Positions 1 to 64,000 of a stretch of DNA of 64,000 nt are shown piece after piece. The DNA comes from Pumilibacter muris (lineage in GTDB: Bacteria > Bacillota > Clostridia > Christensenellales > Pumilibacteraceae). A model generated the notes under the pieces. The model was not told where the DNA came from. It saw only the letters and a program-made list of their open reading frames with translations, and did not search any database. The translations under genes were made by a program, and so were the position numbers. Position 1 is the stretch's first letter. The number at the start of each line of letters is the position of its first letter. The stretch covers positions 343,530-407,529 of the forward strand of contig NZ_CALPCN010000002.1 of NCBI RefSeq assembly GCF_943193045.1. The letters are read 5' to 3'.

Positions 1-1100
1 ACCGAATCGAGCTTTGTTTTGTTGTCTATGCCCAACCCCTCGTGAGCAAGGTTTACGCCGCGCCCCACAAACAGATTAACGGCGCTCGCCTCGATAAGCA
101 ACAAATTCGCAAGCAAACTCGCTCCGTCTTTGCCTTTAAACATTTTAATATCGGGGTCGGAGACGGAAACGTATTTTTCGGCGTAAACAAGCAATTTTTT
201 TAACGTGAGCACGCCTTCGCAAGTTAGGTCTATTCCGTTTATATAGCCTATCGGCGGAACGTCTTTATCGAAGTAGTCGAAACTCGTTGTTACCTGCGTT
301 TTCAGTTCACGCGCCACAACCTGACTGCTCGTGCCGCCGCACACAACTTTTTTGCCGTCGTGCGCCATAAACTCGCTAACCACAAGAGAATCGCTTTCGG
401 CGTTCGAGGGCGGTCCTATCATCATATTAACGGTTAGCGGCGCACGGTATTTCACCGCAAGCACAGTCGTGTCGTCGCCGGGACGGTGCCCGTAAAGTTC
501 GTAGCACGCGTTCGCCATAATGCTCGCCATAGTTCGGGCGGAAAGCGCAGGGTCGTATTGAATTTCGGCAAACTCGCGTATTTCTTTTATATCCCAACCG
601 AAGTTCAGCGTTTCGCCAACGCCCGCGTGAACAACTCCGTCGCTCATTAAAAGCACAACGTCGGCGCGCTCTAACTTAACTTTGCTTATATAAAGTTTTT
701 TGCCGCCGTATGTTCTTTCGGCGCGCTCTAACGGCACCCACTTTCCGCCGCGCAACAGTATTGCGGGCGGGTTGTCGAACTCCGCCAAATATCCGTTGCC
801 GTCGGCGCCCACAGTTAAAAGCGAAAACGTGGAATACGCAACTCCCCTTTGTTTGCACACGGGCAAGCTGCCCGCAACGGTATCTATGCACTCTTCGAGC
901 GGGACGTTAGCCGCCGCCATAGTGCACAGTATTTTGCTCGTGAGCGTTGAGAGTATGTTCGCCTTAACGCCGCTTCCGAGTCCGTCGGCAAGCACAAGCG
1001 TTGCGCCGCCGTCCTCCGACGGAATCATTTCCACCTTGTCGCCGCAAAGTTCCTCGTTCTTTTTGTTCAGCGACACATACCCGTATTCGAGAACTTCCAT
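1..1100 (-). CDS. SpoIIE/PP2C-family protein phosphatase (3' end outside window)
   Basis: The reading frame starts at an ATG (1098-1100) preceded by AAGGAG and runs off the left edge, so the C-terminus is missing. About 366 residues are visible. PP2C/SpoIIE metal-binding motifs can be read: ADGLGSGVKA near residue 40, a later MSDGVVHAG and a C-terminal GDDTTVLAVK. No transmembrane segment is visible, unlike sporulation SpoIIE. The gene begins 11 bases after the stop of a PAS-containing [FeFe]-hydrogenase-like gene. Such phosphatases are known neighbours of sensory (group C) hydrogenases, so it probably serves as the signalling output of that sensor by dephosphorylating a serine/threonine phosphoprotein. 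The substrate is not visible here. Confidence 0.88.
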   Translation of the reverse strand, partial: MEVLEYGYVSLNKKNEELCGDKVEMIPSEDGGATLVLADGLGSGVKANILSTLTSKILCTMAAANVPLEECIDTVAGSLPVCKQRGVAYSTFSLLTVGADGNGYLAEFDNPPAILLRGGKWVPLERAERTYGGKKLYISKVKLERADVVLLMSDGVVHAGVGETLNFGWDIKEIREFAEIQYDPALSARTMASIMANACYELYGHRPGDDTTVLAVKYRAPLTVNMMIGPPSNAESDSLVVSEFMAHDGKKVVCGGTSSQVVARELKTQVTTSFDYFDKDVPPIGYINGIDLTCEGVLTLKKLLVYAEKYVSVSDPDIKMFKGKDGASLLANLLLIEASAVNLFVGRGVNLAHEGLGIDNKTKLDS

Positions 1101-1111
1101 TTGTCGCTCCT

Positions 1112-2818
1112 TTATTTTTGCTCGTCGCGCTCTTGGGCTGAAATCGTATCGCGCATTTTAATGAGCGCGATTTTGGTTTCGGCAGTCGTTTCGCCGAGAA
1201 GCGACGCGATTTCCTGCACGACGCGCATTTGCTTTTTAACAACGTTTTCGGCTACTTCGGCAGTCTCCTTTTTGATTTTGTCGAGCTTGCTGTTGTAGTC
1301 TACGTCTTCGGTTATGTCTTTCATTATGCAGAACAAAAGATTTTGATTTTTTACTTTTCTGAGCGTCATTTCCACCCATTTGCCCGTTTTTTCAAGCTTG
1401 ACTTTGCGGGCGGTGAAAAACTCGTTTTCGTACAGAGCGCGGTAAAAATCTGCGGGATTGTGGTATTTTTCAAGCGAATCGCCTTTAGCCGAAGATTTGC
1501 TAACCCCCATAAGCTGGGCGGCTTTCTCGTTGATTTCAAGAATTTGCAAGTCGGAATCAACCGCGAATATGCCGTTGGGGCTGTTTTGAATTATATCGTA
1601 AGAAAGTCCTTCGGCGCGCTCGCGCATATAAGGCACGCACATGCTTATTTCAGCCATGCCGTTATAAACCGCAATCGCTTTTTCGCGGCAGGTGTTGTAG
1701 CCGCAAGCGCCGCAGTTGAGTTCGTCTTCGGGGCAATGTTTGCCCGTAGCCGCAAGAATTTTTTTAATTTCGTCTTCGGGCGGAGTTTTTCTGCCGTCTT
1801 CGAGTTTTTTATACTTGTATTCGAGCGACAATTCGGAATACGGTTTTTTCGACTCCGCGCCCGTCTTGGCGTAGGCGCGCACCGTTTCGGTCGCCTTTAT
1901 AAACCCGCCTTTTTCGCGGCTGAGCGCGCAAGGTCCGTTGATGCAAGAAAATTCGCAAGCGTGCATCTCTATAAACATACCCGAAAGAGTGTCTATATTC
2001 GCAAGCACCTCTTTCGCCCTCGCAAGCCCGTCTACGCTTATGTATTCGTAATCGGTTTGGAACGAGTCGAACGACTTTATTATCCCGCGATTTATGGGAT
2101 AGTAACGCGCCGCGTTCTTGGCGCCCGTCTCTGTAGCCGTAGCCGCGACTTCGGCATGTTGCGTAGCAAGCTCTATTCCCGCTTCCTTAAACATTGCGTT
2201 AAGTTCTTCGAAAGTGAGAACCGCGTCAAGCGCGCCGCTCTCGTCCGCCTCCTGTTTTTTGGCTATGCAAGGACCTATAAACACTATTTTGCAATCGGGA
2301 AATTTCTCTTTGAGCATTTTGCCGTGCGCAACCATAGGGCTCACTACGGGAGCAAGATACGCGAGCGCGTCGGGATAGTAAAGCCTTATAAGTCGCACTA
2401 TGCTCGGGCACGCCGACGCAATGAGGTTTTTATATTTGCCGCCGCTAAGCAACTTATTATAGCGGTCGGTAACCTCGCGCGCGCCGTCCGCAGTTTCGAA
2501 CGCGTCAGCAAACCCGAGTTTTTTGAGCGCGCTTTTAAAAATAGCGAAATCGGGCAAAAAGCTTGCCGCAAACGCGGGCGCAACCGACGCAATAACTTTC
2601 TTTTTGCCGCCGAGAAGTTTTTTCACCGACGCTACGTCGTTCACCACTTCTTTCGCGTTAAAACTGCACGCGCCCGTGCAATGCCCGCACAAAACGCACA
2701 AATCTTCGCGTATGCGCGCGCGGTCGCCGAGCACCGTAATAGCCTTAACGGGGCATTCGCGCAAGCACTTGTAGCAATTTTTGCAGTTAGCCTGCTTAAA
2801 ATTCAAATACTCTCTCAT
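1112..2818 (-). CDS. Sensory-type [FeFe]-hydrogenase with FeS and PAS domains
   Basis: 568 residues. Two N-terminal [4Fe-4S] ferredoxin motifs (Cys12/15/18/22 and Cys41/44/47/51) are followed by the iron-hydrogenase large domain. H-cluster cysteine positions are kept but the loops are divergent: SACPS replaces TSCCP, GPCIAKK matches the L2 loop, and HACEFSC is a short L3. The usual proton-transfer cysteine of L1 is Ala. A further four-cysteine FeS domain (CPEDELNCGACGYNTC) and a PAS domain with a C-terminal helix follow. This order is typical of group C (HydS-like) hydrogenases, thought to sense H2 or redox state rather than turn over in bulk. It overlaps the upstream 2Fe-2S gene by 4 bases (ATGA) and precedes a SpoIIE phosphatase. 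A sensing role is inferred. Confidence 0.85.
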   Translation of the reverse strand: MREYLNFKQANCKNCYKCLRECPVKAITVLGDRARIREDLCVLCGHCTGACSFNAKEVVNDVASVKKLLGGKKKVIASVAPAFAASFLPDFAIFKSALKKLGFADAFETADGAREVTDRYNKLLSGGKYKNLIASACPSIVRLIRLYYPDALAYLAPVVSPMVAHGKMLKEKFPDCKIVFIGPCIAKKQEADESGALDAVLTFEELNAMFKEAGIELATQHAEVAATATETGAKNAARYYPINRGIIKSFDSFQTDYEYISVDGLARAKEVLANIDTLSGMFIEMHACEFSCINGPCALSREKGGFIKATETVRAYAKTGAESKKPYSELSLEYKYKKLEDGRKTPPEDEIKKILAATGKHCPEDELNCGACGYNTCREKAIAVYNGMAEISMCVPYMRERAEGLSYDIIQNSPNGIFAVDSDLQILEINEKAAQLMGVSKSSAKGDSLEKYHNPADFYRALYENEFFTARKVKLEKTGKWVEMTLRKVKNQNLLFCIMKDITEDVDYNSKLDKIKKETAEVAENVVKKQMRVVQEIASLLGETTAETKIALIKMRDTISAQERDEQK

Positions 2819-3057
2819 AACGCTTTCAGTACACGCTCGTTAAAAATTCCTTCCACCGTTTCGGGGGTAACGCCGTCTAAGAACTCGCCGTTGCAAGTAA
2901 CCGTTACGCCCGTGCCGCACTTACCCAAGCAAAAGCTTGCCGCAAGGTTCACCTTTCCTTCAAGTTTGTTATCGGCTATAAGCTGTTTCAACTTTTCTAT
3001 AACCTCGTAGCTGCCGCGCAAGTGGCACGACGAGCCTATGCACACTTTGATTTCCAT
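2815..3057 (-). CDS. Small thioredoxin-like [2Fe-2S] ferredoxin (NuoE-like)
   Basis: 80 residues from the ATG at 3055-3057, which has AGGAGG about 10 bases upstream; a longer frame to 3114 lacks a ribosome site. The pattern Cys-x4-Cys (CIGSSC) and later Cys-x3-Cys (CLGKC) is the 2Fe-2S ligand set of the NuoE/HoxE/HydA-partner thioredoxin-like ferredoxins. It is only the ferredoxin domain, without the N-terminal helical domain of NuoE. It is first in the operon and translationally coupled to the hydrogenase-like gene, so it probably passes electrons to or from it. Confidence 0.85.
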   Translation of the reverse strand: MEIKVCIGSSCHLRGSYEVIEKLKQLIADNKLEGKVNLAASFCLGKCGTGVTVTCNGEFLDGVTPETVEGIFNERVLKAL

Positions 3058-3099
3058 TATGTTGCGCCCTCCTACCGTAAAAATATATTTAAGCGTACA

Positions 3100-3133
3100 C
3101 ATAAAGTATAACATACACTTTATGATATTGCAA
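3100..3133 (-). promoter_or_regulatory. Promoter of the hydrogenase operon with a palindrome over the -10
   Basis: Read on the minus strand: TTGCAA at 3128-3133, a 17-base spacer, and TATACT at 3105-3110, about 50 bases upstream of the 2Fe-2S gene start. An 8-base perfect inverted repeat (CATAAAGT at 3100-3107, ACTTTATG at 3117-3124) spans the -10 and could be a repressor or activator site. The operator reading is inference. Confidence 0.65.
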
Positions 3134-3150
3134 GTGGCTGACGGAAATTA

Positions 3151-3180
3151 AAAAGAGCGTTTAGCATAAAACGCCCTTTT
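3151..3180 (-). terminator. Stem-loop terminator after the 3283-3837 gene
   Basis: AAAAGAGCGTTT and AAACGCCCTTTT form a stem with one mismatch, a 6-base loop and A/T-rich flanks on both sides, so it could act in either direction. It lies downstream of the minus-strand membrane protein gene and upstream of the hydrogenase promoter. The stretch 3181-3282 shows nothing else recognisable. Confidence 0.6.
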
Positions 3181-3282
3181 GTGTTCAATGTATATTTTTG
3201 TTAAAGACTTTTTGCGCCATAAGCCGCTTAACGCTTTTAGCAACGGTTTTTCTGTTTACTTAGTTCTGCGCCGTTAAAAAAT

Positions 3283-3837
3283 TTACTTTTTGAGCGCGAA
3301 CGTAGCCGCTGCCGAAGCCAAAGCCGCAACTATGCTGAGTATGCCCGCAACTATTGCGCCAACGCCGAGCGAGAAAGTAGTTTTGGTGGTAACGCCGAAA
3401 ATCGAAACGCCTTCTTCGAGCGCTTTAATCGCGTCTTTGCCCGATAAAACGGTGGTGCCGTTAATAGTCATATCGCCCACGCCCATAGGGAACACCGCGC
3501 GGAACAAAAAGAAGAATATTCCAGCAAGCAAAAAGCCGCCGAGAGCGAGGAAGTTGCCGAGCTTCATATTCAAAAGTCCGCCGAGTATCGCACCCACAAT
3601 TCCAACCGCCGTGAAAATCAACGAAAGGAACATCATGAAATTGAATTTGTAACCGTCTTCCGTTCCGAAAATGAGTTTAAAGCCCGAAATACTGCTCGTG
3701 CCCGCCTCTTTATTTGCCACAATCGCTTTCGACGTTATTCCCGGCGCAAACATTAAAAAGATTGCCACAAGCCCAAGTAGAGCCGCTCCGAGCATAACGA
3801 TTTGCCCCGTCTTGTTTTTGCTTTTTGCCTTTGCCAT
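3283..3837 (-). CDS. Hypothetical four-helix membrane protein
   Basis: 184 residues with a basic N-terminus (MAKAKSKNK) and four hydrophobic segments, roughly residues 11-31, 68-90, 92-113 and 158-182, separated by short loops. A soluble loop near 115-150 contains a small beta-rich stretch. The start is supported by AGGAGG 5 bases upstream and a consensus promoter. I do not recognise the family. It stands alone between two unrelated operons and has its own promoter and terminator, so it is monocistronic. Confidence 0.75.
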   Translation of the reverse strand: MAKAKSKNKTGQIVMLGAALLGLVAIFLMFAPGITSKAIVANKEAGTSSISGFKLIFGTEDGYKFNFMMFLSLIFTAVGIVGAILGGLLNMKLGNFLALGGFLLAGIFFFLFRAVFPMGVGDMTINGTTVLSGKDAIKALEEGVSIFGVTTKTTFSLGVGAIVAGILSIVAALASAAATFALKK

Positions 3838-3871
3838 GTTTTCCTCCTAACACTGTTTTTAATGTGGTTTT

Positions 3872-3900
3872 ATTATACCCCATCCGACGTTTTCTGTCAA
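3872..3900 (-). promoter_or_regulatory. Consensus sigma-A promoter for the 3283-3837 gene
   Basis: On the minus strand TTGACA (3895-3900), 17 bases, TATAAT (3872-3877): a perfect match to the housekeeping consensus, with a predicted leader of about 30 bases. Strong constitutive expression of the membrane protein is likely. Confidence 0.8.
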
Positions 3901-3988
3901 CCGTCTAACGCACCGATTTCGGCGGGTTTTCACAGAACACCGAAAACATGAGGAATATGCCGCAAACGGGGAATTATTCGCTCATGCA

Positions 3989-4038
3989 GAGGATTGCCTC
4001 GCCGCGCTTGCAAAGACAGCATGCCCTCACAATGACAA
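3989..4038. repeat. Dispersed REP-like repeat, partial copy
   Basis: Contains AGGATTGCCTCGCCGCGCTTG and CACAATGAC, degenerate versions of the two arms seen best at 54795-54868. Together with the terminator at 4072-4107 it fills the 311-base gap 3838-4148; nothing else is visible there beyond the promoter of the membrane protein gene. Confidence 0.5.
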
Positions 4039-4071
4039 TAATGAAACGCTCTCAACCGTAAAAGCCTCAAC

Positions 4072-4107
4072 AAAAAAAGACTGCCGCGTTGTCGCAACAG
4101 TCTTTTA
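4072..4107 (-). terminator. Rho-independent terminator of the carbohydrate locus
   Basis: Read on the minus strand: AAAAGACTG, a GC-rich partly paired loop, then CAGTC followed by a run of seven T. It lies about 40 bases after the pgmB stop and plausibly ends the whole 27275-4149 transcript. Confidence 0.75.
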
Positions 4108-4148
4108 AGGAAACTTTCGGGCAACAGAGTTACCCAAAGAGAGGGGCA

Positions 4149-4775
4149 TTACAATTCCAACAGGTCGGAGAATTTTCCGAGCCCTTTTGTTATTCCGTCG
4201 CATTTTGCCGCGCCGCCTATTCCCACAGGCGCGAACCCGCCCGCAAGAGCCGCGCAGATTCCCGCTTCGGCGTCTTCCACCACATAACACTCTTCGGGCT
4301 TTAAGCCGAGCATTTTTGCGGCGCACAAAAACACTTCGGGGTCGGGCTTGCTTTTCTTTATATTGTTTCCGTCGCTTATTGCGTCGAAATAATCTTTATA
4401 ACCTATTTTTTCGAGAATAATAGGGGCGTTCTTGCTCGAACTGCCTATTGCAAGCAAATAACCGCGCTTACGCAGTTGTTCGAGCGTTTCGGTTACGCCT
4501 TCCAACCTGTCGGCGGGAGTGAGTTTTTTCAATAATTCGCGGTATATCCGATTTTTGCTTTCGGCAAGTTGCGCCTTTTCCTCTTGCGAGTATTTTTTTT
4601 CGGCGCGCTCCAAAATTATTTCGAGGCTCTCCCCTCTGCTAACCCCGCGAAGCCGCTCGTTGATTTCTCTGTTAAAGAAAATACCCTCGCCGTCCGCCGT
4701 TTGCTTCCATGCCTCGTAGTGCAATTCGTCGGTGCTCACAATAACGCCGTCTAAATCGAATATAAACGCTTTCAT
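4149..4775 (-). CDS. pgmB: Beta-phosphoglucomutase
   Basis: 208 residues, normal for PgmB, a cytoplasmic HAD-superfamily enzyme that converts beta-glucose 1-phosphate to glucose 6-phosphate. The HAD nucleophile motif is at the extreme N-terminus (FDLDGVIVSTDELHY, with the second Asp as acid/base), followed by the cap domain; GSSSKN, KSKPDPEVF and VVEDAEAGI are HAD motifs II-IV. It lies at the end of a locus with a GH65 phosphorylase (12916-15225), whose product would be its substrate. This pairing makes the assignment firm. A ribosome site AAAGGA precedes the ATG. Confidence 0.93.
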   Translation of the reverse strand: MKAFIFDLDGVIVSTDELHYEAWKQTADGEGIFFNREINERLRGVSRGESLEIILERAEKKYSQEEKAQLAESKNRIYRELLKKLTPADRLEGVTETLEQLRKRGYLLAIGSSSKNAPIILEKIGYKDYFDAISDGNNIKKSKPDPEVFLCAAKMLGLKPEECYVVEDAEAGICAALAGGFAPVGIGGAAKCDGITKGLGKFSDLLEL

Positions 4776-4817
4776 TCTATAATTTTTTCCTTTTTAGTAT
4801 ATTTAAAAACGTAATCG

Positions 4818-4868
4818 CGGCGCATACAGAAGACGTCAAGCTTTGCGAACGCAGTTCCGTATGCGCCG
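4818..4868 (-). promoter_or_regulatory. Intercistronic stem-loop upstream of pgmB
   Basis: CGGCGCATAC (4818-4827) and GTATGCGCCG (4859-4868) are perfect 10-base arms separated by 31 bases. On the minus strand no T-run follows directly, so this is more likely an RNA processing, stability or attenuation hairpin than a full terminator. It separates the large surface protein gene from pgmB. Confidence 0.45.
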
Positions 4869-4881
4869 ACTAAACGCGCTT

Positions 4882-7800
4882 TTAATTTTGTTTTTTGCGC
4901 TTCTTTAAAGCCAACGCCGCCGCAGGCAAAAGCACAACCATAACCGCGCCCGCACCGAACGGAACCGACGCGCTCAACGTGCCTTTGCAACCGCTCTTTT
5001 TAGCCGAGTAAATTTCGGGCTTTTCTTGCGGGCTCACAGCCGCTTTGGGCTTTAAACCGTTTTTCACCGCACTGTCGAGCTCGCTAATCGCGTTCGACAC
5101 GTCGGACGGAGACGCGATTGCGTCGGCGAGCACCGCTTGCGCTTTTTCAATCGCGGCTCTTATTTTAGCCGCACTAAGCTCGGTGTAGCCGCCGCTTTCC
5201 GCCGCTTGCTCGGCGGACGCTATTGCCGCGTTCAGCGGCGATTTGTCAACCGTGCTAACAAGCGCTTCTATTTGGTCGAAAAGCTGCCACACGCCCACGC
5301 CTATGTCGTTTTGAACCATAAACGGGTCGGCGAGCAACGCTTCCGCCGCCTCTAACTTAACCCGCAGATTTTCGTAGCTTTCGGGCGTAACGTATAGGGG
5401 GTTTACTCTGCGCGCTATTTTAACAAGCTCTTCAAGGTCGGAAGTGTCGGTATACGGGCGCACGAACACGTTGGCTGTTGCCGTAACTCCGAACAAATTC
5501 ACAAGATTTTTCGGCAAACTCGTAAATTCGCCTACGAACGTAGTCCAACCCGTTGCGGTGGAATTAAACGATTCGCAGCTCCATTTTACGGGAAGTTCGT
5601 ATTTATTTCCCGCAGTGTCGGTCGCCGTCATTTTTTCGGGAAGAGACGCGAGCACTTCCGCTTTCGACACAAACCGTTCCACAGCCACGCGCTCTTCGCC
5701 CGCGCTCTTCATGCAGTTTTCGCTCTCGTTCGGCTTTTGCTCGTCGGTAAGTTCGGTTATGCGAACCTTGCTCACGTCTATGGGAATAAGTCCGCCGTGA
5801 ATGGAAATATATCCCGCCTCGCGATTGAATATATCGCCCTCAACGTACATAACAGGCTTGCCGTTTACCGAAATAGACACGGTATTGTTCACCGAAATTA
5901 CCCGCAAAGTAAATTCGGAACCGAGCGCAAATCCCGCAACGTTGGCGTCTTCCGGCCCGAGCTCGGGCTTTGCTCCGTTCCACAACAGAACTCTGCCGCG
6001 CGGCTCGATTACGGCGTAATAGCCTTTGTCGTAGTCGCTTTGAACGTTGTTTATTTCCGGCTTATACAGCCCGAACCCAACGTAACCCCACGCGGCGGGG
6101 TCGGAAGTTTTCATTGTGAAGGCGCCTTCCAAAATAAAGTTTTTAAACTTTTTGGCGGTGTAGGTATACGAGCGGTCCCAACTGTCTCTGTCTTGCGCGC
6201 CCGTTTGCGAAAGCACGCCGCCGTTCATGCTCCAAGTGCCGCCGCCCGTAACGCGCCAAGCGGAAGTGTTGGAAAGAATGTCTTCGCCCGCATCATACGC
6301 GGTGTATGCCTGCATTTCTTCCCAAACGCTTTGATTGCGAGTGTTCGCCGAAGCGTTATGGAAACGCATGTATCTCGCCCTAACGGGGGCAAAACTAAAA
6401 CCGTGCCCGCCGTTCGGATTTTCTTTATACGCGCCGTCGGTGCCCGCGCCTACGCCGACCGAGTTATCCGTATCGTTATTGAACACGGTGTAAACGCCTT
6501 GCGTAAAGTTTTCGTCGAGCGCAAGCTGAATTACAACGTCGTTGAAATTCCAATCGTGCCAAGCTTTAACAAGCACTCTGTTTATAGTGTATTCCTTTCC
6601 GAAGTCAACCACAGCGAAACAAGGTGAGTTCGGAGCCGAACCCCAAGTGTTGTGAGGGTCGAAACTTCCGTCGGTTACGGTGCTCGGTTCAACGCTTCCT
6701 TGAAACGCTTCCGTCTCGCCCGTAAAAGTAGGCTCGCGGGAGAGCGCGACGTTTTGCGAACCGTCGGATATTATATACCGCCCTATTACCGCGTCGGATA
6801 TTTCGGTTCCGCGCACCGCGATTGCCTTAATATCGAAAAAGCCGAGTTCGCCGTCTTTGCCGATAGTCAGGGGCGACGTGTAGCGCTCCGAACGATATGT
6901 GGGATAGCTGCCGTCGGTGGTGTAGTAAATTTCGGCGCCTTCGTCGTAGCTCGTGAGCGTAACGGTTTGCTGCCCCAAGTAAGTGCCGCTCTTGTGGCTG
7001 AGCGACGGAGCTTTGAGCGGCTCGCGTATGCTGAGTTCGCCGTTAAGTTTATAAACGCGCATCTCGCCCGCTTGCAACTCAACCTCGAAACTTCCGCTTG
7101 CCACGCTTATTTCGATTTCTTCGGGCGCGGCGAGCGGTTTCGTGTAGTCGGGCAAAGTTTCGAACGAATCGGGTTTATACCAAGTAAGCGAAGTAAGCCC
7201 AGACGACGCGTCGGCGTTAATCGTGTATTTTTTGCTTCCCGTAAGCTCTTTGTTGAAAAGCATAAGATATTTTTCGCTGTCGTCTTTGCTGTATCCGAGC
7301 GAGAAAATAAGATTGTCGTTTTGCGACGACGGTTGCAATAAGAAAGCTTTGGGAAGAGCTTCCGTTCCTGTGGGAACGTCGCCCGAATGATAGGCATGCG
7401 CAACGTCGAAGCTCATGAGCACTGGTCCGAGTTGGCGGGTTTGCCAATTCAGTTTTTGCATAGGCTCGTAGCGGTCGGTGGGTTCGCCTTTGTTGGTAAG
7501 CACAAAGTCTTGCATTCCCTCGCCCGCAGGCGGCTCCTGATATGCCGGCGACACCCAACAAAAATGGCTTATGCTCTTCATGCCGTAAGAGAGAAGCGAG
7601 TTCATGCTCCAACGCGCTTCGGCAACTGTGGGGCGACGCATGCCGTTCCACCAACCCATTTGCGTATAGCCGCCCGTTTTTAAACGGTTGTTCTCGAACG
7701 CCACTTTTCTGATAGTTTCCACGTCCGAAAAGTAGGACGCGCGAACGTCTTCGAACTGCGTGAACGGATAATGGTCGAAATATAAATATTCTATGGATTC

Positions 7801-8436
7801 GGCGCCCGTAGCAACCCAGTTGCGGACGTAATCTTCGTAACTTCCGCCCAAGTTCGAGGCTCCCGCATAGTTTGGAAAGAGGTTCACATACGGAAAACGC
7901 GAGGGGTCGAGCTCTTGCAATTTGCGGCAAATATTTGCCACCGACTGAAATTGCGCAGCGCTCGGCTCGTCTTTAACATAGTAACCCACACAACGGTCGA
8001 GGTCTTTCGCGTAATTAACCATATCGTTTAGTTCCGCTTCGTCAAGTACAGAGCTTTGCGGGCACATTGAAAAATATATGTTGAGTTCGCGGCAAAGTTC
8101 GTTATACGCGCCCCACTCCGACGGGTCCAAAAAGTCGCGAGAGGTCGCGCCCGAAACGCTGCCGTCGAGCGGCGACCACCAAGTGGGCGTATCGACCCAA
8201 TTCATGCCGCTGCGCGCAAGGTCGCGCGTTTGCTCCTCTAAACTCGCAATGGATTTGTCGTAGTAATTCACAAACCCCGCGATTGTAAATTCGTCCATTG
8301 TGTTAAGCTCGCCTATTGCGGCGTCGGCTTTTTCTTTTTTACTAAACACTGAAACCCCTCCGACAGCCGTCGCAACCGCCATTGCGGCGCACACCAAACA
8401 TACGGAAAGACGGGAAAAAGTTTTCTTCTTTTTCAT
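4882..8436 (-). CDS. Large cell-surface glycoside-hydrolase-like protein, multidomain
   Basis: 1184 residues. A signal peptide is followed by a roughly 400-residue TIM-barrel-like domain (WVDTPTWW, YYVKDEPS, SHFCWVSP) that resembles clan GH-A hydrolases but that I cannot place in a family. Next come a chitobiase C-terminal-like segment (YYTTDGSYPT), a discoidin/F5-8C domain (about 560-720), a concanavalin-like domain (about 730-890) and FIVAR-like helices (about 990-1140). The C-terminus is SGC, then a hydrophobic segment and KKRKKQN, a non-LPXTG anchor. It overlaps the upstream surface gene by one base (TAATG). It probably cleaves or holds an extracellular glycan for the locus transporter. 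Function by domain pattern only. Confidence 0.8.
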   Translation of the reverse strand: MKKKKTFSRLSVCLVCAAMAVATAVGGVSVFSKKEKADAAIGELNTMDEFTIAGFVNYYDKSIASLEEQTRDLARSGMNWVDTPTWWSPLDGSVSGATSRDFLDPSEWGAYNELCRELNIYFSMCPQSSVLDEAELNDMVNYAKDLDRCVGYYVKDEPSAAQFQSVANICRKLQELDPSRFPYVNLFPNYAGASNLGGSYEDYVRNWVATGAESIEYLYFDHYPFTQFEDVRASYFSDVETIRKVAFENNRLKTGGYTQMGWWNGMRRPTVAEARWSMNSLLSYGMKSISHFCWVSPAYQEPPAGEGMQDFVLTNKGEPTDRYEPMQKLNWQTRQLGPVLMSFDVAHAYHSGDVPTGTEALPKAFLLQPSSQNDNLIFSLGYSKDDSEKYLMLFNKELTGSKKYTINADASSGLTSLTWYKPDSFETLPDYTKPLAAPEEIEISVASGSFEVELQAGEMRVYKLNGELSIREPLKAPSLSHKSGTYLGQQTVTLTSYDEGAEIYYTTDGSYPTYRSERYTSPLTIGKDGELGFFDIKAIAVRGTEISDAVIGRYIISDGSQNVALSREPTFTGETEAFQGSVEPSTVTDGSFDPHNTWGSAPNSPCFAVVDFGKEYTINRVLVKAWHDWNFNDVVIQLALDENFTQGVYTVFNNDTDNSVGVGAGTDGAYKENPNGGHGFSFAPVRARYMRFHNASANTRNQSVWEEMQAYTAYDAGEDILSNTSAWRVTGGGTWSMNGGVLSQTGAQDRDSWDRSYTYTAKKFKNFILEGAFTMKTSDPAAWGYVGFGLYKPEINNVQSDYDKGYYAVIEPRGRVLLWNGAKPELGPEDANVAGFALGSEFTLRVISVNNTVSISVNGKPVMYVEGDIFNREAGYISIHGGLIPIDVSKVRITELTDEQKPNESENCMKSAGEERVAVERFVSKAEVLASLPEKMTATDTAGNKYELPVKWSCESFNSTATGWTTFVGEFTSLPKNLVNLFGVTATANVFVRPYTDTSDLEELVKIARRVNPLYVTPESYENLRVKLEAAEALLADPFMVQNDIGVGVWQLFDQIEALVSTVDKSPLNAAIASAEQAAESGGYTELSAAKIRAAIEKAQAVLADAIASPSDVSNAISELDSAVKNGLKPKAAVSPQEKPEIYSAKKSGCKGTLSASVPFGAGAVMVVLLPAAALALKKRKKQN

Positions 8437-11400
8437 TATTTCACGTTCTCCTTTTTGCCTTTTCGTTTAGCCATAATAACCGCAACCGCAAGCACGACAA
8501 CCGCCGCAACAACGCTTGAAACTCCCACCGCGTTCGAGCCGCAGCCGCAACCGCTTTTCTTAGCCGAAAGAGCGTTTTTTGCGGAGTTGAGCGTTTCTAT
8601 CGCTCCGTCGGCGTCCGCTTGGCTCACGTCGTTGCTGTTTGCTACCGAGCGAGCGTATTCGAGCGCTTTAACGAAAGCGTCGTAACTTTCGGAGCTGTAA
8701 CCGCCTTTTTCTATTTTTTCGGCTTCTTCTATAGCCGCATAGAGCGCGGTTTTATTAGCGAGTTCTTTGAGCGCCTCTACCGCCGCTTTCAGCTCGGAAA
8801 GAGCTTTGTCTATTTCGGATTGAACCGCGTCGGCGTTCAAGCGAACGGCTTCCGCTTTTTCGAGCGCCGCTTCGTAAACGTTGTAGGTTGTAACGGTGTA
8901 ACGGTCGGCGGCGTAATTGCACGAAGAAACGTATTCGTTTAATTCCGTTTTGTTTCCTATTGCCACAAGCGCGGCAAGCTTCTCTTCGAGGTCGGCGGCG
9001 GCAGACGCAATAACTTCGGCTTCGCTGTCGTCGGATACCGCTTTCGCCGCTTCGAGCGACGCGCTCAACGCTTCGGCGGTTGCCTGAGTGTAAAGGCTTA
9101 AATCCACTTGCTCGGCTTTCGCAATCGCCGCTTCGAGCGCCGACATATCCGACTTTTCTTCGAGCGCCGCAAAAGTTTGGTTTAAAGCCGCGAGCGCTTT
9201 GGCAATTTCGTCTTCGTAAGCTTCCGCACTGTCCACAATCGCTTTCGCGTCGGCGAGGGCGTCGGCAAAAGGAGTCCAAGTGGCTATCGTGTATTTGTTT
9301 TCGGTGTTTTTAAGTTCGTTGTAGCGAGCCGCAAGCTCGGTTGTGTTCCCTATTTTCTTCAACGCGCTTATAGCGGCGTTAAGTTCGGCAAGAGCGTTAT
9401 CAACCGCGCTTTGCGTTGCATTCTCGTTTTCTTTTACTTCGGTTGCGCCCGCAAGCTTTTCGGCTAACGCGCTCCACGAAGCCGCCGAATATTCCGACTC
9501 CGCAAGCTTGTTCGCCTCATCGATAGCCGCGTTTAAATCGGTTTTATCGCCCTTGCGCAATAAGCCTTTAACGGCTTCGTCGAGAGCTTTTTGCGCCTTG
9601 TCGATTTCGGCTTGAAACTGCTTTGTGCCTCCGAATACCGTTTTCGCCTCGCTTAGCGCGTCGGGAAGCGGCGCCCATGTGTCGGGCAAATAGTCGCTCT
9701 CGGTCAGTGCTTCCGCTTTTTCTATTAAAGCGCCGAGAGCCGTTTTATCCGCCGCTTCGGCAACGGTAACGTTTATTTTCATAATGCCGTATATATCCGC
9801 CCAAGCGGTTTCGCCCGCGTCGAACGTAAATTCGTATTTTCCCGCCGTAGTGCCCGAAAAAGTCGTGCAATTCCATTCGCCCGTAAGGGTGGCGGCGTTA
9901 CCCAAATAGTCTTCAACTTCTACTTGCGCGGGAAGTTTTTCCGCAAAGTCCGCCTTTTCGCTTCCGTTGGGCACGGTAACGTCGGCAATTCCTTTCGCTT
10001 TGGTTATTGCGCGCTCGGGCGTAGGGTATTCCTCGCCCTCTACCACGTTGGCTTTATTATACGCTTGAATTTCCACCCAAGCGGAAAATCTGTTTGCATT
10101 ACGGCAACTCACGCTAAACGTGCGCAAATAGCGCGCTTGCACGGCTTCGAAATTATGCTCGCGCATTTGCGTATACCAGTCTTCGCCCGGCGTCTCGGTA
10201 ATGCCGTCAACGCTGATATAACTTTGCAAAACATTAGTGTGATTGCAATACACGGTATAAACGTCCGATGAAAAATCCGCAACGGTTGAAAGTTGGATTA
10301 GTACGGCAAACTCCCAATCGTTCCAAAATTCGGCTATAACCGTATCGATTTCGTATTCCGCCCCGAAATCGAGATACAACCACGCGGGAAAACCGTAGGC
10401 GGTGCCCGCGACGTTTTCGAGACCGCGTTGCCCGTCGGTTACTTGCTTTAATATGTCGTCGCTCATTGCGGCGCTTCCGTTAAAGGTCGCAAGTTGCACG
10501 TCGTCGTCGAACGTGGGCATAACTCCGAGCGCAACGTTGCGAGCCGCCTCGTTTATGTCGAACTTGAAATCGCTCGGAATAGTGGCGGTTCCGTCCGTCA
10601 AAAATGCCGACGCGCGAACAAGCAACTTATTTGCGCCCAACTGCGAAAGTTTTATGGGGGCAGTGTATTCCGCGCTTTCTTCGGTGGGGATACTGCCGTC
10701 GGTAGTGTAGCGAATAGTTGCGCCGTCGTGCTCCGTAGTGAGCGTAAGCTCGCCTTTTTGCGACTGCTTTTCGGTAATCAAATTGCCCGCAACGGGAGCA
10801 AGCCCGTCGGTTACGGCATAAACGGCTACTTCGTTAAAATCGGAACATTTTCTTTGCTCGGATTTTCCCGTAACGCGAACGTATCTGCCGAAAACGGGCG
10901 CACGCTCTATAATGTTGAGTTTTTTCTCGACGTCTTTTAATGCCTCGTCGTAGCCTATGCCTTGCCCCAAAGCGTTGCCTTCGTCGCTGTTGTAAAGCGT
11001 CACGGCGTCCGAAAAATCTTCGGAATTTGCCACTTGAACCAAAACGTTAAGCTGGCGGTGGTTAACCCAAAACAGCACGCCCACGCTCGTAATCGTGTAA
11101 GCTTTGCCCAAATCGATTACGGCGTAGCCTTGTGTCTTTTCGCCCGCATCGTTGAAAAGCGTAACCAAGTTATGCCCTTCGCCCGCTTCGAGGTCGCCGT
11201 CGGTGAGCGCCTCGTAGGGATTAAAGCCCTCTTGCCCGTGCAAATGCCTCACGTTTTCGTGCGGGATTTCGGTGCCGTCTATGTAGGTAAACTTTGCGGT
11301 TTTCCCTGCGGCTACGTTGGTAGTTGTGTACCCGTTGGTAGGCTTATACTCCGCGTCGGCGCGGGCGGATAATCTAAACGCTCCCCCCCCCCGCGACGCA

Positions 11401-11460
11401 CAGACACAAAGCTAACGCAAGAGCGGGCAGTATTGCCGTCGTCAGTCTTCTTTTTTTCAT
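8436..11460 (-). CDS. Surface protein with discoidin, chitobiase-C and FIVAR repeats; frame broken at a G10 tract
   Basis: The intact 938-residue frame begins at 11252 without a signal peptide or ribosome site. A better start is the ATG at 11460, which opens a signal peptide (MKKRRLTTAILPALALALCL) but hits a stop after a run of ten G. With nine G the frame runs on through RLSARADAEYKPT into the long frame, giving about 1007 residues. Domains: discoidin (about 70-215), chitobiase C-terminal-like (TIRYTTDGSIPT), second discoidin, an Ig-like segment, then about six FIVAR-type helical repeats, ending KKSGCGCGS, a hydrophobic helix and a basic tail. Likely a glycan-binding wall or membrane-anchored protein. 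The break is either phase variation or a homopolymer sequencing error. Confidence 0.78.
11383..11392 (-). repeat. Poly-G tract (10 bases on the coding strand) in a signal peptide
   Basis: Ten C on the plus strand, ten G in the gene. It falls at codons 23-26 of the frame starting at 11460. The count of ten puts a TAG stop directly downstream; nine would restore the protein. Confidence 0.9.
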
Positions 11461-11500
11461 CTTTTTGTTACCCCTTTTTAGGATTATTTAACTTGTTATA

Positions 11501-11554
11501 GGAAGTTCGCTTCCTTTACTTTATAAGTATAAAGTATTTTTTTGAGTATTACAA
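11501..11554 (-). promoter_or_regulatory. Internal promoter and leader hairpin for the FIVAR surface protein
   Basis: On the minus strand TTGTAA (11549-11554), 17 bases, TATACT (11526-11531). In the roughly 60-base leader, GGAAG and CTTCC (11501-11514) form a short hairpin. This gives the 8436-11460 gene, and those after it, a start independent of the long locus transcript. It supports the upstream ATG at 11460 as the true start. Confidence 0.55.
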
Positions 11555-11626
11555 TAGTAAATTCCGTCACAACACAGCTTTTTGAGTGGTAAATTGTGTT
11601 CCACTTTGCAAAAAGTTTTTCATTTT

Positions 11627-11664
11627 GTTATTGCGAGCAAGTGAAACGAGCGCGGCAATCCCTT
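11627..11664. repeat. Dispersed REP-like repeat overlapping a gene end
   Basis: GTTATTGCGAGCAAGTG...GCGGCAATCCC is one arm of the dispersed palindromic family (compare 54795-54868). It overlaps the last codons of the 11628-12674 gene, so the final residues after the basic tail (about RDCRARFTCSQ) are repeat-derived. Confidence 0.55.
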
Positions 11665-12674
11665 TTCTTTTTGCAATAAACGAGCAAAGCCGAAACCGCG
11701 AGCGCGCCTAATGCCGCAACGGTTGCGCTCGTCGTAGCCGCGCCGCCGCAACCTTTTACTTGCTTGGGCTGTTCGGGCTTTTCGGGAACGGTTGCCGAAG
11801 ATTGCGTTTTGCCGCCGAGCTCGTCTATTTTATCCACTTTTTCGGCAAGCTTATCGAGCGAATCGTTTGTGTCGGCGCTCGGCTTAGGCGGCTGCGGCAC
11901 TTCGGCGTCTAACGCTTTCGTTGCAAGTTCGGTAACCGAAAAGTTGCGAAAGCGGCTGTCGTTGTTCACCGAAATAAGCGAAATATAACCGCGTTTAAAC
12001 GCCGAATAAGGCAACTTGCGGGTAAGAGCGGGAGTTCCCGAGCCGTCGAGCCAAACCGTTAAATCGAGCCCGTCGAGACGGATACGGAATTTGTGCCATG
12101 CGTTACGGTCGTAGCCGCCGGGCGAAGTCGATTCGTAAGGTCCGCCTATTCCGTCTACGTCGGCGCCCCAAAGAGTTACCATTCCTTCCTGTTGGGCGAA
12201 TATTCCGCCGCCCGTTTCCAAAAAGTATTTGCCCGCCTCGCTTTGCCTAAAAGCCACAACAGGCCAATAATAGGTTGCCGCGCCCATTTTATATTCAACC
12301 GTGAGGTCGAAATTAACGTATTGTTGCTTTGTGAAAGTGAGAATCGCAAAGCTGTCGGTGCCTAAGTCGCGCGATATGTCGCCCTCTACTGAGTGGCGGA
12401 TAAGTTCGCCGCGCTCAACGTAATAATTAGTTGTGTCGGAACTGCTCGCGCCCACCGAAACGCGGTTCGAACTCGCGCCCATTGTAGACTGATAATAAGC
12501 TTCGAAATCTTCGTTCACCGCATCCGCCGAAGTAAAGTTTTGAGTGTAGGTGTCGCCCTCGTCGGCATAAGCGGCAACGCCGCCTTGCGCAAACAGCAAC
12601 GCCGCCGCGAGCATTGCCGCAACAAACATTGCCGCGCACGTTATAAAAACGTTTCTTATAGCAGTTTTTTTCAT
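11628..12674 (-). CDS. Secreted concanavalin-like (DUF1080-type) surface protein
   Basis: 348 residues from the ATG at 12672-12674 (AGGAG upstream); the frame extends to 12851 only through repeat sequence without a ribosome site. A signal peptide (hydrophobic to about residue 35) precedes one beta-jelly-roll domain (about 40-260) with WGAD, WHKFRIRLDG and LTVWLDG typical of LamG/3-keto-disaccharide-hydrolase-like folds. A Pro-rich linker leads to VKGCGG, a hydrophobic helix and KKKR. The same jelly-roll type occurs twice in the 17966-20133 gene, so these are paralogous domains. Probably glycan binding; no catalytic residues can be pointed to. Confidence 0.78.
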   Translation of the reverse strand: MKKTAIRNVFITCAAMFVAAMLAAALLFAQGGVAAYADEGDTYTQNFTSADAVNEDFEAYYQSTMGASSNRVSVGASSSDTTNYYVERGELIRHSVEGDISRDLGTDSFAILTFTKQQYVNFDLTVEYKMGAATYYWPVVAFRQSEAGKYFLETGGGIFAQQEGMVTLWGADVDGIGGPYESTSPGGYDRNAWHKFRIRLDGLDLTVWLDGSGTPALTRKLPYSAFKRGYISLISVNNDSRFRNFSVTELATKALDAEVPQPPKPSADTNDSLDKLAEKVDKIDELGGKTQSSATVPEKPEQPKQVKGCGGAATTSATVAALGALAVSALLVYCKKKRDCRARFTCSQ

Positions 12675-12710
12675 TTTTTTCGCTCTCCTATCGAGTGATT
12701 GTTTGGTTTT

Positions 12711-12904
12711 GTTATTCGTTCCATGTTGGGGATTGCTTCGCTGCGCTCGCAATACTCGCCTACGGCTCTTGTACTCGCTTCGCTCGTGGCGTGCGCCCTT
12801 ACGGGCTTGGCTAAGGGCGTTCTCACACTGCGTGTGCTCGGCTAAGGACAACGTGCAACTTTTATCGTTTGATGCACGGGATTACTTTCGCTCGGCTAAG
12901 GACA
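12711..12904. repeat. REP-like repeat cluster between two locus genes
   Basis: 12711-12755 (GTTATTCGTTCC, then GATTGCTTCGCTGCGCTCGCAAT) matches 22831-22875 closely. Further on, GCTCGGCTAAGGACA occurs twice (12836-12850, 12890-12904), and a near-copy is at 63947-63960. This fills the 241-base gap between the GH65 gene and the jelly-roll gene; no gene is credible in it. Confidence 0.65.
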
Positions 12905-12915
12905 CAGTTAAGCGC

Positions 12916-15225
12916 TTAAACAACCGTTTTGTCTTTAATCGTTATGTCTTTGCCGTTATGCGAAATCGTGATTGCTCCGCCCGAAAGAACTTCGTAGACG
13001 GTGTTTTGCTTAGTAACCGTAACGCGCAACCGCACGCCGCGAAACAACAGTTTAAAACTGTAACTTTTCCAACCGTCGTGAATAAACGGTTCGAAGTGCA
13101 ACTTTTCGTCGTAAATCCTAAGCCCCGCATAGCCGTTCACCATCATCATCCACGAAGCGCCCATGCACGCTGCATGCAGTCCGAAAAAGGTGTTGCCGTT
13201 CACGTTGTCAAGGTCCATGCGCGAAGCCTGACGCAAATAGCCGTAAGCGTCCGCTTTGTCGCCCACGTCGCACGCAACAATGGAGTGTATGCTCGCCGAA
13301 AGAGAACTGTCGTGAATTGTTTTCGGCTCGTAGTATTCGAAAATCTTTTTGCGCTCCTCTTTTGTGAAGTAGTCGCTGCAAATAAACGCCAAAAGCACTA
13401 TGTCGGCTTGTTTGCAAACTTGATAGCGCCACAAGTTCAAAGGGTGCAAATGAGTGAGTAGCGGAAGTTTTTCGCGCGGAATGGAATCCACGTCTATGGG
13501 GTCTTTATAAATAAAGTTGTCGTCTTGCATGTAAATTCCGAGTTCCTTGCTGAAAGGAATATACATGTTGTCTGCCGCGCGTTTCCAAAGCGCCATTTCT
13601 TCGTTCGTTACGCCGCACTTTTCCGCAAGCTCGGCGTATTGCTTCGGGCGTTCTTTTTTGAGCATTTCGGCAACCTTTAAAGTAAACCTAAGCTGTTTTT
13701 GAGTGAGCACGTTGGTATAAAGGTTGTTATCCACAACGGGGTTGTATTCGTCGGGTCCGCAAATCACGTTTATGCAGAATTTGTTTCCCTTAGTGGGAAT
13801 AAACGCGCCCCTGTGCGCCATGCACCGCGATATTTCGAACAGAATTTCGGCGCACTTGTCGAACAAAAATTCTTTATCGCCCGTAGCTTCGTAGTAGCGG
13901 TATATCGCGTAAAAAACGTCGTTGTTTATGTGGTATTGCGCTGTAACGGCTTCGAAAACGTGCCCGCATTCCTCGCCGTTAATAGAGTTCCAACTGAAAA
14001 GCGCGCCCACGTCGTCCATCTGCTTAGCCCGTTCGCGCGCCTTATCCAAAATATTGCGGCGATACGTTATGAGCTGTTTCGCAATTTCGGGGTTGGCGTA
14101 TATATACATAGGCATCATAAACACTTCGGTGTCCCAAAACGTGTGCCCGCTGTATCCCGTGCCCGAAAGCCCGTTTGCCGAAATGTTGGTTATGCCGTCT
14201 TTGCCCGTAGACTGAAAAATCTGCAACGCCGAAAAACGCAACCCCTGCTGCACGGCTTCGTCGGAATCGATTTGAATATCCGCGTTTTCCCAAAACTCCC
14301 CGAGCTTTTCGGCGCTCGCCGCAAGTTCGGCGGCAAATCCGCGCTTTGCCGCACCCGACGCGTGTTTTTCCGCTTCTTCCGCATATTTTTTGCAGTCGCG
14401 GTTTGTAACATACGCAACGCAGCGCACAAGTTCGGCGCTTTCGCCCGCTTTCAAAGAAAACGAATAAATATCCTTTAAGCCGCAGTCGCTGTCTTCGGCT
14501 TCGGTTTTAGCCGACACGTTTAAAACGTCGAGAGCCGCCGCCGCGATTTCGAATTTAGCAACTTTCGTTTTGTAGCGCACAAGCTTAACCGCGCTACGGC
14601 GCCCTTTTTCGAGAAAGTCGAAAATTTCGCCGCTCGCGCCTCCGATTTCCTCTTTTGCCGCGCCGCAACCGCGAGGAGCGGAAAGCGCGCTCTCTATTTT
14701 TATTTCGGCTTCTTTATCGCAAGCAACGGTTATTTTGTTAAGCGCAACGTGTTTGTTGTGTTGCAACGCAAACCGAGTAAGGCTAAGCGAAACGTTTTTG
14801 CCGCTCTGCGTTATAAAAACAAATTTTCTTTCCACCGTCCCCGTTTTCATATCGAGGGTGCGAGAATAATCTTTTATTTTGCTCGGCTCGCAAATTCTAA
14901 CGGGCTCGCCGTCGGCAAAAACTTTGATGTCGAACGGGTCGGCTTGGTTCACTATTGCGTGGTATCTTTCGGGAAAACCCGGACGGCACCAAATGTGTCG
15001 GTACGGAAAATATTCGTACACGCCGTTGAGCATAGAAGTGCGGTCGGAATATTCGGCGTCGCCGCAAAATCCCTCTTCTATAAATCCGCGTATGCCCAAA
15101 TAGCCGTTCGCAACCGTAAAAATAGTTTCGTTGTTTTTGTTGTTCTCTTTCTTCCATTCCGTTTCCGTAACCGTCCAGCCGTGCGGCTCGAACAGCTCGG
15201 GAACGTTTTTGTGTATGCTTCTCAT
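12916..15225 (-). CDS. GH65 family glycoside phosphorylase (kojibiose/maltose phosphorylase-like)
   Basis: 769 residues, normal for GH65 phosphorylases, inverting cytoplasmic enzymes that split an alpha-glucoside with phosphate to give beta-glucose 1-phosphate. Visible features: NGYLGIRG near 40, HTFWDTEVFM at 361-370, and GPDEYN at 490-495 with Glu493 as the expected acid catalyst, plus the N-terminal beta-sandwich and C-terminal strand domain. No signal peptide is present. The acceptor cannot be read from sequence: maltose, kojibiose, nigerose, trehalose and glucosyl-rhamnose enzymes share this family. The nearby rhamnosidase makes a glucosyl-rhamnose substrate worth testing. Its product feeds PgmB at 4149. 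The ribosome site AGGAG sits about 14 bases away, unusually far. Confidence 0.9.
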   Translation of the reverse strand: MRSIHKNVPELFEPHGWTVTETEWKKENNKNNETIFTVANGYLGIRGFIEEGFCGDAEYSDRTSMLNGVYEYFPYRHIWCRPGFPERYHAIVNQADPFDIKVFADGEPVRICEPSKIKDYSRTLDMKTGTVERKFVFITQSGKNVSLSLTRFALQHNKHVALNKITVACDKEAEIKIESALSAPRGCGAAKEEIGGASGEIFDFLEKGRRSAVKLVRYKTKVAKFEIAAAALDVLNVSAKTEAEDSDCGLKDIYSFSLKAGESAELVRCVAYVTNRDCKKYAEEAEKHASGAAKRGFAAELAASAEKLGEFWENADIQIDSDEAVQQGLRFSALQIFQSTGKDGITNISANGLSGTGYSGHTFWDTEVFMMPMYIYANPEIAKQLITYRRNILDKARERAKQMDDVGALFSWNSINGEECGHVFEAVTAQYHINNDVFYAIYRYYEATGDKEFLFDKCAEILFEISRCMAHRGAFIPTKGNKFCINVICGPDEYNPVVDNNLYTNVLTQKQLRFTLKVAEMLKKERPKQYAELAEKCGVTNEEMALWKRAADNMYIPFSKELGIYMQDDNFIYKDPIDVDSIPREKLPLLTHLHPLNLWRYQVCKQADIVLLAFICSDYFTKEERKKIFEYYEPKTIHDSSLSASIHSIVACDVGDKADAYGYLRQASRMDLDNVNGNTFFGLHAACMGASWMMMVNGYAGLRIYDEKLHFEPFIHDGWKSYSFKLLFRGVRLRVTVTKQNTVYEVLSGGAITISHNGKDITIKDKTVV

Positions 15226-15292
15226 TTTTGTGGCATAATCTCCTGCATAAAATATTCTTGAAAGCGTTTCGCCTATGAAAGCGTTTTCGCCG

Positions 15293-17836
15293 TTACTTAA
15301 CTTCTATAAGCCGATTGTCGAGCGTAATAACGTATTCTTTATCGGCGGGCACGCGCACAAAATATTTGTTGCCGTCGGTTTTAACTTCGGGCGCGCTCGC
15401 GCTCTTATCCGCCTGAATGGAATACACGCGGTTTCCGAAACGGTATTCGCGCACTCCCGCAAAATCGTAGTCGGCGGGAAGTTTGGGCGATATTTTAAGC
15501 CCTTGCGCGCAAGGATTAAGCCCCAAAAATCCCGTTACGAACGTGAGCGGCACAAGTCCCGATTCGGGGAATTCGCCTATAACGCCCTCGCTGTATTCGC
15601 CAACGCCCTGCGAGCCGTTTTGCACGAACGACATATAGCGGTTGCGCCTCAAAGAATCTTTGTGGAATTCGTCCATAATCACGTTGAATCTGCCCGCCGC
15701 GCTGTCCGCTCCTATTTGCGACAGTCTGCCGAGCATGTCGTAGTACGATATATAGAATATTGTTCCGCCGTTCTGCATTTGGTGCCCGTAGCCGCCGAAA
15801 GTTCCCGGCGTGCAAGGAAGCTGTCCGCCGTGGTCCCACCAATAGTACGGCGCGCCGGTAGAAGAAACGTCTACCGTGTTGCTGCGCGAGGCGTACACGA
15901 ATTCGCCGTATATGTCCGCGCCCGTAGAGGTGTCGCCCTCTATAATGCGTTTGCCGTCGAGCCATTCGTATATGCGCTCGGCTTTCTCTTTGTCGGCAAG
16001 TCCGTAGGCAACGGCGTAGTAATTAACCATAGTCATGCCGAAGTCTATTCTATCGCCGTTCACGTTCACCGAAGTAATGTATCTGCCTTTCGCGTCGTCC
16101 CAAAACAGTTTGTTATACGCGTCTTTGCTCTTTGCCGCAAGCTCGTTGTATTTTTGAACTTCGGCGGCTTCGCCGTAATATTCCTTTATATCCGCCATAG
16201 CCACAAGCGACGCATAAAAGAGGGCGTTTTCGTATGCCGACTTAAAGCCGAACGCTCGGTGGGTATCCCAATAGTTAGACGCGTTGCCCTTAGTGGTTCC
16301 GTCGTTTTCGGGGTCGAATATGGTTAGTATGCCGTTCTTGCCGTCGAGCGTGTTAAGCATGTAGCTCATAGCTTTTTCCAGCTTTTTGCCCATTGTTTGC
16401 CCGCTGCGGTTTTTTGCGTCCATAAAATCCACAACTTCGCCGTTTTGCGTAACTTGCGTTTGATTGCCCGAAAGCAGATAGTTGCGAGCCGCTATAATGA
16501 ATATAGGATTTAAAGTGTAGTGGTTTTGTTCGCCCAAATGCTTGGGGCTGTCTGCGGTTGCCCAAATGTAGCCGTCGTCGGCAGACCAACCGTCGGAACC
16601 GTAGCGAATGTTCACAAGTTGGTTAAGGTAAGCTTCTTTCGCCGCAGTCTCGCCCGTCCAGTTAAATTTAAGACCGTTCCACTCCGCCCACTCGGTGGAA
16701 AGAATTTCGGCGTAACCCGTGCGGAACGGCGACGGATTCGTGCGCGAGTTCGCTATGGAGCCCGACACAATGGGCTCGGTTGCGGCGCTTCCGAAAATAG
16801 TCCACATGTTGTTAAGGTCGGCGTCGAACGTGCCGCCTTTGCCTGTGTAGAGCAACAATTCTTTATCGCCGTAGGCGCGCATTTCGCTTATTGCAAGAGT
16901 GCGCTCTTCCATTAAGAACAGCTTAGCCGACAGCCGAACGCCGTTCGCCGCAATGCCGTTCATGGGTAGCGAAAGAGTTGCGCCGAGCGGATTAGGAAAC
17001 CGCATAAGCGGCAAATGCCTGCCTACTTCGTAGTCGTAAAGGTAGTAATATTTAGGAAGCGAATACCATGTTTCGCCGCCGTCGGTTGTGTATTCCACAG
17101 CTATATTGCTCGGGAAATATTCCTCGCCGGCAGGGAACTGAATTTCAAGGCGGTCGAGACTGTACCAGTCGTCGAACATAAACCCTATATATTCTTCAAC
17201 GCTCGAATCCGCCGCCTCGCCCGTTTTTACTTTGGTGGCTATTTTCCCGTCTAACAGGCTGTCGAGCGAATCCGACTTCGCGTTAATCGACGACGAAAAC
17301 GGTTTAAGTCTGTTTATGGGCGCGGGCGCGGAATAAGAGCCGCTAACCGAAAGCGTTTCTTCGGCGCTCCAACCGTAAAGCTTGCCGTCGGCAATATTTA
17401 CCGCCGCCGCTTTCACACTGTATTCGCCCGCAGTTTTATAAGCGTGGCTAAGAGACGGCACTCCCTCTTTCGACTCGTACGGTCCGTTATACGTCCAACT
17501 TCCGTCGCCCCAATCGATTATAGCGTAATAATACACGTTGGGATTTTGGACGGTTGCAAGAGTTGTGTGCAAATGCACGCCCGCCGTAACTTCTTCTCCC
17601 GTAGAAAAAGAGGGAAGCGGCGGCAACGACACGCTCACTTGGCGGGGATTGCTCTTTTGCACAGCCTCAGAAGGTTTATATTCTATATTTTTGAGGTCGT
17701 AGGTTTTCATGTTTCCGCTTACCTCCGTTTTAACGCCCGAATCGGGCTCGGATTGTTTTTTATCGCAAGCAGTAGCTCCGCAAGCCAGAGTTACCGCAAG
17801 CAGTAGGCAAGCCGCCTTTAAAAATTTTCCTCGCAT
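15293..17836 (-). CDS. Secreted lipoprotein glycosidase with PKD-like and discoidin domains
   Basis: 847 residues. The N-terminus has a lipobox (GATAC then DKKQSEPDS), so it should be a membrane-anchored lipoprotein. A PKD/Ig-like domain (about 70-165, WGDGSW and HAYKTAGEYSV) and a discoidin-like domain (about 175-320) precede a long alpha-helical catalytic-type region (about 380-790, ADDGYIWAT, NYWDTHRAFGFKSAYENALFYA, YYWWDHGG), consistent with a six-hairpin (alpha/alpha)6 barrel such as rhamnosidase or glucoamylase-like families. A C-terminal beta domain ends the protein. Family number uncertain. It has AGGAGG ahead of the ATG and lies between the surface protein and GH65 genes, so it likely trims the imported glycan outside the cell. 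Confidence 0.8.
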   Translation of the reverse strand: MRGKFLKAACLLLAVTLACGATACDKKQSEPDSGVKTEVSGNMKTYDLKNIEYKPSEAVQKSNPRQVSVSLPPLPSFSTGEEVTAGVHLHTTLATVQNPNVYYYAIIDWGDGSWTYNGPYESKEGVPSLSHAYKTAGEYSVKAAAVNIADGKLYGWSAEETLSVSGSYSAPAPINRLKPFSSSINAKSDSLDSLLDGKIATKVKTGEAADSSVEEYIGFMFDDWYSLDRLEIQFPAGEEYFPSNIAVEYTTDGGETWYSLPKYYYLYDYEVGRHLPLMRFPNPLGATLSLPMNGIAANGVRLSAKLFLMEERTLAISEMRAYGDKELLLYTGKGGTFDADLNNMWTIFGSAATEPIVSGSIANSRTNPSPFRTGYAEILSTEWAEWNGLKFNWTGETAAKEAYLNQLVNIRYGSDGWSADDGYIWATADSPKHLGEQNHYTLNPIFIIAARNYLLSGNQTQVTQNGEVVDFMDAKNRSGQTMGKKLEKAMSYMLNTLDGKNGILTIFDPENDGTTKGNASNYWDTHRAFGFKSAYENALFYASLVAMADIKEYYGEAAEVQKYNELAAKSKDAYNKLFWDDAKGRYITSVNVNGDRIDFGMTMVNYYAVAYGLADKEKAERIYEWLDGKRIIEGDTSTGADIYGEFVYASRSNTVDVSSTGAPYYWWDHGGQLPCTPGTFGGYGHQMQNGGTIFYISYYDMLGRLSQIGADSAAGRFNVIMDEFHKDSLRRNRYMSFVQNGSQGVGEYSEGVIGEFPESGLVPLTFVTGFLGLNPCAQGLKISPKLPADYDFAGVREYRFGNRVYSIQADKSASAPEVKTDGNKYFVRVPADKEYVITLDNRLIEVK

Positions 17837-17875
17837 GATTGTGTTCGTTACCTCCTATTTTTTAAGTTTGGCGTT

Positions 17876-17905
17876 CCCTATGCCAACTCTTAGGTTAGCA
17901 TAGGG
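17876..17905 (-). promoter_or_regulatory. Intercistronic hairpin
   Basis: CCCTATGCCAA (17876-17886) and TTAGCATAGGG (17895-17905) pair with one mismatch and an 8-base loop. No T-run follows on the minus strand, so it is better read as an mRNA processing or stability element between the surface protein gene and the lipoprotein glycosidase gene. Confidence 0.45.
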
Positions 17906-17965
17906 TAAGCCGCCCGTTTTATTTACGGCTCTGTTTAACGCGCTTTTTCGCCGAGCTTTATTCAA

Positions 17966-20133
17966 CTATTTGTTTGCGTCGGTTTTCTTTTTTCTGCCTA
18001 AAAGAACCGCCGCGCCCGCAAGCGCAAACGCCGCAAGTGCGAAAGACGCGCCCGACGCTACCGCCGACTTGCAACCTTTTTTAGAGTTCCCCCCCCGTTG
18101 TTGTCTGGTTCGGAGGGCTTTTCGCCGTCGTCGGGGTTATTGTCGTCCGGATTATTGTCGCCCGGATTGGTCGGCTTGTCGGGCTCGGGCGGTTCGGTCT
18201 TCTTCTCAACAGTTACCGTCATAGAGTCGGTAAGGCGTTTGTCTTTGGTGCACACAACCGTTACGGTTACTTCGCCGTCGGTGATAAAGCGCAACACGTT
18301 TCCGCTTACGAACGCCACGTTACTGTTCGACGTTGTGAACGTATATTCGAGTTCTTTGCTCGTTTCGGGCGAAGTCTCGATTTCGAGCGTGAACGTTTCG
18401 CCCACCGTCGCGGTTTGAATTTTGTTTTTAATAGCTATGCTTTCAATATCCGAAAAGTCTATAACGTTTCCGTTCTCGTCAAGATATTTGAATTCAAAGC
18501 TGCGGAATTCAAAAGGCGCAACCTCGCTTGTCATGATTCCCACGTTGCCCTCTTTAAGCGAAATCCCGCTCTTTACGAGCACGGGTTCAATCATGTTGTC
18601 GAGATAAAGTTCCACAGTGTTGCCATAGGCGCGCACTTTTAATATGTGCCAATCGGTTTTGCCGTAGTTGGGCGTTGCTATTTGCGTTCCGTTATCGGCG
18701 CTCGGGTCGCCAGTTCCAAGCCCCCATACGGTGGCTTCGCCGCCTATTTGCATAAACATTCCAAGCCCTTCGTCCAAAAAGCGTTTGCTATAAGACTTTG
18801 TGCCCGAAGTGATTCCTACCCAGCCCGATTTATCTTGACTGTTGCGGTAAACCAAAGTCGTTTCGAAATATTCGGTTAAACGGTCGTTCAAGTATAGATT
18901 TGCAATATCGTGAGTTGCGCTCGAAGTTTCGGGAAGATTTACGCGCTTTAATAGCCCGTCGCCAACAGCCCAATGCTCGCTCCATTCTTCCGAGCCGCCC
19001 TCGCTATTAGCAATATACGCCGCCGTGAATTCACTCATAACGGTCTCGTCCTCGAATGTGAAATAGTGAGAAGTTTTATCGGCGGAGTTCACCGTTATAT
19101 CGAGGCTGTCGGTTTTGCTCGCGTCTATTGCGGCGGTCGCGGTAATTTTCGCCGTGCCCGCTTTAAGTCCCGTTACTTTGCCGTCTTTCACTACGGCAAC
19201 CGAAGTGTCGCTCGAAGCCCAGTTCACGTCCACTTTATCCTGTGCCGAAGCGGGGTCTAACGTGTAGCCGAGCTCAACCGTTTCGCCCTCTTTAACCGAA
19301 CTTACGGTTTTATCGAGCGTAAGGCTTTTAAGGTTTATTTCTTCGACGAGCGGAATGGGGTTGCCGTTTTCGTCAAGATTAGTTACTTTAAGCGAATGGA
19401 ATTCGTGATTATCCGAATAGCTGCCAAACGCTATGTAGCCATTTCGCACAGCCTCGTCTTTTGTAAAGTCAACGTGCAAAGCGGCATATTGTGTAGCTTT
19501 GTCGTCGGAAGAAAGAGTAACGTCGCAAGACTTACCCACAACTTTCACCGCAAGCAAAAACGCCGTGTTCTTATTGAACCCCTCGTTTGTCGCTTCTTGC
19601 TCGTGCAAGGCGCCTCCGAACTCGTCGTCGCCCCACAGCGTAGCTTTTCCGCTGTCTTGCGCAAAAGCGAAACAACCGCCTTTTCTGAGCATTTTGGTGA
19701 ACGAATTTATTCTAAACGCCAAACCGCTCCAGCCCCAACCTGCGCCTTGCTGCCAATTCATAACAACTTCCGCTTCAAAGTTGGTAAACTTATACTTATT
19801 TAGCATAAGCTCGACGATTTTGTTTCCATTGTCGGTATCAATGCGCTTAGTGCTCACCTTACCGCTTTCAGTATTGTGAACCCAATGATTTTCCAACGAA
19901 TCCTCAATAACAACGTTTACCGTTTCATCGTCACCGTATATTGCAGTAAAATCGTTAAGCTGTTCGGCGGAAGTAAAATCGTAAGTTACCGTAGTAGGCG
20001 CGCCCTCGTCTTGTGCGGCGCTCGCGCGTAAAGCTCCCGCAAAACCCGCTCCGCCGAGCGCAAGCACAGCCGCAAGTAGCAACGCCGCGCACGCGGAACA
20101 CAATAGCGTAGTTCTTTTTCTCATCTCTTTCAT
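17966..20133 (-). CDS. Secreted jelly-roll/BIG2 surface protein; anchor out of frame at a G8 tract
   Basis: The open frame (691 residues) stops at 18058 just after NNGGGTLKKVASRR. The run of eight G at 18089-18096 explains this: with nine G the frame reads NSKKGCKSAVASGASFALAA, a hydrophobic helix and RRKKK-like tail (GRKKKTDANK), stopping at 17966-17968. That end matches the Gly-Cys anchors of the three neighbouring surface proteins. Upstream are a signal peptide, a concanavalin-like domain (about 45-245), a BIG2-type Ig domain (about 255-345), a second concanavalin-like domain (about 350-540) and a second Ig-like segment. As assembled the protein would be secreted rather than anchored. Sequencing error is possible. 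Confidence 0.78.
18089..18096 (-). repeat. Poly-G tract (8 bases on the coding strand) before a membrane anchor
   Basis: Eight C on the plus strand. Directly downstream on the coding strand, the alternative frame carries the Gly-Cys/hydrophobic/basic anchor. A one-base gain switches from a short soluble tail to the anchor. Confidence 0.9.
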
Positions 20134-20164
20134 TGTTTTTAACCCTCTCTTTTTTATTTTTTTA

Positions 20165-20205
20165 ATACGCGCAAACCCGCATGTAAGCGCACTTTTGCGC
20201 GGTAT
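20165..20205 (-). promoter_or_regulatory. Stem-loop upstream of the solute-binding protein's next neighbour
   Basis: ATACGCGCAAA (20165-20175) and TTTGCGCGGTAT (20194-20205) pair with one bulged G. It follows the solute-binding protein stop on the plus-strand side of the map and precedes it in none, so in the minus-strand transcript it lies between the surface protein gene start and the binding protein end. Hairpins after a binding protein gene often raise its mRNA level; that role is inferred. Confidence 0.4.
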
Positions 20206-20211
20206 TTACAA

Positions 20212-21873
20212 TTATTTTAAAATCCCGAATTCTTTGAACTGTCTTTCGGCTTCTTCAAGCAATTCGTCGCCGCCCCATTGAGTTTTCCACTTGTTGCGGA
20301 ACGTTGCGTAAGAATCCACTTTGGCGCCCGTAACGTAGCCGTATTCCCAACGGATTTGGTTGGTGTTAAGGTCTTTAACTTTGGTTGCGTCGAGGTTAAG
20401 CGAACTGCCTATTTGAACTTTGGATTTCATTTTCGACGTTATGGAGTTGTGTTCGACAACTTTTTTCGTTATGGCGTCAACCCGCTCGGTGCTGCCCTGA
20501 ATAACGCCGTCTTTGGTTGTTGCAATCCAAGCGCCCCAGTCGTAGGCGCCGGCGCCTTGCGTGGTGTTGCGGTAGAACTTGTGTTCGTCGGTGTCGGACG
20601 TGTTAACGTATTTGTAGTCGCTTCCGTCAATGTCTTTATACTCGCAACCTTTTTCAACGCCAACGCCCCATCTTAACGCGTCGTAGCCTACGGGACGAAC
20701 GTATTCGCCGGTGCTCTCGTCGAAGTACACAAGACAGTCGTCTATAAATTTTACGATAGCGTTCATTTTGTCTTTGTTGAGCGCCGCGCGCTTCGATACG
20801 CAAATAATCTTTCCGACGTAACCTTCCATAGGCATGTAGCCGCCGTCGAAGCCGTCGGCGCAAGGAAGCGCGTAGGTTTTCCACCAATTAACGGTGTCTT
20901 TTCCCTCGTTGTGCATTTGAGTTTCCATTGTGATTGACCCGGGATACCACTCGATTCCTATAAGCCCTTGCTTGGTTTTGGTTTTATTTTCCCAACTTTG
21001 AACGTACCACGACGGGTCTATAAGCCCTTCGTCGCAAATCTGTTTTAAATAGTTTATATATTGCTCGTGCGAGCCGTCCACTACGGGGAAAGACACCGCG
21101 TCCGCTTCGGTAATGTAAGCGCCGTAAGGAAGCTCCGCAACTGTACCCCACATTAAAGGCAACCAGTTTCCGAGCGTGCCGAGCGACGATTGATTGCCCG
21201 CCGAAGTGAACGCGTAGCAATTAGGTTTAGTCGCCTTTATCCAACGCGCAAAGTTTAAAAGGTCTTCGGGCGTGCGGGGCTGCCATACGCCGCCGTCGGT
21301 CGCTTTGTTTCCTGCGGGATAGTTGGCGCCGCCCTCAGTGGTAGCGCGGTATTCTTCCGCCCAATCCTCGCGGATTTTTAGCGACCATGTGGGAGTGTCG
21401 GGAAGAGTCCACACGCCCTTTAATTTTTCGCCGTCGCTCATCATCTGCTTTGCCACCGAATCGCCGTCGGGGTTATCCGCGTCTTTCATATTCACTATTT
21501 TAGACGCGTTAGGCATTTGCGAAAGATACGGCGTCCAATCTTCCAAAAGCACCTTTTGTTCCGCTATTGTCGCGTATTCGTTCATGTTGTCGAACACCAC
21601 TATGTCGGGTTTGTCGTTAGACGCGAATTCGGCAACAGCCGTGCCCGAAAGGTTTCCAACAGCCGTAAGCTTAACGTCGAGATTGTAGTTGTCGCGCACC
21701 CATTTGCGGTAGGGGTCGTTGCTGTCGGTAGGCAAATTAACGTAGCCGGAAATAAGCATTTTAACCGAGCTTACCCCGTCATCCGAATTCAAGCCCTTGT
21801 CGCAACCCGTTGCGGCAAAGCAACAAACTATGCCGAGCAAAACTGCCGCGATTTTCGTGATTTTCTTTCTCAT
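20212..21873 (-). CDS. Carbohydrate ABC transporter solute-binding lipoprotein (LplA-like)
   Basis: 553 residues with a lipoprotein signal (hydrophobic core then AATGCDKG; Cys24 is the predicted lipid attachment). The mature part is a family 1 extracellular binding protein of the LplA type: long, with the WVRDNYNLDVKLTAVGN and KPDIVVFDN patterns. AGGAG precedes the ATG. It follows two LplC/LplB-like permeases in the same transcript and should present an oligosaccharide to them. No ATPase gene is present in the window; such systems normally share a common MsmX-type ATPase encoded elsewhere. Confidence 0.9.
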   Translation of the reverse strand: MRKKITKIAAVLLGIVCCFAATGCDKGLNSDDGVSSVKMLISGYVNLPTDSNDPYRKWVRDNYNLDVKLTAVGNLSGTAVAEFASNDKPDIVVFDNMNEYATIAEQKVLLEDWTPYLSQMPNASKIVNMKDADNPDGDSVAKQMMSDGEKLKGVWTLPDTPTWSLKIREDWAEEYRATTEGGANYPAGNKATDGGVWQPRTPEDLLNFARWIKATKPNCYAFTSAGNQSSLGTLGNWLPLMWGTVAELPYGAYITEADAVSFPVVDGSHEQYINYLKQICDEGLIDPSWYVQSWENKTKTKQGLIGIEWYPGSITMETQMHNEGKDTVNWWKTYALPCADGFDGGYMPMEGYVGKIICVSKRAALNKDKMNAIVKFIDDCLVYFDESTGEYVRPVGYDALRWGVGVEKGCEYKDIDGSDYKYVNTSDTDEHKFYRNTTQGAGAYDWGAWIATTKDGVIQGSTERVDAITKKVVEHNSITSKMKSKVQIGSSLNLDATKVKDLNTNQIRWEYGYVTGAKVDSYATFRNKWKTQWGGDELLEEAERQFKEFGILK

Positions 21874-21903
21874 AATATTTTCTCCTTTACTTGATTTTGT
21901 TTT

Positions 21904-22791
21904 TTATCCTTTCACAGCGCCTATATAAACGCCCTGCGTAAAGTACTTTTGAAAAAACGGATATATAACGAGCATGGGCACAACCGATATTACGGTGAGC
22001 GCCATTTTCATGGTTATTGAGCTAACCGCCGAACCCTGCCCTATTAAAAAGTCGAGCTTGCCTTGGTCGAGCCCCGCAGTGTTGTCGAAATTTATTTTAA
22101 CGTAATATTGCAAAGTCCACAGTTTGGGGTCTTTAATATAAATACTCACGTCGAACCAGTTGTTCCAGTGCCCCACTATGGTGAACATGCAAATTGCCGA
22201 AAGCACTGCCTTAGACATAGGAAGAATTATGTAGAACAATTTTCCCACCGTTGAAACGCCGTCAACCTCCGCCGCCTCTTCGAGTTCGCGCGGAATCCCC
22301 TCCATGAACTGTTTTAATATAAGAACGTTCCACGCCGAGAACAAACCGGGAATCACGAGCGCCCACACGGTGTCTATAAGTCCCGTAGATTGAATGGTGA
22401 GATATGTGGGAATAAGTCCGCCGCTGAACAAAATGGTTAGAAGCATAATTTTAACGAACACGCCTTTGCCCGGCAAATCTTTGCGCGAAAGCGCGTAAGC
22501 CGCCAAAACGTTTACAATAAGCCCCAACACCGTGCCGAGAACGGTGCGCTCGACCGACACCCAAAGCGCGCGAAGCACCACTCCCGTAGAGCCGAGAATT
22601 TTAACATACGCCGCGCCTGTGGGACGCTTGGGGAAATACCATATTGCGCCGCTGCTACTTAGCCACTCTTTTTCGGTGCAAAACGAAAGAAACACCGTGT
22701 ATAAAAGCGGATACAGGCAAATAAGCGCGAATATAATTGCAACCGCCGCGCATACGCCTTGATATGCTTTGTCGCTTTTTCCTTTTATCAT
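21904..22791 (-). CDS. Carbohydrate ABC transporter permease (LplC/YtcP-like)
   Basis: 295 residues with about six membrane helices and the binding-protein-dependent permease EAA loop (ELEEAAEVDGVSTVGKLFYIILPMSKA), which contacts the ATPase. The C-terminus QGVYIGAVKG is characteristic of this branch. The ATG has GGAGG upstream. Partner of the 22937-24418 permease and the 20212-21873 binding protein. Inner-membrane location. Confidence 0.92.
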   Translation of the reverse strand: MIKGKSDKAYQGVCAAVAIIFALICLYPLLYTVFLSFCTEKEWLSSSGAIWYFPKRPTGAAYVKILGSTGVVLRALWVSVERTVLGTVLGLIVNVLAAYALSRKDLPGKGVFVKIMLLTILFSGGLIPTYLTIQSTGLIDTVWALVIPGLFSAWNVLILKQFMEGIPRELEEAAEVDGVSTVGKLFYIILPMSKAVLSAICMFTIVGHWNNWFDVSIYIKDPKLWTLQYYVKINFDNTAGLDQGKLDFLIGQGSAVSSITMKMALTVISVVPMLVIYPFFQKYFTQGVYIGAVKG

Positions 22792-22830
22792 ATTGCCTCC
22801 GTAATTTCGCTTTCTCTAAGTTGTACTCGC

Positions 22831-22935
22831 GTTATTCGTTCCGTGCTCGGGACTGCCGCGCTTCGCTCGCAATGGCATTTGCTATTATGTAATTGAGAGG
22901 AACGAACACGGTTAGTGACGCGGCAATCTCCGCCG
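22831..22935. repeat. Dispersed REP-like repeat between the permease genes
   Basis: GTTATTCGTTCCGTGCTCGG and GCGCTTCGCTCGCAATGG match 12711-12755 and, on the other strand, the left arm of 54795-54868. A second, degenerate half ends in GCGGCAATCTCC near 22920-22931. It separates the two permease genes by 145 bases, unusual inside such an operon. Confidence 0.6.
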
Positions 22936-22936
22936 C

Positions 22937-24418
22937 TCAGTATAACGAAACGCCCACCCAACGCTTTGAAAGCGCGTTGCAACCTATAACCATGAGCATG
23001 CCTATAAACGATTGAAAGAACGACACCGCCGCGCCCAAGCCGTATTGCAACCGCTGCAATCCTCTCCACACAACCCAAGTGTCTATAACCTGCGCGCTCT
23101 TCATAATATCGGAGCCGAACAACATAATTTGCTCGTAGCCCGCCCCTTTCAAAAGATTGCCGACCGCCATAACTGTGGTGAACACTATTGTGGGGGTTAT
23201 AGACGGCAACGTTATTTTAAACAGACGTTTCACAGGTCCCGCTCCGTCGATTGCCGCCGCCTCGTGCAAGCTCGGGTCAACGTTCGTAAGAGCCGCCATA
23301 TAAAGTATGGTACCCCAGCCGCATTCCTTCCACAAATCGGTTATAAGTAGCAAAGGAATAAAAGTGCCCTCGTTTGCGAGTATCTGAACGTTTCCGTTCA
23401 CAACGTTGTTAATAAGTCCGTCGGGGTTCACGAACGCGTAAGCTATTGCGTATACCACCACCCAACTGAAAAAGTGCGGTATATAAATAATAGTCTGTAT
23501 TCCCTTACGCACCTTTCTCGCGCCCATGTCGAACAGCATAACAGCCAAAATTATAGGCGGAATAATTGATATTACCATTCTTAAAACGCTTATCAAAATT
23601 GTGTTGCCTATAATCCGCAACATGTCGGGGTCTACGAAAATGGTTTTAAAATTTTTAAAGCCCACCCATACGCTTCCCCATATTCCGTCGGCAATAACGT
23701 AATCTTTAAGCGACAAACAGAACGATAAAAGCATAGGGTAAAGATTATACACAACAACAAGCGCCGCCGCAGGAAGCAAGAACAAATACATCAGCTTGTA
23801 GCGCCGCACGTTTTTAACGTTGCGCCCGTTCACTCCGAGCGAGCAACCTCCCGCAACGAGCGATAGCAGAACGCAAACCAAATAGGTTGCCGTAAGCGAG
23901 AAAGTGCGGTAAAAAGCAGTCTCTTCGCCGTAAATGTTTTGAGCCTTAACGCTTTTTGACGCAATCAGAACAACGAACACAACGGCTTGCCACGCAAACG
24001 CAGTAAAGTTCGCCGCCGAAAGCGCAATTCTGTCTTTTTCGCCGAGTTTTCCGAAAGCGCATAACACACTCAAAACAAAACATGCGAGCCAAACAGTCGC
24101 CGTTATAAGCACGAGAACTATTGCGGCTACCGAAACCGTAACGCCGAGCGTGCCGAATTCCGAGTGTTGCACTTCGTAAACACCGCCGCCCGCAAGAGCT
24201 TTCAGCAGCCCGAAAAATCCCATACTTACGCTGAGCGACACAGATTCGTCTCCGAACGTGAATATGGGCGCCGCAACAAGAAGCAACAATGCCGCGAAAG
24301 CGCACACCGCCGCAATTCCTCCGCGCAAGATATTCGGCGAAGAATCGAATTTTTCGCGGAAAGCGCGTTTTCTCGGCGCAGCGTTTGCCGATAAAGCCAA
24401 AACTTTCGAATCCGTCAT
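22937..24418 (-). CDS. Carbohydrate ABC transporter permease (LplB-like) with an N-terminal membrane extension
   Basis: 493 residues, well beyond the roughly 300 of LplB. The C-terminal 290 residues are a normal permease: KLMYLFLLPAAALVVVYNLYPM start, EAA loop LHEAAAIDGAGPVKRLFKITLPS, six helices. The first 195 residues hold four or five extra hydrophobic segments (about 34-55, 62-75, 94-125, 138-155, 172-195) that I do not recognise. AGGAGG lies about 12 bases before the ATG and the reading frame is continuous, so this looks like a true extension, not an assembly join. Function of the extra domain unknown. Confidence 0.88.
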   Translation of the reverse strand: MTDSKVLALSANAAPRKRAFREKFDSSPNILRGGIAAVCAFAALLLLVAAPIFTFGDESVSLSVSMGFFGLLKALAGGGVYEVQHSEFGTLGVTVSVAAIVLVLITATVWLACFVLSVLCAFGKLGEKDRIALSAANFTAFAWQAVVFVVLIASKSVKAQNIYGEETAFYRTFSLTATYLVCVLLSLVAGGCSLGVNGRNVKNVRRYKLMYLFLLPAAALVVVYNLYPMLLSFCLSLKDYVIADGIWGSVWVGFKNFKTIFVDPDMLRIIGNTILISVLRMVISIIPPIILAVMLFDMGARKVRKGIQTIIYIPHFFSWVVVYAIAYAFVNPDGLINNVVNGNVQILANEGTFIPLLLITDLWKECGWGTILYMAALTNVDPSLHEAAAIDGAGPVKRLFKITLPSITPTIVFTTVMAVGNLLKGAGYEQIMLFGSDIMKSAQVIDTWVVWRGLQRLQYGLGAAVSFFQSFIGMLMVIGCNALSKRWVGVSLY

Positions 24419-24457
24419 ATTTTAAGGCAACCTCCTTTTTTCAAAACTTTTTAGCTT

Positions 24458-25270
24458 TCAGAGTTTTTCTTCTCTGTGATTTTTGCGAAACTCGTTAGGC
24501 GTTACTCCGAACATTTTTTTAAAATAGTAATGAAAGTTTTTAACGTCCGAAAAACCTATTTCGCGGCTGATTTCATAAACCGTTTCTTCGGTTTCCATAA
24601 GCATTTTGCAAGCTTGCTCAACTCGGTATCGCAAAAGATATTCCACAACCGACGTGTTTCGCTCCTGTCTGAAAAGCCTTTGCAAATATCCGCTCGTAAG
24701 CCCCACGCTTGCCGCAACGTCTTCGAGCGTCAGCTTTTTGGAAAAATTTTCGTGCATAAACGCCGTAGCCGCCTGAACGTAGTCGCCTCTGTGATTTCGG
24801 TGGCTTCTTTGCTTGGTGCGCGAAATCGCCTCAGCCACCGACGCGAGTATAAGATAAATGTATCCTCTTATTCTCCACTCGAAATTTTCCGTCCGCGTCT
24901 CGTATTCGTCGTAGCACTTGCGAATATATTTCACCGTTTCGCTGTCGTCGTGAAAGTTCGCGGGGAAACACGGCAAAAACGCCGAATAATCTACGTCTAT
25001 AAACTCCTTTTCGAAAATCACGTTTATAATTTTGAAATCGTTTTCCTCGCAACTCGGGCGTATAAAATGTTTGCTGTCGTCCGCAATAACGAAAACGTCG
25101 CCTTTGCGAAGCTGCATGCTTTCGAAACCTATTTTTTGCATGCCTTTGCCGCTTTCAACATAAACGAGCTCAACAAAGCTGTGGTTGTGTTCGAGAACCG
25201 ATTCGTAACCGACGCTGCGATTAACCGCAAACATTCGGTCGGGTTCAAACATTTTCATATTGAACTGCAT
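24458..25270 (-). CDS. AraC-family transcriptional regulator
   Basis: 270 residues from the ATG at 25270, just after GGGGAAAGA; a second ATG at 25258 and a longer frame to 25348 are less likely. The N-terminal half is a cupin-like effector domain (VLEHNHSFVELVYVESG). The C-terminal 100 residues hold two helix-turn-helix motifs (LTLEDVAASVGLTSGYLQRLF and TVYEISREIGFSDVKNFHYYF) and end in TPNEFRK. It overlaps the rhamnosidase gene end by about 25 bases, so the two are translationally coupled. It is the likely local activator of the sugar locus. Confidence 0.92.
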   Translation of the reverse strand: MQFNMKMFEPDRMFAVNRSVGYESVLEHNHSFVELVYVESGKGMQKIGFESMQLRKGDVFVIADDSKHFIRPSCEENDFKIINVIFEKEFIDVDYSAFLPCFPANFHDDSETVKYIRKCYDEYETRTENFEWRIRGYIYLILASVAEAISRTKQRSHRNHRGDYVQAATAFMHENFSKKLTLEDVAASVGLTSGYLQRLFRQERNTSVVEYLLRYRVEQACKMLMETEETVYEISREIGFSDVKNFHYYFKKMFGVTPNEFRKNHREEKL

Positions 25271-27275
25271 ATTCTTTCCCCGCAGGCACAGTCGCCACCG
25301 TAAGTTCCCGCCCCGCTTCCACGCGGTAACGCTTTCCGTTCCACACAAGCGTTCCGCTTATCGCAGTGCTAAAAACCTTTATTCTTCCGTTTTCTACCTC
25401 AAGCGTAATTTCGCCGTCGCCGAACGGCACCGTATAGTTAAGCCGTTCAAGCCCCGCAAGCTTCGGTTCCATAACAAACGAGTTGCCGCAGTCGGCGGGC
25501 TCCAATCCCGCAACGTATTTTCCGAGCAAATACAACGGACTCGCGCCCCAAGTGTGGCACAAGCTTTTGCCGTAACGCCGCCCGTACATTGCGTATTTTT
25601 CGGCGCCCTTTTGACGTTTGTCGTAAGTTTCCCAAAACGTTGTTGCGCCCTCGCCGAGCATTCCGCCCCAGTAATCGCGTATTTCGTCGAGCACATATTC
25701 CGTTTCGCCCGTTTTCATTAAAGCCGCAAGTTCGTAAAAGCGCATATAAGGAGTTGTAATCGCCTGCACGGAATCGGATTTAAGCACCATTTCGGCAATT
25801 CGTTTTTGGCGCTCGGGCGGGCACAAATCGTATATAATTGCGAAAATGTTCGCGTAGCGGAAAACTTTTCCGTCGGGCACTCCGTTCTTAAACGAATGAA
25901 TATACGCGCCTTTTTCCTCGTCCCAAAATTTTTCGAGTTTTGCCGCAACGTCCGCACGAAGCTTTTCATATCTTTCCGCCTCTTCGGTTCTGTCGAACGA
26001 GCGCAAAAGTTCGGCAAGCATTCCGAGCGATATGCAATACAGCATGTTTTCGAAACTTACTTCGCCCGTGTTATCGAGGTTATCCGCCCAGTCTATAAAC
26101 ACCCAATCGCCCTCGAGCCCTTTCATTAGCCCGTTTTCGTCGGTGCGCGCTATGCAGTATTCGAGAGCGCTTACCGCTTTCGAAATATTACGGCTTGTAA
26201 ATTCGCGGTCGCCCGTATAACGGTAATAGTCGCAAAAACCCATAATCCAATAAAAGGTATAGTCCATTATGTGGTTTAGGTGCAAATCGAACGGCTCGCG
26301 TCCGAACAACCCGAGCATAGTGCGCCGCACGGCGTCTTTATCGAAAAAGCAATAGTAGTTCATAAGATAGCCTTGATAAGCGTCGCCCGACCAAACCCAA
26401 CGGTCGCGCTTTATACCGTCTATTATAAACTCCCTATTAGTGAGCGAAAGCGTGTATTGCGAAACGTCGAAAATTTCGTTTAAAAGCGAATCGCTCGAAT
26501 CGAATTTTGCCGAGCGCGGCTGCGGCAAATATTCGTGCACGGCTTGCAAAGAGCTAAAATCCGCGCCTTTAACCGCAAGAAACCTAAACGCTTGACAGTT
26601 GTCCGTTTCGTCTACGTCGCCCGTTGCGGTAAGTTCGGCGGTAAGCTCGCAACAGTCAAAGTCGCAAGCCTCCTCTTCGGATTCGCCGTAATATATTCGC
26701 GCCGTTTTTCCCTTTTTTGCGCCGCATAACCTTACCCGCGCAAAAAGCTCGCGCCCGAAATCGTATACTACCGTATTTCCCTTTTTAATGAGGCGAACGG
26801 GTTCGCAAACCGTTTCTGCGAGTTTCACGTTGTTAGGCGTCGAATCGCCGTGCACAAGCGCGTCGTTGAAAGCGGCGGAAACATAGTTGTGGTCGTTGCA
26901 GGTTACAAGCCAACTTCCGTCGGTTGAAAAAACGTTGCCGTCGGCTTTAACGGCGGGAAGTCCTTTTTCGGCGGCGACGCTTATAACAACTTCGTGCTCG
27001 CCCGCCGTAAGTTCGTATTCGCCGTGAGCGCCGTACACATACGCGCCGTCTACGGTAACGTTAAAAACGCCTTCGGCGCAAACGCGAAGAGTTTCGGGCT
27101 CGGTAAGTTTTGCCCGTTTTAAGAACTTGACGTTGCGCCAACAAGAATATTGCTTCCAAAACGGCGGAATAGGCACGTCGCGCTCATATCGGCGCAACAT
27201 AAAACGCGCCGACAGTTCTATTTCGAAATCGTCGGGGTACCATATCCATTTTCCTTCCGCTATGTCTTTTGCCAT
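25245..27275 (-). CDS. GH78-type alpha-L-rhamnosidase, cytoplasmic
   Basis: 676 residues, no signal peptide. The GH78 signature DGIKRDRWVWSGDAYQG (about residues 290-306, with Asp and Glu/Asp catalytic candidates) sits in an (alpha/alpha)6 barrel; N-terminal beta-domains and a short C-terminal beta domain complete the fold. Family members hydrolyse terminal alpha-L-rhamnose; some relatives differ in substrate, so the sugar is not proven. First gene of the 27275-4149 block, with GGGAG ahead of the ATG and its own promoter. It probably cleaves the imported oligosaccharide inside the cell next to the GH65 phosphorylase. Confidence 0.85.
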   Translation of the reverse strand: MAKDIAEGKWIWYPDDFEIELSARFMLRRYERDVPIPPFWKQYSCWRNVKFLKRAKLTEPETLRVCAEGVFNVTVDGAYVYGAHGEYELTAGEHEVVISVAAEKGLPAVKADGNVFSTDGSWLVTCNDHNYVSAAFNDALVHGDSTPNNVKLAETVCEPVRLIKKGNTVVYDFGRELFARVRLCGAKKGKTARIYYGESEEEACDFDCCELTAELTATGDVDETDNCQAFRFLAVKGADFSSLQAVHEYLPQPRSAKFDSSDSLLNEIFDVSQYTLSLTNREFIIDGIKRDRWVWSGDAYQGYLMNYYCFFDKDAVRRTMLGLFGREPFDLHLNHIMDYTFYWIMGFCDYYRYTGDREFTSRNISKAVSALEYCIARTDENGLMKGLEGDWVFIDWADNLDNTGEVSFENMLYCISLGMLAELLRSFDRTEEAERYEKLRADVAAKLEKFWDEEKGAYIHSFKNGVPDGKVFRYANIFAIIYDLCPPERQKRIAEMVLKSDSVQAITTPYMRFYELAALMKTGETEYVLDEIRDYWGGMLGEGATTFWETYDKRQKGAEKYAMYGRRYGKSLCHTWGASPLYLLGKYVAGLEPADCGNSFVMEPKLAGLERLNYTVPFGDGEITLEVENGRIKVFSTAISGTLVWNGKRYRVEAGRELTVATVPAGKEYAVQYENV

Positions 27276-27302
27276 GCAATTAAACGCTCCCTGTTAACTT
27301 AC

Positions 27303-27337
27303 ATGATAATCGTATCATAAAACTTCAAATTTTTCAA
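27303..27337 (-). promoter_or_regulatory. Promoter and palindromic operator of the sugar locus
   Basis: On the minus strand TTGAAA (27332-27337), 17 bases, TACGAT (27309-27314). The palindrome ATGATAATCGTATCAT (27303-27318; arms ATGATA/TATCAT) overlaps the -10 and is a candidate operator. The AT-rich 27338-27608 stretch towards the divergent RAYT-like gene holds no gene; GTAAAAATCGGC near 27340 and GCGGTGATTTTAC near 27399 form a loose inverted pair that could bind the AraC regulator. Confidence 0.5.
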
Positions 27338-27608
27338 TAGTAAAAATCGGCACACTATAATTACACCATACACACAGTGCGTTATATTAGTATAAAGCGG
27401 TGATTTTACCGTATTTTTGCCACTATTTCGCCCTATTTATGCACTTATTCGCTATTTTTGAGCGCGTTTAATCTTATAAAAATAGTAAATATGTATACTT
27501 TTGCGAGTATGCGCCCAAAAAATACTACCGAATACAAATACAAAAACAAGCCGCAATCGGGCAAAATCCGCCTAATTTAAGTTGTGCGGACGCAGGGACG
27601 CAGAACGC

Positions 27609-27637
27609 TTGACTTTTAAAATTTTATACGCTATAAT
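27609..27637 (+). promoter_or_regulatory. Promoter of the RAYT-like gene, leaderless arrangement
   Basis: TTGACT (27609-27614), 17 bases, TATAAT (27632-27637). The ATG follows only 8 bases after the -10, so transcription should start at or next to the A of the start codon and the mRNA would be leaderless. No ribosome site is present ahead of the ATG. Confidence 0.7.
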
Positions 27638-27645
27638 ACCGCTGT

Positions 27646-28401
27646 ATGGCAAGAAAAGCGAGAGAAAAAAGCGAAAGCGGAATGTATCACGTTGTGCTTA
27701 AAGGCAACGACAAGCTTTTGTTTGCCGAAGACGACGACTACCGTTATTTTTTATCGCTGTTATCGAAAACGGCGGAACGCGACTATCTTGAAACTTACGC
27801 ATACTGTCTGTTTTCGGAAATCGCCCACCTTGTGTTAAAAGAGGGATTGCGTCCGCTCGGCGATTCGCTTAAAACCCTCGTGTCGGCTTACGCGGTTCGA
27901 TGCAACGAAAAATACGCGCGCAGCGGAAAGCTGTTTTACGACCGCTATATATCCGAACCCATAGAGTCGGACGCCGACCTTATAGACGCCGTGCGATTTA
28001 TCCACCGCTTTCCCCTCTCGGAAAACGAAACCGTTTTATACCCTTATTCCACCTACGGAAATTACATAACCAAAAAGGGCATACGAAGCGACGCTTTAAT
28101 GTTGCTGTTCGACGACAGTGTTATGCGTTTTAAAGAAGAAATGGAGAGCGAGCCCGAAAGACAATTTGCCACAGGCAAAAAAAAGAAAACTCTTTCCGAC
28201 GAGCAAGCGATTGCGCTCGTTCGCAGAATTACGAATTTTATGACGCCCGAAGAGGCAGAACGCATAACCCTACCGATGCTCGGAGAAATAGCGCACAAGC
28301 TGTGTTGCGAGGGCGCGAGCATACGTCAGCTTTCCCGCATTCTCACCGTTAGCAAAAGCGCGGTAGAAAAAGCTTTGAAAGTGTATTTGGAGCAAGAGTA
28401 G
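27646..28401 (+). CDS. REP-associated tyrosine transposase (RAYT/Y1) relative, probably inactive
   Basis: 251 residues. The start MARKAREKSESGMYHVVLKGN and overall length match clostridial RAYT-like Y1 transposases, which carry an extra C-terminal helix-turn-helix (here about 185-248, IRQLSRILTVSKSAVEKALK). In active relatives the HUH motif reads NHxHLLLKEG; here it is EIAHLVLKEG, so the first His is Ile. The nucleophile Tyr in (R)YIHxNP is Phe in RFIHRFP. Both catalytic elements are lost while the frame stays intact, suggesting a domesticated DNA-binding protein. Three bases separate it from the radical SAM gene, so the two are one transcript. Mobility is unlikely. Confidence 0.8.
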   Translation: MARKAREKSESGMYHVVLKGNDKLLFAEDDDYRYFLSLLSKTAERDYLETYAYCLFSEIAHLVLKEGLRPLGDSLKTLVSAYAVRCNEKYARSGKLFYDRYISEPIESDADLIDAVRFIHRFPLSENETVLYPYSTYGNYITKKGIRSDALMLLFDDSVMRFKEEMESEPERQFATGKKKKTLSDEQAIALVRRITNFMTPEEAERITLPMLGEIAHKLCCEGASIRQLSRILTVSKSAVEKALKVYLEQE

Positions 28402-28404
28402 TTT

Positions 28405-29280
28405 ATGCTCCTTTATTCCCCCGAACACTGCACGCTTTGCCCGCGCGAATGCGGCGCCGACCGAACGAAAGGAATAGGCGCTTGCGGCGCGGGCAACGAC
28501 GTTAGAATAAGCAAAACCATGCTTCACTTTTTCGAGGAGCCGCCGATAAGCGGCACGCGAGGGAGCGGAGCCGTTTTCTTTTGCGGCTGTTCTCTTATGT
28601 GCGGATACTGCCAAAACGCGCCCATATCGCACGGGGAAAATCGCGGCGAAAAGGTCTCTTTGCACGAGCTTGCCGAAAAAATTCTCGAATTGCAAAATGC
28701 GGGCGCGCACAATATAAATATTGTTACCGCCGCGCATTTTTTGCCGCACGTCGTTAAACTTTTGCGACTCGTTAAACCATTGCTTTCCGTTCCCGTCGTT
28801 TACAACAGTTCGGGCTATGAAAAGGCGGAAGCTTTGAGCCTATTGAACGGACTTGTTGACGTATATTTGCCCGACTTTAAATATATAAGCGGCGACGCCG
28901 CCAAAAAATATTCGAAAGCGGAAAACTACCCCGAAGTTGCGAGAGCCGCAATAGCGGAAATGGTACGGCAAACGGGAGAATACCGAGAAGAAAACGAAAT
29001 CGCGGTGCGCGGAACGATAATCCGTCACCTCGTGTTGCCCGGCTTATCGAACGACGGCGTTAAAATTATGGAGAAAATAGCCGAACTTTTTCCCGCCGCG
29101 CGCGTAAGCGTTATGAGCCAATACACGCCTTCGTTCAATAAAACGGGCGAGCCCGCGCTCGACCGCAAGGTTACGTCGTTCGAATACAACCGAGTGGTAA
29201 ACGCGGCAAAGCGGCTCGGGCTCGAAGGCTTTATGCAATTTCGCTCTTCGGCGTCGGGCGACTACACTCCCGATTTTTGA
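28405..29280 (+). CDS. Radical SAM protein, PflA-like (COG1313 type)
   Basis: 291 residues. An N-terminal cysteine-rich stretch (CTLCPREC) is followed by the radical SAM cluster motif Cys62-x3-Cys66-x2-Cys69 (CSLMCGYC) and a TIM-barrel sequence with VVYNSSGYE and LPDFKY. This arrangement is that of the putative pyruvate formate-lyase activating enzyme family COG1313, whose substrate is not settled. It generates a 5'-deoxyadenosyl radical in the cytoplasm. No formate-lyase or other glycyl radical enzyme gene is in the window. It is co-transcribed with the RAYT-like gene upstream. Confidence 0.88.
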   Translation: MLLYSPEHCTLCPRECGADRTKGIGACGAGNDVRISKTMLHFFEEPPISGTRGSGAVFFCGCSLMCGYCQNAPISHGENRGEKVSLHELAEKILELQNAGAHNINIVTAAHFLPHVVKLLRLVKPLLSVPVVYNSSGYEKAEALSLLNGLVDVYLPDFKYISGDAAKKYSKAENYPEVARAAIAEMVRQTGEYREENEIAVRGTIIRHLVLPGLSNDGVKIMEKIAELFPAARVSVMSQYTPSFNKTGEPALDRKVTSFEYNRVVNAAKRLGLEGFMQFRSSASGDYTPDF

Positions 29281-29339
29281 TTTTTTAAGCCGCGCCGCAA
29301 AGCGGAGCGCAAAATGCTCGGTTTACCGCGCCAAAACAT

Positions 29340-29368
29340 TTGATTTTTTACTTCGAAAGGGGTATAAT
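29340..29368 (+). promoter_or_regulatory. Promoter of htpG
   Basis: TTGATT (29340-29345), 17 bases, TATAAT (29363-29368), about 35 bases before the transcript region with GGGAGG and the htpG ATG. No CIRCE or CtsR-type operator could be seen, so heat-shock control is not evident from sequence. Confidence 0.7.
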
Positions 29369-29410
29369 TACATAGTTTACGAAAATGTTGTTTTATAGGG
29401 AGGCAGAATA

Positions 29411-31210
29411 ATGGCTAAAAAACAGTTCAAAGCCGAATCGAAAAAATTGCTCGATTTGATGATAAATTCCATTTACACCAACCGCGAAATCTTTTTGCGC
29501 GAGCTAATCAGTAATTGCAGCGACGCAATCGACAAGCGTCATTACATGAGTCTAACCGACTCTTCGCTTTCGGCTGAGTTCAAAATAGAGTTAAAACCCG
29601 ACTCCGCTGCGCGCACGCTCACGATTACCGACAACGGTTGCGGCATGACCCGCGCCGAAATGGAAGAAAACTTGGGCACAATCGCAAAGAGCGGCACGCT
29701 CGAATTCAAAGAAAAGCAAAACACTGCCGAAAGCTTAATAGGGCAATTCGGCGTCGGGTTCTATTCGTCGTTTATGGTTGCCGACAAAGTTACGGTGATT
29801 AGCCGAAAGGTGGGCGAAACGGTTGCCAACAAATGGGAAAGCGGCGGAGCCGACGGCTACACCGTTACGCAGTGCGAGCGCGAAAACGCGGGCACCGAAA
29901 TAATTCTGCATTTAAAGCCGGACGACGAAGATTGCGCTTACGGCGATTTTACCGACGAATTCACCCTCACCCGCCTCGTTAAAAAGTATTCCGACTACAT
30001 TCGTTACCCCATAGTGCTCGCCGACAAAACGCTTAACAGCATGACCCCTTTGTGGCGCAAGAAAAAATCGGAAGTAAAAAAAGAAGAATACGACGGTTTT
30101 TACCGCGATAAATTTTTCGACTACCTCGAACCCGCGCACGTCATGACCGCTCAGGTGGAGGGCAACATAAACTATTCCATGTTGTTGTTCGTGCCGCAAA
30201 AAGCGCCGTTCGACTACTACACCCGCGACTACAAAAAAGGGTTGTCGCTTTACAGCGGCGGAGTGCTTATTATGGAGCAATGCTCCGACTTATTGCCCGA
30301 CGAACTCGGGTTTATTAAAGGACTTATAGATTCTCCCGACATTAGTCTTAACATATCGCGCGAGCTGTTGCAAAAAGACCGTCAGCTTAAAGCGATTGCG
30401 GTTTCACTCGAAAAAAAGATTCGTTCCGAACTGAAAAAATGGCTTCAAGCCGACCGCGAGGGCTACGAAAAAATGTTCCGCGAATTCGGCAACTCGCTTA
30501 AAATGGGCGCCTATAATAATTTCGGCGCAAAAAAAGACGAGTTCAAAGACCTTTTGCTATTCGAATCGAGCGAAAACAAACTCGCAAGTTTTTCGGAATA
30601 CGTCTCCCGCATGAAAGAAGGGCAAGAAAATATATACTATGCGTCGGGCACGAGCGCCGACGCTATAAAAGCTCTTCCGCAAGTGGAAGTGTTCCTTGAA
30701 AAGGGATACGAAATACTTTGCCTTAAAGACAGTATAGACGAATTCGTGGTTAAAATGATTGAAAGCTACGACGGGAAAAAATTCGTTTCGGTAGCCGACA
30801 AAAACGCCGCCGAAGTTTCGGACGAGCAAAAAGCTGAACTCGAAAAGAAAGCGGACGACTATTCCAAGCAAATTGCCAAAATGAAAGAACTTCTCGGCAA
30901 AAAAGTTAAAGACGTGCGCCTTACCGCTCGCCTCAAATCCGCAGCCGCATGCCTTACGAGCGACAGCGAAATATCGCTCGAAATGGAACGCGTGCTCAAA
31001 GCGATGCCGGGTAGCGAAGGAATTTCGGCGGCGCGAGTGCTCGAACTCAACCCCGACCACCCCGCTATCTTAAAACTTTCGAAACTGTCGGAAAGCGACG
31101 AAAAATTCGCCGACTACACTCTTGCGCTGTATAACGCCGCGCTACTGCAAGAAAATCTTCCCGTAGACGATTCCGCCGCGCTTGCCGCTTTGTTGGTGAA
31201 ACTGTTGTAA
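29411..31210 (+). CDS. htpG: Chaperone HtpG (Hsp90)
   Basis: 599 residues, slightly short of the usual 610-640. The ATP-binding N-domain shows ELISNCSDA (usual ELISNASDA), DNGCGM and IGQFGVGFYSSFMVAD; middle-domain SPDISLNISRE and GVLIMEQCSDLLPD (the latter close to the canonical DNCEELIPEYL) are present, then a C-terminal dimerisation domain. It is a cytoplasmic ATP-dependent chaperone for stress and client folding. GGGAGG precedes the ATG. It is monocistronic, with a long structured intergenic region after it. Confidence 0.96.
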   Translation: MAKKQFKAESKKLLDLMINSIYTNREIFLRELISNCSDAIDKRHYMSLTDSSLSAEFKIELKPDSAARTLTITDNGCGMTRAEMEENLGTIAKSGTLEFKEKQNTAESLIGQFGVGFYSSFMVADKVTVISRKVGETVANKWESGGADGYTVTQCERENAGTEIILHLKPDDEDCAYGDFTDEFTLTRLVKKYSDYIRYPIVLADKTLNSMTPLWRKKKSEVKKEEYDGFYRDKFFDYLEPAHVMTAQVEGNINYSMLLFVPQKAPFDYYTRDYKKGLSLYSGGVLIMEQCSDLLPDELGFIKGLIDSPDISLNISRELLQKDRQLKAIAVSLEKKIRSELKKWLQADREGYEKMFREFGNSLKMGAYNNFGAKKDEFKDLLLFESSENKLASFSEYVSRMKEGQENIYYASGTSADAIKALPQVEVFLEKGYEILCLKDSIDEFVVKMIESYDGKKFVSVADKNAAEVSDEQKAELEKKADDYSKQIAKMKELLGKKVKDVRLTARLKSAAACLTSDSEISLEMERVLKAMPGSEGISAARVLELNPDHPAILKLSKLSESDEKFADYTLALYNAALLQENLPVDDSAALAALLVKLL

Positions 31211-31265
31211 ATAAAACTCAACTTTTATTTTGCCGTCATGCTCTTATCACATACGCGCTATATAC

Positions 31266-31334
31266 TTAGTGCATACATAATCCGATAAAATTTCGCGGCG
31301 GCGTTCCTCCTTTGTAAAATAAGTTTTTCATCAT
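31266..31334 (-). CDS. Possible 22-residue small peptide (very tentative)
   Basis: On the minus strand ATGATG opens a 22-codon frame (MMKNLFYKGGTPPRNFIGLCMH) with AAAGGAAG immediately upstream, rather too close to be an ideal ribosome site. It lies in the loop and 3' arm of the large inverted repeat 31291-31369. No homologue is known to me. Listed because the 316-base gap after htpG has no other gene; it may be chance. Confidence 0.15.
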   Translation of the reverse strand: MMKNLFYKGGTPPRNFIGLCMH

Positions 31335-31398
31335 CTTCCTTTTTTTCAAAAAACGCCGCCGCGAGTTTTATACCTTACTATCCTTTAAAATAAGGAGG
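31291..31398. other. Structured intergenic region with inverted repeat and paired SD-like elements
   Basis: TCGCGGCGGCGTT (31293-31305) and AACGCCGCCGCGA (31352-31364) are perfect 13-base arms about 46 bases apart. Beside them CCTCCTTT (31307-31314) and AAGGAGG (31392-31398) are complementary, so a plus-strand RNA could hide the AAGGAGG. No ATG follows that AAGGAGG at normal distance. It could be an htpG 3' element or an uncharacterised small RNA; neither is proven. Confidence 0.35.
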
Positions 31399-31454
31399 TA
31401 ACGATTATAAGAGCAAATTCTTTTCATAAGCTTAAAAATTCTTCCTTTGTAAAC

Positions 31455-31485
31455 AAAAAACACCGATTTTTTCACGGTGTTTTTT
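31455..31485. terminator. Bidirectional terminator between htpG and the ESCRT-like block
   Basis: AAAAAACACCG (31455-31465), short AT loop, CGGTGTTTTTT (31475-31485): a perfect stem with T-runs on both strands. It ends the 13-gene minus-strand block and can also stop readthrough from htpG. Confidence 0.85.
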
Positions 31486-31526
31486 GTTTTATCAAAGTAT
31501 TCGTCAGCTCTTTTTTATTCAAGCGT

Positions 31527-34500
31527 TCAATCGGCTTCGTCGGGAATAATTTCCCACACTGCGGTAGCCGTAACGGCGGCTCCGTTCGCCGAAGCGAAGT
31601 TCGTTCCTTGCGCCACCGCGCCCGCCGAATAAACGGTTCCGTTTATTCTCCACCCAACGAAACGGTATCCTTCGCGAGTAAATCCGTTGGCTTTAAGAGA
31701 GTTGTTCGCTCCGTCGTAGGTAAACGTGCTGTTGCTCATGCTACCCTCTCCGCCGCCCGCGTCGTAGCGAACGGTGTAGCTGTTCGCTTGCCATTTAGCA
31801 GTAGCCGTAACGGTTGCGCCTTGCGTGGAAGCAAAGTTCATGCCTTGATTAACCGCGCCCGAATTGTACTCGGCGCCGTTTATAACCCAACAAACGAACG
31901 TATAGCCGGTGCGCGCAAAGCCGTTAGGTTTAAGCGCGTTGCTCGCGCTGTCGTAGGTGAAAATACTGTTTTGCGTAGAACCCGTAACGCCGTCAGCTCC
32001 GCCCTCATACGAAACTATGTAAGTTATCGGCGACCATTGCGCGGTTGCTCTAACGGTCGCGCCTTGCGTAGACGCAAAATTCACGCCTTGCTCAACCGCA
32101 CCCGCTTGCTCAACCTTGCCATTTATTTCCCAACCCGCAAACGTGTAGCCCGTGCGAGTAAAGGTATTCGCTTTAAGAACGTTGTCGGAAGCGTCGTAAG
32201 TGAATTCGCTCATCGCCATAGTCCCCGAACCGCCGCCGCTCACATAATTTATATAATATGTGTTCGCTTTCCACTGCGCGAGAGCGACAACCGTCGAACC
32301 TTGAACCGATGAGAAGTCGGTTCCTTGCGCAACGTTGCCCGCAGGATAAACGGTGCCGCCTATGCTCCAACCGAAGAACGTATAACCCTCGCGCGTAAAG
32401 GTGTTCGCTTTAAGAGTATTGTTCGACGCGTCATAGGTCAGCGTGCTGTTGCTCATTGTGCCCGTGCCGCCGTTAGCGTCGTAACGAACATAGTATATAT
32501 TCGCTTTCCAACTCGCAACGAGCGTAACTGTGGCTCCTTTCACCGAAGTGAAGTTGTGCCGAATAGCTCCGGGACGGTACGTTGCTCCCGACTGTCCGCT
32601 CACATACCAACCGTCGAACGTGTAGCCCGTTTTTGAAAGTCCGTGTCCGTAAGAAAGACTGTTCTCCGCGTCGTAAGTGAAAGTAGCCGACTCAACCGTA
32701 CCGGTTGCCCCTTCGCCCGCGCTGTACTGCACGGTGTAAGTAATAGGCGTCCAAATTGCGCGCGCCGTAACGGTGGAGCCGTCAATCGCGGTAAAGTTAT
32801 TCCCTTGCTCTACAATCGAGCCCGCCTCGTAATCGGCGCCGAGAATTTTCCAACCCGCAAAATCGTAGCCCGTGCGGGTAAAGTTCGAAGTTCCGTTGGC
32901 GCGCAGTTCGTTGTTTGCCGCGTCGTAGGTGAACGTGCTGTTTGCAGGCGCGCTTCCCGTGCCGCCGTTAGCGTCGTATTGCACCGTGTAGGTTATGGGC
33001 GTCCATTCGGCAAAGAATTCTTTTGCGCCCGTGCTGCCTGTGGGAATATTGCTCGAAAGAGCGCCGCTTCCCGAACCCAAATGCCAACCCACGAAATTGT
33101 AGCCTGTGCGCGAAGCGTCGGGAATGGAAATCGTATTGCTCTCAACGTGATAATAAGACGGTACCGCCGACGTTAAAGTTCCTCCGTTCGTGTCGGTTGT
33201 AATCGCGTAGTTTAGGTTAAATTTTAAATATAAATCAACGTCTTCAAGCAAATAATCTTCGCCCCATGTTCCGTCGGCATATTGTTGCCTTTTGAGCGGG
33301 AACTCGGTAACTTTTCCGGTGTAAGTAAGCCCGTTATATTCGGTATACCAACCCATAAAGGTGTAGCCTACGGGGGCTTCGGCGCCAGTCTTTGTAGCGT
33401 TCGCGTCGAGAGTTATTAAATCGCTCCACTCGTGGAATTTGAATTTATCCGTTCCGCTCGGCAAATTCGTAACGGGCTCATAAGTGCCGCTTTGCGAATG
33501 AACGGTTAGAGTATAAAGCTGCTTGTACACGGGCGCATATTTTCTGTCGCCGACCGAAAGCGTGGGTATGCTCTTCACGTCTTTATTCTTTTGCGGGTTC
33601 ACGTCCGACTTATCGAACCAACCGCAAAACGCAAAATTGTTTTTCGCCCATTTGTCGGCGTCCGTTTCGTCGGTGGGCAAAACTTTTTCTACGCTTTCCT
33701 TGTGGTATTGAAAAGTCTCGCTCGGCTCTGCGTCGGTCGTGTTCTTATACAGCTCAACGGTGTAAAGCCAACGGTATTTCGCAAACAGCTTAGTGTTCGC
33801 GTTGCCCTGAACGCTCGTTACGCGTTCGGTATAGTCGCGCGAGGTATACCAACCCAAAAATTCAAAGTTAGCGCCGTAGGTATCTTTAAGCGTAGGCTTG
33901 GGCAAACTCACGGTGCCGCCCTTCACGATTTGCGTATCTTCGTAAAAGCCGTCTATAATATAACCGTTGTGTGCCGGGTAAATTTCCGAATCGACATAGT
34001 AATCGCCGTTTTTGCAATATTGGTCTTTAAGCTCTCGGTCCTCTATTTTGCAATCGGTGTAATACATAACGTAATGCTCGTCTTGCTCCAAAATCGGCAC
34101 AAAGCGTTCGCGGGCATATTGAAAGTATTGGTCGGGCGAGCTCATAGCTTCGTCTATAAGCTTGCGGTCAAAACTTATAGTTTGCGGAAGTTTGTATTCT
34201 TCCCCTTCCTTAAACTCGATAATCTTTTCGTCGCGATAAAATGTAGTTCCGATTATGTCAACGCCGAAATTGGGAAGATTTTGCGGCAGGGCTTCGCTCG
34301 ACGTAAACGTTAAACTCTTTAATCCTTCCATCATATATGAGCCGAAACGCACGTTCTTGCCGTGCACCGTCATATTTTTAATAGCCGAAGAACCGAAATT
34401 GCAATATTCCACCGACGCGGGAAGTTCGAGAGTTTTGGTTTTATCGCTATTCGAATTGTAATGATAACTCGCTTCAACCGCAACTACGGGTTCGCCCTTG

Positions 34501-35153
34501 TAGGTAGACGGAATACGCACGTTGTCGCGTATGCCGTTCAAAACATTCCTCACAACATAGCCTTTGCCATACAAAACGTTGCCGTCTTCGTCGGTTACGG
34601 TGTCGGCGTTATATTCGAACAAAAGCGGACGGTCGCCGAGCGGGAACTCGAACACCGCGCCCGCGCCTCCGAGCACGAACACCGCCGCAATAATTGCCGC
34701 AAGCGCCGAAGCGCCGCCCACGCCGAGCCCTGTGCGCGAAAGGAAGAACGACGTAAGCCACATAATAACGCGCGCCACAGCTAAAATTATGTAAACCGTT
34801 ACCGCCGAAGTAGAGCCGGTATAACTGTTAAACACCAAAGCGGCAACAATTTCAAGCAACGGCATCAAAAGGAAAACTATTAACTGCACAACGTGCTTTT
34901 TAACTATTCCCACCTGCAACAACGGAATGGGAAGCATAAAGAGCACCGCAAGAACTTCGAGCACCAAAACCGCAATAGTGAGTTCGAGCAAAGCGAAATC
35001 GAAACCCGAAGTTAAGAGCGTGATTAAAAAAACCACGTCGAGCACGAGCATAAGGTAAAAACCCACGTTCGATATAATCGTTTTCGCTTTTTCTTTTATA
35101 AACGCTTTTTCTTTGTTTATTTTTTTTGCGGAAGTTGACTTTGTTTTACTCAT
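31527..35153 (-). CDS. Polytopic membrane protein with LRR-like and InlB B-repeat ectodomain
   Basis: 1208 residues. The N-terminal 175 residues have a lysine-rich start and about five or six membrane helices. Then come a BspA/LRR_5-like segment (about 195-300, LELPASVEYCNFGSSAIKNMTV) and about ten Listeria-Bacteroides (InlB B, Flg_new) repeats; the last six are regular, about 78 residues each, with GYTFxGW and ATAxW. A multi-span N-terminal anchor with an outward repeat stalk is unusual, since InlB repeats are normally anchored at the C-terminus. The start overlaps the upstream zinc-ribbon gene stop by 4 bases (ATGA). It is last in the ESCRT-like block and probably its surface-exposed part. 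Confidence 0.82.
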   Translation of the reverse strand: MSKTKSTSAKKINKEKAFIKEKAKTIISNVGFYLMLVLDVVFLITLLTSGFDFALLELTIAVLVLEVLAVLFMLPIPLLQVGIVKKHVVQLIVFLLMPLLEIVAALVFNSYTGSTSAVTVYIILAVARVIMWLTSFFLSRTGLGVGGASALAAIIAAVFVLGGAGAVFEFPLGDRPLLFEYNADTVTDEDGNVLYGKGYVVRNVLNGIRDNVRIPSTYKGEPVVAVEASYHYNSNSDKTKTLELPASVEYCNFGSSAIKNMTVHGKNVRFGSYMMEGLKSLTFTSSEALPQNLPNFGVDIIGTTFYRDEKIIEFKEGEEYKLPQTISFDRKLIDEAMSSPDQYFQYARERFVPILEQDEHYVMYYTDCKIEDRELKDQYCKNGDYYVDSEIYPAHNGYIIDGFYEDTQIVKGGTVSLPKPTLKDTYGANFEFLGWYTSRDYTERVTSVQGNANTKLFAKYRWLYTVELYKNTTDAEPSETFQYHKESVEKVLPTDETDADKWAKNNFAFCGWFDKSDVNPQKNKDVKSIPTLSVGDRKYAPVYKQLYTLTVHSQSGTYEPVTNLPSGTDKFKFHEWSDLITLDANATKTGAEAPVGYTFMGWYTEYNGLTYTGKVTEFPLKRQQYADGTWGEDYLLEDVDLYLKFNLNYAITTDTNGGTLTSAVPSYYHVESNTISIPDASRTGYNFVGWHLGSGSGALSSNIPTGSTGAKEFFAEWTPITYTVQYDANGGTGSAPANSTFTYDAANNELRANGTSNFTRTGYDFAGWKILGADYEAGSIVEQGNNFTAIDGSTVTARAIWTPITYTVQYSAGEGATGTVESATFTYDAENSLSYGHGLSKTGYTFDGWYVSGQSGATYRPGAIRHNFTSVKGATVTLVASWKANIYYVRYDANGGTGTMSNSTLTYDASNNTLKANTFTREGYTFFGWSIGGTVYPAGNVAQGTDFSSVQGSTVVALAQWKANTYYINYVSGGGSGTMAMSEFTYDASDNVLKANTFTRTGYTFAGWEINGKVEQAGAVEQGVNFASTQGATVRATAQWSPITYIVSYEGGADGVTGSTQNSIFTYDSASNALKPNGFARTGYTFVCWVINGAEYNSGAVNQGMNFASTQGATVTATAKWQANSYTVRYDAGGGEGSMSNSTFTYDGANNSLKANGFTREGYRFVGWRINGTVYSAGAVAQGTNFASANGAAVTATAVWEIIPDEAD
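31540..32970 (-). repeat. Six tandem InlB-type coding repeats, about 235 bases each
   Basis: Within the 31527-35153 gene, six units share TFTYDxxxNxLKANxFTRxGYxFxGW...FASxQGATVxATAxW. Similar DNA segments recur in register, so unit number could vary by recombination. Confidence 0.75.
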
Positions 35154-37270
35154 TTCTTCTTTTTACCCCCGTTTAACATTGCCTCAGCTTCTTTGCGGGT
35201 AGCAGGTCGGGTAATCATCGAACCTTTTAGCTTACTGTATACTCTCACTCTGTTGCCGCGAGGTTGCACCGTAACGAAAACTATATTTTCGTTGTCTTCG
35301 AGCACGGCGGTTTTCTTGAACTTTGCAAAGAACGGCAACGCGTTTAGGCGAACGAGTCTCGTTTTGGAACTAATGCTTTTAAAGTTCGAACCGTTCACAT
35401 CAAATGCCTTGTTGCAAATCGTGCACATGCCGTCTCTCGTCTCACGGGATACTCCGCACGAGTTGCAGAATGTTCCGCCGCAAGACGTGCACACATGCGC
35501 CTTGCTGAGCGGCACAACTTTGCCGCACACCTTGCAAACCGCCGAGTGTTCGGGGCAGTAAATTTTTCCGTCTATGTTGAGCGGACGCGGCTTGCCGCTA
35601 ATCAACTTAACGGCTTCGTAGTAGCCGTTGGGCGAAATTTTTTCTTTCGCGCAATCGGAGCAAAAGCCGTTTATGCACCCCTCTTCCGAGCATGAGTGCG
35701 CTTTTTCTTTCGCCACAATGTTGCCGCACGAACAGTCTATGCGGTCGAATATGCAAAGAGCTTCGCCCGTGTCGGTGGTTTCCTTAATATCGTCGCGGTA
35801 GAAAAATTCACCGCATTTAAAGCATTGCGCCGTTTCTTCTCTAAGGTAATATTTGTAGCCGTTCTTTGTGCGGCATCGCATACATTCCGATTTTCTCAAA
35901 AATTTAACCGAGCGGAAACGGTTTAACGCGCCCACTTTTCCGAGACGCTTAACCTCTTCTTCAACGTAGCTTTCGTCGCAACCGCGCATAGCCGCGTCGC
36001 GCGGAGAAAGCGGCGAACCCGTTTTGCCGTCGCGGAACACCTTAGCGCATTCCGAGCAAAGCTTATCGTCGGAATCCATGCTCTTTATAGAGTGTTCGGC
36101 GCAAAGCGCTTTGCCGCAAACACGGCAGCCGTCGTCGCGGAAACAGTATCTGCCGCAACGCTCCTCGCACTCGGTCGCGCATTTTTCGCACCCTATTTCG
36201 AACGTGCCGTGCGCGCTCACAGCAACGGCGCCGTTGCTTGCCGAAAGGTATTCGCCGCAATGCGGGCAAACGTGCCCGTTGAACCGCGTGGTGGGGTTTA
36301 TTTCAACATAAAAAGTCGCGCGTTCGCCGTGACGCCCCGTAACGGTATACGGCACACGGTCGTTATCGATTGCGTTCAAAAACACGCCGATTGGCATCAT
36401 GCGGCATATAACCGACGAACCGAGCGCGTTCACCTCGCGGTGGGAAGCATTTTGTCCGTTGCGAAAAACTTCGTTTCGTTCGGCGATATGCTCGCGCATT
36501 TTGCTGCCTTCGCTCGCCACCATAAAGTCGAGTATGCGTTGGCGCACCTCGCTCGATTCTCTTATTTGAGTTATAATGTTGTTAAGCTGGCTTTGAACGG
36601 CGTAATCAACCTGAGGAATAGACATATCGCCGTCTTCGGGCGCGCTGCGCTCGAGCGTGGCGTAAGACATATTCGCAAAAAAATCGCCGCTGCTGCCGTC
36701 AACGTCCAAAAGCACGCTGTCGATAATATTTTTCATGCTTTCGCTCGCGTCGATATTATCTTGGCACTCTATTAAAAAGAACAGCTCGTATTTGTTTTTG
36801 CCTTCAAGATGTTCGCGCTCGCCGCGCTCAACCGAAAACCCGCTCGCAACGGGCGGCATGGGGGTGTCGTCGGAACGCACTTTACTGTGGCAGTAAAGGA
36901 ACGAATAGTCGGCGCCCACTTTGTCGAGAAGCATTTGCACAAAAGGAGTGGAGCGGTTAACGTGCTCTAATTTGCTCCCTTTGCCGCGCTCTACCTGAGG
37001 CTTATACGTTATGTAATGAACCTTGTTTTCGCCCGTCATTTCAACGTGATAGGCGTTGGCTATTTCGTCCACTTCGGTTTTTTCGAGCTCGCTCTTTTCC
37101 CGTTCGTCTATTTTGCGGTATACCGAAATAATGCCGTCGGCTTCCGCCGCCTCGCTCACGAATTCTTCTATGTAACGTAAATTGTTTCTTTCAAGTTCGG
37201 AAGACTGACCGGACTTCTTTTTGTTTTGGAATTGCGAACTTAGTCTGTCCGCCTTGTAATTATCCGCCAT
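35150..37270 (-). CDS. Multi-zinc-ribbon protein of unknown function
   Basis: 706 residues. The first 330 have no recognised domain and look globular, alpha/beta. From about 335 to 660 there is a series of Cys pairs: CPHCGEYLS, CEKCATECEERCGRYC, CRVCGKALC, CSEC, CMRC, CFKCGEFF, CSCGN, CSDC, CKVCGK, CTSCGG, CTICNK, suggesting at least five zinc ribbons. GAGAAG precedes the ATG. It lies between the SNF2 helicase (9-base gap) and the InlB membrane protein (4-base overlap). Its zinc ribbons may bind nucleic acid or protein partners of the helicase; this is inference from position. Confidence 0.75.
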   Translation of the reverse strand: MADNYKADRLSSQFQNKKKSGQSSELERNNLRYIEEFVSEAAEADGIISVYRKIDEREKSELEKTEVDEIANAYHVEMTGENKVHYITYKPQVERGKGSKLEHVNRSTPFVQMLLDKVGADYSFLYCHSKVRSDDTPMPPVASGFSVERGEREHLEGKNKYELFFLIECQDNIDASESMKNIIDSVLLDVDGSSGDFFANMSYATLERSAPEDGDMSIPQVDYAVQSQLNNIITQIRESSEVRQRILDFMVASEGSKMREHIAERNEVFRNGQNASHREVNALGSSVICRMMPIGVFLNAIDNDRVPYTVTGRHGERATFYVEINPTTRFNGHVCPHCGEYLSASNGAVAVSAHGTFEIGCEKCATECEERCGRYCFRDDGCRVCGKALCAEHSIKSMDSDDKLCSECAKVFRDGKTGSPLSPRDAAMRGCDESYVEEEVKRLGKVGALNRFRSVKFLRKSECMRCRTKNGYKYYLREETAQCFKCGEFFYRDDIKETTDTGEALCIFDRIDCSCGNIVAKEKAHSCSEEGCINGFCSDCAKEKISPNGYYEAVKLISGKPRPLNIDGKIYCPEHSAVCKVCGKVVPLSKAHVCTSCGGTFCNSCGVSRETRDGMCTICNKAFDVNGSNFKSISSKTRLVRLNALPFFAKFKKTAVLEDNENIVFVTVQPRGNRVRVYSKLKGSMITRPATRKEAEAMLNGGKKKK

Positions 37271-37279
37271 ATTCTTCTC

Positions 37280-39721
37280 CTAAATAATATCGTCTTCTAC
37301 CGCCGACGAAACAAAGAGTTCTTGTTCGCCGAAATCTTTAACGAGGTTTTTAAAGTTCTCGTAGCTGTCTTTAACGTGCTTGCGGAAGTTCGCCCACGGC
37401 TCGTAGTCGTCGAACACGCCCGTAACATATCCCGTGTCGTACTGCTCCCAAAGATATTCCACTATTTGCGGAAACCCGATTTCAAGCTTTTCGCCGTCGG
37501 CTGTGTGCTTGTTGCCTATTCTGCGCGTAAGCTCGTTGTGAATCGAGGGGTTTTCTTCCAAAAAGCTCGCAACCGCGCCGCCTATAATAAACGTATTGTC
37601 GCCGTCCCAATCGGAGAAAAGGTGCATGTCGTCGTTATAGAACTTGTATAGGCTGTATTCGAGCGTGTCGGCGCCTGTGAAAACGTATATGTGCATTTTG
37701 TTCTTTTGGCTGATACGCGAAATACGCCCAACTATTTGCTCCACAAGGTTAGGGTCGTGCGAAAGGTTTGTGATTATAAGGTTTGAGCAAAACTGCATGT
37801 TAAAGCCCTTTTCCTCGCCGTTTACCGCGAAATAAACCGCGTTTTTGTGCGGGTCTTTGGGGTCGTCTATTTCTCGTCCGCTCTTGTCTTTTATTTTTTT
37901 GCCGCGAAACTTTAAATAGTTTTGGTTGTTTACGTCGCCTTCGCCGTTTAAAACCCGCCCTTTATGAACACTCTCCACCAAACGGATAAACGTGTTTCTT
38001 TCAACGCCCGCGTCGGAGAACACAAGAACTTTTTTATCGGGCAACAGTTCGTTGACTAAGCGGTCGAACTCAACGTATTTGCTCGCGTCGCGCAGTTCCT
38101 CTTGGTCGTAATATTCGAGCGAGTTCTCGACGCCCGCCGTAAGTCCCATTTCAAGACGCGCTTTTCTTTGCCTGCGCTCGTAAAGAGCGTCCTCGTAAGC
38201 TTCTTCTTCGGTTGCGCGTTCGCCTTTGTAGCGTATAAGATGCCCGCGCTTAGGCGGAATAACGTAGTTGATGCAGTTAAATCTGAGCGCGTCCGCTTCT
38301 ACGCCCTTATCGGAAGAAATGCTTTCAAGAAGCCGCTCGGCGAATTTCGCGTCTTTTCTGCGAATAAGTTCTTCCTCTTTTTCGCGCTCGGCGGCGTCGG
38401 TGGCGGTAACCGTGAGTTTAACGGGCGCCATATCGGGCTGGTCAATTATAATGTTTTTAATATACTGCTTCCAGTGAGCGCCCTCGCGCCTACTTAGGAA
38501 GTTCGCCATACTGTTCTCTATGCGCTCGCGCGTTCTCGGGTCTTGCTCGCCCTCGCAAAGCCCGTCGATTACCGCCACACGCACGCGCTCGTCAAAGTCG
38601 CGCGCGGCGAAGTTATCGAAGTTTACGCTTAGCACTTCTTTAATGCTGAGCGGCAAAAGCGACTCGTGCACAACCTTGCTCGTAAGACGGTTACGGGTGA
38701 AAAGTTGGTCTATTAAACCCGAGAGCTGTTTCAATTCCTCGTCGCGGAAATCGTTTAAGCGCGGTTTTCCGAAACAGTAGTTTTTAATGAAGTCGTCCAT
38801 GTCGCGGAACTGCTCGGGACGCACTATTCTCATAAGCCTGTATACGTCGGCGAGCTGACGGCGAATTGGAGTGGCAGACATAAGAATTTTATAAGGAATA
38901 GACGAGTTTTGCCCCAAATGCTCCACAACGGTATAAATTTGAAGCGTCTTATTCGGGTCGGTTGAAAGTAATGCGTCCGCTTCGTCTACCACAAGCATGT
39001 TTATAACGGGCATTTCTCGACTGAACGCGTCGAACGCCGCAAGATAGTTTTCGTCTATTTCGTCGCCGAGTTTTCCGAGAAGCTCTTCGTTTCGTTTTAA
39101 AGCAAGTTGGCGGTCGTAAAAATCTTCACTCTTGTCAACCTCGAACATTTGGTCGGCAAGCCAGTCTTTTTCTTTGGCAATGTTTTCGCGTATGCGCTCT
39201 TTTAAACTCTTTATTTGCGCCAAAATTACGTCGAACGTCATGATATACATCGTAACGCCGCCGTCTTTCTCCTCTTCGAACTTTTTCATTTCGTCGAACG
39301 AGCGGACTATATGCCCGTTGAAATGCGAAGAGAATTTGTCTTTTATTTCCTGCGCCCACTGAAAGTCGAGTTTTTTGGGGCAAAGCAAAAGAGCGTTGTT
39401 AATAGCGCCGCGCTCGGCATATTCGGCAACCGTCATGCAAACTTCAACCGTTTTTCCGAGACCAACTTGGTCGCCGAAAATACCTTTGCCGCGAAAACGC
39501 GCAAGCATTGTGCGCACAGCCTTTTGTTGGTATTCAAACGGTCTGAACGCGGGATAGTGCGGTATTCTCAAATCGCTGAAATCGTCTATTTGGCGAACTC
39601 TTCTCGCCGCCTCGAAAAGCCTGTGATAGCGGTTGTAGCTCTTGGGCGTGGCGTCAACTTTTAAGCCGCCGGGCACGCTCTTTTCGCTGACAACGCATTT
39701 AATGTCAAATTCTTCCGGCAT
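37280..39721 (-). CDS. SNF2/RapA-like DNA translocase (helicase superfamily 2)
   Basis: 813 residues. Superfamily 2 motifs in order: Walker A GDQVGLGKT at 83-91, DEAD-like VVDEADA, motif III MSATPIRR, then C-terminal lobe with motif VI QIVGRISRISQKNK. The spacing fits SNF2-type dsDNA translocases of the RapA/HepA branch; no nuclease or methylase domain is seen. It overlaps the upstream giant protein gene by 17 bases and has GGAGG before the ATG, so the two are co-translated. Cytoplasmic. SNF2 enzymes occur in defence islands and in transcription; its role in an ESCRT-like block is unexplained. Confidence 0.88.
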   Translation of the reverse strand: MPEEFDIKCVVSEKSVPGGLKVDATPKSYNRYHRLFEAARRVRQIDDFSDLRIPHYPAFRPFEYQQKAVRTMLARFRGKGIFGDQVGLGKTVEVCMTVAEYAERGAINNALLLCPKKLDFQWAQEIKDKFSSHFNGHIVRSFDEMKKFEEEKDGGVTMYIMTFDVILAQIKSLKERIRENIAKEKDWLADQMFEVDKSEDFYDRQLALKRNEELLGKLGDEIDENYLAAFDAFSREMPVINMLVVDEADALLSTDPNKTLQIYTVVEHLGQNSSIPYKILMSATPIRRQLADVYRLMRIVRPEQFRDMDDFIKNYCFGKPRLNDFRDEELKQLSGLIDQLFTRNRLTSKVVHESLLPLSIKEVLSVNFDNFAARDFDERVRVAVIDGLCEGEQDPRTRERIENSMANFLSRREGAHWKQYIKNIIIDQPDMAPVKLTVTATDAAEREKEEELIRRKDAKFAERLLESISSDKGVEADALRFNCINYVIPPKRGHLIRYKGERATEEEAYEDALYERRQRKARLEMGLTAGVENSLEYYDQEELRDASKYVEFDRLVNELLPDKKVLVFSDAGVERNTFIRLVESVHKGRVLNGEGDVNNQNYLKFRGKKIKDKSGREIDDPKDPHKNAVYFAVNGEEKGFNMQFCSNLIITNLSHDPNLVEQIVGRISRISQKNKMHIYVFTGADTLEYSLYKFYNDDMHLFSDWDGDNTFIIGGAVASFLEENPSIHNELTRRIGNKHTADGEKLEIGFPQIVEYLWEQYDTGYVTGVFDDYEPWANFRKHVKDSYENFKNLVKDFGEQELFVSSAVEDDII

Positions 39722-42700
39722 AAATTCCTCCGTTTGCTATGTCTACCAAAAGCGCCCTCCCTTTGTAAATAGAGCGCAGGCGCAAATTCGCGGTTTCGCC
39801 CGTCATGGGGTTAATGTAAGGCATTCCGCCTATAACTGCAAGTTCCAAATATTTGTCGCCGAGCGGCGCTAAAAATTTAAAGCTCCAATCTTTTTCGAGC
39901 GACTCCGCCTTTGCCGTTACCACCGATTTTGTTTCGCCGCCGTAAAAATTGCCGTCGTAGAAAATAGGTTGAGTTTGCATGAAATCAACCACACTGCGCG
40001 ACATGGGCTTTACAAACGCGGTTTTTCCGTCGTATGCGCAAAGTAAAATGTTCGAGTCGTTGCGCTCTATCCAATACGCGACACCGTTGTAGCTCACTAT
40101 GCGGTTGCGAAGTATTTTACCCGTGCCCTGCGAATAGGTAACTCCTTTAAGGGTGTGCACCGCGCCGCCTACGAGTTCGGGAGTAAGCGAATAAAGATAG
40201 CGCTCGCCCGCAACAATGAACTTTCCGTCGAGTCCGCACGGCACCGAAGTAATTTTCTCGTCGAGCGCGCGTTTGCCTATTATTTTACCTCGCCGCAAAT
40301 CCACCGATATAACGGTTGAACCGCTTATGCAAAGCAGATAGTCGCCCATAAGGCACATGGGGCGAGTAAGCGGGTCGCCTATGCGAACCGCAAAATCGCT
40401 TTTGCCTTGCGGACTCACATATTCGAGCGAGCACCTGTCGCGCTCGGTGGGCTGAATAAGATATTCGTTCCAAAGCGCTCCCGTGCCGCTTGCGGGGAAA
40501 GCGAGTTGAACGCGAACGGGAGTAATCTGCCGCCCCTCGAAAGCGTCGGCAAGCGAGGCTACGAATAGCGCGTTGCCCGCAGTGTAAAGCGCTCTGCCGT
40601 TTTTCACGAGTATGCCGCTCGTAACTTTGCCCGCAGTGTCGAAAAGTTTTTGATACCTTACTTTTTTGTCGCCGAGAATTTCGCCGTCAGCCGCCATGTT
40701 ATTGTCGCAGCCGCCGTAAAGCGATTCCCAACGCTCTTTATTGTTGTTTTCTATTTTTCCGCGCGACACTTCGCCGTCGCCGAAAAAGCCCTCGCCCGTA
40801 AGCGCTGTTCTGTTTTGGGGGACGTAGCCCGAAAGCGTTATACCCTCGCAACCGTAAAACGCGCAATTACAAAATTCGTCGGCGCCGCCGAGTTTTATTT
40901 CGGTTATTCCTTTCGGTTTATAAAACGCCTTTTCGCCTATAACCGAAACTCCCGATTTAATTTCGGCAACCGTGTTGCCCGGTTGCATAGACGGAACGAA
41001 CGCAACAAGTCTCCCGCCGAAATACACCCCGCCGCCGCTCGTTTCTAGCTTGCCCGAAGAATAAACGTTTTTAAGTTTGTCGCAACCGCAAAACGGATTC
41101 ACGCCAACGTCGGTTACGCTCTGAGGAAGCGAAATTCGCTCTATATCGGAAAACGCGAACGCGCAGTCTCCTATGCTCGTTATACCGCCGTCCACAATTA
41201 TGGATTTGCAATCGCTGCCGCGAAATGCGTTGGCACCTATTCTGTATGCGCCGCCGCTTACGAACACTCTTTCGGTGCCGGAGCCGACATAACGCACAAT
41301 GTTGCCGTTTTCCATAATGAAATCGTCTTTGCGGAAAACATGCCCGTCCTTTTTCTTAGTGTCGCTTTGTCGACGGCGAACGCGTTCGATTGTGTCTACG
41401 AACGCAGTGTCGCCCCTGTCGTATGCGGTGCGGTAAGCGTTCGAATAATAGTTGCTTGCACCCTCGCCGTCGATAGGAGTTTCGCACTCTTCAAGCTGTT
41501 TATCGGAGCGGCATTTGAGCTCCGCTTTAAGCGCGCCCCAATATGCTTTATAGCAAGTTTTGTCGCGCGATATGGCGTCCATAAAATAGGCGGAAGCAAA
41601 ATCGAAGTTCCCGCTTTTAAGAGCGAGCTCGCCCACCTTGCACATATCGTCGAGCGCAAAAACCGTGCCGCCGCATAGTTCGGGCATTTGTCCGAGCGTC
41701 AAAACCTCGTCGATTGCCGAAGCGTATTTATCGAACCCTTCCGCCGAAGCTTTTTTCATAAATTGCGAAAACGCGTTTTTAAGCACGCTGCCCGCGTTTC
41801 CTTTTTGAGCCGCAACATAGCAAGCAAAACTGTCGCCGAGACGGGGGTAGTCTATTTTAAAAATCTCGTCAACGCTCTTAATCTTGTTGTTGCAACATAT
41901 CTTACGAGCGTAAAGCGAACTTTCGCTCGGGAAATAGTCTAAGATACCTTCAAGCATGTCGTCCGCTCTGCCGTATTCGCCGAGCGAAAGAGCGTAGTCT
42001 ATTGCGTTGCAAGTGTTTTTGAGAATAAATTCGGGCGAAGTCCCGTTCATACGCTCCAACACTTTTCTTTGAAGCGAAAACCATTCGGCGGGCGCGATAC
42101 TTCCTTTCGCCGCGTTAAGCCGAACCAAAATTTCGTCGGCGTAGCCGTCGGCGGAATCGTAGGTAAAAGCGGCGTCGAGCGCGCGAGTTGCAAGAGTAGG
42201 TTTTTTGCGGTCTATAAGCCGCATAGCCGCGCCGGTAAGTGCTTTAACATAAGGGCTCGCCTCTTCGGGAGTGGCGCACAAATACAAAGCTTTATCGCAC
42301 AAGCCGAGAGCGGAATCGGTGAAAGCCGATTCGTCGGCGTTGTTTATATATTCCGAAAGATTGCGAGTTTTGGCTTGCGCCAAATACGAGTACCAAAACA
42401 GCTTGCCGCTTTGGCATCCGTTCTTTTGCATTTTTTCGGCTTGACGCAAAGCGTCGTCGAACGCGCCGTTATCGAGGCTGCGTTTTATTCTGTCGAGGTC
42501 GGCAGCTTCGTTCTTTATTTCGGCAACTTGCGTGCGTATTCTCTCTTTGGCGGGGGCAACCGCAACCCGCTCTCGCGATTCTCTACTAAGCTGCGCTCCC
42601 GTGCCGCCCTGTTTTTTAAGCACGCTGTTCAATCTGCGCACTTCGGCGGCTATATTGAGCTCTTGCACAATTTCCACCACGTCGCGTATGCCGCCCACAA

Positions 42701-43430
42701 GAAGGTCGGGCACCTCTAAGGGGCAAACGATTTTCATAGGCTTTTTGCCTACGCCCGTCTTGTGCATGCGCGCGTTTTCAAGCAGCGCGTAGCGGCGGGC
42801 TATTCCGCTCGACGAGAGTTTATCAACAAAGTCGAGCGACGACGCGAAAGCGTAAGCCGCTTCAGCGCAACGCAAAACGGCAATTTCCACGTCGGAAACG
42901 TCGGTAAGACGCAAAACACGCACCCCGCGCTCGGCAAGAACGCTCACAAACTCGCCGCATTTTTCGGAAGAGGCGCCGTCGGATATAACAATAACGTCGT
43001 ATTCGTTTTTCGGTTGCAACGTAGCGGCGCGCGCCGCCTCGATTTTGTCGAGCTTTTGCAAAAGCGCTCTGTCGGACGCGCATTTTTGCCGCAAATATTT
43101 AAAGCCGTCGTCCGATTCGAAAGATTCGGGACGGAATGAATACACTACGGGCGATATCGAATTTTTTTGCTTGTTCTCTTCTATTTTATTTTTTGCGAGA
43201 AATTCCCCGTAACGCGCTTCGGCGGCAACGTCGGCAACACCCGTCATGCTTTGGAAAAACGACAGCGCGCCCACGAAATTATACGATTCGAGCTTTGTGT
43301 AGCCTTCGCTGAGTTTTCCGCTCGATATATCGAACGGTTGCAAGCAGTAGGCGCATACGCACCCGCCGTCGTCGGTGTTATTCAGTTGTGTGCCTCCGCA
43401 AAACGGACAGGCTTTCGAAATATATTCCAT
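39705..43430 (-). CDS. Giant zinc-ribbon / TIR-like / solenoid / LRR / propeller protein
   Basis: 1241 residues. A zinc ribbon (Cys8, 11, 26, 29) and a short helical segment resemble the Firmicutes zinc-ribbon TIR proteins. Residues about 138-245 (YDVIVISD...ARRYALLENAR...KIVC) fit a TIR fold, but the Glu of the usual NEWSRY motif appears missing, so NADase activity is doubtful. Then come a helical solenoid (about 320-690), BspA/LRR_5 repeats (about 740-900, ADAFRG/ISVIGEKAF types) and a WD/PQQ-like propeller (about 930-1241). The composition suggests a scaffold or sensor. It lies 13 bases after the MIT-AAA gene. TIR assignment is moderate; the others are better. Confidence 0.72.
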   Translation of the reverse strand: MEYISKACPFCGGTQLNNTDDGGCVCAYCLQPFDISSGKLSEGYTKLESYNFVGALSFFQSMTGVADVAAEARYGEFLAKNKIEENKQKNSISPVVYSFRPESFESDDGFKYLRQKCASDRALLQKLDKIEAARAATLQPKNEYDVIVISDGASSEKCGEFVSVLAERGVRVLRLTDVSDVEIAVLRCAEAAYAFASSLDFVDKLSSSGIARRYALLENARMHKTGVGKKPMKIVCPLEVPDLLVGGIRDVVEIVQELNIAAEVRRLNSVLKKQGGTGAQLSRESRERVAVAPAKERIRTQVAEIKNEAADLDRIKRSLDNGAFDDALRQAEKMQKNGCQSGKLFWYSYLAQAKTRNLSEYINNADESAFTDSALGLCDKALYLCATPEEASPYVKALTGAAMRLIDRKKPTLATRALDAAFTYDSADGYADEILVRLNAAKGSIAPAEWFSLQRKVLERMNGTSPEFILKNTCNAIDYALSLGEYGRADDMLEGILDYFPSESSLYARKICCNNKIKSVDEIFKIDYPRLGDSFACYVAAQKGNAGSVLKNAFSQFMKKASAEGFDKYASAIDEVLTLGQMPELCGGTVFALDDMCKVGELALKSGNFDFASAYFMDAISRDKTCYKAYWGALKAELKCRSDKQLEECETPIDGEGASNYYSNAYRTAYDRGDTAFVDTIERVRRRQSDTKKKDGHVFRKDDFIMENGNIVRYVGSGTERVFVSGGAYRIGANAFRGSDCKSIIVDGGITSIGDCAFAFSDIERISLPQSVTDVGVNPFCGCDKLKNVYSSGKLETSGGGVYFGGRLVAFVPSMQPGNTVAEIKSGVSVIGEKAFYKPKGITEIKLGGADEFCNCAFYGCEGITLSGYVPQNRTALTGEGFFGDGEVSRGKIENNNKERWESLYGGCDNNMAADGEILGDKKVRYQKLFDTAGKVTSGILVKNGRALYTAGNALFVASLADAFEGRQITPVRVQLAFPASGTGALWNEYLIQPTERDRCSLEYVSPQGKSDFAVRIGDPLTRPMCLMGDYLLCISGSTVISVDLRRGKIIGKRALDEKITSVPCGLDGKFIVAGERYLYSLTPELVGGAVHTLKGVTYSQGTGKILRNRIVSYNGVAYWIERNDSNILLCAYDGKTAFVKPMSRSVVDFMQTQPIFYDGNFYGGETKSVVTAKAESLEKDWSFKFLAPLGDKYLELAVIGGMPYINPMTGETANLRLRSIYKGRALLVDIANGGIYAGRI

Positions 43431-43443
43431 TGTTACCTCAGTC

Positions 43444-44544
43444 TCACAATTTGCCCGCTTTCATCTTTTTGATTCTGTCTACGAATATGTCGGTTAAGGG
43501 GTCTTCGAGCACAAGTTGTCCCGCCTTTCTCGGCGCAAGTATTTTGCGTTTAAAATCAAGGCAAGAGTTTGTTATGCCTCTGCCGCTGAGTCCGTCGCTC
43601 ACTTCCGCCAAAACGTCTAAATCGAGTTCGTTCAGTTCTTGAAGCCCGCGCAATTTGAGTGCGAAAAGCTGCTTGCGGTCGTTCTTGGTGGGCATGGGTA
43701 TGTTTATGCAATCGCCGAAGCGGTCTAATATGCCCGGGTCGATTAAATTTTTAAGGTTGGTTGCCGCGATAATAACTATGTTCTTATTGTCGGTGTTAAA
43801 GCCTTGCAGTTGCCTGAGAAGCTCGGGCACAGATTCTTCCGAAGTTTTGCTGTCGCCGCCGCGCGCGCGCGCTATTTCTTCGAACTCGTCGAAAAAAGCT
43901 ATAACCGCCGTGTTTTTTTGGTGAACGTATCGGCGAATTTCACTGAACGTTCTTTTAATGTTTTTAGCGGTGTTGCCTATAAGCGGGTCAACAAGCGACG
44001 TGCTGTTCACCTCCACAAACGGAAGCCCCACCTCGCAAGCCACAGCCTGCGCGAAAGTTGTTTTGCCGTTGCCCGGAGGACCTTCGAGCAAAATGTTGCC
44101 GCCCGCTTGCAATCCGTAAGCGGCGTAAGCTTCGGGATTTTTTAGCGGCTCGATTAGCAAACTGTGAATGGCAATTTTGGCTTCGTCAAGCCCTATAATG
44201 TCGTTTAGCGTAATTTTATTGTTAGGTTGCGAAAAAATCAGGTCGTATTCCTCGCTCGTATCGTCTATCGACCTAATTTGAGTTTTGTTCGAATCGGATT
44301 CGCCGTTGCGCACCGCTTTGGTGTTTTGAGAAAGACTTTCGGCGGCTTCGATTAACTTTTTCACAGTACGGTAGCGGGCTTTTTTCATTTCGCCCTCGCT
44401 TACCTGCGCAAGGTCTCTGAGAGTTTCGGCGGCAAGAAGGAAAAATTTGCGCGCTTTGTCGTTTTCGCCCGCGTCTTTCGCCGCCATAGCTCTCTTGTAG
44501 TAGTCCATGTAGGTATCGTAAAGTAACCCTTGATTATTCGCCAT
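43444..44544 (-). CDS. Vps4-like AAA ATPase with N-terminal MIT-like domain
   Basis: 366 residues from the ATG at 44542-44544 (GGGAG upstream); the longer frame to 44625 is unlikely. Residues 7-75 are three amphipathic helices with the spacing of an MIT domain (YKRAMAAKDAGENDKARKFFLLAAETL). A linker leads to one AAA module: Walker A GPPGNGKT 155-162, pore-like loop near 183-190, Walker B FFDE 217-220, sensor-1 AATN and second-region-of-homology DRFGD. One AAA plus MIT is the Vps4 layout, which disassembles ESCRT-III polymers. Two genes upstream encode Snf7-like proteins, fitting that reading. A katanin/spastin-like or FtsH-like role is the alternative. Confidence 0.8.
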   Translation of the reverse strand: MANNQGLLYDTYMDYYKRAMAAKDAGENDKARKFFLLAAETLRDLAQVSEGEMKKARYRTVKKLIEAAESLSQNTKAVRNGESDSNKTQIRSIDDTSEEYDLIFSQPNNKITLNDIIGLDEAKIAIHSLLIEPLKNPEAYAAYGLQAGGNILLEGPPGNGKTTFAQAVACEVGLPFVEVNSTSLVDPLIGNTAKNIKRTFSEIRRYVHQKNTAVIAFFDEFEEIARARGGDSKTSEESVPELLRQLQGFNTDNKNIVIIAATNLKNLIDPGILDRFGDCINIPMPTKNDRKQLFALKLRGLQELNELDLDVLAEVSDGLSGRGITNSCLDFKRKILAPRKAGQLVLEDPLTDIFVDRIKKMKAGKL

Positions 44545-44580
44545 TACTGTTCGTCTCCCGTCGTCTCTTTTTTCCGACAC

Positions 44581-44613
44581 AACCGCAACGGGGGTTTTGC
44601 CTCCGCTGCGGTT
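44581..44613 (-). promoter_or_regulatory. Hairpin between Snf7-like gene 1 and the AAA gene
   Basis: AACCGCA (44581-44587) and TGCGGTT (44607-44613) with extra internal pairing (CGGAGG/CCCCCG on the minus strand). No T-run follows. With the 151-base gap it may favour the upstream Snf7-like message over the ATPase, as expected for a polymer subunit made in excess. Inference. Confidence 0.4.
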
Positions 44614-44695
44614 ATGACTTTTCATATTTTTTTGTGTTTAACGGTTGTTTTCGGATATTACTCCTTTTTTTCAAGTCCTTAACCGCGCCGAGCGA

Positions 44696-45280
44696 CTACC
44701 CGTTTATTCCGCTCTTGTTTTTTGCGGCTTCAAGTTGCTTCTCGATTTCGATTTCTTCGGCGTCGAGCTCGTTTGCAAGCTCGCGCTCTATCATCTGACC
44801 GATTTCGTCGTTGGTAGATATTCCCTCGAAATCCATATTACCCATGCTTTCGCTCATAGCCGTCATGAAGTCGTCCATCATCATGGTTTGCTCGTTCATT
44901 TTGTTCATATTGTTATTGAACTCTTTGGCGGCTTTCTGCATTTCTTTAAAGTTGGGCACTTCGCCCATAACCGCGCAAAGCGATTTCATACTCGAAAAGA
45001 ACTCGCCGAGCATGCCTTGCACGTCGCGCGTGTCCATAACTATGCCCATAGTAAGCGACATTTGCTCGGCTTGCTTTTGCTGCTGCATAATCATGCGGAG
45101 CGCGTTCACAGCCATATTGTAGCTCATTTTGTCGCCGCGAGCCTTAGCCGTTTTCGCCTTTGAGAGCAAATCCCTGCGCTTGCCTTCCGCTCTGCGCACG
45201 AACGCTTCAAGATTTTCAACCGTTTTTTCAACCTGCTCGCGGGGGTCCACGTCGGGCTGCTTCTTCTTTTTTCCGAACAT
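44696..45280 (-). CDS. Snf7/CHMP-like (ESCRT-III-like) helical protein 1
   Basis: 194 residues, almost all helix and coil. A basic start (MFGKKKKQ) leads to a long helical hairpin with KRRDLLSKAKTAKARGDKMSYNMAVNALRMIMQQQKQAEQ, followed by the segment VQGMLGEFFSSMKSL and an acidic C-terminal half rich in Met and Asn (MNKMNEQTMMMDDFMTAM) ending in LDAEEIEIEKQLEAA. The charge switch (basic first half, acidic tail) and the hairpin length resemble Snf7/CHMP. The Met-rich stretch is peculiar to this copy. PspA-like proteins are the alternative; the MIT-AAA neighbour favours ESCRT-III type. It is followed by a hairpin. Confidence 0.68.
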   Translation of the reverse strand: MFGKKKKQPDVDPREQVEKTVENLEAFVRRAEGKRRDLLSKAKTAKARGDKMSYNMAVNALRMIMQQQKQAEQMSLTMGIVMDTRDVQGMLGEFFSSMKSLCAVMGEVPNFKEMQKAAKEFNNNMNKMNEQTMMMDDFMTAMSESMGNMDFEGISTNDEIGQMIERELANELDAEEIEIEKQLEAAKNKSGING

Positions 45281-45297
45281 TTTTATCTTTTCTCCCC

Positions 45298-46335
45298 TCA
45301 GTCAAGCGCAATATCGTCTAACGAAGGAATGTCCGACTCCGCGCCTAACGCGGCTCCGCCGGCAATATCGTCGAGACTCGCCGCCTGTTCGCTCATTATA
45401 ACGTCGTCTAATGTCGCGCCGCGCCCCGCCGTTTCGCTGTTGCGGTTAAGCACGCTATCCATAGCGCTCGTTGCCGCGCCGTAAGCGTCTTCCGCTCTTT
45501 CGGTGCGTTGTTGCATCTTTTTGAGCCCTTTCGCAACGTTTGCGCTGAGGTCGGCAAGTTGCTCTATGTCAACGTTGTCGATAGCTCCGATTTCCGCTTG
45601 GTCTTTAAGCTGTTTTAAAAGAGTGTCTACTTTATTAACGTTGCTTTGCGCATTCTTAACGTTTATAAGCGACACATCGAGCGACTTCTTTTTGTTGAGA
45701 AGCGTTTGATATTCTTTATTCATGCGGTCGCGGGCAACTTGGTCGGTAGCCTGCTTATATTTAGCCGCAAGCTTTTTGATTTCCGCGTTAAGAGTGTCAA
45801 GCTCGCTTTGCTTGCTCATTTCAAGAGTTTGCAGTTGATAGCTCTTAACAAGCTGTTCTAAAAGCTTGGAATTTTCCACATAGCGCGACGCTTCTTCCAT
45901 TGCCGACGCATAGCGGTCTTCATACGCGAGTTTAAGCTCTTTTTTGGAGCCCGCGCCTTTATTCGCTTTAAGATACGTTTTAAGTCCGCGCTTTTTGTCG
46001 GCGTCCATAGTGCAACCGCACATTTTTTTGCGAGTGGAAACTATTTGATTTATAATTTTAACCGTTGCGGCGTCCACGCCTTCGGCTTTGTTCTCGTCGA
46101 GGTTTCCGTTATATTCCAAAAGCACTTTTTTAAGAAGCCTTTCAACGTCGAGAACGGTTTGAACAACGGTGCCCGTAGGGCGTATTCCTTGAAGAGCGCT
46201 CGACATAGACGCGATTGCTTCGCGCGCTTCCGCATTATCGGCGCGGTCGTAGAGCTTATCCACAATTCTGGACATCTCGCTTAAATTTTGACGCGACTGT
46301 TCGCGCACAAATTCGGGTGAAAATGCTTTTGCCAT
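45298..46335 (-). CDS. Coiled-coil protein, putative partner of the Snf7-like polymer
   Basis: 345 residues, predicted to be mainly coiled coil (about 150-240 especially) with an acidic tail (PSLDDIALD). A CGC motif near 121-123 (KKMCGCTMDADKK) is notable. No membrane segment or known domain. C-terminal repeats of the type TLDDVIMS, SLDDIAGG, SLDDIALD look like short linear motifs that could dock on the MIT-like domain. It sits 2 bases after the SPFH-like gene and 17 bases before Snf7-like gene 1, so it is co-expressed with both. Role unknown; regulator or nucleator of the polymer is a guess. Confidence 0.7.
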   Translation of the reverse strand: MAKAFSPEFVREQSRQNLSEMSRIVDKLYDRADNAEAREAIASMSSALQGIRPTGTVVQTVLDVERLLKKVLLEYNGNLDENKAEGVDAATVKIINQIVSTRKKMCGCTMDADKKRGLKTYLKANKGAGSKKELKLAYEDRYASAMEEASRYVENSKLLEQLVKSYQLQTLEMSKQSELDTLNAEIKKLAAKYKQATDQVARDRMNKEYQTLLNKKKSLDVSLINVKNAQSNVNKVDTLLKQLKDQAEIGAIDNVDIEQLADLSANVAKGLKKMQQRTERAEDAYGAATSAMDSVLNRNSETAGRGATLDDVIMSEQAASLDDIAGGAALGAESDIPSLDDIALD

Positions 46336-46337
46336 AA

Positions 46338-47090
46338 TTATCTGTCCTCCCTGCCGCTCACCGCGTCGAGCACGCTCTTAAGCTGTTCCGCGCGTTCGTG
46401 AGCAATATCCGTATCGAGTTTAGCCACTTTGGATTCTTTGTGTTTCTCGATAATTTCTTCCGATTCGTCTGTAAATTTGAGACCTTCTATAACCACCTTT
46501 TCAAGATGCAAGCCCATGTGCTGCAAGTCGGGCATCTGGAAAGTGATAGCGCGGCTGAGGTCGTTGATTGCCGCAGTAACTTTTGTGTAGTCGCCTATTT
46601 TATTTAACTCTTTGGAGAGTATGGGCGCAACTTTCGCTATAATTTCTTTTTGAATGAACGATTCGATTTCTTCCGCTTCCACCATGTTGTCTTCGGTGTA
46701 TTCGCTCGGCATTTTCGACCAAAGCTTGCTCGCGTCGTGAATAACGACGTCGCAATGCCCGTAGGCGCTTATCGAAAGCGCTATGCCGCCGAGTTTGCGG
46801 TCTTCGTAAGTTACGGGAGTTTTTCCCACTCCCCACTTAACCGAAGCGGGTTTTTCTCGGTTAAACACTATAAAGCTGAAATTCGCTTTTTTATACTGTT
46901 TTGAAAGTCTGCCGCCTTGATTGAGAAGTTCGTTTTGCCCGTCGCGGAATTCGCCCACATTAACGCCGCCCGCAAAGCACAGCGCCACGCAACCGTCGTC
47001 AACGCGCACAACCGTGTCTTTTTCGAGCTTTTTGATTTCCTGTTTCCAAACCATTGCGCCGTTGCGCTTTTCGATTCTTAAATCCACCAT
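46338..47090 (-). CDS. SPFH/virion-core-like membrane-associated protein
   Basis: 250 residues. The pattern of an early hydrophobic strand region (VRVDDGCVALCFAGGVNVGEF), a mid beta-rich part (ISAYGHCDVVIHD) and a helical tail with EKVVIEGLKFTDESEEI and a charged coil fits the SPFH-like proteins of the YdjI (virion core) type rather than classical stomatins; no membrane anchor is seen at the N-terminus. Such proteins often sit on or next to membranes as ring scaffolds. Two bases separate it from the coiled-coil gene. Assignment is from overall pattern. Confidence 0.62.
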   Translation of the reverse strand: MVDLRIEKRNGAMVWKQEIKKLEKDTVVRVDDGCVALCFAGGVNVGEFRDGQNELLNQGGRLSKQYKKANFSFIVFNREKPASVKWGVGKTPVTYEDRKLGGIALSISAYGHCDVVIHDASKLWSKMPSEYTEDNMVEAEEIESFIQKEIIAKVAPILSKELNKIGDYTKVTAAINDLSRAITFQMPDLQHMGLHLEKVVIEGLKFTDESEEIIEKHKESKVAKLDTDIAHERAEQLKSVLDAVSGREDR

Positions 47091-47107
47091 TTTATATTTC
47101 TCCTTCC

Positions 47108-48286
47108 TTAAATTTTTCTTATTATATCCGTCACGGTGTCGCTAATCACGGCAAAGCTCATATCGCCGAGCTTTTCGCCGCCCGCGCTCACCGTGTAAGT
47201 CATTAGTCCCACAACGTTGCCCGCAGAGTCGAACAGCGGTCCGCCGCTGTTTCCGTGATTGATTGTCATATCAGTTCTAAGCACCATGCGCCCCATGTTG
47301 TCGCGCTCCGCCGCGCGAGACACAATGCCTTTCGAAACGTTGAGCCCCATATTGTTGGGGTTGCCTATCGTGAACACGTCTTCGCCCGCTTTAACGGTGA
47401 GAGCCGAACGCATCAAAAGCCGTTCGCCGTACACAAGCGGAGGTTTTTCGCCCGTGAAAGCAAGCACGGCAACGTCCTCATGCGGCACATACGCCACCGT
47501 CCGAACGGGGTATCTGTGCGGCGCGTCGCCCACCTGAATGCTTATGTTTTCATACGGATAGCCGTTTCCGCTAAGTATAACGTGCGAGTTGGTTACAACG
47601 TAGTCGCCCACCACAATGGCGCCGCTTCCCGCGCTGCCCGTGCAATTCGACCTGCTCGACGCGTGAACCTCCACAACGTTTGTGTACAGTTTATCCACAA
47701 GTTGAACGAAATCGCCGCTAAGCCCCGTGCCGCCGAGTTTTTCGGATTTAAGGCAACCGCCGTCTACCACAATCCCGTAACGAACTTTTAACGTGTTTAT
47801 ACACTTTTCGTCGCTTTTGTCGGCTCCGAGAAGATAATAGAATTTTGCCTGTTCGTCGTCTTGCTCGGTGCCTCGCCCCTCGCGCGCGCACTCCCCAAGA
47901 TTGAAAAGCGCTTTGTTTTCGCCGCGCGACGCCGCCGAATAAAAGAGGTCGTGCGCAAGCTTATAGTCCTGTTCCACTCCCACGCCAGAATAGTACGCAA
48001 TTCCTAATTTATAAGCGTCTTTGGGCGGAAAATTGTCTATGCCCGAACGCACCATATCGGTAAGCGGGTCGGTTTTTTTCGGCTTGGCTTTTTCGGATTT
48101 AACCGTTATTTCGCCGCTTGCAAGCGATATGCTTATAACGGGTTCCGTTTTCTTTTTCGAATCGCCGAACGCGTTTTCGTCCGCCTCGCCAACAATAAGG
48201 TCGCGCTCCGTCAGCTCCGCGTTGCAACCCGCGCAAACACCGGGTTTTGCGGGAGTCATGCAATACGGACACAATTTCGTCAACAT
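47108..48286 (-). CDS. Zinc-ribbon, Sel1-repeat, trypsin-like serine protease (HtrA-like, no PDZ)
   Basis: 392 residues. A zinc ribbon (Cys6, 9, 18, 21) leads through a linker to about two Sel1-type repeats (about 88-158, AYKLGIAYYSGVGVEQDY and ALFNLGECAREGRGTEQD) and a chymotrypsin-fold protease with catalytic His235 (TNSHVIL), Asp271 (HEDVAVL) and Ser347 (GNSGGPLF). No signal peptide, no PDZ. A cytoplasmic trypsin-like protease inside a multigene block is typical of regulated conflict or stress systems. AGGAGG precedes the ATG. It is 17 bases upstream of the SPFH-like gene. Its substrate is probably one of the neighbouring proteins. Confidence 0.87.
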   Translation of the reverse strand: MLTKLCPYCMTPAKPGVCAGCNAELTERDLIVGEADENAFGDSKKKTEPVISISLASGEITVKSEKAKPKKTDPLTDMVRSGIDNFPPKDAYKLGIAYYSGVGVEQDYKLAHDLFYSAASRGENKALFNLGECAREGRGTEQDDEQAKFYYLLGADKSDEKCINTLKVRYGIVVDGGCLKSEKLGGTGLSGDFVQLVDKLYTNVVEVHASSRSNCTGSAGSGAIVVGDYVVTNSHVILSGNGYPYENISIQVGDAPHRYPVRTVAYVPHEDVAVLAFTGEKPPLVYGERLLMRSALTVKAGEDVFTIGNPNNMGLNVSKGIVSRAAERDNMGRMVLRTDMTINHGNSGGPLFDSAGNVVGLMTYTVSAGGEKLGDMSFAVISDTVTDIIRKI

Positions 48287-48303
48287 TAAAAAATCCTCCT
48301 CTT

Positions 48304-48353
48304 TCGATTTTTTTAATAACTGCGGCTCAATGGCTTACGTCTAAAAAAATCGA
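48304..48353 (-). promoter_or_regulatory. Hairpin between Snf7-like gene 2 and the protease gene
   Basis: TCGATTTTTTT (48304-48314) and AAAAAAATCGA (48343-48353) are perfect 11-base arms around 28 bases. Like 44581-44613 it directly follows a stand-alone Snf7-like gene in the transcript and may set subunit ratios. Confidence 0.4.
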
Positions 48354-48374
48354 GCGCTAAGTTTTTCTTTATTT

Positions 48375-48953
48375 TCAGGTGTTGTTCGCCTTTCTCAAAA
48401 GTTTGTCGATTTCGGCGTCCATAGCCGAAACGTCGGCGTTGTCGGCGCCCACCTCGCGGTCAATAAGCGCGTCGAGCTCGCTTTCGAGCCCCGTTCCGCT
48501 CGCAACCGAACCGAACATCATTTCGGATTCGTCCATAAAGCCTTCGAGGTTGTCTTGCATCTGCTCGCTTTGAGCCATAGCCGAACGCATGTTCTTTTTG
48601 GCGCGCGTTATGTTTATTTTTCCGTTAAGGGTGGTAATCTGCTTGCCGAGCGTATCCATGCCCTGCACGAAATCGCGCGTAACCTCGCTCGCGTCTTTCG
48701 TTTGTTGGTTAAGTTCTATGTTCAACAAGAGCTGTTCGGCAACCTGTTGCTGGCGCACCGCCATAGCAAGCCCGCTCCGAGCAAGTTTGTATTGCGAGTC
48801 TATTCCCTGTTGTTTGGCGCGTTTCGCCTCTTCTATATACCGCTTTTTCGCTTCTTCGAGCTTGTTTATGTACGTTCTTATATGGTTTAACGCCTTGCGG
48901 ACAAGCGATTTTTCTTCCCAACGCTTTTCTTCGGCGCTCTTAAAAAGTCCCAT
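48375..48953 (-). CDS. Snf7/CHMP-like (ESCRT-III-like) helical protein 2
   Basis: 192 residues, all helix. Basic N-terminus (MGLFKSAEEKRWEEKS), long hairpin with KKRYIEEAKRAKQQGIDSQYKLARSGLAMAVRQQQVAEQLL, then VTRDFVQGMDTLGKQI, a connecting helix with RAKKNMRSAMAQSEQM and an acidic tail ending ESELDALIDREVG and DAEIDKLLRKANNT, which resemble MIT-interacting (MIM1-like) tails. This is the clearest Snf7 match of the three. The same ARSGLA block occurs in the FtsK fusion at 48976-50889, showing duplication within the block. It starts 22 bases after that gene. Confidence 0.75.
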   Translation of the reverse strand: MGLFKSAEEKRWEEKSLVRKALNHIRTYINKLEEAKKRYIEEAKRAKQQGIDSQYKLARSGLAMAVRQQQVAEQLLLNIELNQQTKDASEVTRDFVQGMDTLGKQITTLNGKINITRAKKNMRSAMAQSEQMQDNLEGFMDESEMMFGSVASGTGLESELDALIDREVGADNADVSAMDAEIDKLLRKANNT

Positions 48954-48975
48954 TTTTTTACTTCTCCCGTTATGA

Positions 48976-50889
48976 TTATATTTTCGTGGAATGAGTTATA
49001 ACCCAATCCGCGACGCGCCTAAGCTCTTCGGTTGAAACGAACGGTGCCTGCATTCTTTTAAGCCCGCCGCCGCTCGGCTCGTTATACAGCATGTCGCCGT
49101 TGCCGAGAAGCGATTCGGCGCCCGCTTGACCCGCGAGCGTTGTGCGGCTATCCTCTTTGCGCGCAACCTTAAACGCGATTTGCACGGGAAAATTGTTTTT
49201 AATCGTTCCCGAAATTACGTCGGTGCTCGGGCGCTGAGTGGCAAGCACTAAATGAATGCCGCTCGCGCGCGCCTTTTGGCTGAGCTTGCGTATAACCGCG
49301 TCGAACTCCTTAGAGAGCGGACTTGTGGATATATCGGCGTATTCGTCTACGAACACCGCAATAAACGGGAGCTTTTCGCTCGGCCCGCACTTGTCGTTGT
49401 ATTCGCCTATGTTGCGGCAACCCATTTGCACCAAAAGGTCGTACCGCCGCTCCATTTCGTCGCAAACAATATTAAACAGTTCGAGCGCGTCCTCGTCGTT
49501 ATCCACAACCTTATCGGTGAGCAAATACGGCGTTCCGTTATAAACCGCCATTTCAACGCGCTTAAAATCGATTATCGCAAGTTTTAAACGCGACGGAGTG
49601 TATTTATACATTAAAGAAGTTATAACCGAATGCAGAAAACAGCTTTTTCCGCTGCCCGTGCTTCCCGCTATCATCATGTGCGGAGCTTTCGCAAGGTCTT
49701 TAATAACGGGCGAACGGTCTATATTCACAGCCAAACAGTAATTAACGTCGCCGTGCGATTCAACGAACGAATCGGAACCCACCATTTCTTTTAAGCCGAT
49801 TACGTCGCGGCGCACGTTGGGCACCTCTATGCCGAACGCGTTTTTGCCGGGTATGGGCACCTCGAAACGCGCTTGCTTGCCGAGCCTCATGGCAATGTCG
49901 GAAACAAGCGGGTCGATTTTTTGCACCGACATCCCGACCGGCATAGCCATTTCGAGCCGAGAGAAAGCGGGACCCACAACGCGGTTAACAACTTTCGCGG
50001 GCACGCCGAGCTCGGCGAGAACCTTTTCCGCTTCGGCGGCGTCCTCTTCGAGTTCGCGCTCGTTCGCTTCGCGCACAGCCGCGTCAACAAGATAATCGTC
50101 TAAAAGTTCGAGCGGCGGAAATTCGAATTCGAATCTCTCGTTTAGCTTTAAATCGAGAGGCTTTTTTTCGGGCGGCAACGGTTTTTGTTGCGCGGGCGCC
50201 GCCTGACGCACCGGCGGAACGGCAGCCGCAGATTTGGGCGGAGCTACCGGCTCGGGAGTAAGTTTATATACTTTGGGGGCTTGGGCGGATACGCTCGCAA
50301 CTGCGGCGGGAGCCGCCTTAGCTTCCTCTTCTTTTTCTTCCAACTCTTTTTGCTTTTTGAGCTCTTCGAGTTGAGCGCCGATTTCTTCCTCTTCGTCTAC
50401 CGCCGCGCTAAGTCCCAAAAGCCCGTCTATTTCGGCGTCGGACACATTCGCCCCCGAAAGACCGGCAAAATTATCCTCCGACTCCATAAGCATATCGTCG
50501 AGCTGCTCTTGAACGCCTTCCATTCCCGCAATCGCTTTTCTCAAAACGTCGCGGGCGGATTTTATGTTGGTGCTCTTGTTTACCTTGCTCAGCTGACGGA
50601 AAATGGTTTCCATTCCCGTCAAAAATTCTTCGGTAACGGTGCCCGTGTCGCGCATCTGCGTAGTAATGTCTATGTTCAAAAGCATTTCGCGCGTGCGGTT
50701 GAGCTGAGTAAGCGTTGAAGCAAGCCCGCTGCGCGCCAAACTATACGAATGTTTATCGCCCTTTTGATATGCGGTTTTTGCGCGCTCAACGAACTTTTGC
50801 TTGTCGCTTTCAAGTTTTTCGAGGTTGTTCGAAAGCTTTGTGCGAGTGCGCTTTATTTGCATTTTCTTTTCGAATTCGTTTTTTCCCAT
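48976..50889 (-). CDS. Snf7-like domain fused to a soluble FtsK/SpoIIIE motor
   Basis: 637 residues. Residues 1-165 repeat the Snf7-like pattern (VERAKTAYQKGDKHSYSLARSGLASTLTQLNRTREMLLNIDITTQMRD; acidic DAEIDGLLGL). A charged, Pro/Ala-rich linker (165-250) follows, then FtsK alpha-domain (about 255-375) and beta-domain: Walker A GSTGSGKS 409-416, Walker B FIAVFVDEYAD around 509-519, and ATQRPS, SRTTLAGQAGAESLLGNGDML. No membrane segments and no gamma (winged-helix) domain. FtsK motors pump DNA; tying one to an ESCRT-III-like polymer subunit is not something I know from any described protein. First gene of the core operon. Confidence 0.85.
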   Translation of the reverse strand: MGKNEFEKKMQIKRTRTKLSNNLEKLESDKQKFVERAKTAYQKGDKHSYSLARSGLASTLTQLNRTREMLLNIDITTQMRDTGTVTEEFLTGMETIFRQLSKVNKSTNIKSARDVLRKAIAGMEGVQEQLDDMLMESEDNFAGLSGANVSDAEIDGLLGLSAAVDEEEEIGAQLEELKKQKELEEKEEEAKAAPAAVASVSAQAPKVYKLTPEPVAPPKSAAAVPPVRQAAPAQQKPLPPEKKPLDLKLNERFEFEFPPLELLDDYLVDAAVREANERELEEDAAEAEKVLAELGVPAKVVNRVVGPAFSRLEMAMPVGMSVQKIDPLVSDIAMRLGKQARFEVPIPGKNAFGIEVPNVRRDVIGLKEMVGSDSFVESHGDVNYCLAVNIDRSPVIKDLAKAPHMMIAGSTGSGKSCFLHSVITSLMYKYTPSRLKLAIIDFKRVEMAVYNGTPYLLTDKVVDNDEDALELFNIVCDEMERRYDLLVQMGCRNIGEYNDKCGPSEKLPFIAVFVDEYADISTSPLSKEFDAVIRKLSQKARASGIHLVLATQRPSTDVISGTIKNNFPVQIAFKVARKEDSRTTLAGQAGAESLLGNGDMLYNEPSGGGLKRMQAPFVSTEELRRVADWVITHSTKI

Positions 50890-50921
50890 TAGCCGTACCT
50901 TATTTTTCCTTCTGTGACGCC

Positions 50922-50927
50922 ATTATA
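50922..50927 (-). promoter_or_regulatory. Likely -10 element of the ESCRT-like core operon
   Basis: TATAAT on the minus strand about 33 bases before the Snf7-FtsK start, downstream of the YbjN terminator. No good -35 is seen at 17 bases (ATGCTG), which hints at activator dependence. AAGG precedes the start. Confidence 0.45.
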
Positions 50928-51002
50928 CTGCGCGCAGTTTACCGCAGCATAAAATTCACATAAAAATCAGATTAAAATTTTTCCGATTGAGCTCGCCGCC
51001 TA

Positions 51003-51045
51003 AAAAATTCCGCCGACTCTTTTTTGTGCGAAAGTCGGCGGAAAA
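51003..51045 (-). terminator. Terminator after the YbjN-like pair
   Basis: On the minus strand a stem CCGCCGACT/AGTCGGCGG (arms 51008-51018 and 51033-51043) is followed by a run of six T. It separates the YbjN-like transcript from the Snf7-FtsK operon, so the two YbjN genes are a unit of their own. Confidence 0.82.
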
Positions 51046-51058
51046 CAATGTGCGGCTG

Positions 51059-51532
51059 TTATTTTTTGAGCGACGCCGTAAAATCTTTAACAGTAAGCAA
51101 GCCCTTGTTGATTGCATACAGCTTGTCGTTATATTCTTCGATAATCGAATACGCGGGTCCCACAAGGCTCTTGCCGTAGTCGGTGGTAAAACCTTCGAGC
51201 CCCGTTATATATTCGCTGTTTTCATAAGTGCACAAGCCTTTGTCGAAATACAGGCAGAATTTGCCGTAAGCTATTCGGCTGTTTATAGCCGCAAGCGCGG
51301 TTGCAACGTCCACGCTCCTATCCTGCTTGATTTCGAACGGCATTTGGCTGTAAGTTTCTACTCTTTGTTTTTCGGCGCTCACCGAAAACATGAGCGTTAC
51401 GGGAAAATCGTCGCCCGTTATTGTTACAAACGCAACAAGCTTGTCGGGTTCGCAATCGTATTTAAGCTTCGCTTCGTCCATAAAGCCCGTAATAGCCCCG
51501 TATGCGGCTTTGGCTCTTTCCTGATTGTTCAT
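51059..51532 (-). CDS. YbjN-like protein 2
   Basis: 157 residues, soluble, alpha-beta, with the pattern of YbjN / type III secretion chaperone-like proteins (VAFVTITGDDFPVTLMFSV, INSRIAYGKFCLYFDKGLCTYENSEYITGLEG, IEEYNDKLYAINKGLLTVKDF). It is clearly homologous to the neighbour at 51551-52018. YbjN domains act as chaperone-like or regulatory partners. It lies 18 bases after that gene and is followed by a terminator. Function in this context unknown. Confidence 0.75.
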   Translation of the reverse strand: MNNQERAKAAYGAITGFMDEAKLKYDCEPDKLVAFVTITGDDFPVTLMFSVSAEKQRVETYSQMPFEIKQDRSVDVATALAAINSRIAYGKFCLYFDKGLCTYENSEYITGLEGFTTDYGKSLVGPAYSIIEEYNDKLYAINKGLLTVKDFTASLKK

Positions 51533-51550
51533 TGTGTCTCCCTCCTATTA

Positions 51551-52018
51551 TTAAAGCTGTTTCGAGAAATCTCTCACAGTCATAAGCCCTTTGTTTATGG
51601 CAAAAAGCTTGTCGTTGTATTTCTCGATTGCCGAGAAAGCGGATATTATAACGCGCTCGGCGTATTCGGCGTTAAAACCTTCGAGCCCCGTGTAAATTTC
51701 GTTCGATTCGAAACTGCAATAAAGGTTTTCGGTGTCTACGCAAAAAGCGCCTATGGCAAGCACTTGATTTATAAAGGTGGTTGCCATTATAAGGTCGGTA
51801 AGCTTTTCTTTTTGAGCCTCGAACGGAATTTTGCTGAACACAAAAGTGCGCTCGTGCTCTTCCTCAACCTTAAAAAGCGTGGTCATGGGGAAATCTTCGC
51901 CGGTGATTTGCAAAATTATGCTGCGTTCGCTTTCGTCGCGTTGGTACTTAAAATTTTTGCCGTCGAGAAAATCGCAGTAGCATTTGAATACGGCGTCAGC
52001 CCTTTCTCTCTTTGTCAT
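51551..52018 (-). CDS. YbjN-like protein 1
   Basis: 155 residues from the ATG at 52016-52018 (AAGGAG upstream; the frame to 52072 lacks a ribosome site). Same fold pattern as the following gene: FPMTTLFKV, FINQVLAIGAFCVDTENLYCSFESNEIYTGLEGFN, IEKYNDKLFAINKGLMTV. The pair arose by tandem duplication. It has a strong promoter and a structured leader. The genes sit immediately upstream of the ESCRT-like core on the same strand; a chaperone role for one of its proteins is a guess. Confidence 0.75.
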   Translation of the reverse strand: MTKRERADAVFKCYCDFLDGKNFKYQRDESERSIILQITGEDFPMTTLFKVEEEHERTFVFSKIPFEAQKEKLTDLIMATTFINQVLAIGAFCVDTENLYCSFESNEIYTGLEGFNAEYAERVIISAFSAIEKYNDKLFAINKGLMTVRDFSKQL

Positions 52019-52044
52019 TTCCTTTTCTCCTTTTATTTCGCGCT

Positions 52045-52164
52045 CCCACCGCGCAAAAATCGCGTGGGGCAAGAATTTACATTGCGTTTTATATTGCCGA
52101 AATTTTATATTTACCTATAATTTCACATGTATATAATTATACACGAAACGCCACTGTTCGTCAA
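52045..52164 (-). promoter_or_regulatory. Promoter and leader hairpin of the YbjN-like pair
   Basis: TTGACG (52159-52164), 17 bases, TATAAT (52136-52141) on the minus strand. The leader is about 110 bases and contains a hairpin CCCACGCG/CGCGGTGGG (plus-strand arms 52045-52053 and 52061-52069, one bulge). Together with the terminator at 52281-52314 this accounts for the gap 52019-52334. Confidence 0.72.
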
Positions 52165-52280
52165 CGAATTTTCATTGAATTTTCACATAAATACCTTTGT
52201 ATGTTTTTGGCTGCGGCGGCTTTATTTTCAACCGTTACGGGGAGTTGCAAACACCCGCTCTAAAATCGCCTTATATAGCT

Positions 52281-52314
52281 AAAACGGAGAAAAACCGCAA
52301 CTCTTCTCCGTTTT
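52281..52314. terminator. Terminator of the two-component operon
   Basis: AAAACGGAGAA (52281-52291) and TTCTCCGTTTT (52304-52314) are perfect 11-base arms with A/T flanks, usable in both directions. It lies just after the histidine kinase stop. Confidence 0.75.
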
Positions 52315-52334
52315 ATTCTTACGGTTGTCGCGGT

Positions 52335-53954
52335 TTATTTATGCTCGCGGTTTTTTCGTCCGCCCGATTTTTCTTGTTCGTTTTTGCTCTCCGGCAAATC
52401 GGCACAAACGGCTTTCAGTTCGAACCAAAACTCTGTGCCTTCGCCCAAATTGCTCGACACTCCGAATTCGGCGTTGTGCGCCGTAAGCACGCTTTTAACT
52501 ATGCTAAGCCCCAGCCCGCTGCCCACAACGTTTCGCCTGTTCTGGTTGGCGCGGTAGTAGCGCTCCCAAACTTTATCGAGCTCTTCGGGCGCTATTCCCG
52601 AACCGTAATCGCGCACCGTTACGCGCACTTTTTCGCCGTTGCCTTTCGCGGTGATTTTAACGGTTTTACTCTCGCCCGTGTAGTTAAGAGCGTTGCCCAC
52701 AAGATTGTATACCACCTGTTCAAGGCGGCGAATGTCGCAAATCGCAACGCAATCGCCTTCCGATTCGAAGTCGAAAACGTAGCCGTCACGCGAGGAAAAC
52801 ACGTCGAAACGTTCTATAACGGTTTTGGCGAGCATGCGCAAATCGACAGCGCTCATCTGCAACGTTTCCGTTCCCGATTGCAACTTGCTTAAATTCAAAA
52901 TGTCGTTTACAAGTCCGGTGAGCCTGTCCGCTTCGTCTATTATAACCTGGCTGTGCTTCACGCGTTTCACTTCGTCGCCGCCCGATATGTCGCGCAACAT
53001 TTCGGCGTATGCCTTTACCATTGTTAAAGGGGTGCGCAAATCGTGGCTCACGTTAGCCAAAAAGTCGCGGCGCATTTGTTCCGTTTTGCCTATTTCGGTT
53101 GTGGCATAATTCAAAGTTTCGGCAAGATTGTCTATTTCGGTGTAGCCGTTGCCTTTAAAGCGCACAGTGTAATCGCCCGCTCCGAGCTTTCGCGCAACTT
53201 TGGAAAAGTCGGTTATGGGTTTAGTTATGCGTTCGGAAATAAAGTACGACACAATTATGCTAAGCACCAAACACACAACTGTAGCTATAAGCAGTTGGTC
53301 GGCCATAACGGAAATTGTGCTTTCCATAGGAATGTACGGCGTCATCATATAAAGGTAACTGCCGCTGTCGTTAAGCCGAGCCCCGTACACAAAATAGTTA
53401 TTGTTTTTATAGTTCTTAACGTAGCTTACCTTGTCTTTTCCTTTAATCCCCGAGTAAAAGTTCGACCAGTCGAAAATTATGTGCGGATTGTCTTTGGAAA
53501 GCAAATCGTCGCCCGCAAGCTCGCCCGCGTTGAACTGACTCGAAATATATTCCGCCGAAAAGCACACGTCGTCGAGCGCGCATCCGTCGGCGCCCACGTT
53601 AAACACTATTATATTCAGCCCGTTGTTAAAAGCGGTTTGCCTTAAATAATCGTCGAACCTGTTGTCGCCTTTTTCGCCGGGATACCTATCCACTATTTTT
53701 TCGCCGAGTTTTTCAACCTCTTGTTTTTTCATCGCCCTATACGACGATTTGAAAAACAGAAACTGAAAAAGCCACAACACGAAAAGAGCAAGCGCCGCCA
53801 AAAGAAAAAAGTACGTCCACGTCTGAAAACGAACGGAGCGAGACACTCGCTTTTTTTTATTTTTAATATCCACTCCCCCCCCCGAAGAAGCTTCGCACGA
53901 CGCCCAACCTGCGGCGTTGTTTTGCAGCTTTGCGTTTGTTTTTTTGTTCCGCAT
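52335..53954 (-). CDS. Membrane sensor histidine kinase
   Basis: 539 residues from the ATG at 53952-53954; a longer frame to 54122 overlaps the response regulator. Two membrane helices (about 50-74 and 226-246) enclose an extracellular sensor domain of about 150 residues. HAMP (RITKPITDFSKVARKLGAGDY), HisKA with phospho-acceptor HDLRTP, and HATPase (NLVGNALNYT, DYGSGIAP, GSGLGLSIVKS) follow. A run of nine G (53875-53883) encodes Gly-Gly-Gly in the N-terminal cytoplasmic part, in frame here; a slip would truncate the kinase. It pairs with the regulator at 53993. Its ligand is unknown. Confidence 0.92.
   Translation of the reverse strand: MRNKKTNAKLQNNAAGWASCEASSGGGVDIKNKKKRVSRSVRFQTWTYFFLLAALALFVLWLFQFLFFKSSYRAMKKQEVEKLGEKIVDRYPGEKGDNRFDDYLRQTAFNNGLNIIVFNVGADGCALDDVCFSAEYISSQFNAGELAGDDLLSKDNPHIIFDWSNFYSGIKGKDKVSYVKNYKNNNYFVYGARLNDSGSYLYMMTPYIPMESTISVMADQLLIATVVCLVLSIIVSYFISERITKPITDFSKVARKLGAGDYTVRFKGNGYTEIDNLAETLNYATTEIGKTEQMRRDFLANVSHDLRTPLTMVKAYAEMLRDISGGDEVKRVKHSQVIIDEADRLTGLVNDILNLSKLQSGTETLQMSAVDLRMLAKTVIERFDVFSSRDGYVFDFESEGDCVAICDIRRLEQVVYNLVGNALNYTGESKTVKITAKGNGEKVRVTVRDYGSGIAPEELDKVWERYYRANQNRRNVVGSGLGLSIVKSVLTAHNAEFGVSSNLGEGTEFWFELKAVCADLPESKNEQEKSGGRKNREHK
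53875..53883 (-). repeat. Poly-G tract (9 bases on the coding strand) in the histidine kinase
   Basis: Nine C on the plus strand within codons about 24-27 of the kinase. At nine the frame is open. A change of one base would stop translation soon after, unless a GTG immediately after the tract is used as start. Confidence 0.9.
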
Positions 53955-53992
53955 GCGCGACTCCCCGCTATCTTTTTTACAGCAGAAAGCCG

Positions 53993-54652
53993 TTACAGTT
54001 CGAGCTTGTAGCCGAGCCCGCGCAACGTCACTATTTTTTCGCGGTACGGTCCGAGCGAAGCTCTCAGCATTTTTATATGCGTGTCCACAGTGCGGTCGTC
54101 GCCGTAAAAATCGTAGCCCCACACTTCGGTTAAAAGCTTTTCGCGCGGAATAGCGAGTCCCGCGTTTTCAGCCATAAAAAACAACAGTTCGTATTCTTTG
54201 GGCGTCATGTCAACTTTCACGCCGTCAACAAGCACGTTTCTGCCCGCGATATCGATAGAAAGCCCGTCCGACACTATTTTGCGGTTTTCGCGTTTGCCGC
54301 GCTTTAATACGGCGCCCACACGCGCCATAACCTCTTTGGGCGAGAAAGGCTTTGTAACGTAATCGTCGGCGCCTATCTCGAAACCGAAAAGCTTGTCGTA
54401 TTCTTCGACGCGCGCCGAAAGCATAATAACGGGCACGTCTTTTTCTTTGCGTATTTCTTTCACTGCGGAAAACCCGTCGAGTTTGGGCATCATTACGTCC
54501 ATAATAACAAGGTCAACTCTGTTCCCCTTAGCCATGCGAACGGCGTCCATGCCGTCGCACGCTTCAAGAACGGAATATCCCTCGAATTCGGCGTATTCGC
54601 GCAAAACGGTGCGAATGTTTTCCTCGTCGTCTGCTATAAGTATTACCGCCAT
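53993..54652 (-). CDS. OmpR-family response regulator
   Basis: 219 residues. Receiver domain with phospho-acceptor Asp in LVIMDVMMPKLDG, Thr/Ser-like switch MLSAR and Lys in YVTKPFS, then a winged-helix DNA-binding domain (LTPKEYELLFFMAENAG, VWGYDFYGDDRTVDTHIKMLR, LRGLGYKLEL). GGGAG precedes the ATG. It is first of two genes; the kinase follows after about 40 bases. It may control the neighbouring ESCRT-like block, but no binding site was identified. Confidence 0.95.
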   Translation of the reverse strand: MAVILIADDEENIRTVLREYAEFEGYSVLEACDGMDAVRMAKGNRVDLVIMDVMMPKLDGFSAVKEIRKEKDVPVIMLSARVEEYDKLFGFEIGADDYVTKPFSPKEVMARVGAVLKRGKRENRKIVSDGLSIDIAGRNVLVDGVKVDMTPKEYELLFFMAENAGLAIPREKLLTEVWGYDFYGDDRTVDTHIKMLRASLGPYREKIVTLRGLGYKLEL

Positions 54653-54794
54653 GTTCCTTTTCTCCCTTTTAATAGTCTTTTGTTTATATCATTTTATCAT
54701 ACTATTGTTGAATAAGTATTTTGCTTTTGTGATAAAAGGGTGAAAATAGAGCGTGCCTATTACGGCAAAAGCAACGCTTTTCTCGAACTATAAC

Positions 54795-54868
54795 GTCATT
54801 GCGAGCGCAGCGAAGCAGTCCCGAAGTATAAAAGATTGCCGCGTAAGGCTTCGCCCTCTCGCAATGAC
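54795..54868. repeat. Dispersed REP-like palindromic repeat, best copy
   Basis: Terminal arms GTCATTGCGAG (54795-54805) and CTCGCAATGAC (54858-54868) are perfect 11-base inverted repeats; inside, GCGCAGCGAAGC and GGCTTCGCCC pair further. Degenerate or partial copies lie at 3989, 11627, 12711 and 22831. The element fills much of the 298-base gap between the response regulator and the next gene; upstream of it is only AT-rich promoter-like sequence. Confidence 0.85.
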
Positions 54869-54950
54869 ATTACGCATTTCGCTTTATTTCTTGCGCAAGA
54901 AATGTTATACTCGTTATAAACTAATATTTTCAGAGGTGACAGGCATAACA

Positions 54951-55862
54951 ATGGACGAAAAAGAAAAGAAAGAACAATCGCACGCGGAGCGCGCGGGAAT
55001 AGACTACGCGATTAAATTATCTTACGGCGCAGTAGACAAAAGCGAGCGCAAAGACAAGCGCGACCTAATTTACAGCCTTTTGTGCTTCGGTTACATGTTC
55101 GACAAAAGCTTTGTTACGTCGCCCGACCCCATCGTAAAAAAATACGATTGCCTTACCGAACCGGAACCGAAAAAATCAGACCTATACGAGCTTGCGCATA
55201 TTTTGGTAAATTTGCCGAACGCAAACCTCGAACTTAAAAAATGTTGGTTTATGACTTTTGCTTACGTTTTGCTCAGCGAAGCGCCGCACAACCCCGAAAT
55301 CTTCGACGAATTGCGTTCCGTTTTGCACACCGAAGAAGTGTTCGCAGCCGTGCTCGCATCGCGTTACAGCATATACGTTCCGCCCACTTTGGAAGAACTT
55401 GCGGCACAGGGCGCGCCCTCCGTTTTGCTCGACTGGGAACGTCCGTATTTGGAATATTGCGCCGAAAAAGACGAAAAAGGAGTAACGCGAGAAACCCGCG
55501 AGTGCAAACGGCTTCTTATGCTCGGCAACTTTACCGAAGCGCTATTTCGTTCCGAGCGGCTCATATCCGCTTTCCCCGACGATTTAAACGTTGCTATTTC
55601 AAACATTGCGGCAAGGGTTTCCCTTTCGGGAGCGGCAAGCGCCGATTCTCGCATATCGCTATTAAAAGAAACGCTTTCGCTTATAGACGAATATCTTCCT
55701 TACGCCGACACTCAATATTTCCGCTACTATCGCGGGCTTACGCTTTTGGGACTTATGGACACTGTGGGCGCAAGGCGCGAATTCGAAGAATGTTTGCAAA
55801 ACGACCCGCATTTCGAGCTTGCCGCGCTAATGCTTAAAGGCATGGATAAATACGAAAAGTAG
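54951..55862 (+). CDS. Hypothetical protein with TPR-like C-terminus
   Basis: 303 residues from the ATG at 54951 (AGAGGTGA upstream); the frame back to 54753 runs through repeat sequence. Mostly helical and soluble. The N-terminal 100 residues have no known domain; the C-terminal 90 look like two TPR-type helix pairs (CKRLLMLGNFTEALFRSERLISAFPDDLNVAISN, GLTLLGLMDTVGARREFEECLQNDPHFELA). A -10 like TATACT at 54906-54911 has no clear -35. Alone between a two-component system and an antiporter, so no context clue. Possibly a binding or scaffold protein. Confidence 0.72.
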   Translation: MDEKEKKEQSHAERAGIDYAIKLSYGAVDKSERKDKRDLIYSLLCFGYMFDKSFVTSPDPIVKKYDCLTEPEPKKSDLYELAHILVNLPNANLELKKCWFMTFAYVLLSEAPHNPEIFDELRSVLHTEEVFAAVLASRYSIYVPPTLEELAAQGAPSVLLDWERPYLEYCAEKDEKGVTRETRECKRLLMLGNFTEALFRSERLISAFPDDLNVAISNIAARVSLSGAASADSRISLLKETLSLIDEYLPYADTQYFRYYRGLTLLGLMDTVGARREFEECLQNDPHFELAALMLKGMDKYEK

Positions 55863-55948
55863 CCGCCGAAGCGACCACTTTATTTCAAAATATTAAACTA
55901 ATAAAATCTTCTCAACCCGTTTTAAAATTTGCTAATCAGCTCGCGACA

Positions 55949-57328
55949 TTATTCCGTTTTTTCAATCGGCAAATCGGCAATACTCGCGGAATCAAACGCG
56001 GAATCGAGCAATTCCGTCGCGGCGGCTTCGGTCGCCGCGTTTTCGTTATTTGCGGCGCCGTCTGCCGAACTTTGCAACGCAACCGAATAGTCGGCGTTTT
56101 CAATCGCCGTAATATTTCCGTCGGGCGGAACAAGCGGCAAGCCGCTTTCTTTTTTAAACATGAATTTAAGCACAATGGGCGTTACGAGCGACGAAACAAT
56201 AACAAGCATAATAACGGGGGCAACGTAAATTTCGTCGAGCAAACCCGCCGCTATTCCCTTTTGCGCAACAATGAGCGCAACCTCGCCGCGCGCCATCATT
56301 CCAACGCCCACTTGAAACGATTCGCGCCAAGTGTAGCGGCACGCTTTCGCGGCGAACCCGCAGCCCAAAATCTTTCCCGCCATTCCCGCAAGCACGAACA
56401 GCGCGCAAAACAGCAGTATTTGCGGCTCAAAATCGGAAAAACTCGTTTTAATGCCTATGTTGGCAAAAAACACGGGAGCGAAAATCATGTAGGTGTTCAC
56501 GTCTACCTTGCGCTCTATGTAGTCGGTTTCCTTAGTGTTGGAAAGCAATATTCCCGCAAGGTACGCGCCCGTTATATCGGCTATTCCGAAAAAGTGCTCG
56601 GCGCAAAAAGCATAAATAAAGCATACTACCAAACCGAATATGGGAACTCTGCGGCGGTGCGGATATTTTTTTTCGAGCCAACGGAACAAGTAATTCAACC
56701 CAACTCCCACGCCTATGCCTATAATAAAGAAAAGCGCGGTTTTAACAAGCACCATATACGGTTTTGTTTGACCCGGATTTTTCATGCCGATAACAAACGT
56801 AAGCACTATTATGCCGATAACGTCGTCTATAATCGCGGCAGACAGCACCACCGTGCCCACTCTGCCTTTAAGCTTGCCGAGCTCGCGCAAAGTCTCGACG
56901 GTTATAGACACGCTCGTGGCTGTTATGATTACGCCTATAAACACGCATTTAAGCACGTTGTGCGTGTCGCCGAGCCCGAAAAACGGCACCGCTATTCCAA
57001 ACCCGAGCACAAGCGGAACCACAACGCCCAAAAGCGCCACAAAGCTCGCCTTAAGTCCCGAACGCTTTAATTCTTTTAAGTCGGTTTCAAGCCCCGCTCC
57101 GAACATTAGCATAATAACGCCGAGTTCGGCTAAAAACGTTAAAAACTGCGATTCTCCTACGGGAACGAACCGCCCGCCCGTGAGCGGCGACCATATTGCG
57201 GGTCCTATTAAAATGCCCGCGATTAGCGCCCCCACAACCTGAGGCAACCCCAACTTTTTCATCAGCAACCCCAACAGTTTGGTCGCCAAAAGTATGATTG
57301 CCAAATCCAACAAAAACCTGTAATCCAT
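55949..57328 (-). CDS. CPA2-type cation/proton antiporter
   Basis: 459 residues with about 12 membrane helices, in the size range of KefB/NapA-type Na+(K+)/H+ antiporters without a C-terminal RCK domain. Conserved stretches include PQVVGALIAGILIGPAIW, ATSVSITVETLRELGKLKGRVGTVVLSAAIIDDVIGIIVLT (with the paired acidic DD region) and GMMARGEVALIVAQKG. A 60-residue Ala-rich soluble tail is unusual. A consensus promoter lies about 75 bases upstream. It is a single gene. Ion specificity cannot be read. Confidence 0.9.
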   Translation of the reverse strand: MDYRFLLDLAIILLATKLLGLLMKKLGLPQVVGALIAGILIGPAIWSPLTGGRFVPVGESQFLTFLAELGVIMLMFGAGLETDLKELKRSGLKASFVALLGVVVPLVLGFGIAVPFFGLGDTHNVLKCVFIGVIITATSVSITVETLRELGKLKGRVGTVVLSAAIIDDVIGIIVLTFVIGMKNPGQTKPYMVLVKTALFFIIGIGVGVGLNYLFRWLEKKYPHRRRVPIFGLVVCFIYAFCAEHFFGIADITGAYLAGILLSNTKETDYIERKVDVNTYMIFAPVFFANIGIKTSFSDFEPQILLFCALFVLAGMAGKILGCGFAAKACRYTWRESFQVGVGMMARGEVALIVAQKGIAAGLLDEIYVAPVIMLVIVSSLVTPIVLKFMFKKESGLPLVPPDGNITAIENADYSVALQSSADGAANNENAATEAAATELLDSAFDSASIADLPIEKTE

Positions 57329-57406
57329 TTCTTTATCTCTCGAAAAAAATCCCGAAGTTATTCCGTTTTGTTTTTACGACGGGTTAAACACCTCGCCGCC
57401 GTTGCA

Positions 57407-57435
57407 ATTATAGTCTTGTTGACGCGGTTTGTCAA
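57407..57435 (-). promoter_or_regulatory. Consensus promoter of the antiporter gene
   Basis: On the minus strand TTGACA (57430-57435), 17 bases, TATAAT (57407-57412): perfect consensus. The leader is about 70-75 bases with no clear structure. Confidence 0.8.
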
Positions 57436-57464
57436 GCGTTCGCACATGCCGAAAAAGCAAAAGT

Positions 57465-57788
57465 TTAACGCAAAATATGTTCGCCCGCCATATTGAGCAA
57501 CAAATCAAAGATAGACTTGCGCATTTGCTCCGAAAGTTTACGGTAATGGGTAATTAGCTCCTCCTCGTCGTCTGTAAGACACACGATTTTTTCGTCGGTC
57601 ATAAAGAATTGCGCTAATGTTATTCCCAACGCATCACACATTTTTTCAAGATTTTCAACGCTCGGCACAGTCCCGCGTGAAAACGTATTCGCAAGAGTGG
57701 ATTGATTTATCCCCGATAGTTCGGAAAGTCGATATACACTCATATTGCGTTCCAACCGCAGCGCATTTAATTTTTTTATTACGTCCAT
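57465..57788 (-). CDS. XRE-type helix-turn-helix regulator
   Basis: 107 residues. Residues about 4-60 form a lambda-repressor-type helix-turn-helix (LRLERNMSVYRLSELSGINQSTLANTFSRG); the last 45 residues are an acidic helical tail (TDDEEELITHYRKLSEQMRKSIFDLLLNM). GGGAGG precedes the ATG. It is divergent from the membrane protein gene at 57915 and probably binds the 10-base inverted repeat in the shared intergenic region, controlling itself or that gene. Confidence 0.88.
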   Translation of the reverse strand: MDVIKKLNALRLERNMSVYRLSELSGINQSTLANTFSRGTVPSVENLEKMCDALGITLAQFFMTDEKIVCLTDDEEELITHYRKLSEQMRKSIFDLLLNMAGEHILR

Positions 57789-57823
57789 ATCAACCTCCCA
57801 TTTCTTTACTTAGAATACTACAA

Positions 57824-57881
57824 AATTTAACTAACATTACACCATAATTGAGTTGACAATATAGTTAAATTATGCTATATT
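57824..57881 (+). promoter_or_regulatory. Promoter of the 57915 gene with an overlapping inverted repeat
   Basis: TTGACA (57853-57858), 17 bases, TATATT (57876-57881). AATTTAACTA (57824-57833) and TAGTTAAATT (57862-57871) are perfect 10-base inverted repeats; the right one lies in the -35/-10 spacer. This is the likely operator of the divergent XRE regulator. Occupation would repress the plus-strand gene. Confidence 0.65.
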
Positions 57882-57914
57882 GTATGTAATTATTAACATT
57901 AAGGAGAAAAAGTT

Positions 57915-58433
57915 ATGGGTAAAGGAAAACTTGTGGCGGGTATTGTGCTAACCGCATTGGCATGGGCGGCATTGATAGCGTCCATGATTTTATTGACCGT
58001 AGTAGGCACTCACGCGTCTATTATAATGATTTGCTACTTTATAGGGCTTGGTGCTTTTGTGGTTTTTGGTTTTATAGGGCACCTTCTGATAAAAAGCTAC
58101 CGGAAAAACGGTGGAAAAGGCAAACTCAGTATGACGTTTTTTATATTCAGCTTTATGCCCTACTGGGTGATAAACGCCATTGTGATGATTTTCTTATACA
58201 TAATAGGCTTTATCATAAAACTTATTCGCGGCGATTCTAATTTAGGTTCAGTTGGAAGTTCTTCAAACGAAAAGAGCGTAACCGTTTATACAATTAACGA
58301 TGAGAGAGGCGCTCAACGCGAACTTATTGAATACGACCGCTACGGAGGGGCAAGACACTACAAAGACGACTTAGGAAACCTTTGGCTTTCTAAGGACGAG
58401 GGAAAAACATTTTATCGAAATAACAAAATATAG
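57915..58433 (+). CDS. Small membrane protein under XRE control
   Basis: 172 residues with three hydrophobic segments (about 7-28, 33-57, 74-98) and a polar C-terminal half (KSVTVYTINDERGAQRELIEYDRYGGARHYKDDLGNLWLSKDEGKTFYRN) that looks like a small beta domain. AAGGAG precedes the ATG and a terminator follows. Not recognised. The divergent XRE regulator and operator suggest it is regulated by a small signal, perhaps stress or a toxin-like role; no proof. Confidence 0.72.
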   Translation: MGKGKLVAGIVLTALAWAALIASMILLTVVGTHASIIMICYFIGLGAFVVFGFIGHLLIKSYRKNGGKGKLSMTFFIFSFMPYWVINAIVMIFLYIIGFIIKLIRGDSNLGSVGSSSNEKSVTVYTINDERGAQRELIEYDRYGGARHYKDDLGNLWLSKDEGKTFYRNNKI

Positions 58434-58438
58434 CGTTT

Positions 58439-58480
58439 GAGGCGGTCGCATTTGACCGCCCTTTCTTTTTGTGCTATACT
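58439..58480 (+). terminator. Terminator overlapping the -35 of the next gene's promoter
   Basis: GGCGGTC (58441-58447) and GACCGCC (58454-58460) form a stem followed by CTTTCTTTTT: a rho-independent terminator for the 57915 gene. The same bases contain TTGACC (58452-58457), 17 bases, TATACT (58475-58480), a promoter for the methyltransferase gene starting at 58489. The two signals share sequence. Confidence 0.72.
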
Positions 58481-58488
58481 TTGTGCGT

Positions 58489-59865
58489 ATGAACGAAGAT
58501 TTAATATTTAGCCGCAACGAAGCGGCTGTTGCGGAGCCGTTTTTGCGACGCATGAAAAATCTGCTCGGCGAAACCGACTATGAGGCGTATTTGCTTTCTT
58601 TAAAACAGCCTCACATGCGTTTAGCTCGCAAAAATCCGCTTAAATCTGTGCCCGACGAACTAATCGCCGACGAACTCGGCGGCTATCCGCTTATGCCCGA
58701 AAACGCAAAACCCGGCTTATGCCCGTTGCATGCGGCGGGAGCGTACTACGTTCAGGAGCCTGCGGCAGCGGCGGTTGCGGGGCTTTTGGCTCCGCTTTTG
58801 CCGCCCAACGCCAACGTGCTCGATATGTGCGCCGCGCCCGGCGGAAAAGTTACGGCTTCCGCGTCGGCGCGCCCCGACTGCAACTTTTTTGCAAACGAAG
58901 TCGTGTTTTCACGCGCAAAAATTTTGCTATCCAACGCCGAACGACTCGGGCTGCGGAATTGCACAATAGGTTCCATGCGTCCCGACGAAGTCGCTCGCAT
59001 AGGTTCTGGCATGTTCGACGCGGTTATTGCCGACGTGCCGTGCTCGGGCGAGGGAATGCTCCGCAAAACAGAATTTCACACTTCCGACATAAGCGACGAA
59101 GCTGTGGCGGCATGCGCCGAACGAGCCGCAAAAATTCTCGACGCTTGCGACGAATGTTTAAAATTCGGCGGACTTCTTTTGTTTTCCACTTGCACGTTCA
59201 ACAAAACCGAAAACGAAGAACAGGTTTTCCGCCTTATACGCGAAAAAGGTTACGAACCCGTTATGCCGCCCTCCCGTCCGACGAAAGCGCGCGCAGGTTT
59301 CGGCTTACCCGAAGCGGTTCGTTTTTTCCCGCAAGACGGCGGAGGCGAAGGGCATTTCGCATGTGTTCTTAAAAAAACAAGCGACAACGAACATATTGCG
59401 CGCAAAAAAGAAAAATCCGCCAAACGAAATTCGGCGAACGACAAACGCGTAAACTCCGTTTTAAACGAAGCCGCAAAATTTACTTCTGAAACTTTCGAAC
59501 GAAACCGCATTGTGTTTGTTGGCGATGGGTGCGAATACGTTTCGCAAAATTACCCCTTTGCAAGTTTTCCCGCGCTTAGGCGAGGTATGCGCGTAGCCGA
59601 CTTTGCGGGCGAGCGCGCGATTTTGCACCACCATTTTGCGACCGCCGCCCAACCCGATTTTTTAATCGACTCGCCGAACTTCCCGCCGAGAGCGCCCGAA
59701 CTTGCAAGTTATCTTGCGGGCAACGAATTTTCTTGCTCTTCGCAAGACGGCTTTCGCGCAGTACGCGTTGCGGGGTTGCCGCTCGGACTTATTAAAGTTT
59801 CGAACGGCACCGCAAAAAACAGGTATCCCAAAGGGCTAAGGTTTATTGTAAATTCTCAAAAATAA
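58489..59865 (+). CDS. rRNA (cytosine-5-)-methyltransferase, RsmB/RsmF (NOL1/NOP2/Sun) family
   Basis: 458 residues from the ATG at 58489. It uses S-adenosylmethionine to methylate cytosine in RNA, probably 16S rRNA. Motif I CAAPGGK, catalytic motif DVPCSGEGMLRK (Cys releasing) and STCTFNKTENE (catalytic Cys) are all present, followed by a C-terminal RsmF-like extension. The nearest promoter's -10 lies 8 bases before the ATG and no ribosome site is visible, so the message seems leaderless. Its end lies 9 bases from the convergent XRE gene. Confidence 0.92.
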   Translation: MNEDLIFSRNEAAVAEPFLRRMKNLLGETDYEAYLLSLKQPHMRLARKNPLKSVPDELIADELGGYPLMPENAKPGLCPLHAAGAYYVQEPAAAAVAGLLAPLLPPNANVLDMCAAPGGKVTASASARPDCNFFANEVVFSRAKILLSNAERLGLRNCTIGSMRPDEVARIGSGMFDAVIADVPCSGEGMLRKTEFHTSDISDEAVAACAERAAKILDACDECLKFGGLLLFSTCTFNKTENEEQVFRLIREKGYEPVMPPSRPTKARAGFGLPEAVRFFPQDGGGEGHFACVLKKTSDNEHIARKKEKSAKRNSANDKRVNSVLNEAAKFTSETFERNRIVFVGDGCEYVSQNYPFASFPALRRGMRVADFAGERAILHHHFATAAQPDFLIDSPNFPPRAPELASYLAGNEFSCSSQDGFRAVRVAGLPLGLIKVSNGTAKNRYPKGLRFIVNSQK

Positions 59866-59874
59866 TCAATGTTC

Positions 59875-60084
59875 TTATAAATCGGCAATACCCAACAAAT
59901 AATCTGTTGTAATATTGAAATACTGCGCAAGTTGAATGAGAGTGTCAAAATCACACTCTCTTTTTCCTTGCTCCAAATATGAAACAGTTCGCTCTAAAAC
60001 TCCCACAGCTACCGCAAGTTCTTTTTGAGTAATATTCTTTTCACCGCGCAATTCTCTTATTCTTTTTGAAAATTGATTTATCAT
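59875..60084 (-). CDS. Small XRE-type helix-turn-helix regulator
   Basis: 69 residues, nearly all helix-turn-helix (RIRELRGEKNITQKELAVAVGVLERTVSYLEQGKRECDFDTLIQLAQYFNITTDYLLG). This is the compact regulator type with C-terminal TDYLLG. No good ribosome site is seen: the nearest AGAGG is about 18 bases upstream, at the end of the 60103-60750 gene. Target unknown. Convergent with the methyltransferase gene. Confidence 0.88.
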   Translation of the reverse strand: MINQFSKRIRELRGEKNITQKELAVAVGVLERTVSYLEQGKRECDFDTLIQLAQYFNITTDYLLGIADL

Positions 60085-60102
60085 AATTTATAATAATAAA
60101 TT

Positions 60103-60750
60103 CTACCTCTTGCTCATATAAAAAGACTCGAATTGCGCTTGCATGCTTTTTATATCTTTTTTCGGAAGAATTTCAACTGCAACGCGTTGGCGAACCCAAA
60201 TTTCGTTCGGCGCGGGTTTCGGCTCTTGCGGCGGTAAAGCGATTTCGTCGTTACGAACCGAACATTCGGGCAACTTCGGTCTGTCCTTTTTTGCAAAACG
60301 AACTCCCGCCAAACGGTTTTGCGGCGCATAACCGCGAATTTTTCTTATAAGGCGGTAAGAAAATCCGTTTTCGAATAAATAGCGCGCAAACACAGGCTTT
60401 GCGTCCGTTCTTTCGGGGCGAGCCGCGCCCGCTTTTTCCGCCGCCGCAAAATCGAGCAACCACTCGTTAAACTGCGCGGGCGAAAGCGTGCCCGCATAAG
60501 AGTCGGCAACCGCGAACGGGTCGGGGCGGTAATCGGGAAAAGGGTCGGAAGTTTTCTTGCGAGAGGCAACCGGCTTGGGGGCGCTCGTTTTGGGCGCGGA
60601 ACGCGCTTTGAACCGTTCTTCCTCGCGCTTTCGTTCCTCTTCTTTCATTTGTCCGAGCTTTTTGAATTTAAGCACGCTCACAACAACCGACACGCCTATT
60701 ATAACGATTAACCCTATAACGAACGCGACGGATTCGGAACCCATTCCCAC
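60103..60750 (-). CDS. Membrane-anchored hypothetical protein with regulatory-type basic linker
   Basis: 215 residues. The GTG at 60748-60750 is preferred over the ATG at 60744 because GGAGG lies 7 bases before it. One N-terminal helix (about 8-27) is followed by a charged stretch (KKLGQMKEEERKREEERFK) and a soluble part with a conserved-looking FNEWLLDFAAAEKAG...FARYLFENGFSYRLIRKIRGYA, which resembles helical DNA- or protein-binding folds but is not recognised. It ends 18 bases before the small XRE gene. Confidence 0.72.
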   Translation of the reverse strand: MGMGSESVAFVIGLIVIIGVSVVVSVLKFKKLGQMKEEERKREEERFKARSAPKTSAPKPVASRKKTSDPFPDYRPDPFAVADSYAGTLSPAQFNEWLLDFAAAEKAGAARPERTDAKPVFARYLFENGFSYRLIRKIRGYAPQNRLAGVRFAKKDRPKLPECSVRNDEIALPPQEPKPAPNEIWVRQRVAVEILPKKDIKSMQAQFESFYMSKR

Positions 60751-60869
60751 AGTTTATCCTCCAAAAAACAAAAATTGCTTCTCTTTAATATATTAAAGGG
60801 CAACTACGAAAATCCTCGCGTTGCCCAAACGTTTTCGCCTTACTTTCACGGAAACACGCCGCGCAAGAT

Positions 60870-61670
60870 TTAAATACCTTCAGCCCAGTTAAAGTCCATT
60901 TCCAAAATGTAACCCTGTTGCGAGGTTCCGCTCGGTGTGGCTGTGTAAATTCCGAGAGAAGTTTGCCATTTGGAAATTTTGAATTCGGCGTCGTAAACAA
61001 TTTCTATGTCTTGACGGTAGCAACACCCCACGCCGCCCGCAACGGTTGCGGCAATTTCGGCAAAATTACGTTGCTGAATAATTACGTTGCCCACCTTGTC
61101 GGTATGATATGTAAAGATATTTTTGTACGGAGCGGGATTTTTTCCTTCTTCTTTTTGCTGTTGGAATTTCGCGTTTTCCGCCTGCATATAATTCACGAGT
61201 TCGGGAAAAAGAATAAGATTTTTCGCAATAATTTGGCTCGACGGCGAATATTCGTTTGTTTTAACTATATTGCGGTAGTCCGTCCCTTGAAGCTTATACG
61301 ACGTGGTTTGTTGGTCCTCTTTGTCGTAGTCGTAATATTTCATCACAACGGTGCAAGTGTCGTATTTGCTCAAAACTCTGTTCATCGTTTCGGCATCGGG
61401 GAAAGGCGGTTCGTTGCCCTCTTGCCCCTCAACGTCCGACGAATTGTTCTTCGCGCCAACGTTTATATTAACGTTCACGAGCTTATCCAAAACGTCGCCC
61501 GCAGAAATTTCGTTCACCGCATATTCGAGAAGCGTTTTACCGTAGTAGCTGAATTGCCCGAATTGCTTGGGCGCCGCGCTCTCTTTATCTTTGGCACAAC
61601 CCGCAAACAAAAAGCCGCATTGAAGCGCCATAAGTATTCCGGCGACTATTGCAAAAATTCTTTTTTTCAT
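60870..61670 (-). CDS. Hypothetical lipoprotein
   Basis: 266 residues. The signal peptide ends in a lipobox (LFAGC; Cys25), so the mature protein should be lipid-anchored outside the membrane. The mature part is mixed alpha-beta with no known domain. A TYTATPSGTSQQGYILEMDFNW-type beta end resembles a barrel or LppX-like fold, with low confidence. AGGAG precedes the ATG and the promoter is good. No co-transcribed partner. Confidence 0.78.
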   Translation of the reverse strand: MKKRIFAIVAGILMALQCGFLFAGCAKDKESAAPKQFGQFSYYGKTLLEYAVNEISAGDVLDKLVNVNINVGAKNNSSDVEGQEGNEPPFPDAETMNRVLSKYDTCTVVMKYYDYDKEDQQTTSYKLQGTDYRNIVKTNEYSPSSQIIAKNLILFPELVNYMQAENAKFQQQKEEGKNPAPYKNIFTYHTDKVGNVIIQQRNFAEIAATVAGGVGCCYRQDIEIVYDAEFKISKWQTSLGIYTATPSGTSQQGYILEMDFNWAEGI

Positions 61671-61727
61671 CTTCGTTCTCCTTTTGTAAAAAAATTCGGT
61701 TCGCTCCCGCGAGCCACATTTACAGCT

Positions 61728-61756
61728 ATTATACCATAAAAAAGCCCGCGACGCAA
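61728..61756 (-). promoter_or_regulatory. Promoter of the lipoprotein gene
   Basis: On the minus strand TTGCGT (61751-61756), 17 bases, TATAAT (61728-61733), with a leader of about 55 bases. The rest of the 61671-61852 gap holds nothing recognisable. Confidence 0.6.
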
Positions 61757-61852
61757 GAAAATAAAAGCACTGAACGCGAGCGCAATATTAGAATTGTATT
61801 AAACGTTTTTTCACGCCTACCGCACGGCTTTTTATTAAGCGTTTAAAGTAGT

Positions 61853-62302
61853 CTATTTATTTAGCTCTTTAATCATTTGTTTATACAATAGCTCGGAAAA
61901 CCCGCAACGCTCGTATAATTTTAAGGCGCGCAAATTACTCGGCTCAACTTCAAGCCGCAATCTTGCCGCAACGTTTTTATACGTTTGTTCAACATACGAC
62001 AAAAGCTTTTCTCCAACGCCGTTGCCGCGAAAATCGCTTCTAACGAACAAATCCTCTATTTGAACGCAAATCCCGCCTCGCTCGGTGGAATAACCTTTCG
62101 AAACCATTGTGTAACCCGCAATAACCCCATCGCATTCCGCAACGTAACCTTCCACAAACGGCATATCGCTTAAACAGTCGGCTATATCTTTTTCAAACAA
62201 TTCTTTGCTCGGCTTTGCAAGCACGGCGGGCGAAGAATAAAACTCAGTCATAATTTCAATTAGCTCGTTCTTGTCTTTTTCGCAAATCGGTCTTATTGTC
62301 AT
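61853..62302 (-). CDS. GNAT-family N-acetyltransferase
   Basis: 149 residues. The acetyl-CoA binding signature RSDFRGNGVGEKLLSYVEQ and the pre-strand VQIEDLFV are typical GNAT motifs, and LRALKLYERCGF is the usual C-terminal element. It transfers an acetyl group from acetyl-CoA to an amine; the acceptor is unknown. AAGGGA precedes the ATG. Monocistronic. Confidence 0.92.
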   Translation of the reverse strand: MTIRPICEKDKNELIEIMTEFYSSPAVLAKPSKELFEKDIADCLSDMPFVEGYVAECDGVIAGYTMVSKGYSTERGGICVQIEDLFVRSDFRGNGVGEKLLSYVEQTYKNVAARLRLEVEPSNLRALKLYERCGFSELLYKQMIKELNK

Positions 62303-62358
62303 TACAAATGTCCCTTTTAATATTTTTGTTCCTCTTCCCTTTTATATGTAGGCAAAGC

Positions 62359-63105
62359 TTACAGCAAATCGCAACCTTCAAATGCGTCGGGCGCAATGTC
62401 GGTAGCGCTTTCGGGGATATTTATTTTCGACAGACTTTCGCAATTCTCAAAAGCGGAACTATCGATTTCATAAAGACCTTCGTGCAAAACCACTTCTTCA
62501 AGCGCCTCACAATCGGCAAAAGCGCCGTAACCTATTTTTTCAACGCCTTTCGGAATTTCTATTCTTTTCAGCTCGATACACATGGCAAACGTTCCGCTTT
62601 CTATTTCCGACAGCGATTGCGGCAAAATTATTTCTTTCAGCGCGAAACATTGCGAAAAAGCGTTCGCTCCTATTGCGGTTACGTTTTGCGGAATAGTTAC
62701 AGAAGTTAAACTGCAACAAGAATTAAACGCGCCGCCGCCGAGCGTTTTTAAAGCGTTGGGAAAATTTATTTTTTTAAGCGATTTGCAATCGTAAAACGCG
62801 GCGGGAGGTATTCGTTCCAAACCGTCGGGCAATTCAACTTCTTCGAGCGCCGCGCAATCGGCAAAAGCGCTTTCCCGAATAATTTTTACCGTTGCGGCTA
62901 TTTTAACGTATTTCAAATTTTTGCAACCGCAAAACGCGCCCTTGCCTATAACGTTTACACCGCAAGGAACGGTAACGGAACTCATATTTTTAAATTTAAA
63001 AGCATGGGCGTATATTTCCGAAACGCCGTCCGGCAATATAACGCGTTCCGCTTCGCCGCGATATTCCATTAGCACTCCGTCCCGAATCAAAAACTCTTCT
63101 TCCAT
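62359..63105 (-). CDS. BspA-type leucine-rich repeat (LRR_5) protein
   Basis: 248 residues made of about ten LRR_5 repeats of 23 residues (IGKGAFCGCKNLKYVKI, IRESAFADCAALEEVELPDGLERI). No signal peptide or anchor, so a cytoplasmic binding scaffold is likely, or secretion by an unseen route. The LRR_5 type also occurs in the 39705-43430 protein. GGGAG precedes the ATG. Function unknown. Confidence 0.88.
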   Translation of the reverse strand: MEEEFLIRDGVLMEYRGEAERVILPDGVSEIYAHAFKFKNMSSVTVPCGVNVIGKGAFCGCKNLKYVKIAATVKIIRESAFADCAALEEVELPDGLERIPPAAFYDCKSLKKINFPNALKTLGGGAFNSCCSLTSVTIPQNVTAIGANAFSQCFALKEIILPQSLSEIESGTFAMCIELKRIEIPKGVEKIGYGAFADCEALEEVVLHEGLYEIDSSAFENCESLSKINIPESATDIAPDAFEGCDLL

Positions 63106-63152
63106 AATATTTTCTCCCGTTTGGTTATTCTTACCTTATTTTTTATACGCAA

Positions 63153-63181
63153 ATTATATAACTTTTGCGCCGAAAAATCAA
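63153..63181 (-). promoter_or_regulatory. Promoter of the LRR gene
   Basis: On the minus strand TTGATT (63176-63181), 17 bases, TATAAT (63153-63158). Leader about 40 bases. The remainder of 63106-63297 is featureless. Confidence 0.65.
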
Positions 63182-63297
63182 GGGAAACAAAGTACAACAT
63201 GAACTTGCCGCCAAACTCTCGCATGAGGTATGTTTTGGATAGAGGCGACACGAAACGAAAATATTAGCCCTAACATATTTATAATTCTATTACGATA

Positions 63298-63711
63298 TTA
63301 CTTTCTGTTCGGCTTTCTCTTTATGCTTAACAACGCTAAAAAATCATTAAATAACGAAGTATCCGTCGGCTCAAACATAAGCCATTTTCCATCGTGGTAA
63401 GTTTGCGTCTCGTCATATATTTTTTGAACTTCTTTTGAAAAATTGTGTCTGTTTGTTTCAAACTTTATTCGTTCGTCTTTCCCCAAAATAATCATAAAAC
63501 CCACGCAATTTTCTCTTGCGTATAATGCGCACAGAGTTTTGCCGCCCCTACGATATTTATATTCGTATTTCCACGTTTTGCCGCCTTTTCCCCACAAACA
63601 TTCCATATCGTATTTTTCATTTATAAGAACCGACAACTTATTCCAAACGTCATATAACGAGTTCCCTATTAAATTTATCATTTCTTCTTTATCAGGCTGA
63701 ATATCAAGCAT
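63298..63711 (-). CDS. DUF3788-family protein
   Basis: 137 residues, soluble. WGKGGKTWKYEYKYRRGGKTLCALY and NCVGFMIILGKDE are typical of the DUF3788 family, whose function is not known. The GG at the start region resembles other family members. Monocistronic, next to the tRNA terminator. Confidence 0.82.
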   Translation of the reverse strand: MLDIQPDKEEMINLIGNSLYDVWNKLSVLINEKYDMECLWGKGGKTWKYEYKYRRGGKTLCALYARENCVGFMIILGKDERIKFETNRHNFSKEVQKIYDETQTYHDGKWLMFEPTDTSLFNDFLALLSIKRKPNRK

Positions 63712-63745
63712 ATTTCACCTCCATATAATTTAATGTTTAATCATA

Positions 63746-63780
63746 AAATTGCGTTCAAACTATCAGTTTGAACGCAATTT
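63746..63780 (-). terminator. Rho-independent terminator of tRNA-Ser
   Basis: AAATTGCGTTCAAACT (63746-63761) and AGTTTGAACGCAATTT (63765-63780) are perfect 16-base arms with a 3-base loop, followed by TTTTAT on the minus strand. It lies 5 bases after the tRNA 3' end. Confidence 0.9.
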
Positions 63781-63784
63781 ACTT

Positions 63785-63873
63785 TGGCGGAGGCGAAGGG
63801 ATTCGAACCCCTGTGCCCGTTAAGGCAAACGGTTTTCAAGACCGCCTCGTTATGACCGCTTCGATACGCCTCC
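63785..63873 (-). tRNA. tRNA-Ser (anticodon UGA), CCA encoded
   Basis: Minus strand, 89 bases including an encoded CCA. The acceptor stem pairs GGAGGCG with CGCCTCC and the discriminator is G. The anticodon loop CTTGAAA gives anticodon TGA. A long variable arm (GCC...GGGC), as in serine tRNAs, and a standard T-arm with TTCGA are present. Decodes UCA and probably other UCN codons. Confidence 0.95.
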
Positions 63874-64000
63874 GTATTTTGTTTGTTTTGTTTTCATGTT
63901 TCGCGTTTATAGGCTACGCATTTGGGTCGGCGTTCGCAACTTCGTTGCTCGGCTGAGGACCGCTTCGATACGCCTCCGTATTTTGTTTGTTTTGTTTTCA
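63854..64000. repeat. 43-base direct repeat containing the tRNA 5' end
   Basis: 63854-63896 (the first 20 bases of the tRNA plus 23 bases of upstream flank, running into TTTGTTTTGTTTTCA) recurs at 63958-64000 and continues past the window edge. The 61 bases between include GCTCGGCTGAGGAC, a member of the repeat family at 12836 and 12890. It may be the remnant of a duplicated tRNA or an att-like trace; only the fragment is visible. Confidence 0.7.

Follow-up and report, generated by a model that had tools for sequence, protein, structure and literature searches.

Gene organization of the locus

The window, a stretch of 64,000 nt from Pumilibacter muris (contig NZ_CALPCN010000002.1, positions 343,530–407,529), comes from a genome of Clostridia type. 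Its minus strand carries a block of 13 genes (31527–52072) with intergenic gaps of −17 to 169 bases. A sequence-only reading of the window had described this block, and all of the open reading frames that it named lie at the positions and on the strand it gave. From first to last, the genes are as follows.

51551–52072, minus strand: YbjN-like protein, opening the block (weak Pfam YbjN match, E = 0.03)
51059–51532, minus strand: second YbjN-like protein (Pfam YbjN E = 9e-4, below cut-off)
48976–50889, minus strand: Snf7-like domain (N-terminal ~165 residues) with soluble FtsK alpha and motor domains (FtsK_SpoIIIE, FtsK_alpha, Snf7 family profile)
48375–48953, minus strand: Snf7-like protein B, predicted ESCRT-III-type subunit (family profile, five-helix model, Foldseek)
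47108–48286, minus strand: Sel1 repeats and HtrA-like trypsin domain, cysteine-rich N-terminus (Trypsin_2 2.3e-24, Sel1 5.9e-13)
46338–47090, minus strand: SPFH/Band 7 protein (Band_7_1 2.4e-10, above cut-off)
45298–46335, minus strand: coiled-coil protein with C-terminal SLDDI motifs (no family above cut-off)
44696–45280, minus strand: Snf7-like protein A (Snf7 family profile 5.1e-26; no Pfam Snf7 match alone)
43444–44544 (longest ORF from 44625), minus strand: MIT-AAA ATPase, predicted to disassemble filaments (AAA, predicted N-terminal bundle, MIT profile)
39705–43430, minus strand: BspA leucine-rich-repeat protein (LRR_5 7.9e-16)
37280–39721, minus strand: SNF2-type helicase (SNF2-rel_dom 2.8e-22)
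35150–37270, minus strand: cysteine-rich, zinc-finger-like protein (repeated CxxC pairs by reading; no family matched)
31527–35153, minus strand: membrane protein with Listeria-Bacteroides repeats, closing the block (Flg_new/List_Bact_rpt 1e-46)

The seven genes between 43444 and 50889 are separated by 22, 88, 17, 2, 17, and 151 bases. They share one strand, as had been noted, and their spacing is slightly looser than the "mostly within 25 bases" of that reading, with four of the six gaps under 25. The ATPase may start at 44544, as in its orthologues at two related loci (L010 and L025), or at 44625, which would shrink the 151-base gap to 70. Both YbjN-like genes have homologues at the same place in L009, L010, and L025. 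In the protein encoded at 31527–35153, the Flg_new/List_Bact_rpt repeats occur in seven stretches, and a hydrophobic segment lies near residue 57.

The Snf7-like family

ESCRT-III filaments cut membranes in archaea and eukaryotes, and a partner ATPase dismantles them. A Snf7 family profile, with protein B among its members, matched at three sites across the genome and nowhere else, all inside the block: protein B (E = 5e-68), the FtsK fusion (4.7e-37), and protein A (5.1e-26). Two stand-alone Snf7-like proteins and a third such domain on an FtsK motor had been proposed, and the profile recovers all three. The coiled-coil protein (45298–46335) has no clear similarity to the profile. The repeated SLDDI motif reported for it is present, in two copies near the C-terminus together with one TLDDV.

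Pfam Snf7 matches 19 of 75 family members at E ≤ 0.01 (best 2.8e-8), and Pfam PspA matches none at the same threshold. Taken alone, protein B gives weak scores for Snf7 (E = 0.075) and for PspA_IM30 (E = 0.2; 11.7 bits, with the cut-off at 33.9), and protein A has no Pfam Snf7 match. When the profile of 75 members was searched against the PDB, the first seven of ten matches (E up to 10) were CHMP3, CHMP2A, Snf7, and CdvB, with E values from 0.0011 (CHMP3, the best) to 0.3. The remaining three were designed helical proteins, and PspA and Vipp1 were absent up to E = 10. By profile, the family lies nearer to Snf7 than to PspA, which is the outcome that the sequence-only reading had named as support. 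Towards the C-terminus, the family also has a conserved DxEIDxxI box, which aligns with CHMP3.

The predicted model of protein B contains five helices (residues 7–49, 52–109, 116–150, 156–172, and 176–190), compatible with the helical hairpin and five-helix core of ESCRT-III. In a Foldseek search with this model, ranks 1–19 all belong to the ESCRT-III superfamily, but every E value is 0.012 or higher (none ≤ 0.001). Vipp1 is among these matches, first at rank 8. The structural Z score of the model ties with those of unrelated coiled coils, and the match of the helical fold does not reach significance by itself. The C-terminal MIT-interacting motif of ESCRT-III subunits, MIM1, was sought as a pattern; its strict form occurs in 1 of 76 sequences and its loose form in 38 of 76, compared with 8.1 in shuffled sequences. 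The FtsK fusion, examined apart, has one strict match. Hydropathy indicates no membrane-spanning stretch in the Snf7 proteins of the window, including the Snf7-FtsK fusion.

The MIT-AAA ATPase

The ATPase of the window has a single AAA domain (PF00004, E about 1.4e-28 to 1.7e-28), in which Walker A and B, the sensor 1 Asn, and the Arg finger are all there. Across the family, the Walker B Asp/Glu, sensor Asn, and Arg finger are intact in 47 of 47 rows, window included. The N-terminal 77 residues are predicted with high confidence to form three helices (2–24, 28–48, and 51–77), and, together with the AAA match, this agrees with the MIT-AAA architecture assigned earlier. Structure prediction had been suggested as a check, and the models lack neither a predicted helical hairpin nor a predicted MIT bundle, with the caveat on the significance of the helical match given above.

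A MIT profile matches the window ATPase with E = 2.0e-24, although the profile contains that same row; Pfam MIT does not match the protein by itself. Pfam MIT is the commonest family among the N-termini of the ATPase family (6 of 43 at E ≤ 0.1, best 1.5e-6). The N-terminal profile matches the MIT domain of VPS4B over its full length (E = 6e-4), and TPR proteins score higher over a shorter stretch. Vps4_C is found in 38 of the 47 rows at E ≤ 0.01 (best 2.4e-12) and the pore-loop tryptophan in 36, but neither the Vps4_C match nor the tryptophan is present in the ATPase of the window itself. A 30-row AAA tree, with yeast Vps4, p97 D1/D2, and own paralogues as its only references, leaves the deep fork open. 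The window's ATPase is not classed as Vps4 proper; the ESCRT-like module of the sequence-only reading stands as a set of Snf7 and MIT-AAA proteins, with these two Vps4 features missing from its ATPase.

Linkage and co-occurrence in other genomes

Among 78 Snf7 loci from other assemblies, 54 carry a MIT-AAA gene no more than 5 kb from Snf7, on the same strand in every case (54/54) and within 100 bases in 27. Two of these linked loci (L033 and L086) have weak MIT scores (22–24 bits). The linkage is found in all 23 Clostridia loci. For the 24 loci without a nearby MIT-AAA gene, 19 assemblies encode one elsewhere, among them six of the seven whose locus reaches 5 kb on both sides. With 54 of 78 loci linked, the association of the AAA and Snf7 genes exceeds chance, and the conserved linkage in relatives that the sequence-only reading had set as a check is borne out.

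The two genes also occur together. On the Clostridia side (61 genomes, the own genome and 60 relatives), Snf7 is found in 17 and MIT-AAA in 16, all 16 within those 17; in a Planctomycetota sample of 119 genomes, Snf7 is found in 24, MIT-AAA in 23, and both in 20. Fisher tests, which ignore kinship, gave 8e-14 and 7e-16, respectively. The system is patchy, occurring in four of the seven genomes of the genus (this one included) and in 17 of 61 overall. PspA exceeded the cut-off in none of the 61 genomes, with three weak partial matches.

Neighbouring proteins and DNA-motor fusions

The fused motor at 48976–50889 matches FtsK_SpoIIIE (E = 1.6e-45) and FtsK_alpha (1.4e-16). Snf7-FtsK fusions are found in 5 of the 61 genomes (G000, G002, G003, G004, and G017); L010, L025, and L009 are probably the same genomes as G002, G003, and G004, as the scores are identical. 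Other motors take the place of FtsK elsewhere. One protein of L102 combines Snf7 (3.6e-6, 27.2 bits with a cut-off of 27.3) with RuvB (5.8e-40) and a NERD nuclease domain (4.6e-21), and in L113, Snf7 (4.5e-4) is fused with RuvB (2.5e-41). The Pumilibacter genome also holds a second FtsK-family gene, an open frame of 1160 aa.

The HtrA-like protein resembles neighbouring proteases in further loci from Clostridia (phmmer 50–64 bits, seven loci; hhalign 1.1e-19 with its own orthologues left out), and the SPFH protein resembles SPFH and zinc-ribbon neighbours of such loci (hhalign 5.2e-7). Residues 5–382 of the leucine-rich-repeat protein align with a family holding TIR_2 proteins (hhalign 1.3e-13, own orthologues left out), although it has no TIR match of its own; TIR_2 proteins neighbour Snf7 in other loci. 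The best matches of the SNF2 helicase are RapA in NCBIfam (1.1e-28) and BrxHI among PADLOC models (1.6e-25), which were applied protein by protein. A BrxL-cluster gene lies near the Snf7/MIT-AAA pair in five loci (L011, L013, L015, L027, and L028); in L028, both Pfam and PADLOC bear out the identification. BrxL is the only BREX component identified in relatives, and none of the window proteins scanned with Pfam and PADLOC matched BrxL.

Proposed function

The block likely encodes a bacterial ESCRT-III/Vps4-type module. The Snf7 profile matches, the catalytically intact AAA domain, the FtsK fusion, the SPFH neighbour, the linkage, and the co-occurrence are read from the sequences themselves, and the Snf7 fold of five helices and the MIT bundle come from structure prediction. 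The three Snf7-like domains are predicted to form a joint polymer on the cytoplasmic side of the cell membrane, where the SPFH protein may anchor the polymer, as YdjI does for PspA. The MIT-AAA ATPase would grip the C-terminal tails of the Snf7 subunits and pull subunits out, thereby remodelling the polymer. The Snf7-FtsK subunit would insert into the polymer, so that a DNA translocase is fixed where the polymer forms. In this way, Snf7 polymers would likely recruit DNA motors to the membrane. The FtsK, RuvB, and RuvB-NERD fusions, the TIR, BrxL, SNF2-helicase, and HtrA-like neighbours, and the patchiness within the genus point to a likely role in accessory DNA handling at the membrane, perhaps as a defence against invading DNA. 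We consider this combined account of the block the probable one.

FtsK normally acts at the septum, and the Snf7-FtsK fusion would suit a division or abscission machine of ESCRT type, in which the Snf7 polymer would seal the septum and the FtsK attached to it would remove DNA from there, similar to an abscission checkpoint. Archaeal CdvB and CdvC act in division, as described in the available part of the source (PMC7615534). Nevertheless, such a machine appears unlikely considering the patchy distribution and the second FtsK-family gene; the RuvB and RuvB-nuclease fusions and the TIR and BrxL neighbours do not point to division. An envelope-stress system of the PspA/Vipp1 type is less probable still. 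Here, divergent PspA relatives would patch the membrane with SPFH help, with the AAA protein as a general chaperone. The SPFH neighbour is of the Band_7_1 kind, Vipp1 is among the Foldseek matches, and because PspA exceeded the cut-off in none of the 61 genomes, the Snf7-like proteins could be its stand-in. However, the profile comparison (0/75 members for PspA, 19/75 for Snf7), the PDB matches without PspA or Vipp1, and the co-occurrence with MIT-AAA all speak against this. Generic coiled coils beside an unrelated AAA unfoldase, resembling ESCRT-III through helical periodicity and MIT through TPR-like helices, would fit the tied Z score, the TPR matches, and the three designed proteins among ten PDB matches, but are very improbable in view of the seven leading ESCRT-III matches, the best Pfam Snf7 score, the DxEIDxxI box, Vps4_C in 38/47 rows, and the strong co-occurrence.

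Relation to known systems

The proposed ESCRT-III/Vps4-type module resembles archaeal and eukaryotic ESCRT-III with Vps4/CdvC in having several Snf7-type subunits, a MIT plus single-AAA ATPase, and adjacent genes. It differs in being bacterial, in the fusion of Snf7 to FtsK, RuvB, or RuvB-NERD, in its TIR, BrxL, and HtrA-like neighbours, in seemingly non-canonical MIM motifs, and in a window ATPase without a Vps4_C match. The fusion of Snf7 domains to DNA motors suggests that membrane polymers and DNA are linked, a connection that to our knowledge is found in no described system. With BREX and anti-phage systems, the loci share the nearby BrxL-cluster genes and the BrxHI-like helicase, but the scanned proteins of the window gave no match to BrxL. 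Some archaeal ESCRT loci also have SPFH and zinc-ribbon partners, according to the accessible portion of PMC10936438. In PspA/Vipp1/LiaH with YdjI of Bacillus subtilis, an SPFH protein likewise accompanies a polymer-forming member of the ESCRT-III superfamily, as far as the available text of the sources goes (PMC8581546, PMC10936438); the present family has a profile nearer to Snf7 and a MIT-AAA partner, in genomes with no PspA over the cut-off.

In the sections available of Ravi et al. 2024 (PMC11237479), bacterial PspA/Snf7 and AAA+ operons and transferred Vps4-like ATPases are described, with ATP-driven membrane remodelling proposed for Snf7/PspA homologues beside AAA+ ATPases. The ATPases in that text either have two AAA domains, the first inactive, or are Vps4-like with Snf7 displaced by another gene, and the Snf7 homologues mentioned carry a transmembrane segment (PMC11237479). 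In contrast, Snf7 without such a segment and a MIT-single-AAA protein occur together here. Published surveys report the ESCRT-III/Vps4 pair as absent from bacteria, and a 2023 paper, in its accessible part, no clear bacterial Vps4 homologue (PMC7615534). With a bacterial set of both parts in two phyla, it becomes directly testable how the pair arose and was transferred. We tentatively extend the proposal, at somewhat lower confidence than would make it probable, to a bacterial ESCRT-III/Vps4 machine in its own right in Clostridia and Planctomycetota, with membrane-anchored filaments carrying interchangeable FtsK, RuvB, or RuvB-NERD and likely directed against invaders. If true, a DNA-handling ESCRT would break the rule confining the pair to archaea and eukaryotes. 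The sequence-only reading had not mentioned the partner genes for SPFH, TIR-family, and HtrA-like proteins, the branch in Planctomycetota, or the fusions to RuvB and a nuclease domain seen in related genomes.

Organization of the gene block

The Snf7-like (ESCRT-III-like) genes and the MIT-AAA gene of the window lie in a run of 13 genes on the minus strand, from 52072 down to 31527, with intergenic gaps of -17 to 169 bases.

Genes of the block, in order
Genes 1 and 2, minus strand, YbjN-like proteins
Gene 3, 48976-50889, minus strand, Snf7-FtsK fusion
Gene 4, 48375-48953, minus strand, Snf7-B
Gene 5, minus strand, Sel1/HtrA-like protease
Gene 6, minus strand, SPFH protein
Gene 7, minus strand, coiled-coil protein with SLDDI motifs
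Gene 8, 44696-45280, minus strand, Snf7-A
Gene 9, 43444-44544, minus strand, MIT-AAA ATPase
Gene 10, minus strand, leucine-rich-repeat protein, its N-terminal part from a family that also contains TIR proteins
Gene 11, minus strand, SNF2 helicase
Gene 12, minus strand, cysteine-rich protein
Gene 13, minus strand, membrane protein with Listeria-Bacteroides repeats

Snf7-like sequences occur at three places in the whole genome (2.29 Mb assembly) and at no others, all within the block. The closest named record to Snf7-B (98% identity) is from an uncultured Clostridia bacterium.

Linkage and co-occurrence of Snf7 and MIT-AAA

Among 78 Snf7 loci from a genome collection, an MIT-AAA gene was found within 5 kb of Snf7, our definition of linkage, in 54, on the same strand in every case and within 100 bases in 27. 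All 23 Clostridia loci are linked, including two with weak MIT scores. Whole-genome searches of the 24 unlinked genomes located an MIT-AAA gene elsewhere in the assembly in 19, among them 6 of the 7 whose loci extend 5 kb to both sides of Snf7; the complete genome CP054190 (3.89 Mb) has Snf7 at 0.06 Mb and MIT-AAA at 3.51 Mb. Across the window's own genome and 60 relatives, Snf7 is present in 17 of 61 and MIT in 16, all among those 17; the sole Snf7-positive genome without MIT, G036, is 87% complete. A sample from the phylum to which one Planctomycetota genome belongs (119 genomes) gave Snf7 in 24, MIT in 23, and both in 20. The Fisher values for co-occurrence, which are not corrected for kinship, are 8e-14 (61 genomes) and 7e-16 (119 genomes). 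No PspA exceeded the cut-off in the 61 genomes, three of which gave weak partial matches.

Likeness of the ATPase to Vps4

The model of the window ATPase shows a confident N-terminal three-helix bundle, followed by a low-confidence linker and one AAA domain. Pfam MIT is the commonest family among the N-termini of the ATPase family (6 of 43 at E<=0.1), and their profile matches VPS4B across the entire MIT (E 6e-4). Designed TPR proteins outscore the VPS4B MIT against this profile, but they mostly cover positions 16-39; one designed bundle also matches at full length (E 9e-4). Vps4_C is present in 38 and the pore loop 1 tryptophan (SKWVGE) in 36 of the 47 family members. The window ATPase has neither, and the tryptophan is likewise missing from the ATPases of its close relatives (L009, L010, L025). 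A small AAA tree does not fix the deep branching order. On this evidence, we propose that the window ATPase works like Vps4 but do not class it as Vps4.

In seven loci (L031, L032, L035, L036, L039, L044, and L056), Snf7 is immediately preceded by an MIT-AAA gene of a second kind; L032, L035, L036, and L039 have a further MIT-AAA downstream of Snf7. In the four upstream proteins read (L031, L032, L035, and L036), the post-sensor stretch lacks the PG insert, as does yeast Vps4.

According to a 2023 review, no clear Vps4 homologue exists in bacteria (PMC7615534), and Liu et al. (2021) leave open which ATPase serves PspA (PMC8281802). Ravi et al. (2024) describe bacterial PspA/Snf7 adjoining AAA+ proteins, the described case having two AAA domains, and transferred Vps4-like ATPases without Snf7 (PMC11237479). 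The literature searched, read in excerpt, yielded no description of a bacterial Snf7 and MIT-single-AAA pair or of Snf7 fusions to DNA motors.

Fusions to DNA motors

The Snf7-FtsK fusion occurs in 5 of the 61 genomes (G000, G002, G003, G004, and G017). In G028 the fusion partner of Snf7 is RuvB (L113, 1301-3343), and in G036 a single protein combines Snf7 with RuvB and a NERD nuclease domain (L102, 1480-3519). The ESCRT-III-like domain exchanges DNA motors from genome to genome. A second FtsK-family gene in the window's genome has an open frame of 1160 aa. The genomes of the window, L009, L010, and L025, whose ATPases lack the pore-loop tryptophan, also carry the Snf7-FtsK fusion.

Neighbouring genes and possible function

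The Snf7/MIT-AAA pair of many other Clostridia loci is preceded by two small proteins and an SPFH/zinc-ribbon protein, and TIR-family proteins and HtrA-like proteases also lie near it. Among the Planctomycetota neighbours are a Ser/Thr kinase that bears zinc ribbons and a protein that weakly matches WD40. Within the genus the module is patchy (4 of 7 genomes). The DNA-motor fusions, the neighbouring genes, and this patchiness speak for an accessory system that handles DNA at the membrane, most likely in defence, rather than for a core machine of cell division; this final step we infer.

Genes of one BLAST cluster follow the pair in five loci (L011, L013, L015, L027, and L028); Pfam and PADLOC both identify the L028 member as BrxL, a Lon-like ATPase found in BREX systems. 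A Planctomycetota neighbour family found in 35 loci (f3, e.g. L037 7879-9312) appears by eye to contain a winged helix and, at the C-terminus, a coiled coil, a combination reminiscent of CHMP7. In 12 Clostridia loci, a small protein upstream of Snf7 (family f12, e.g. L013 3390-3986) weakly resembles the Snf7 family by profile and is possibly another subunit.
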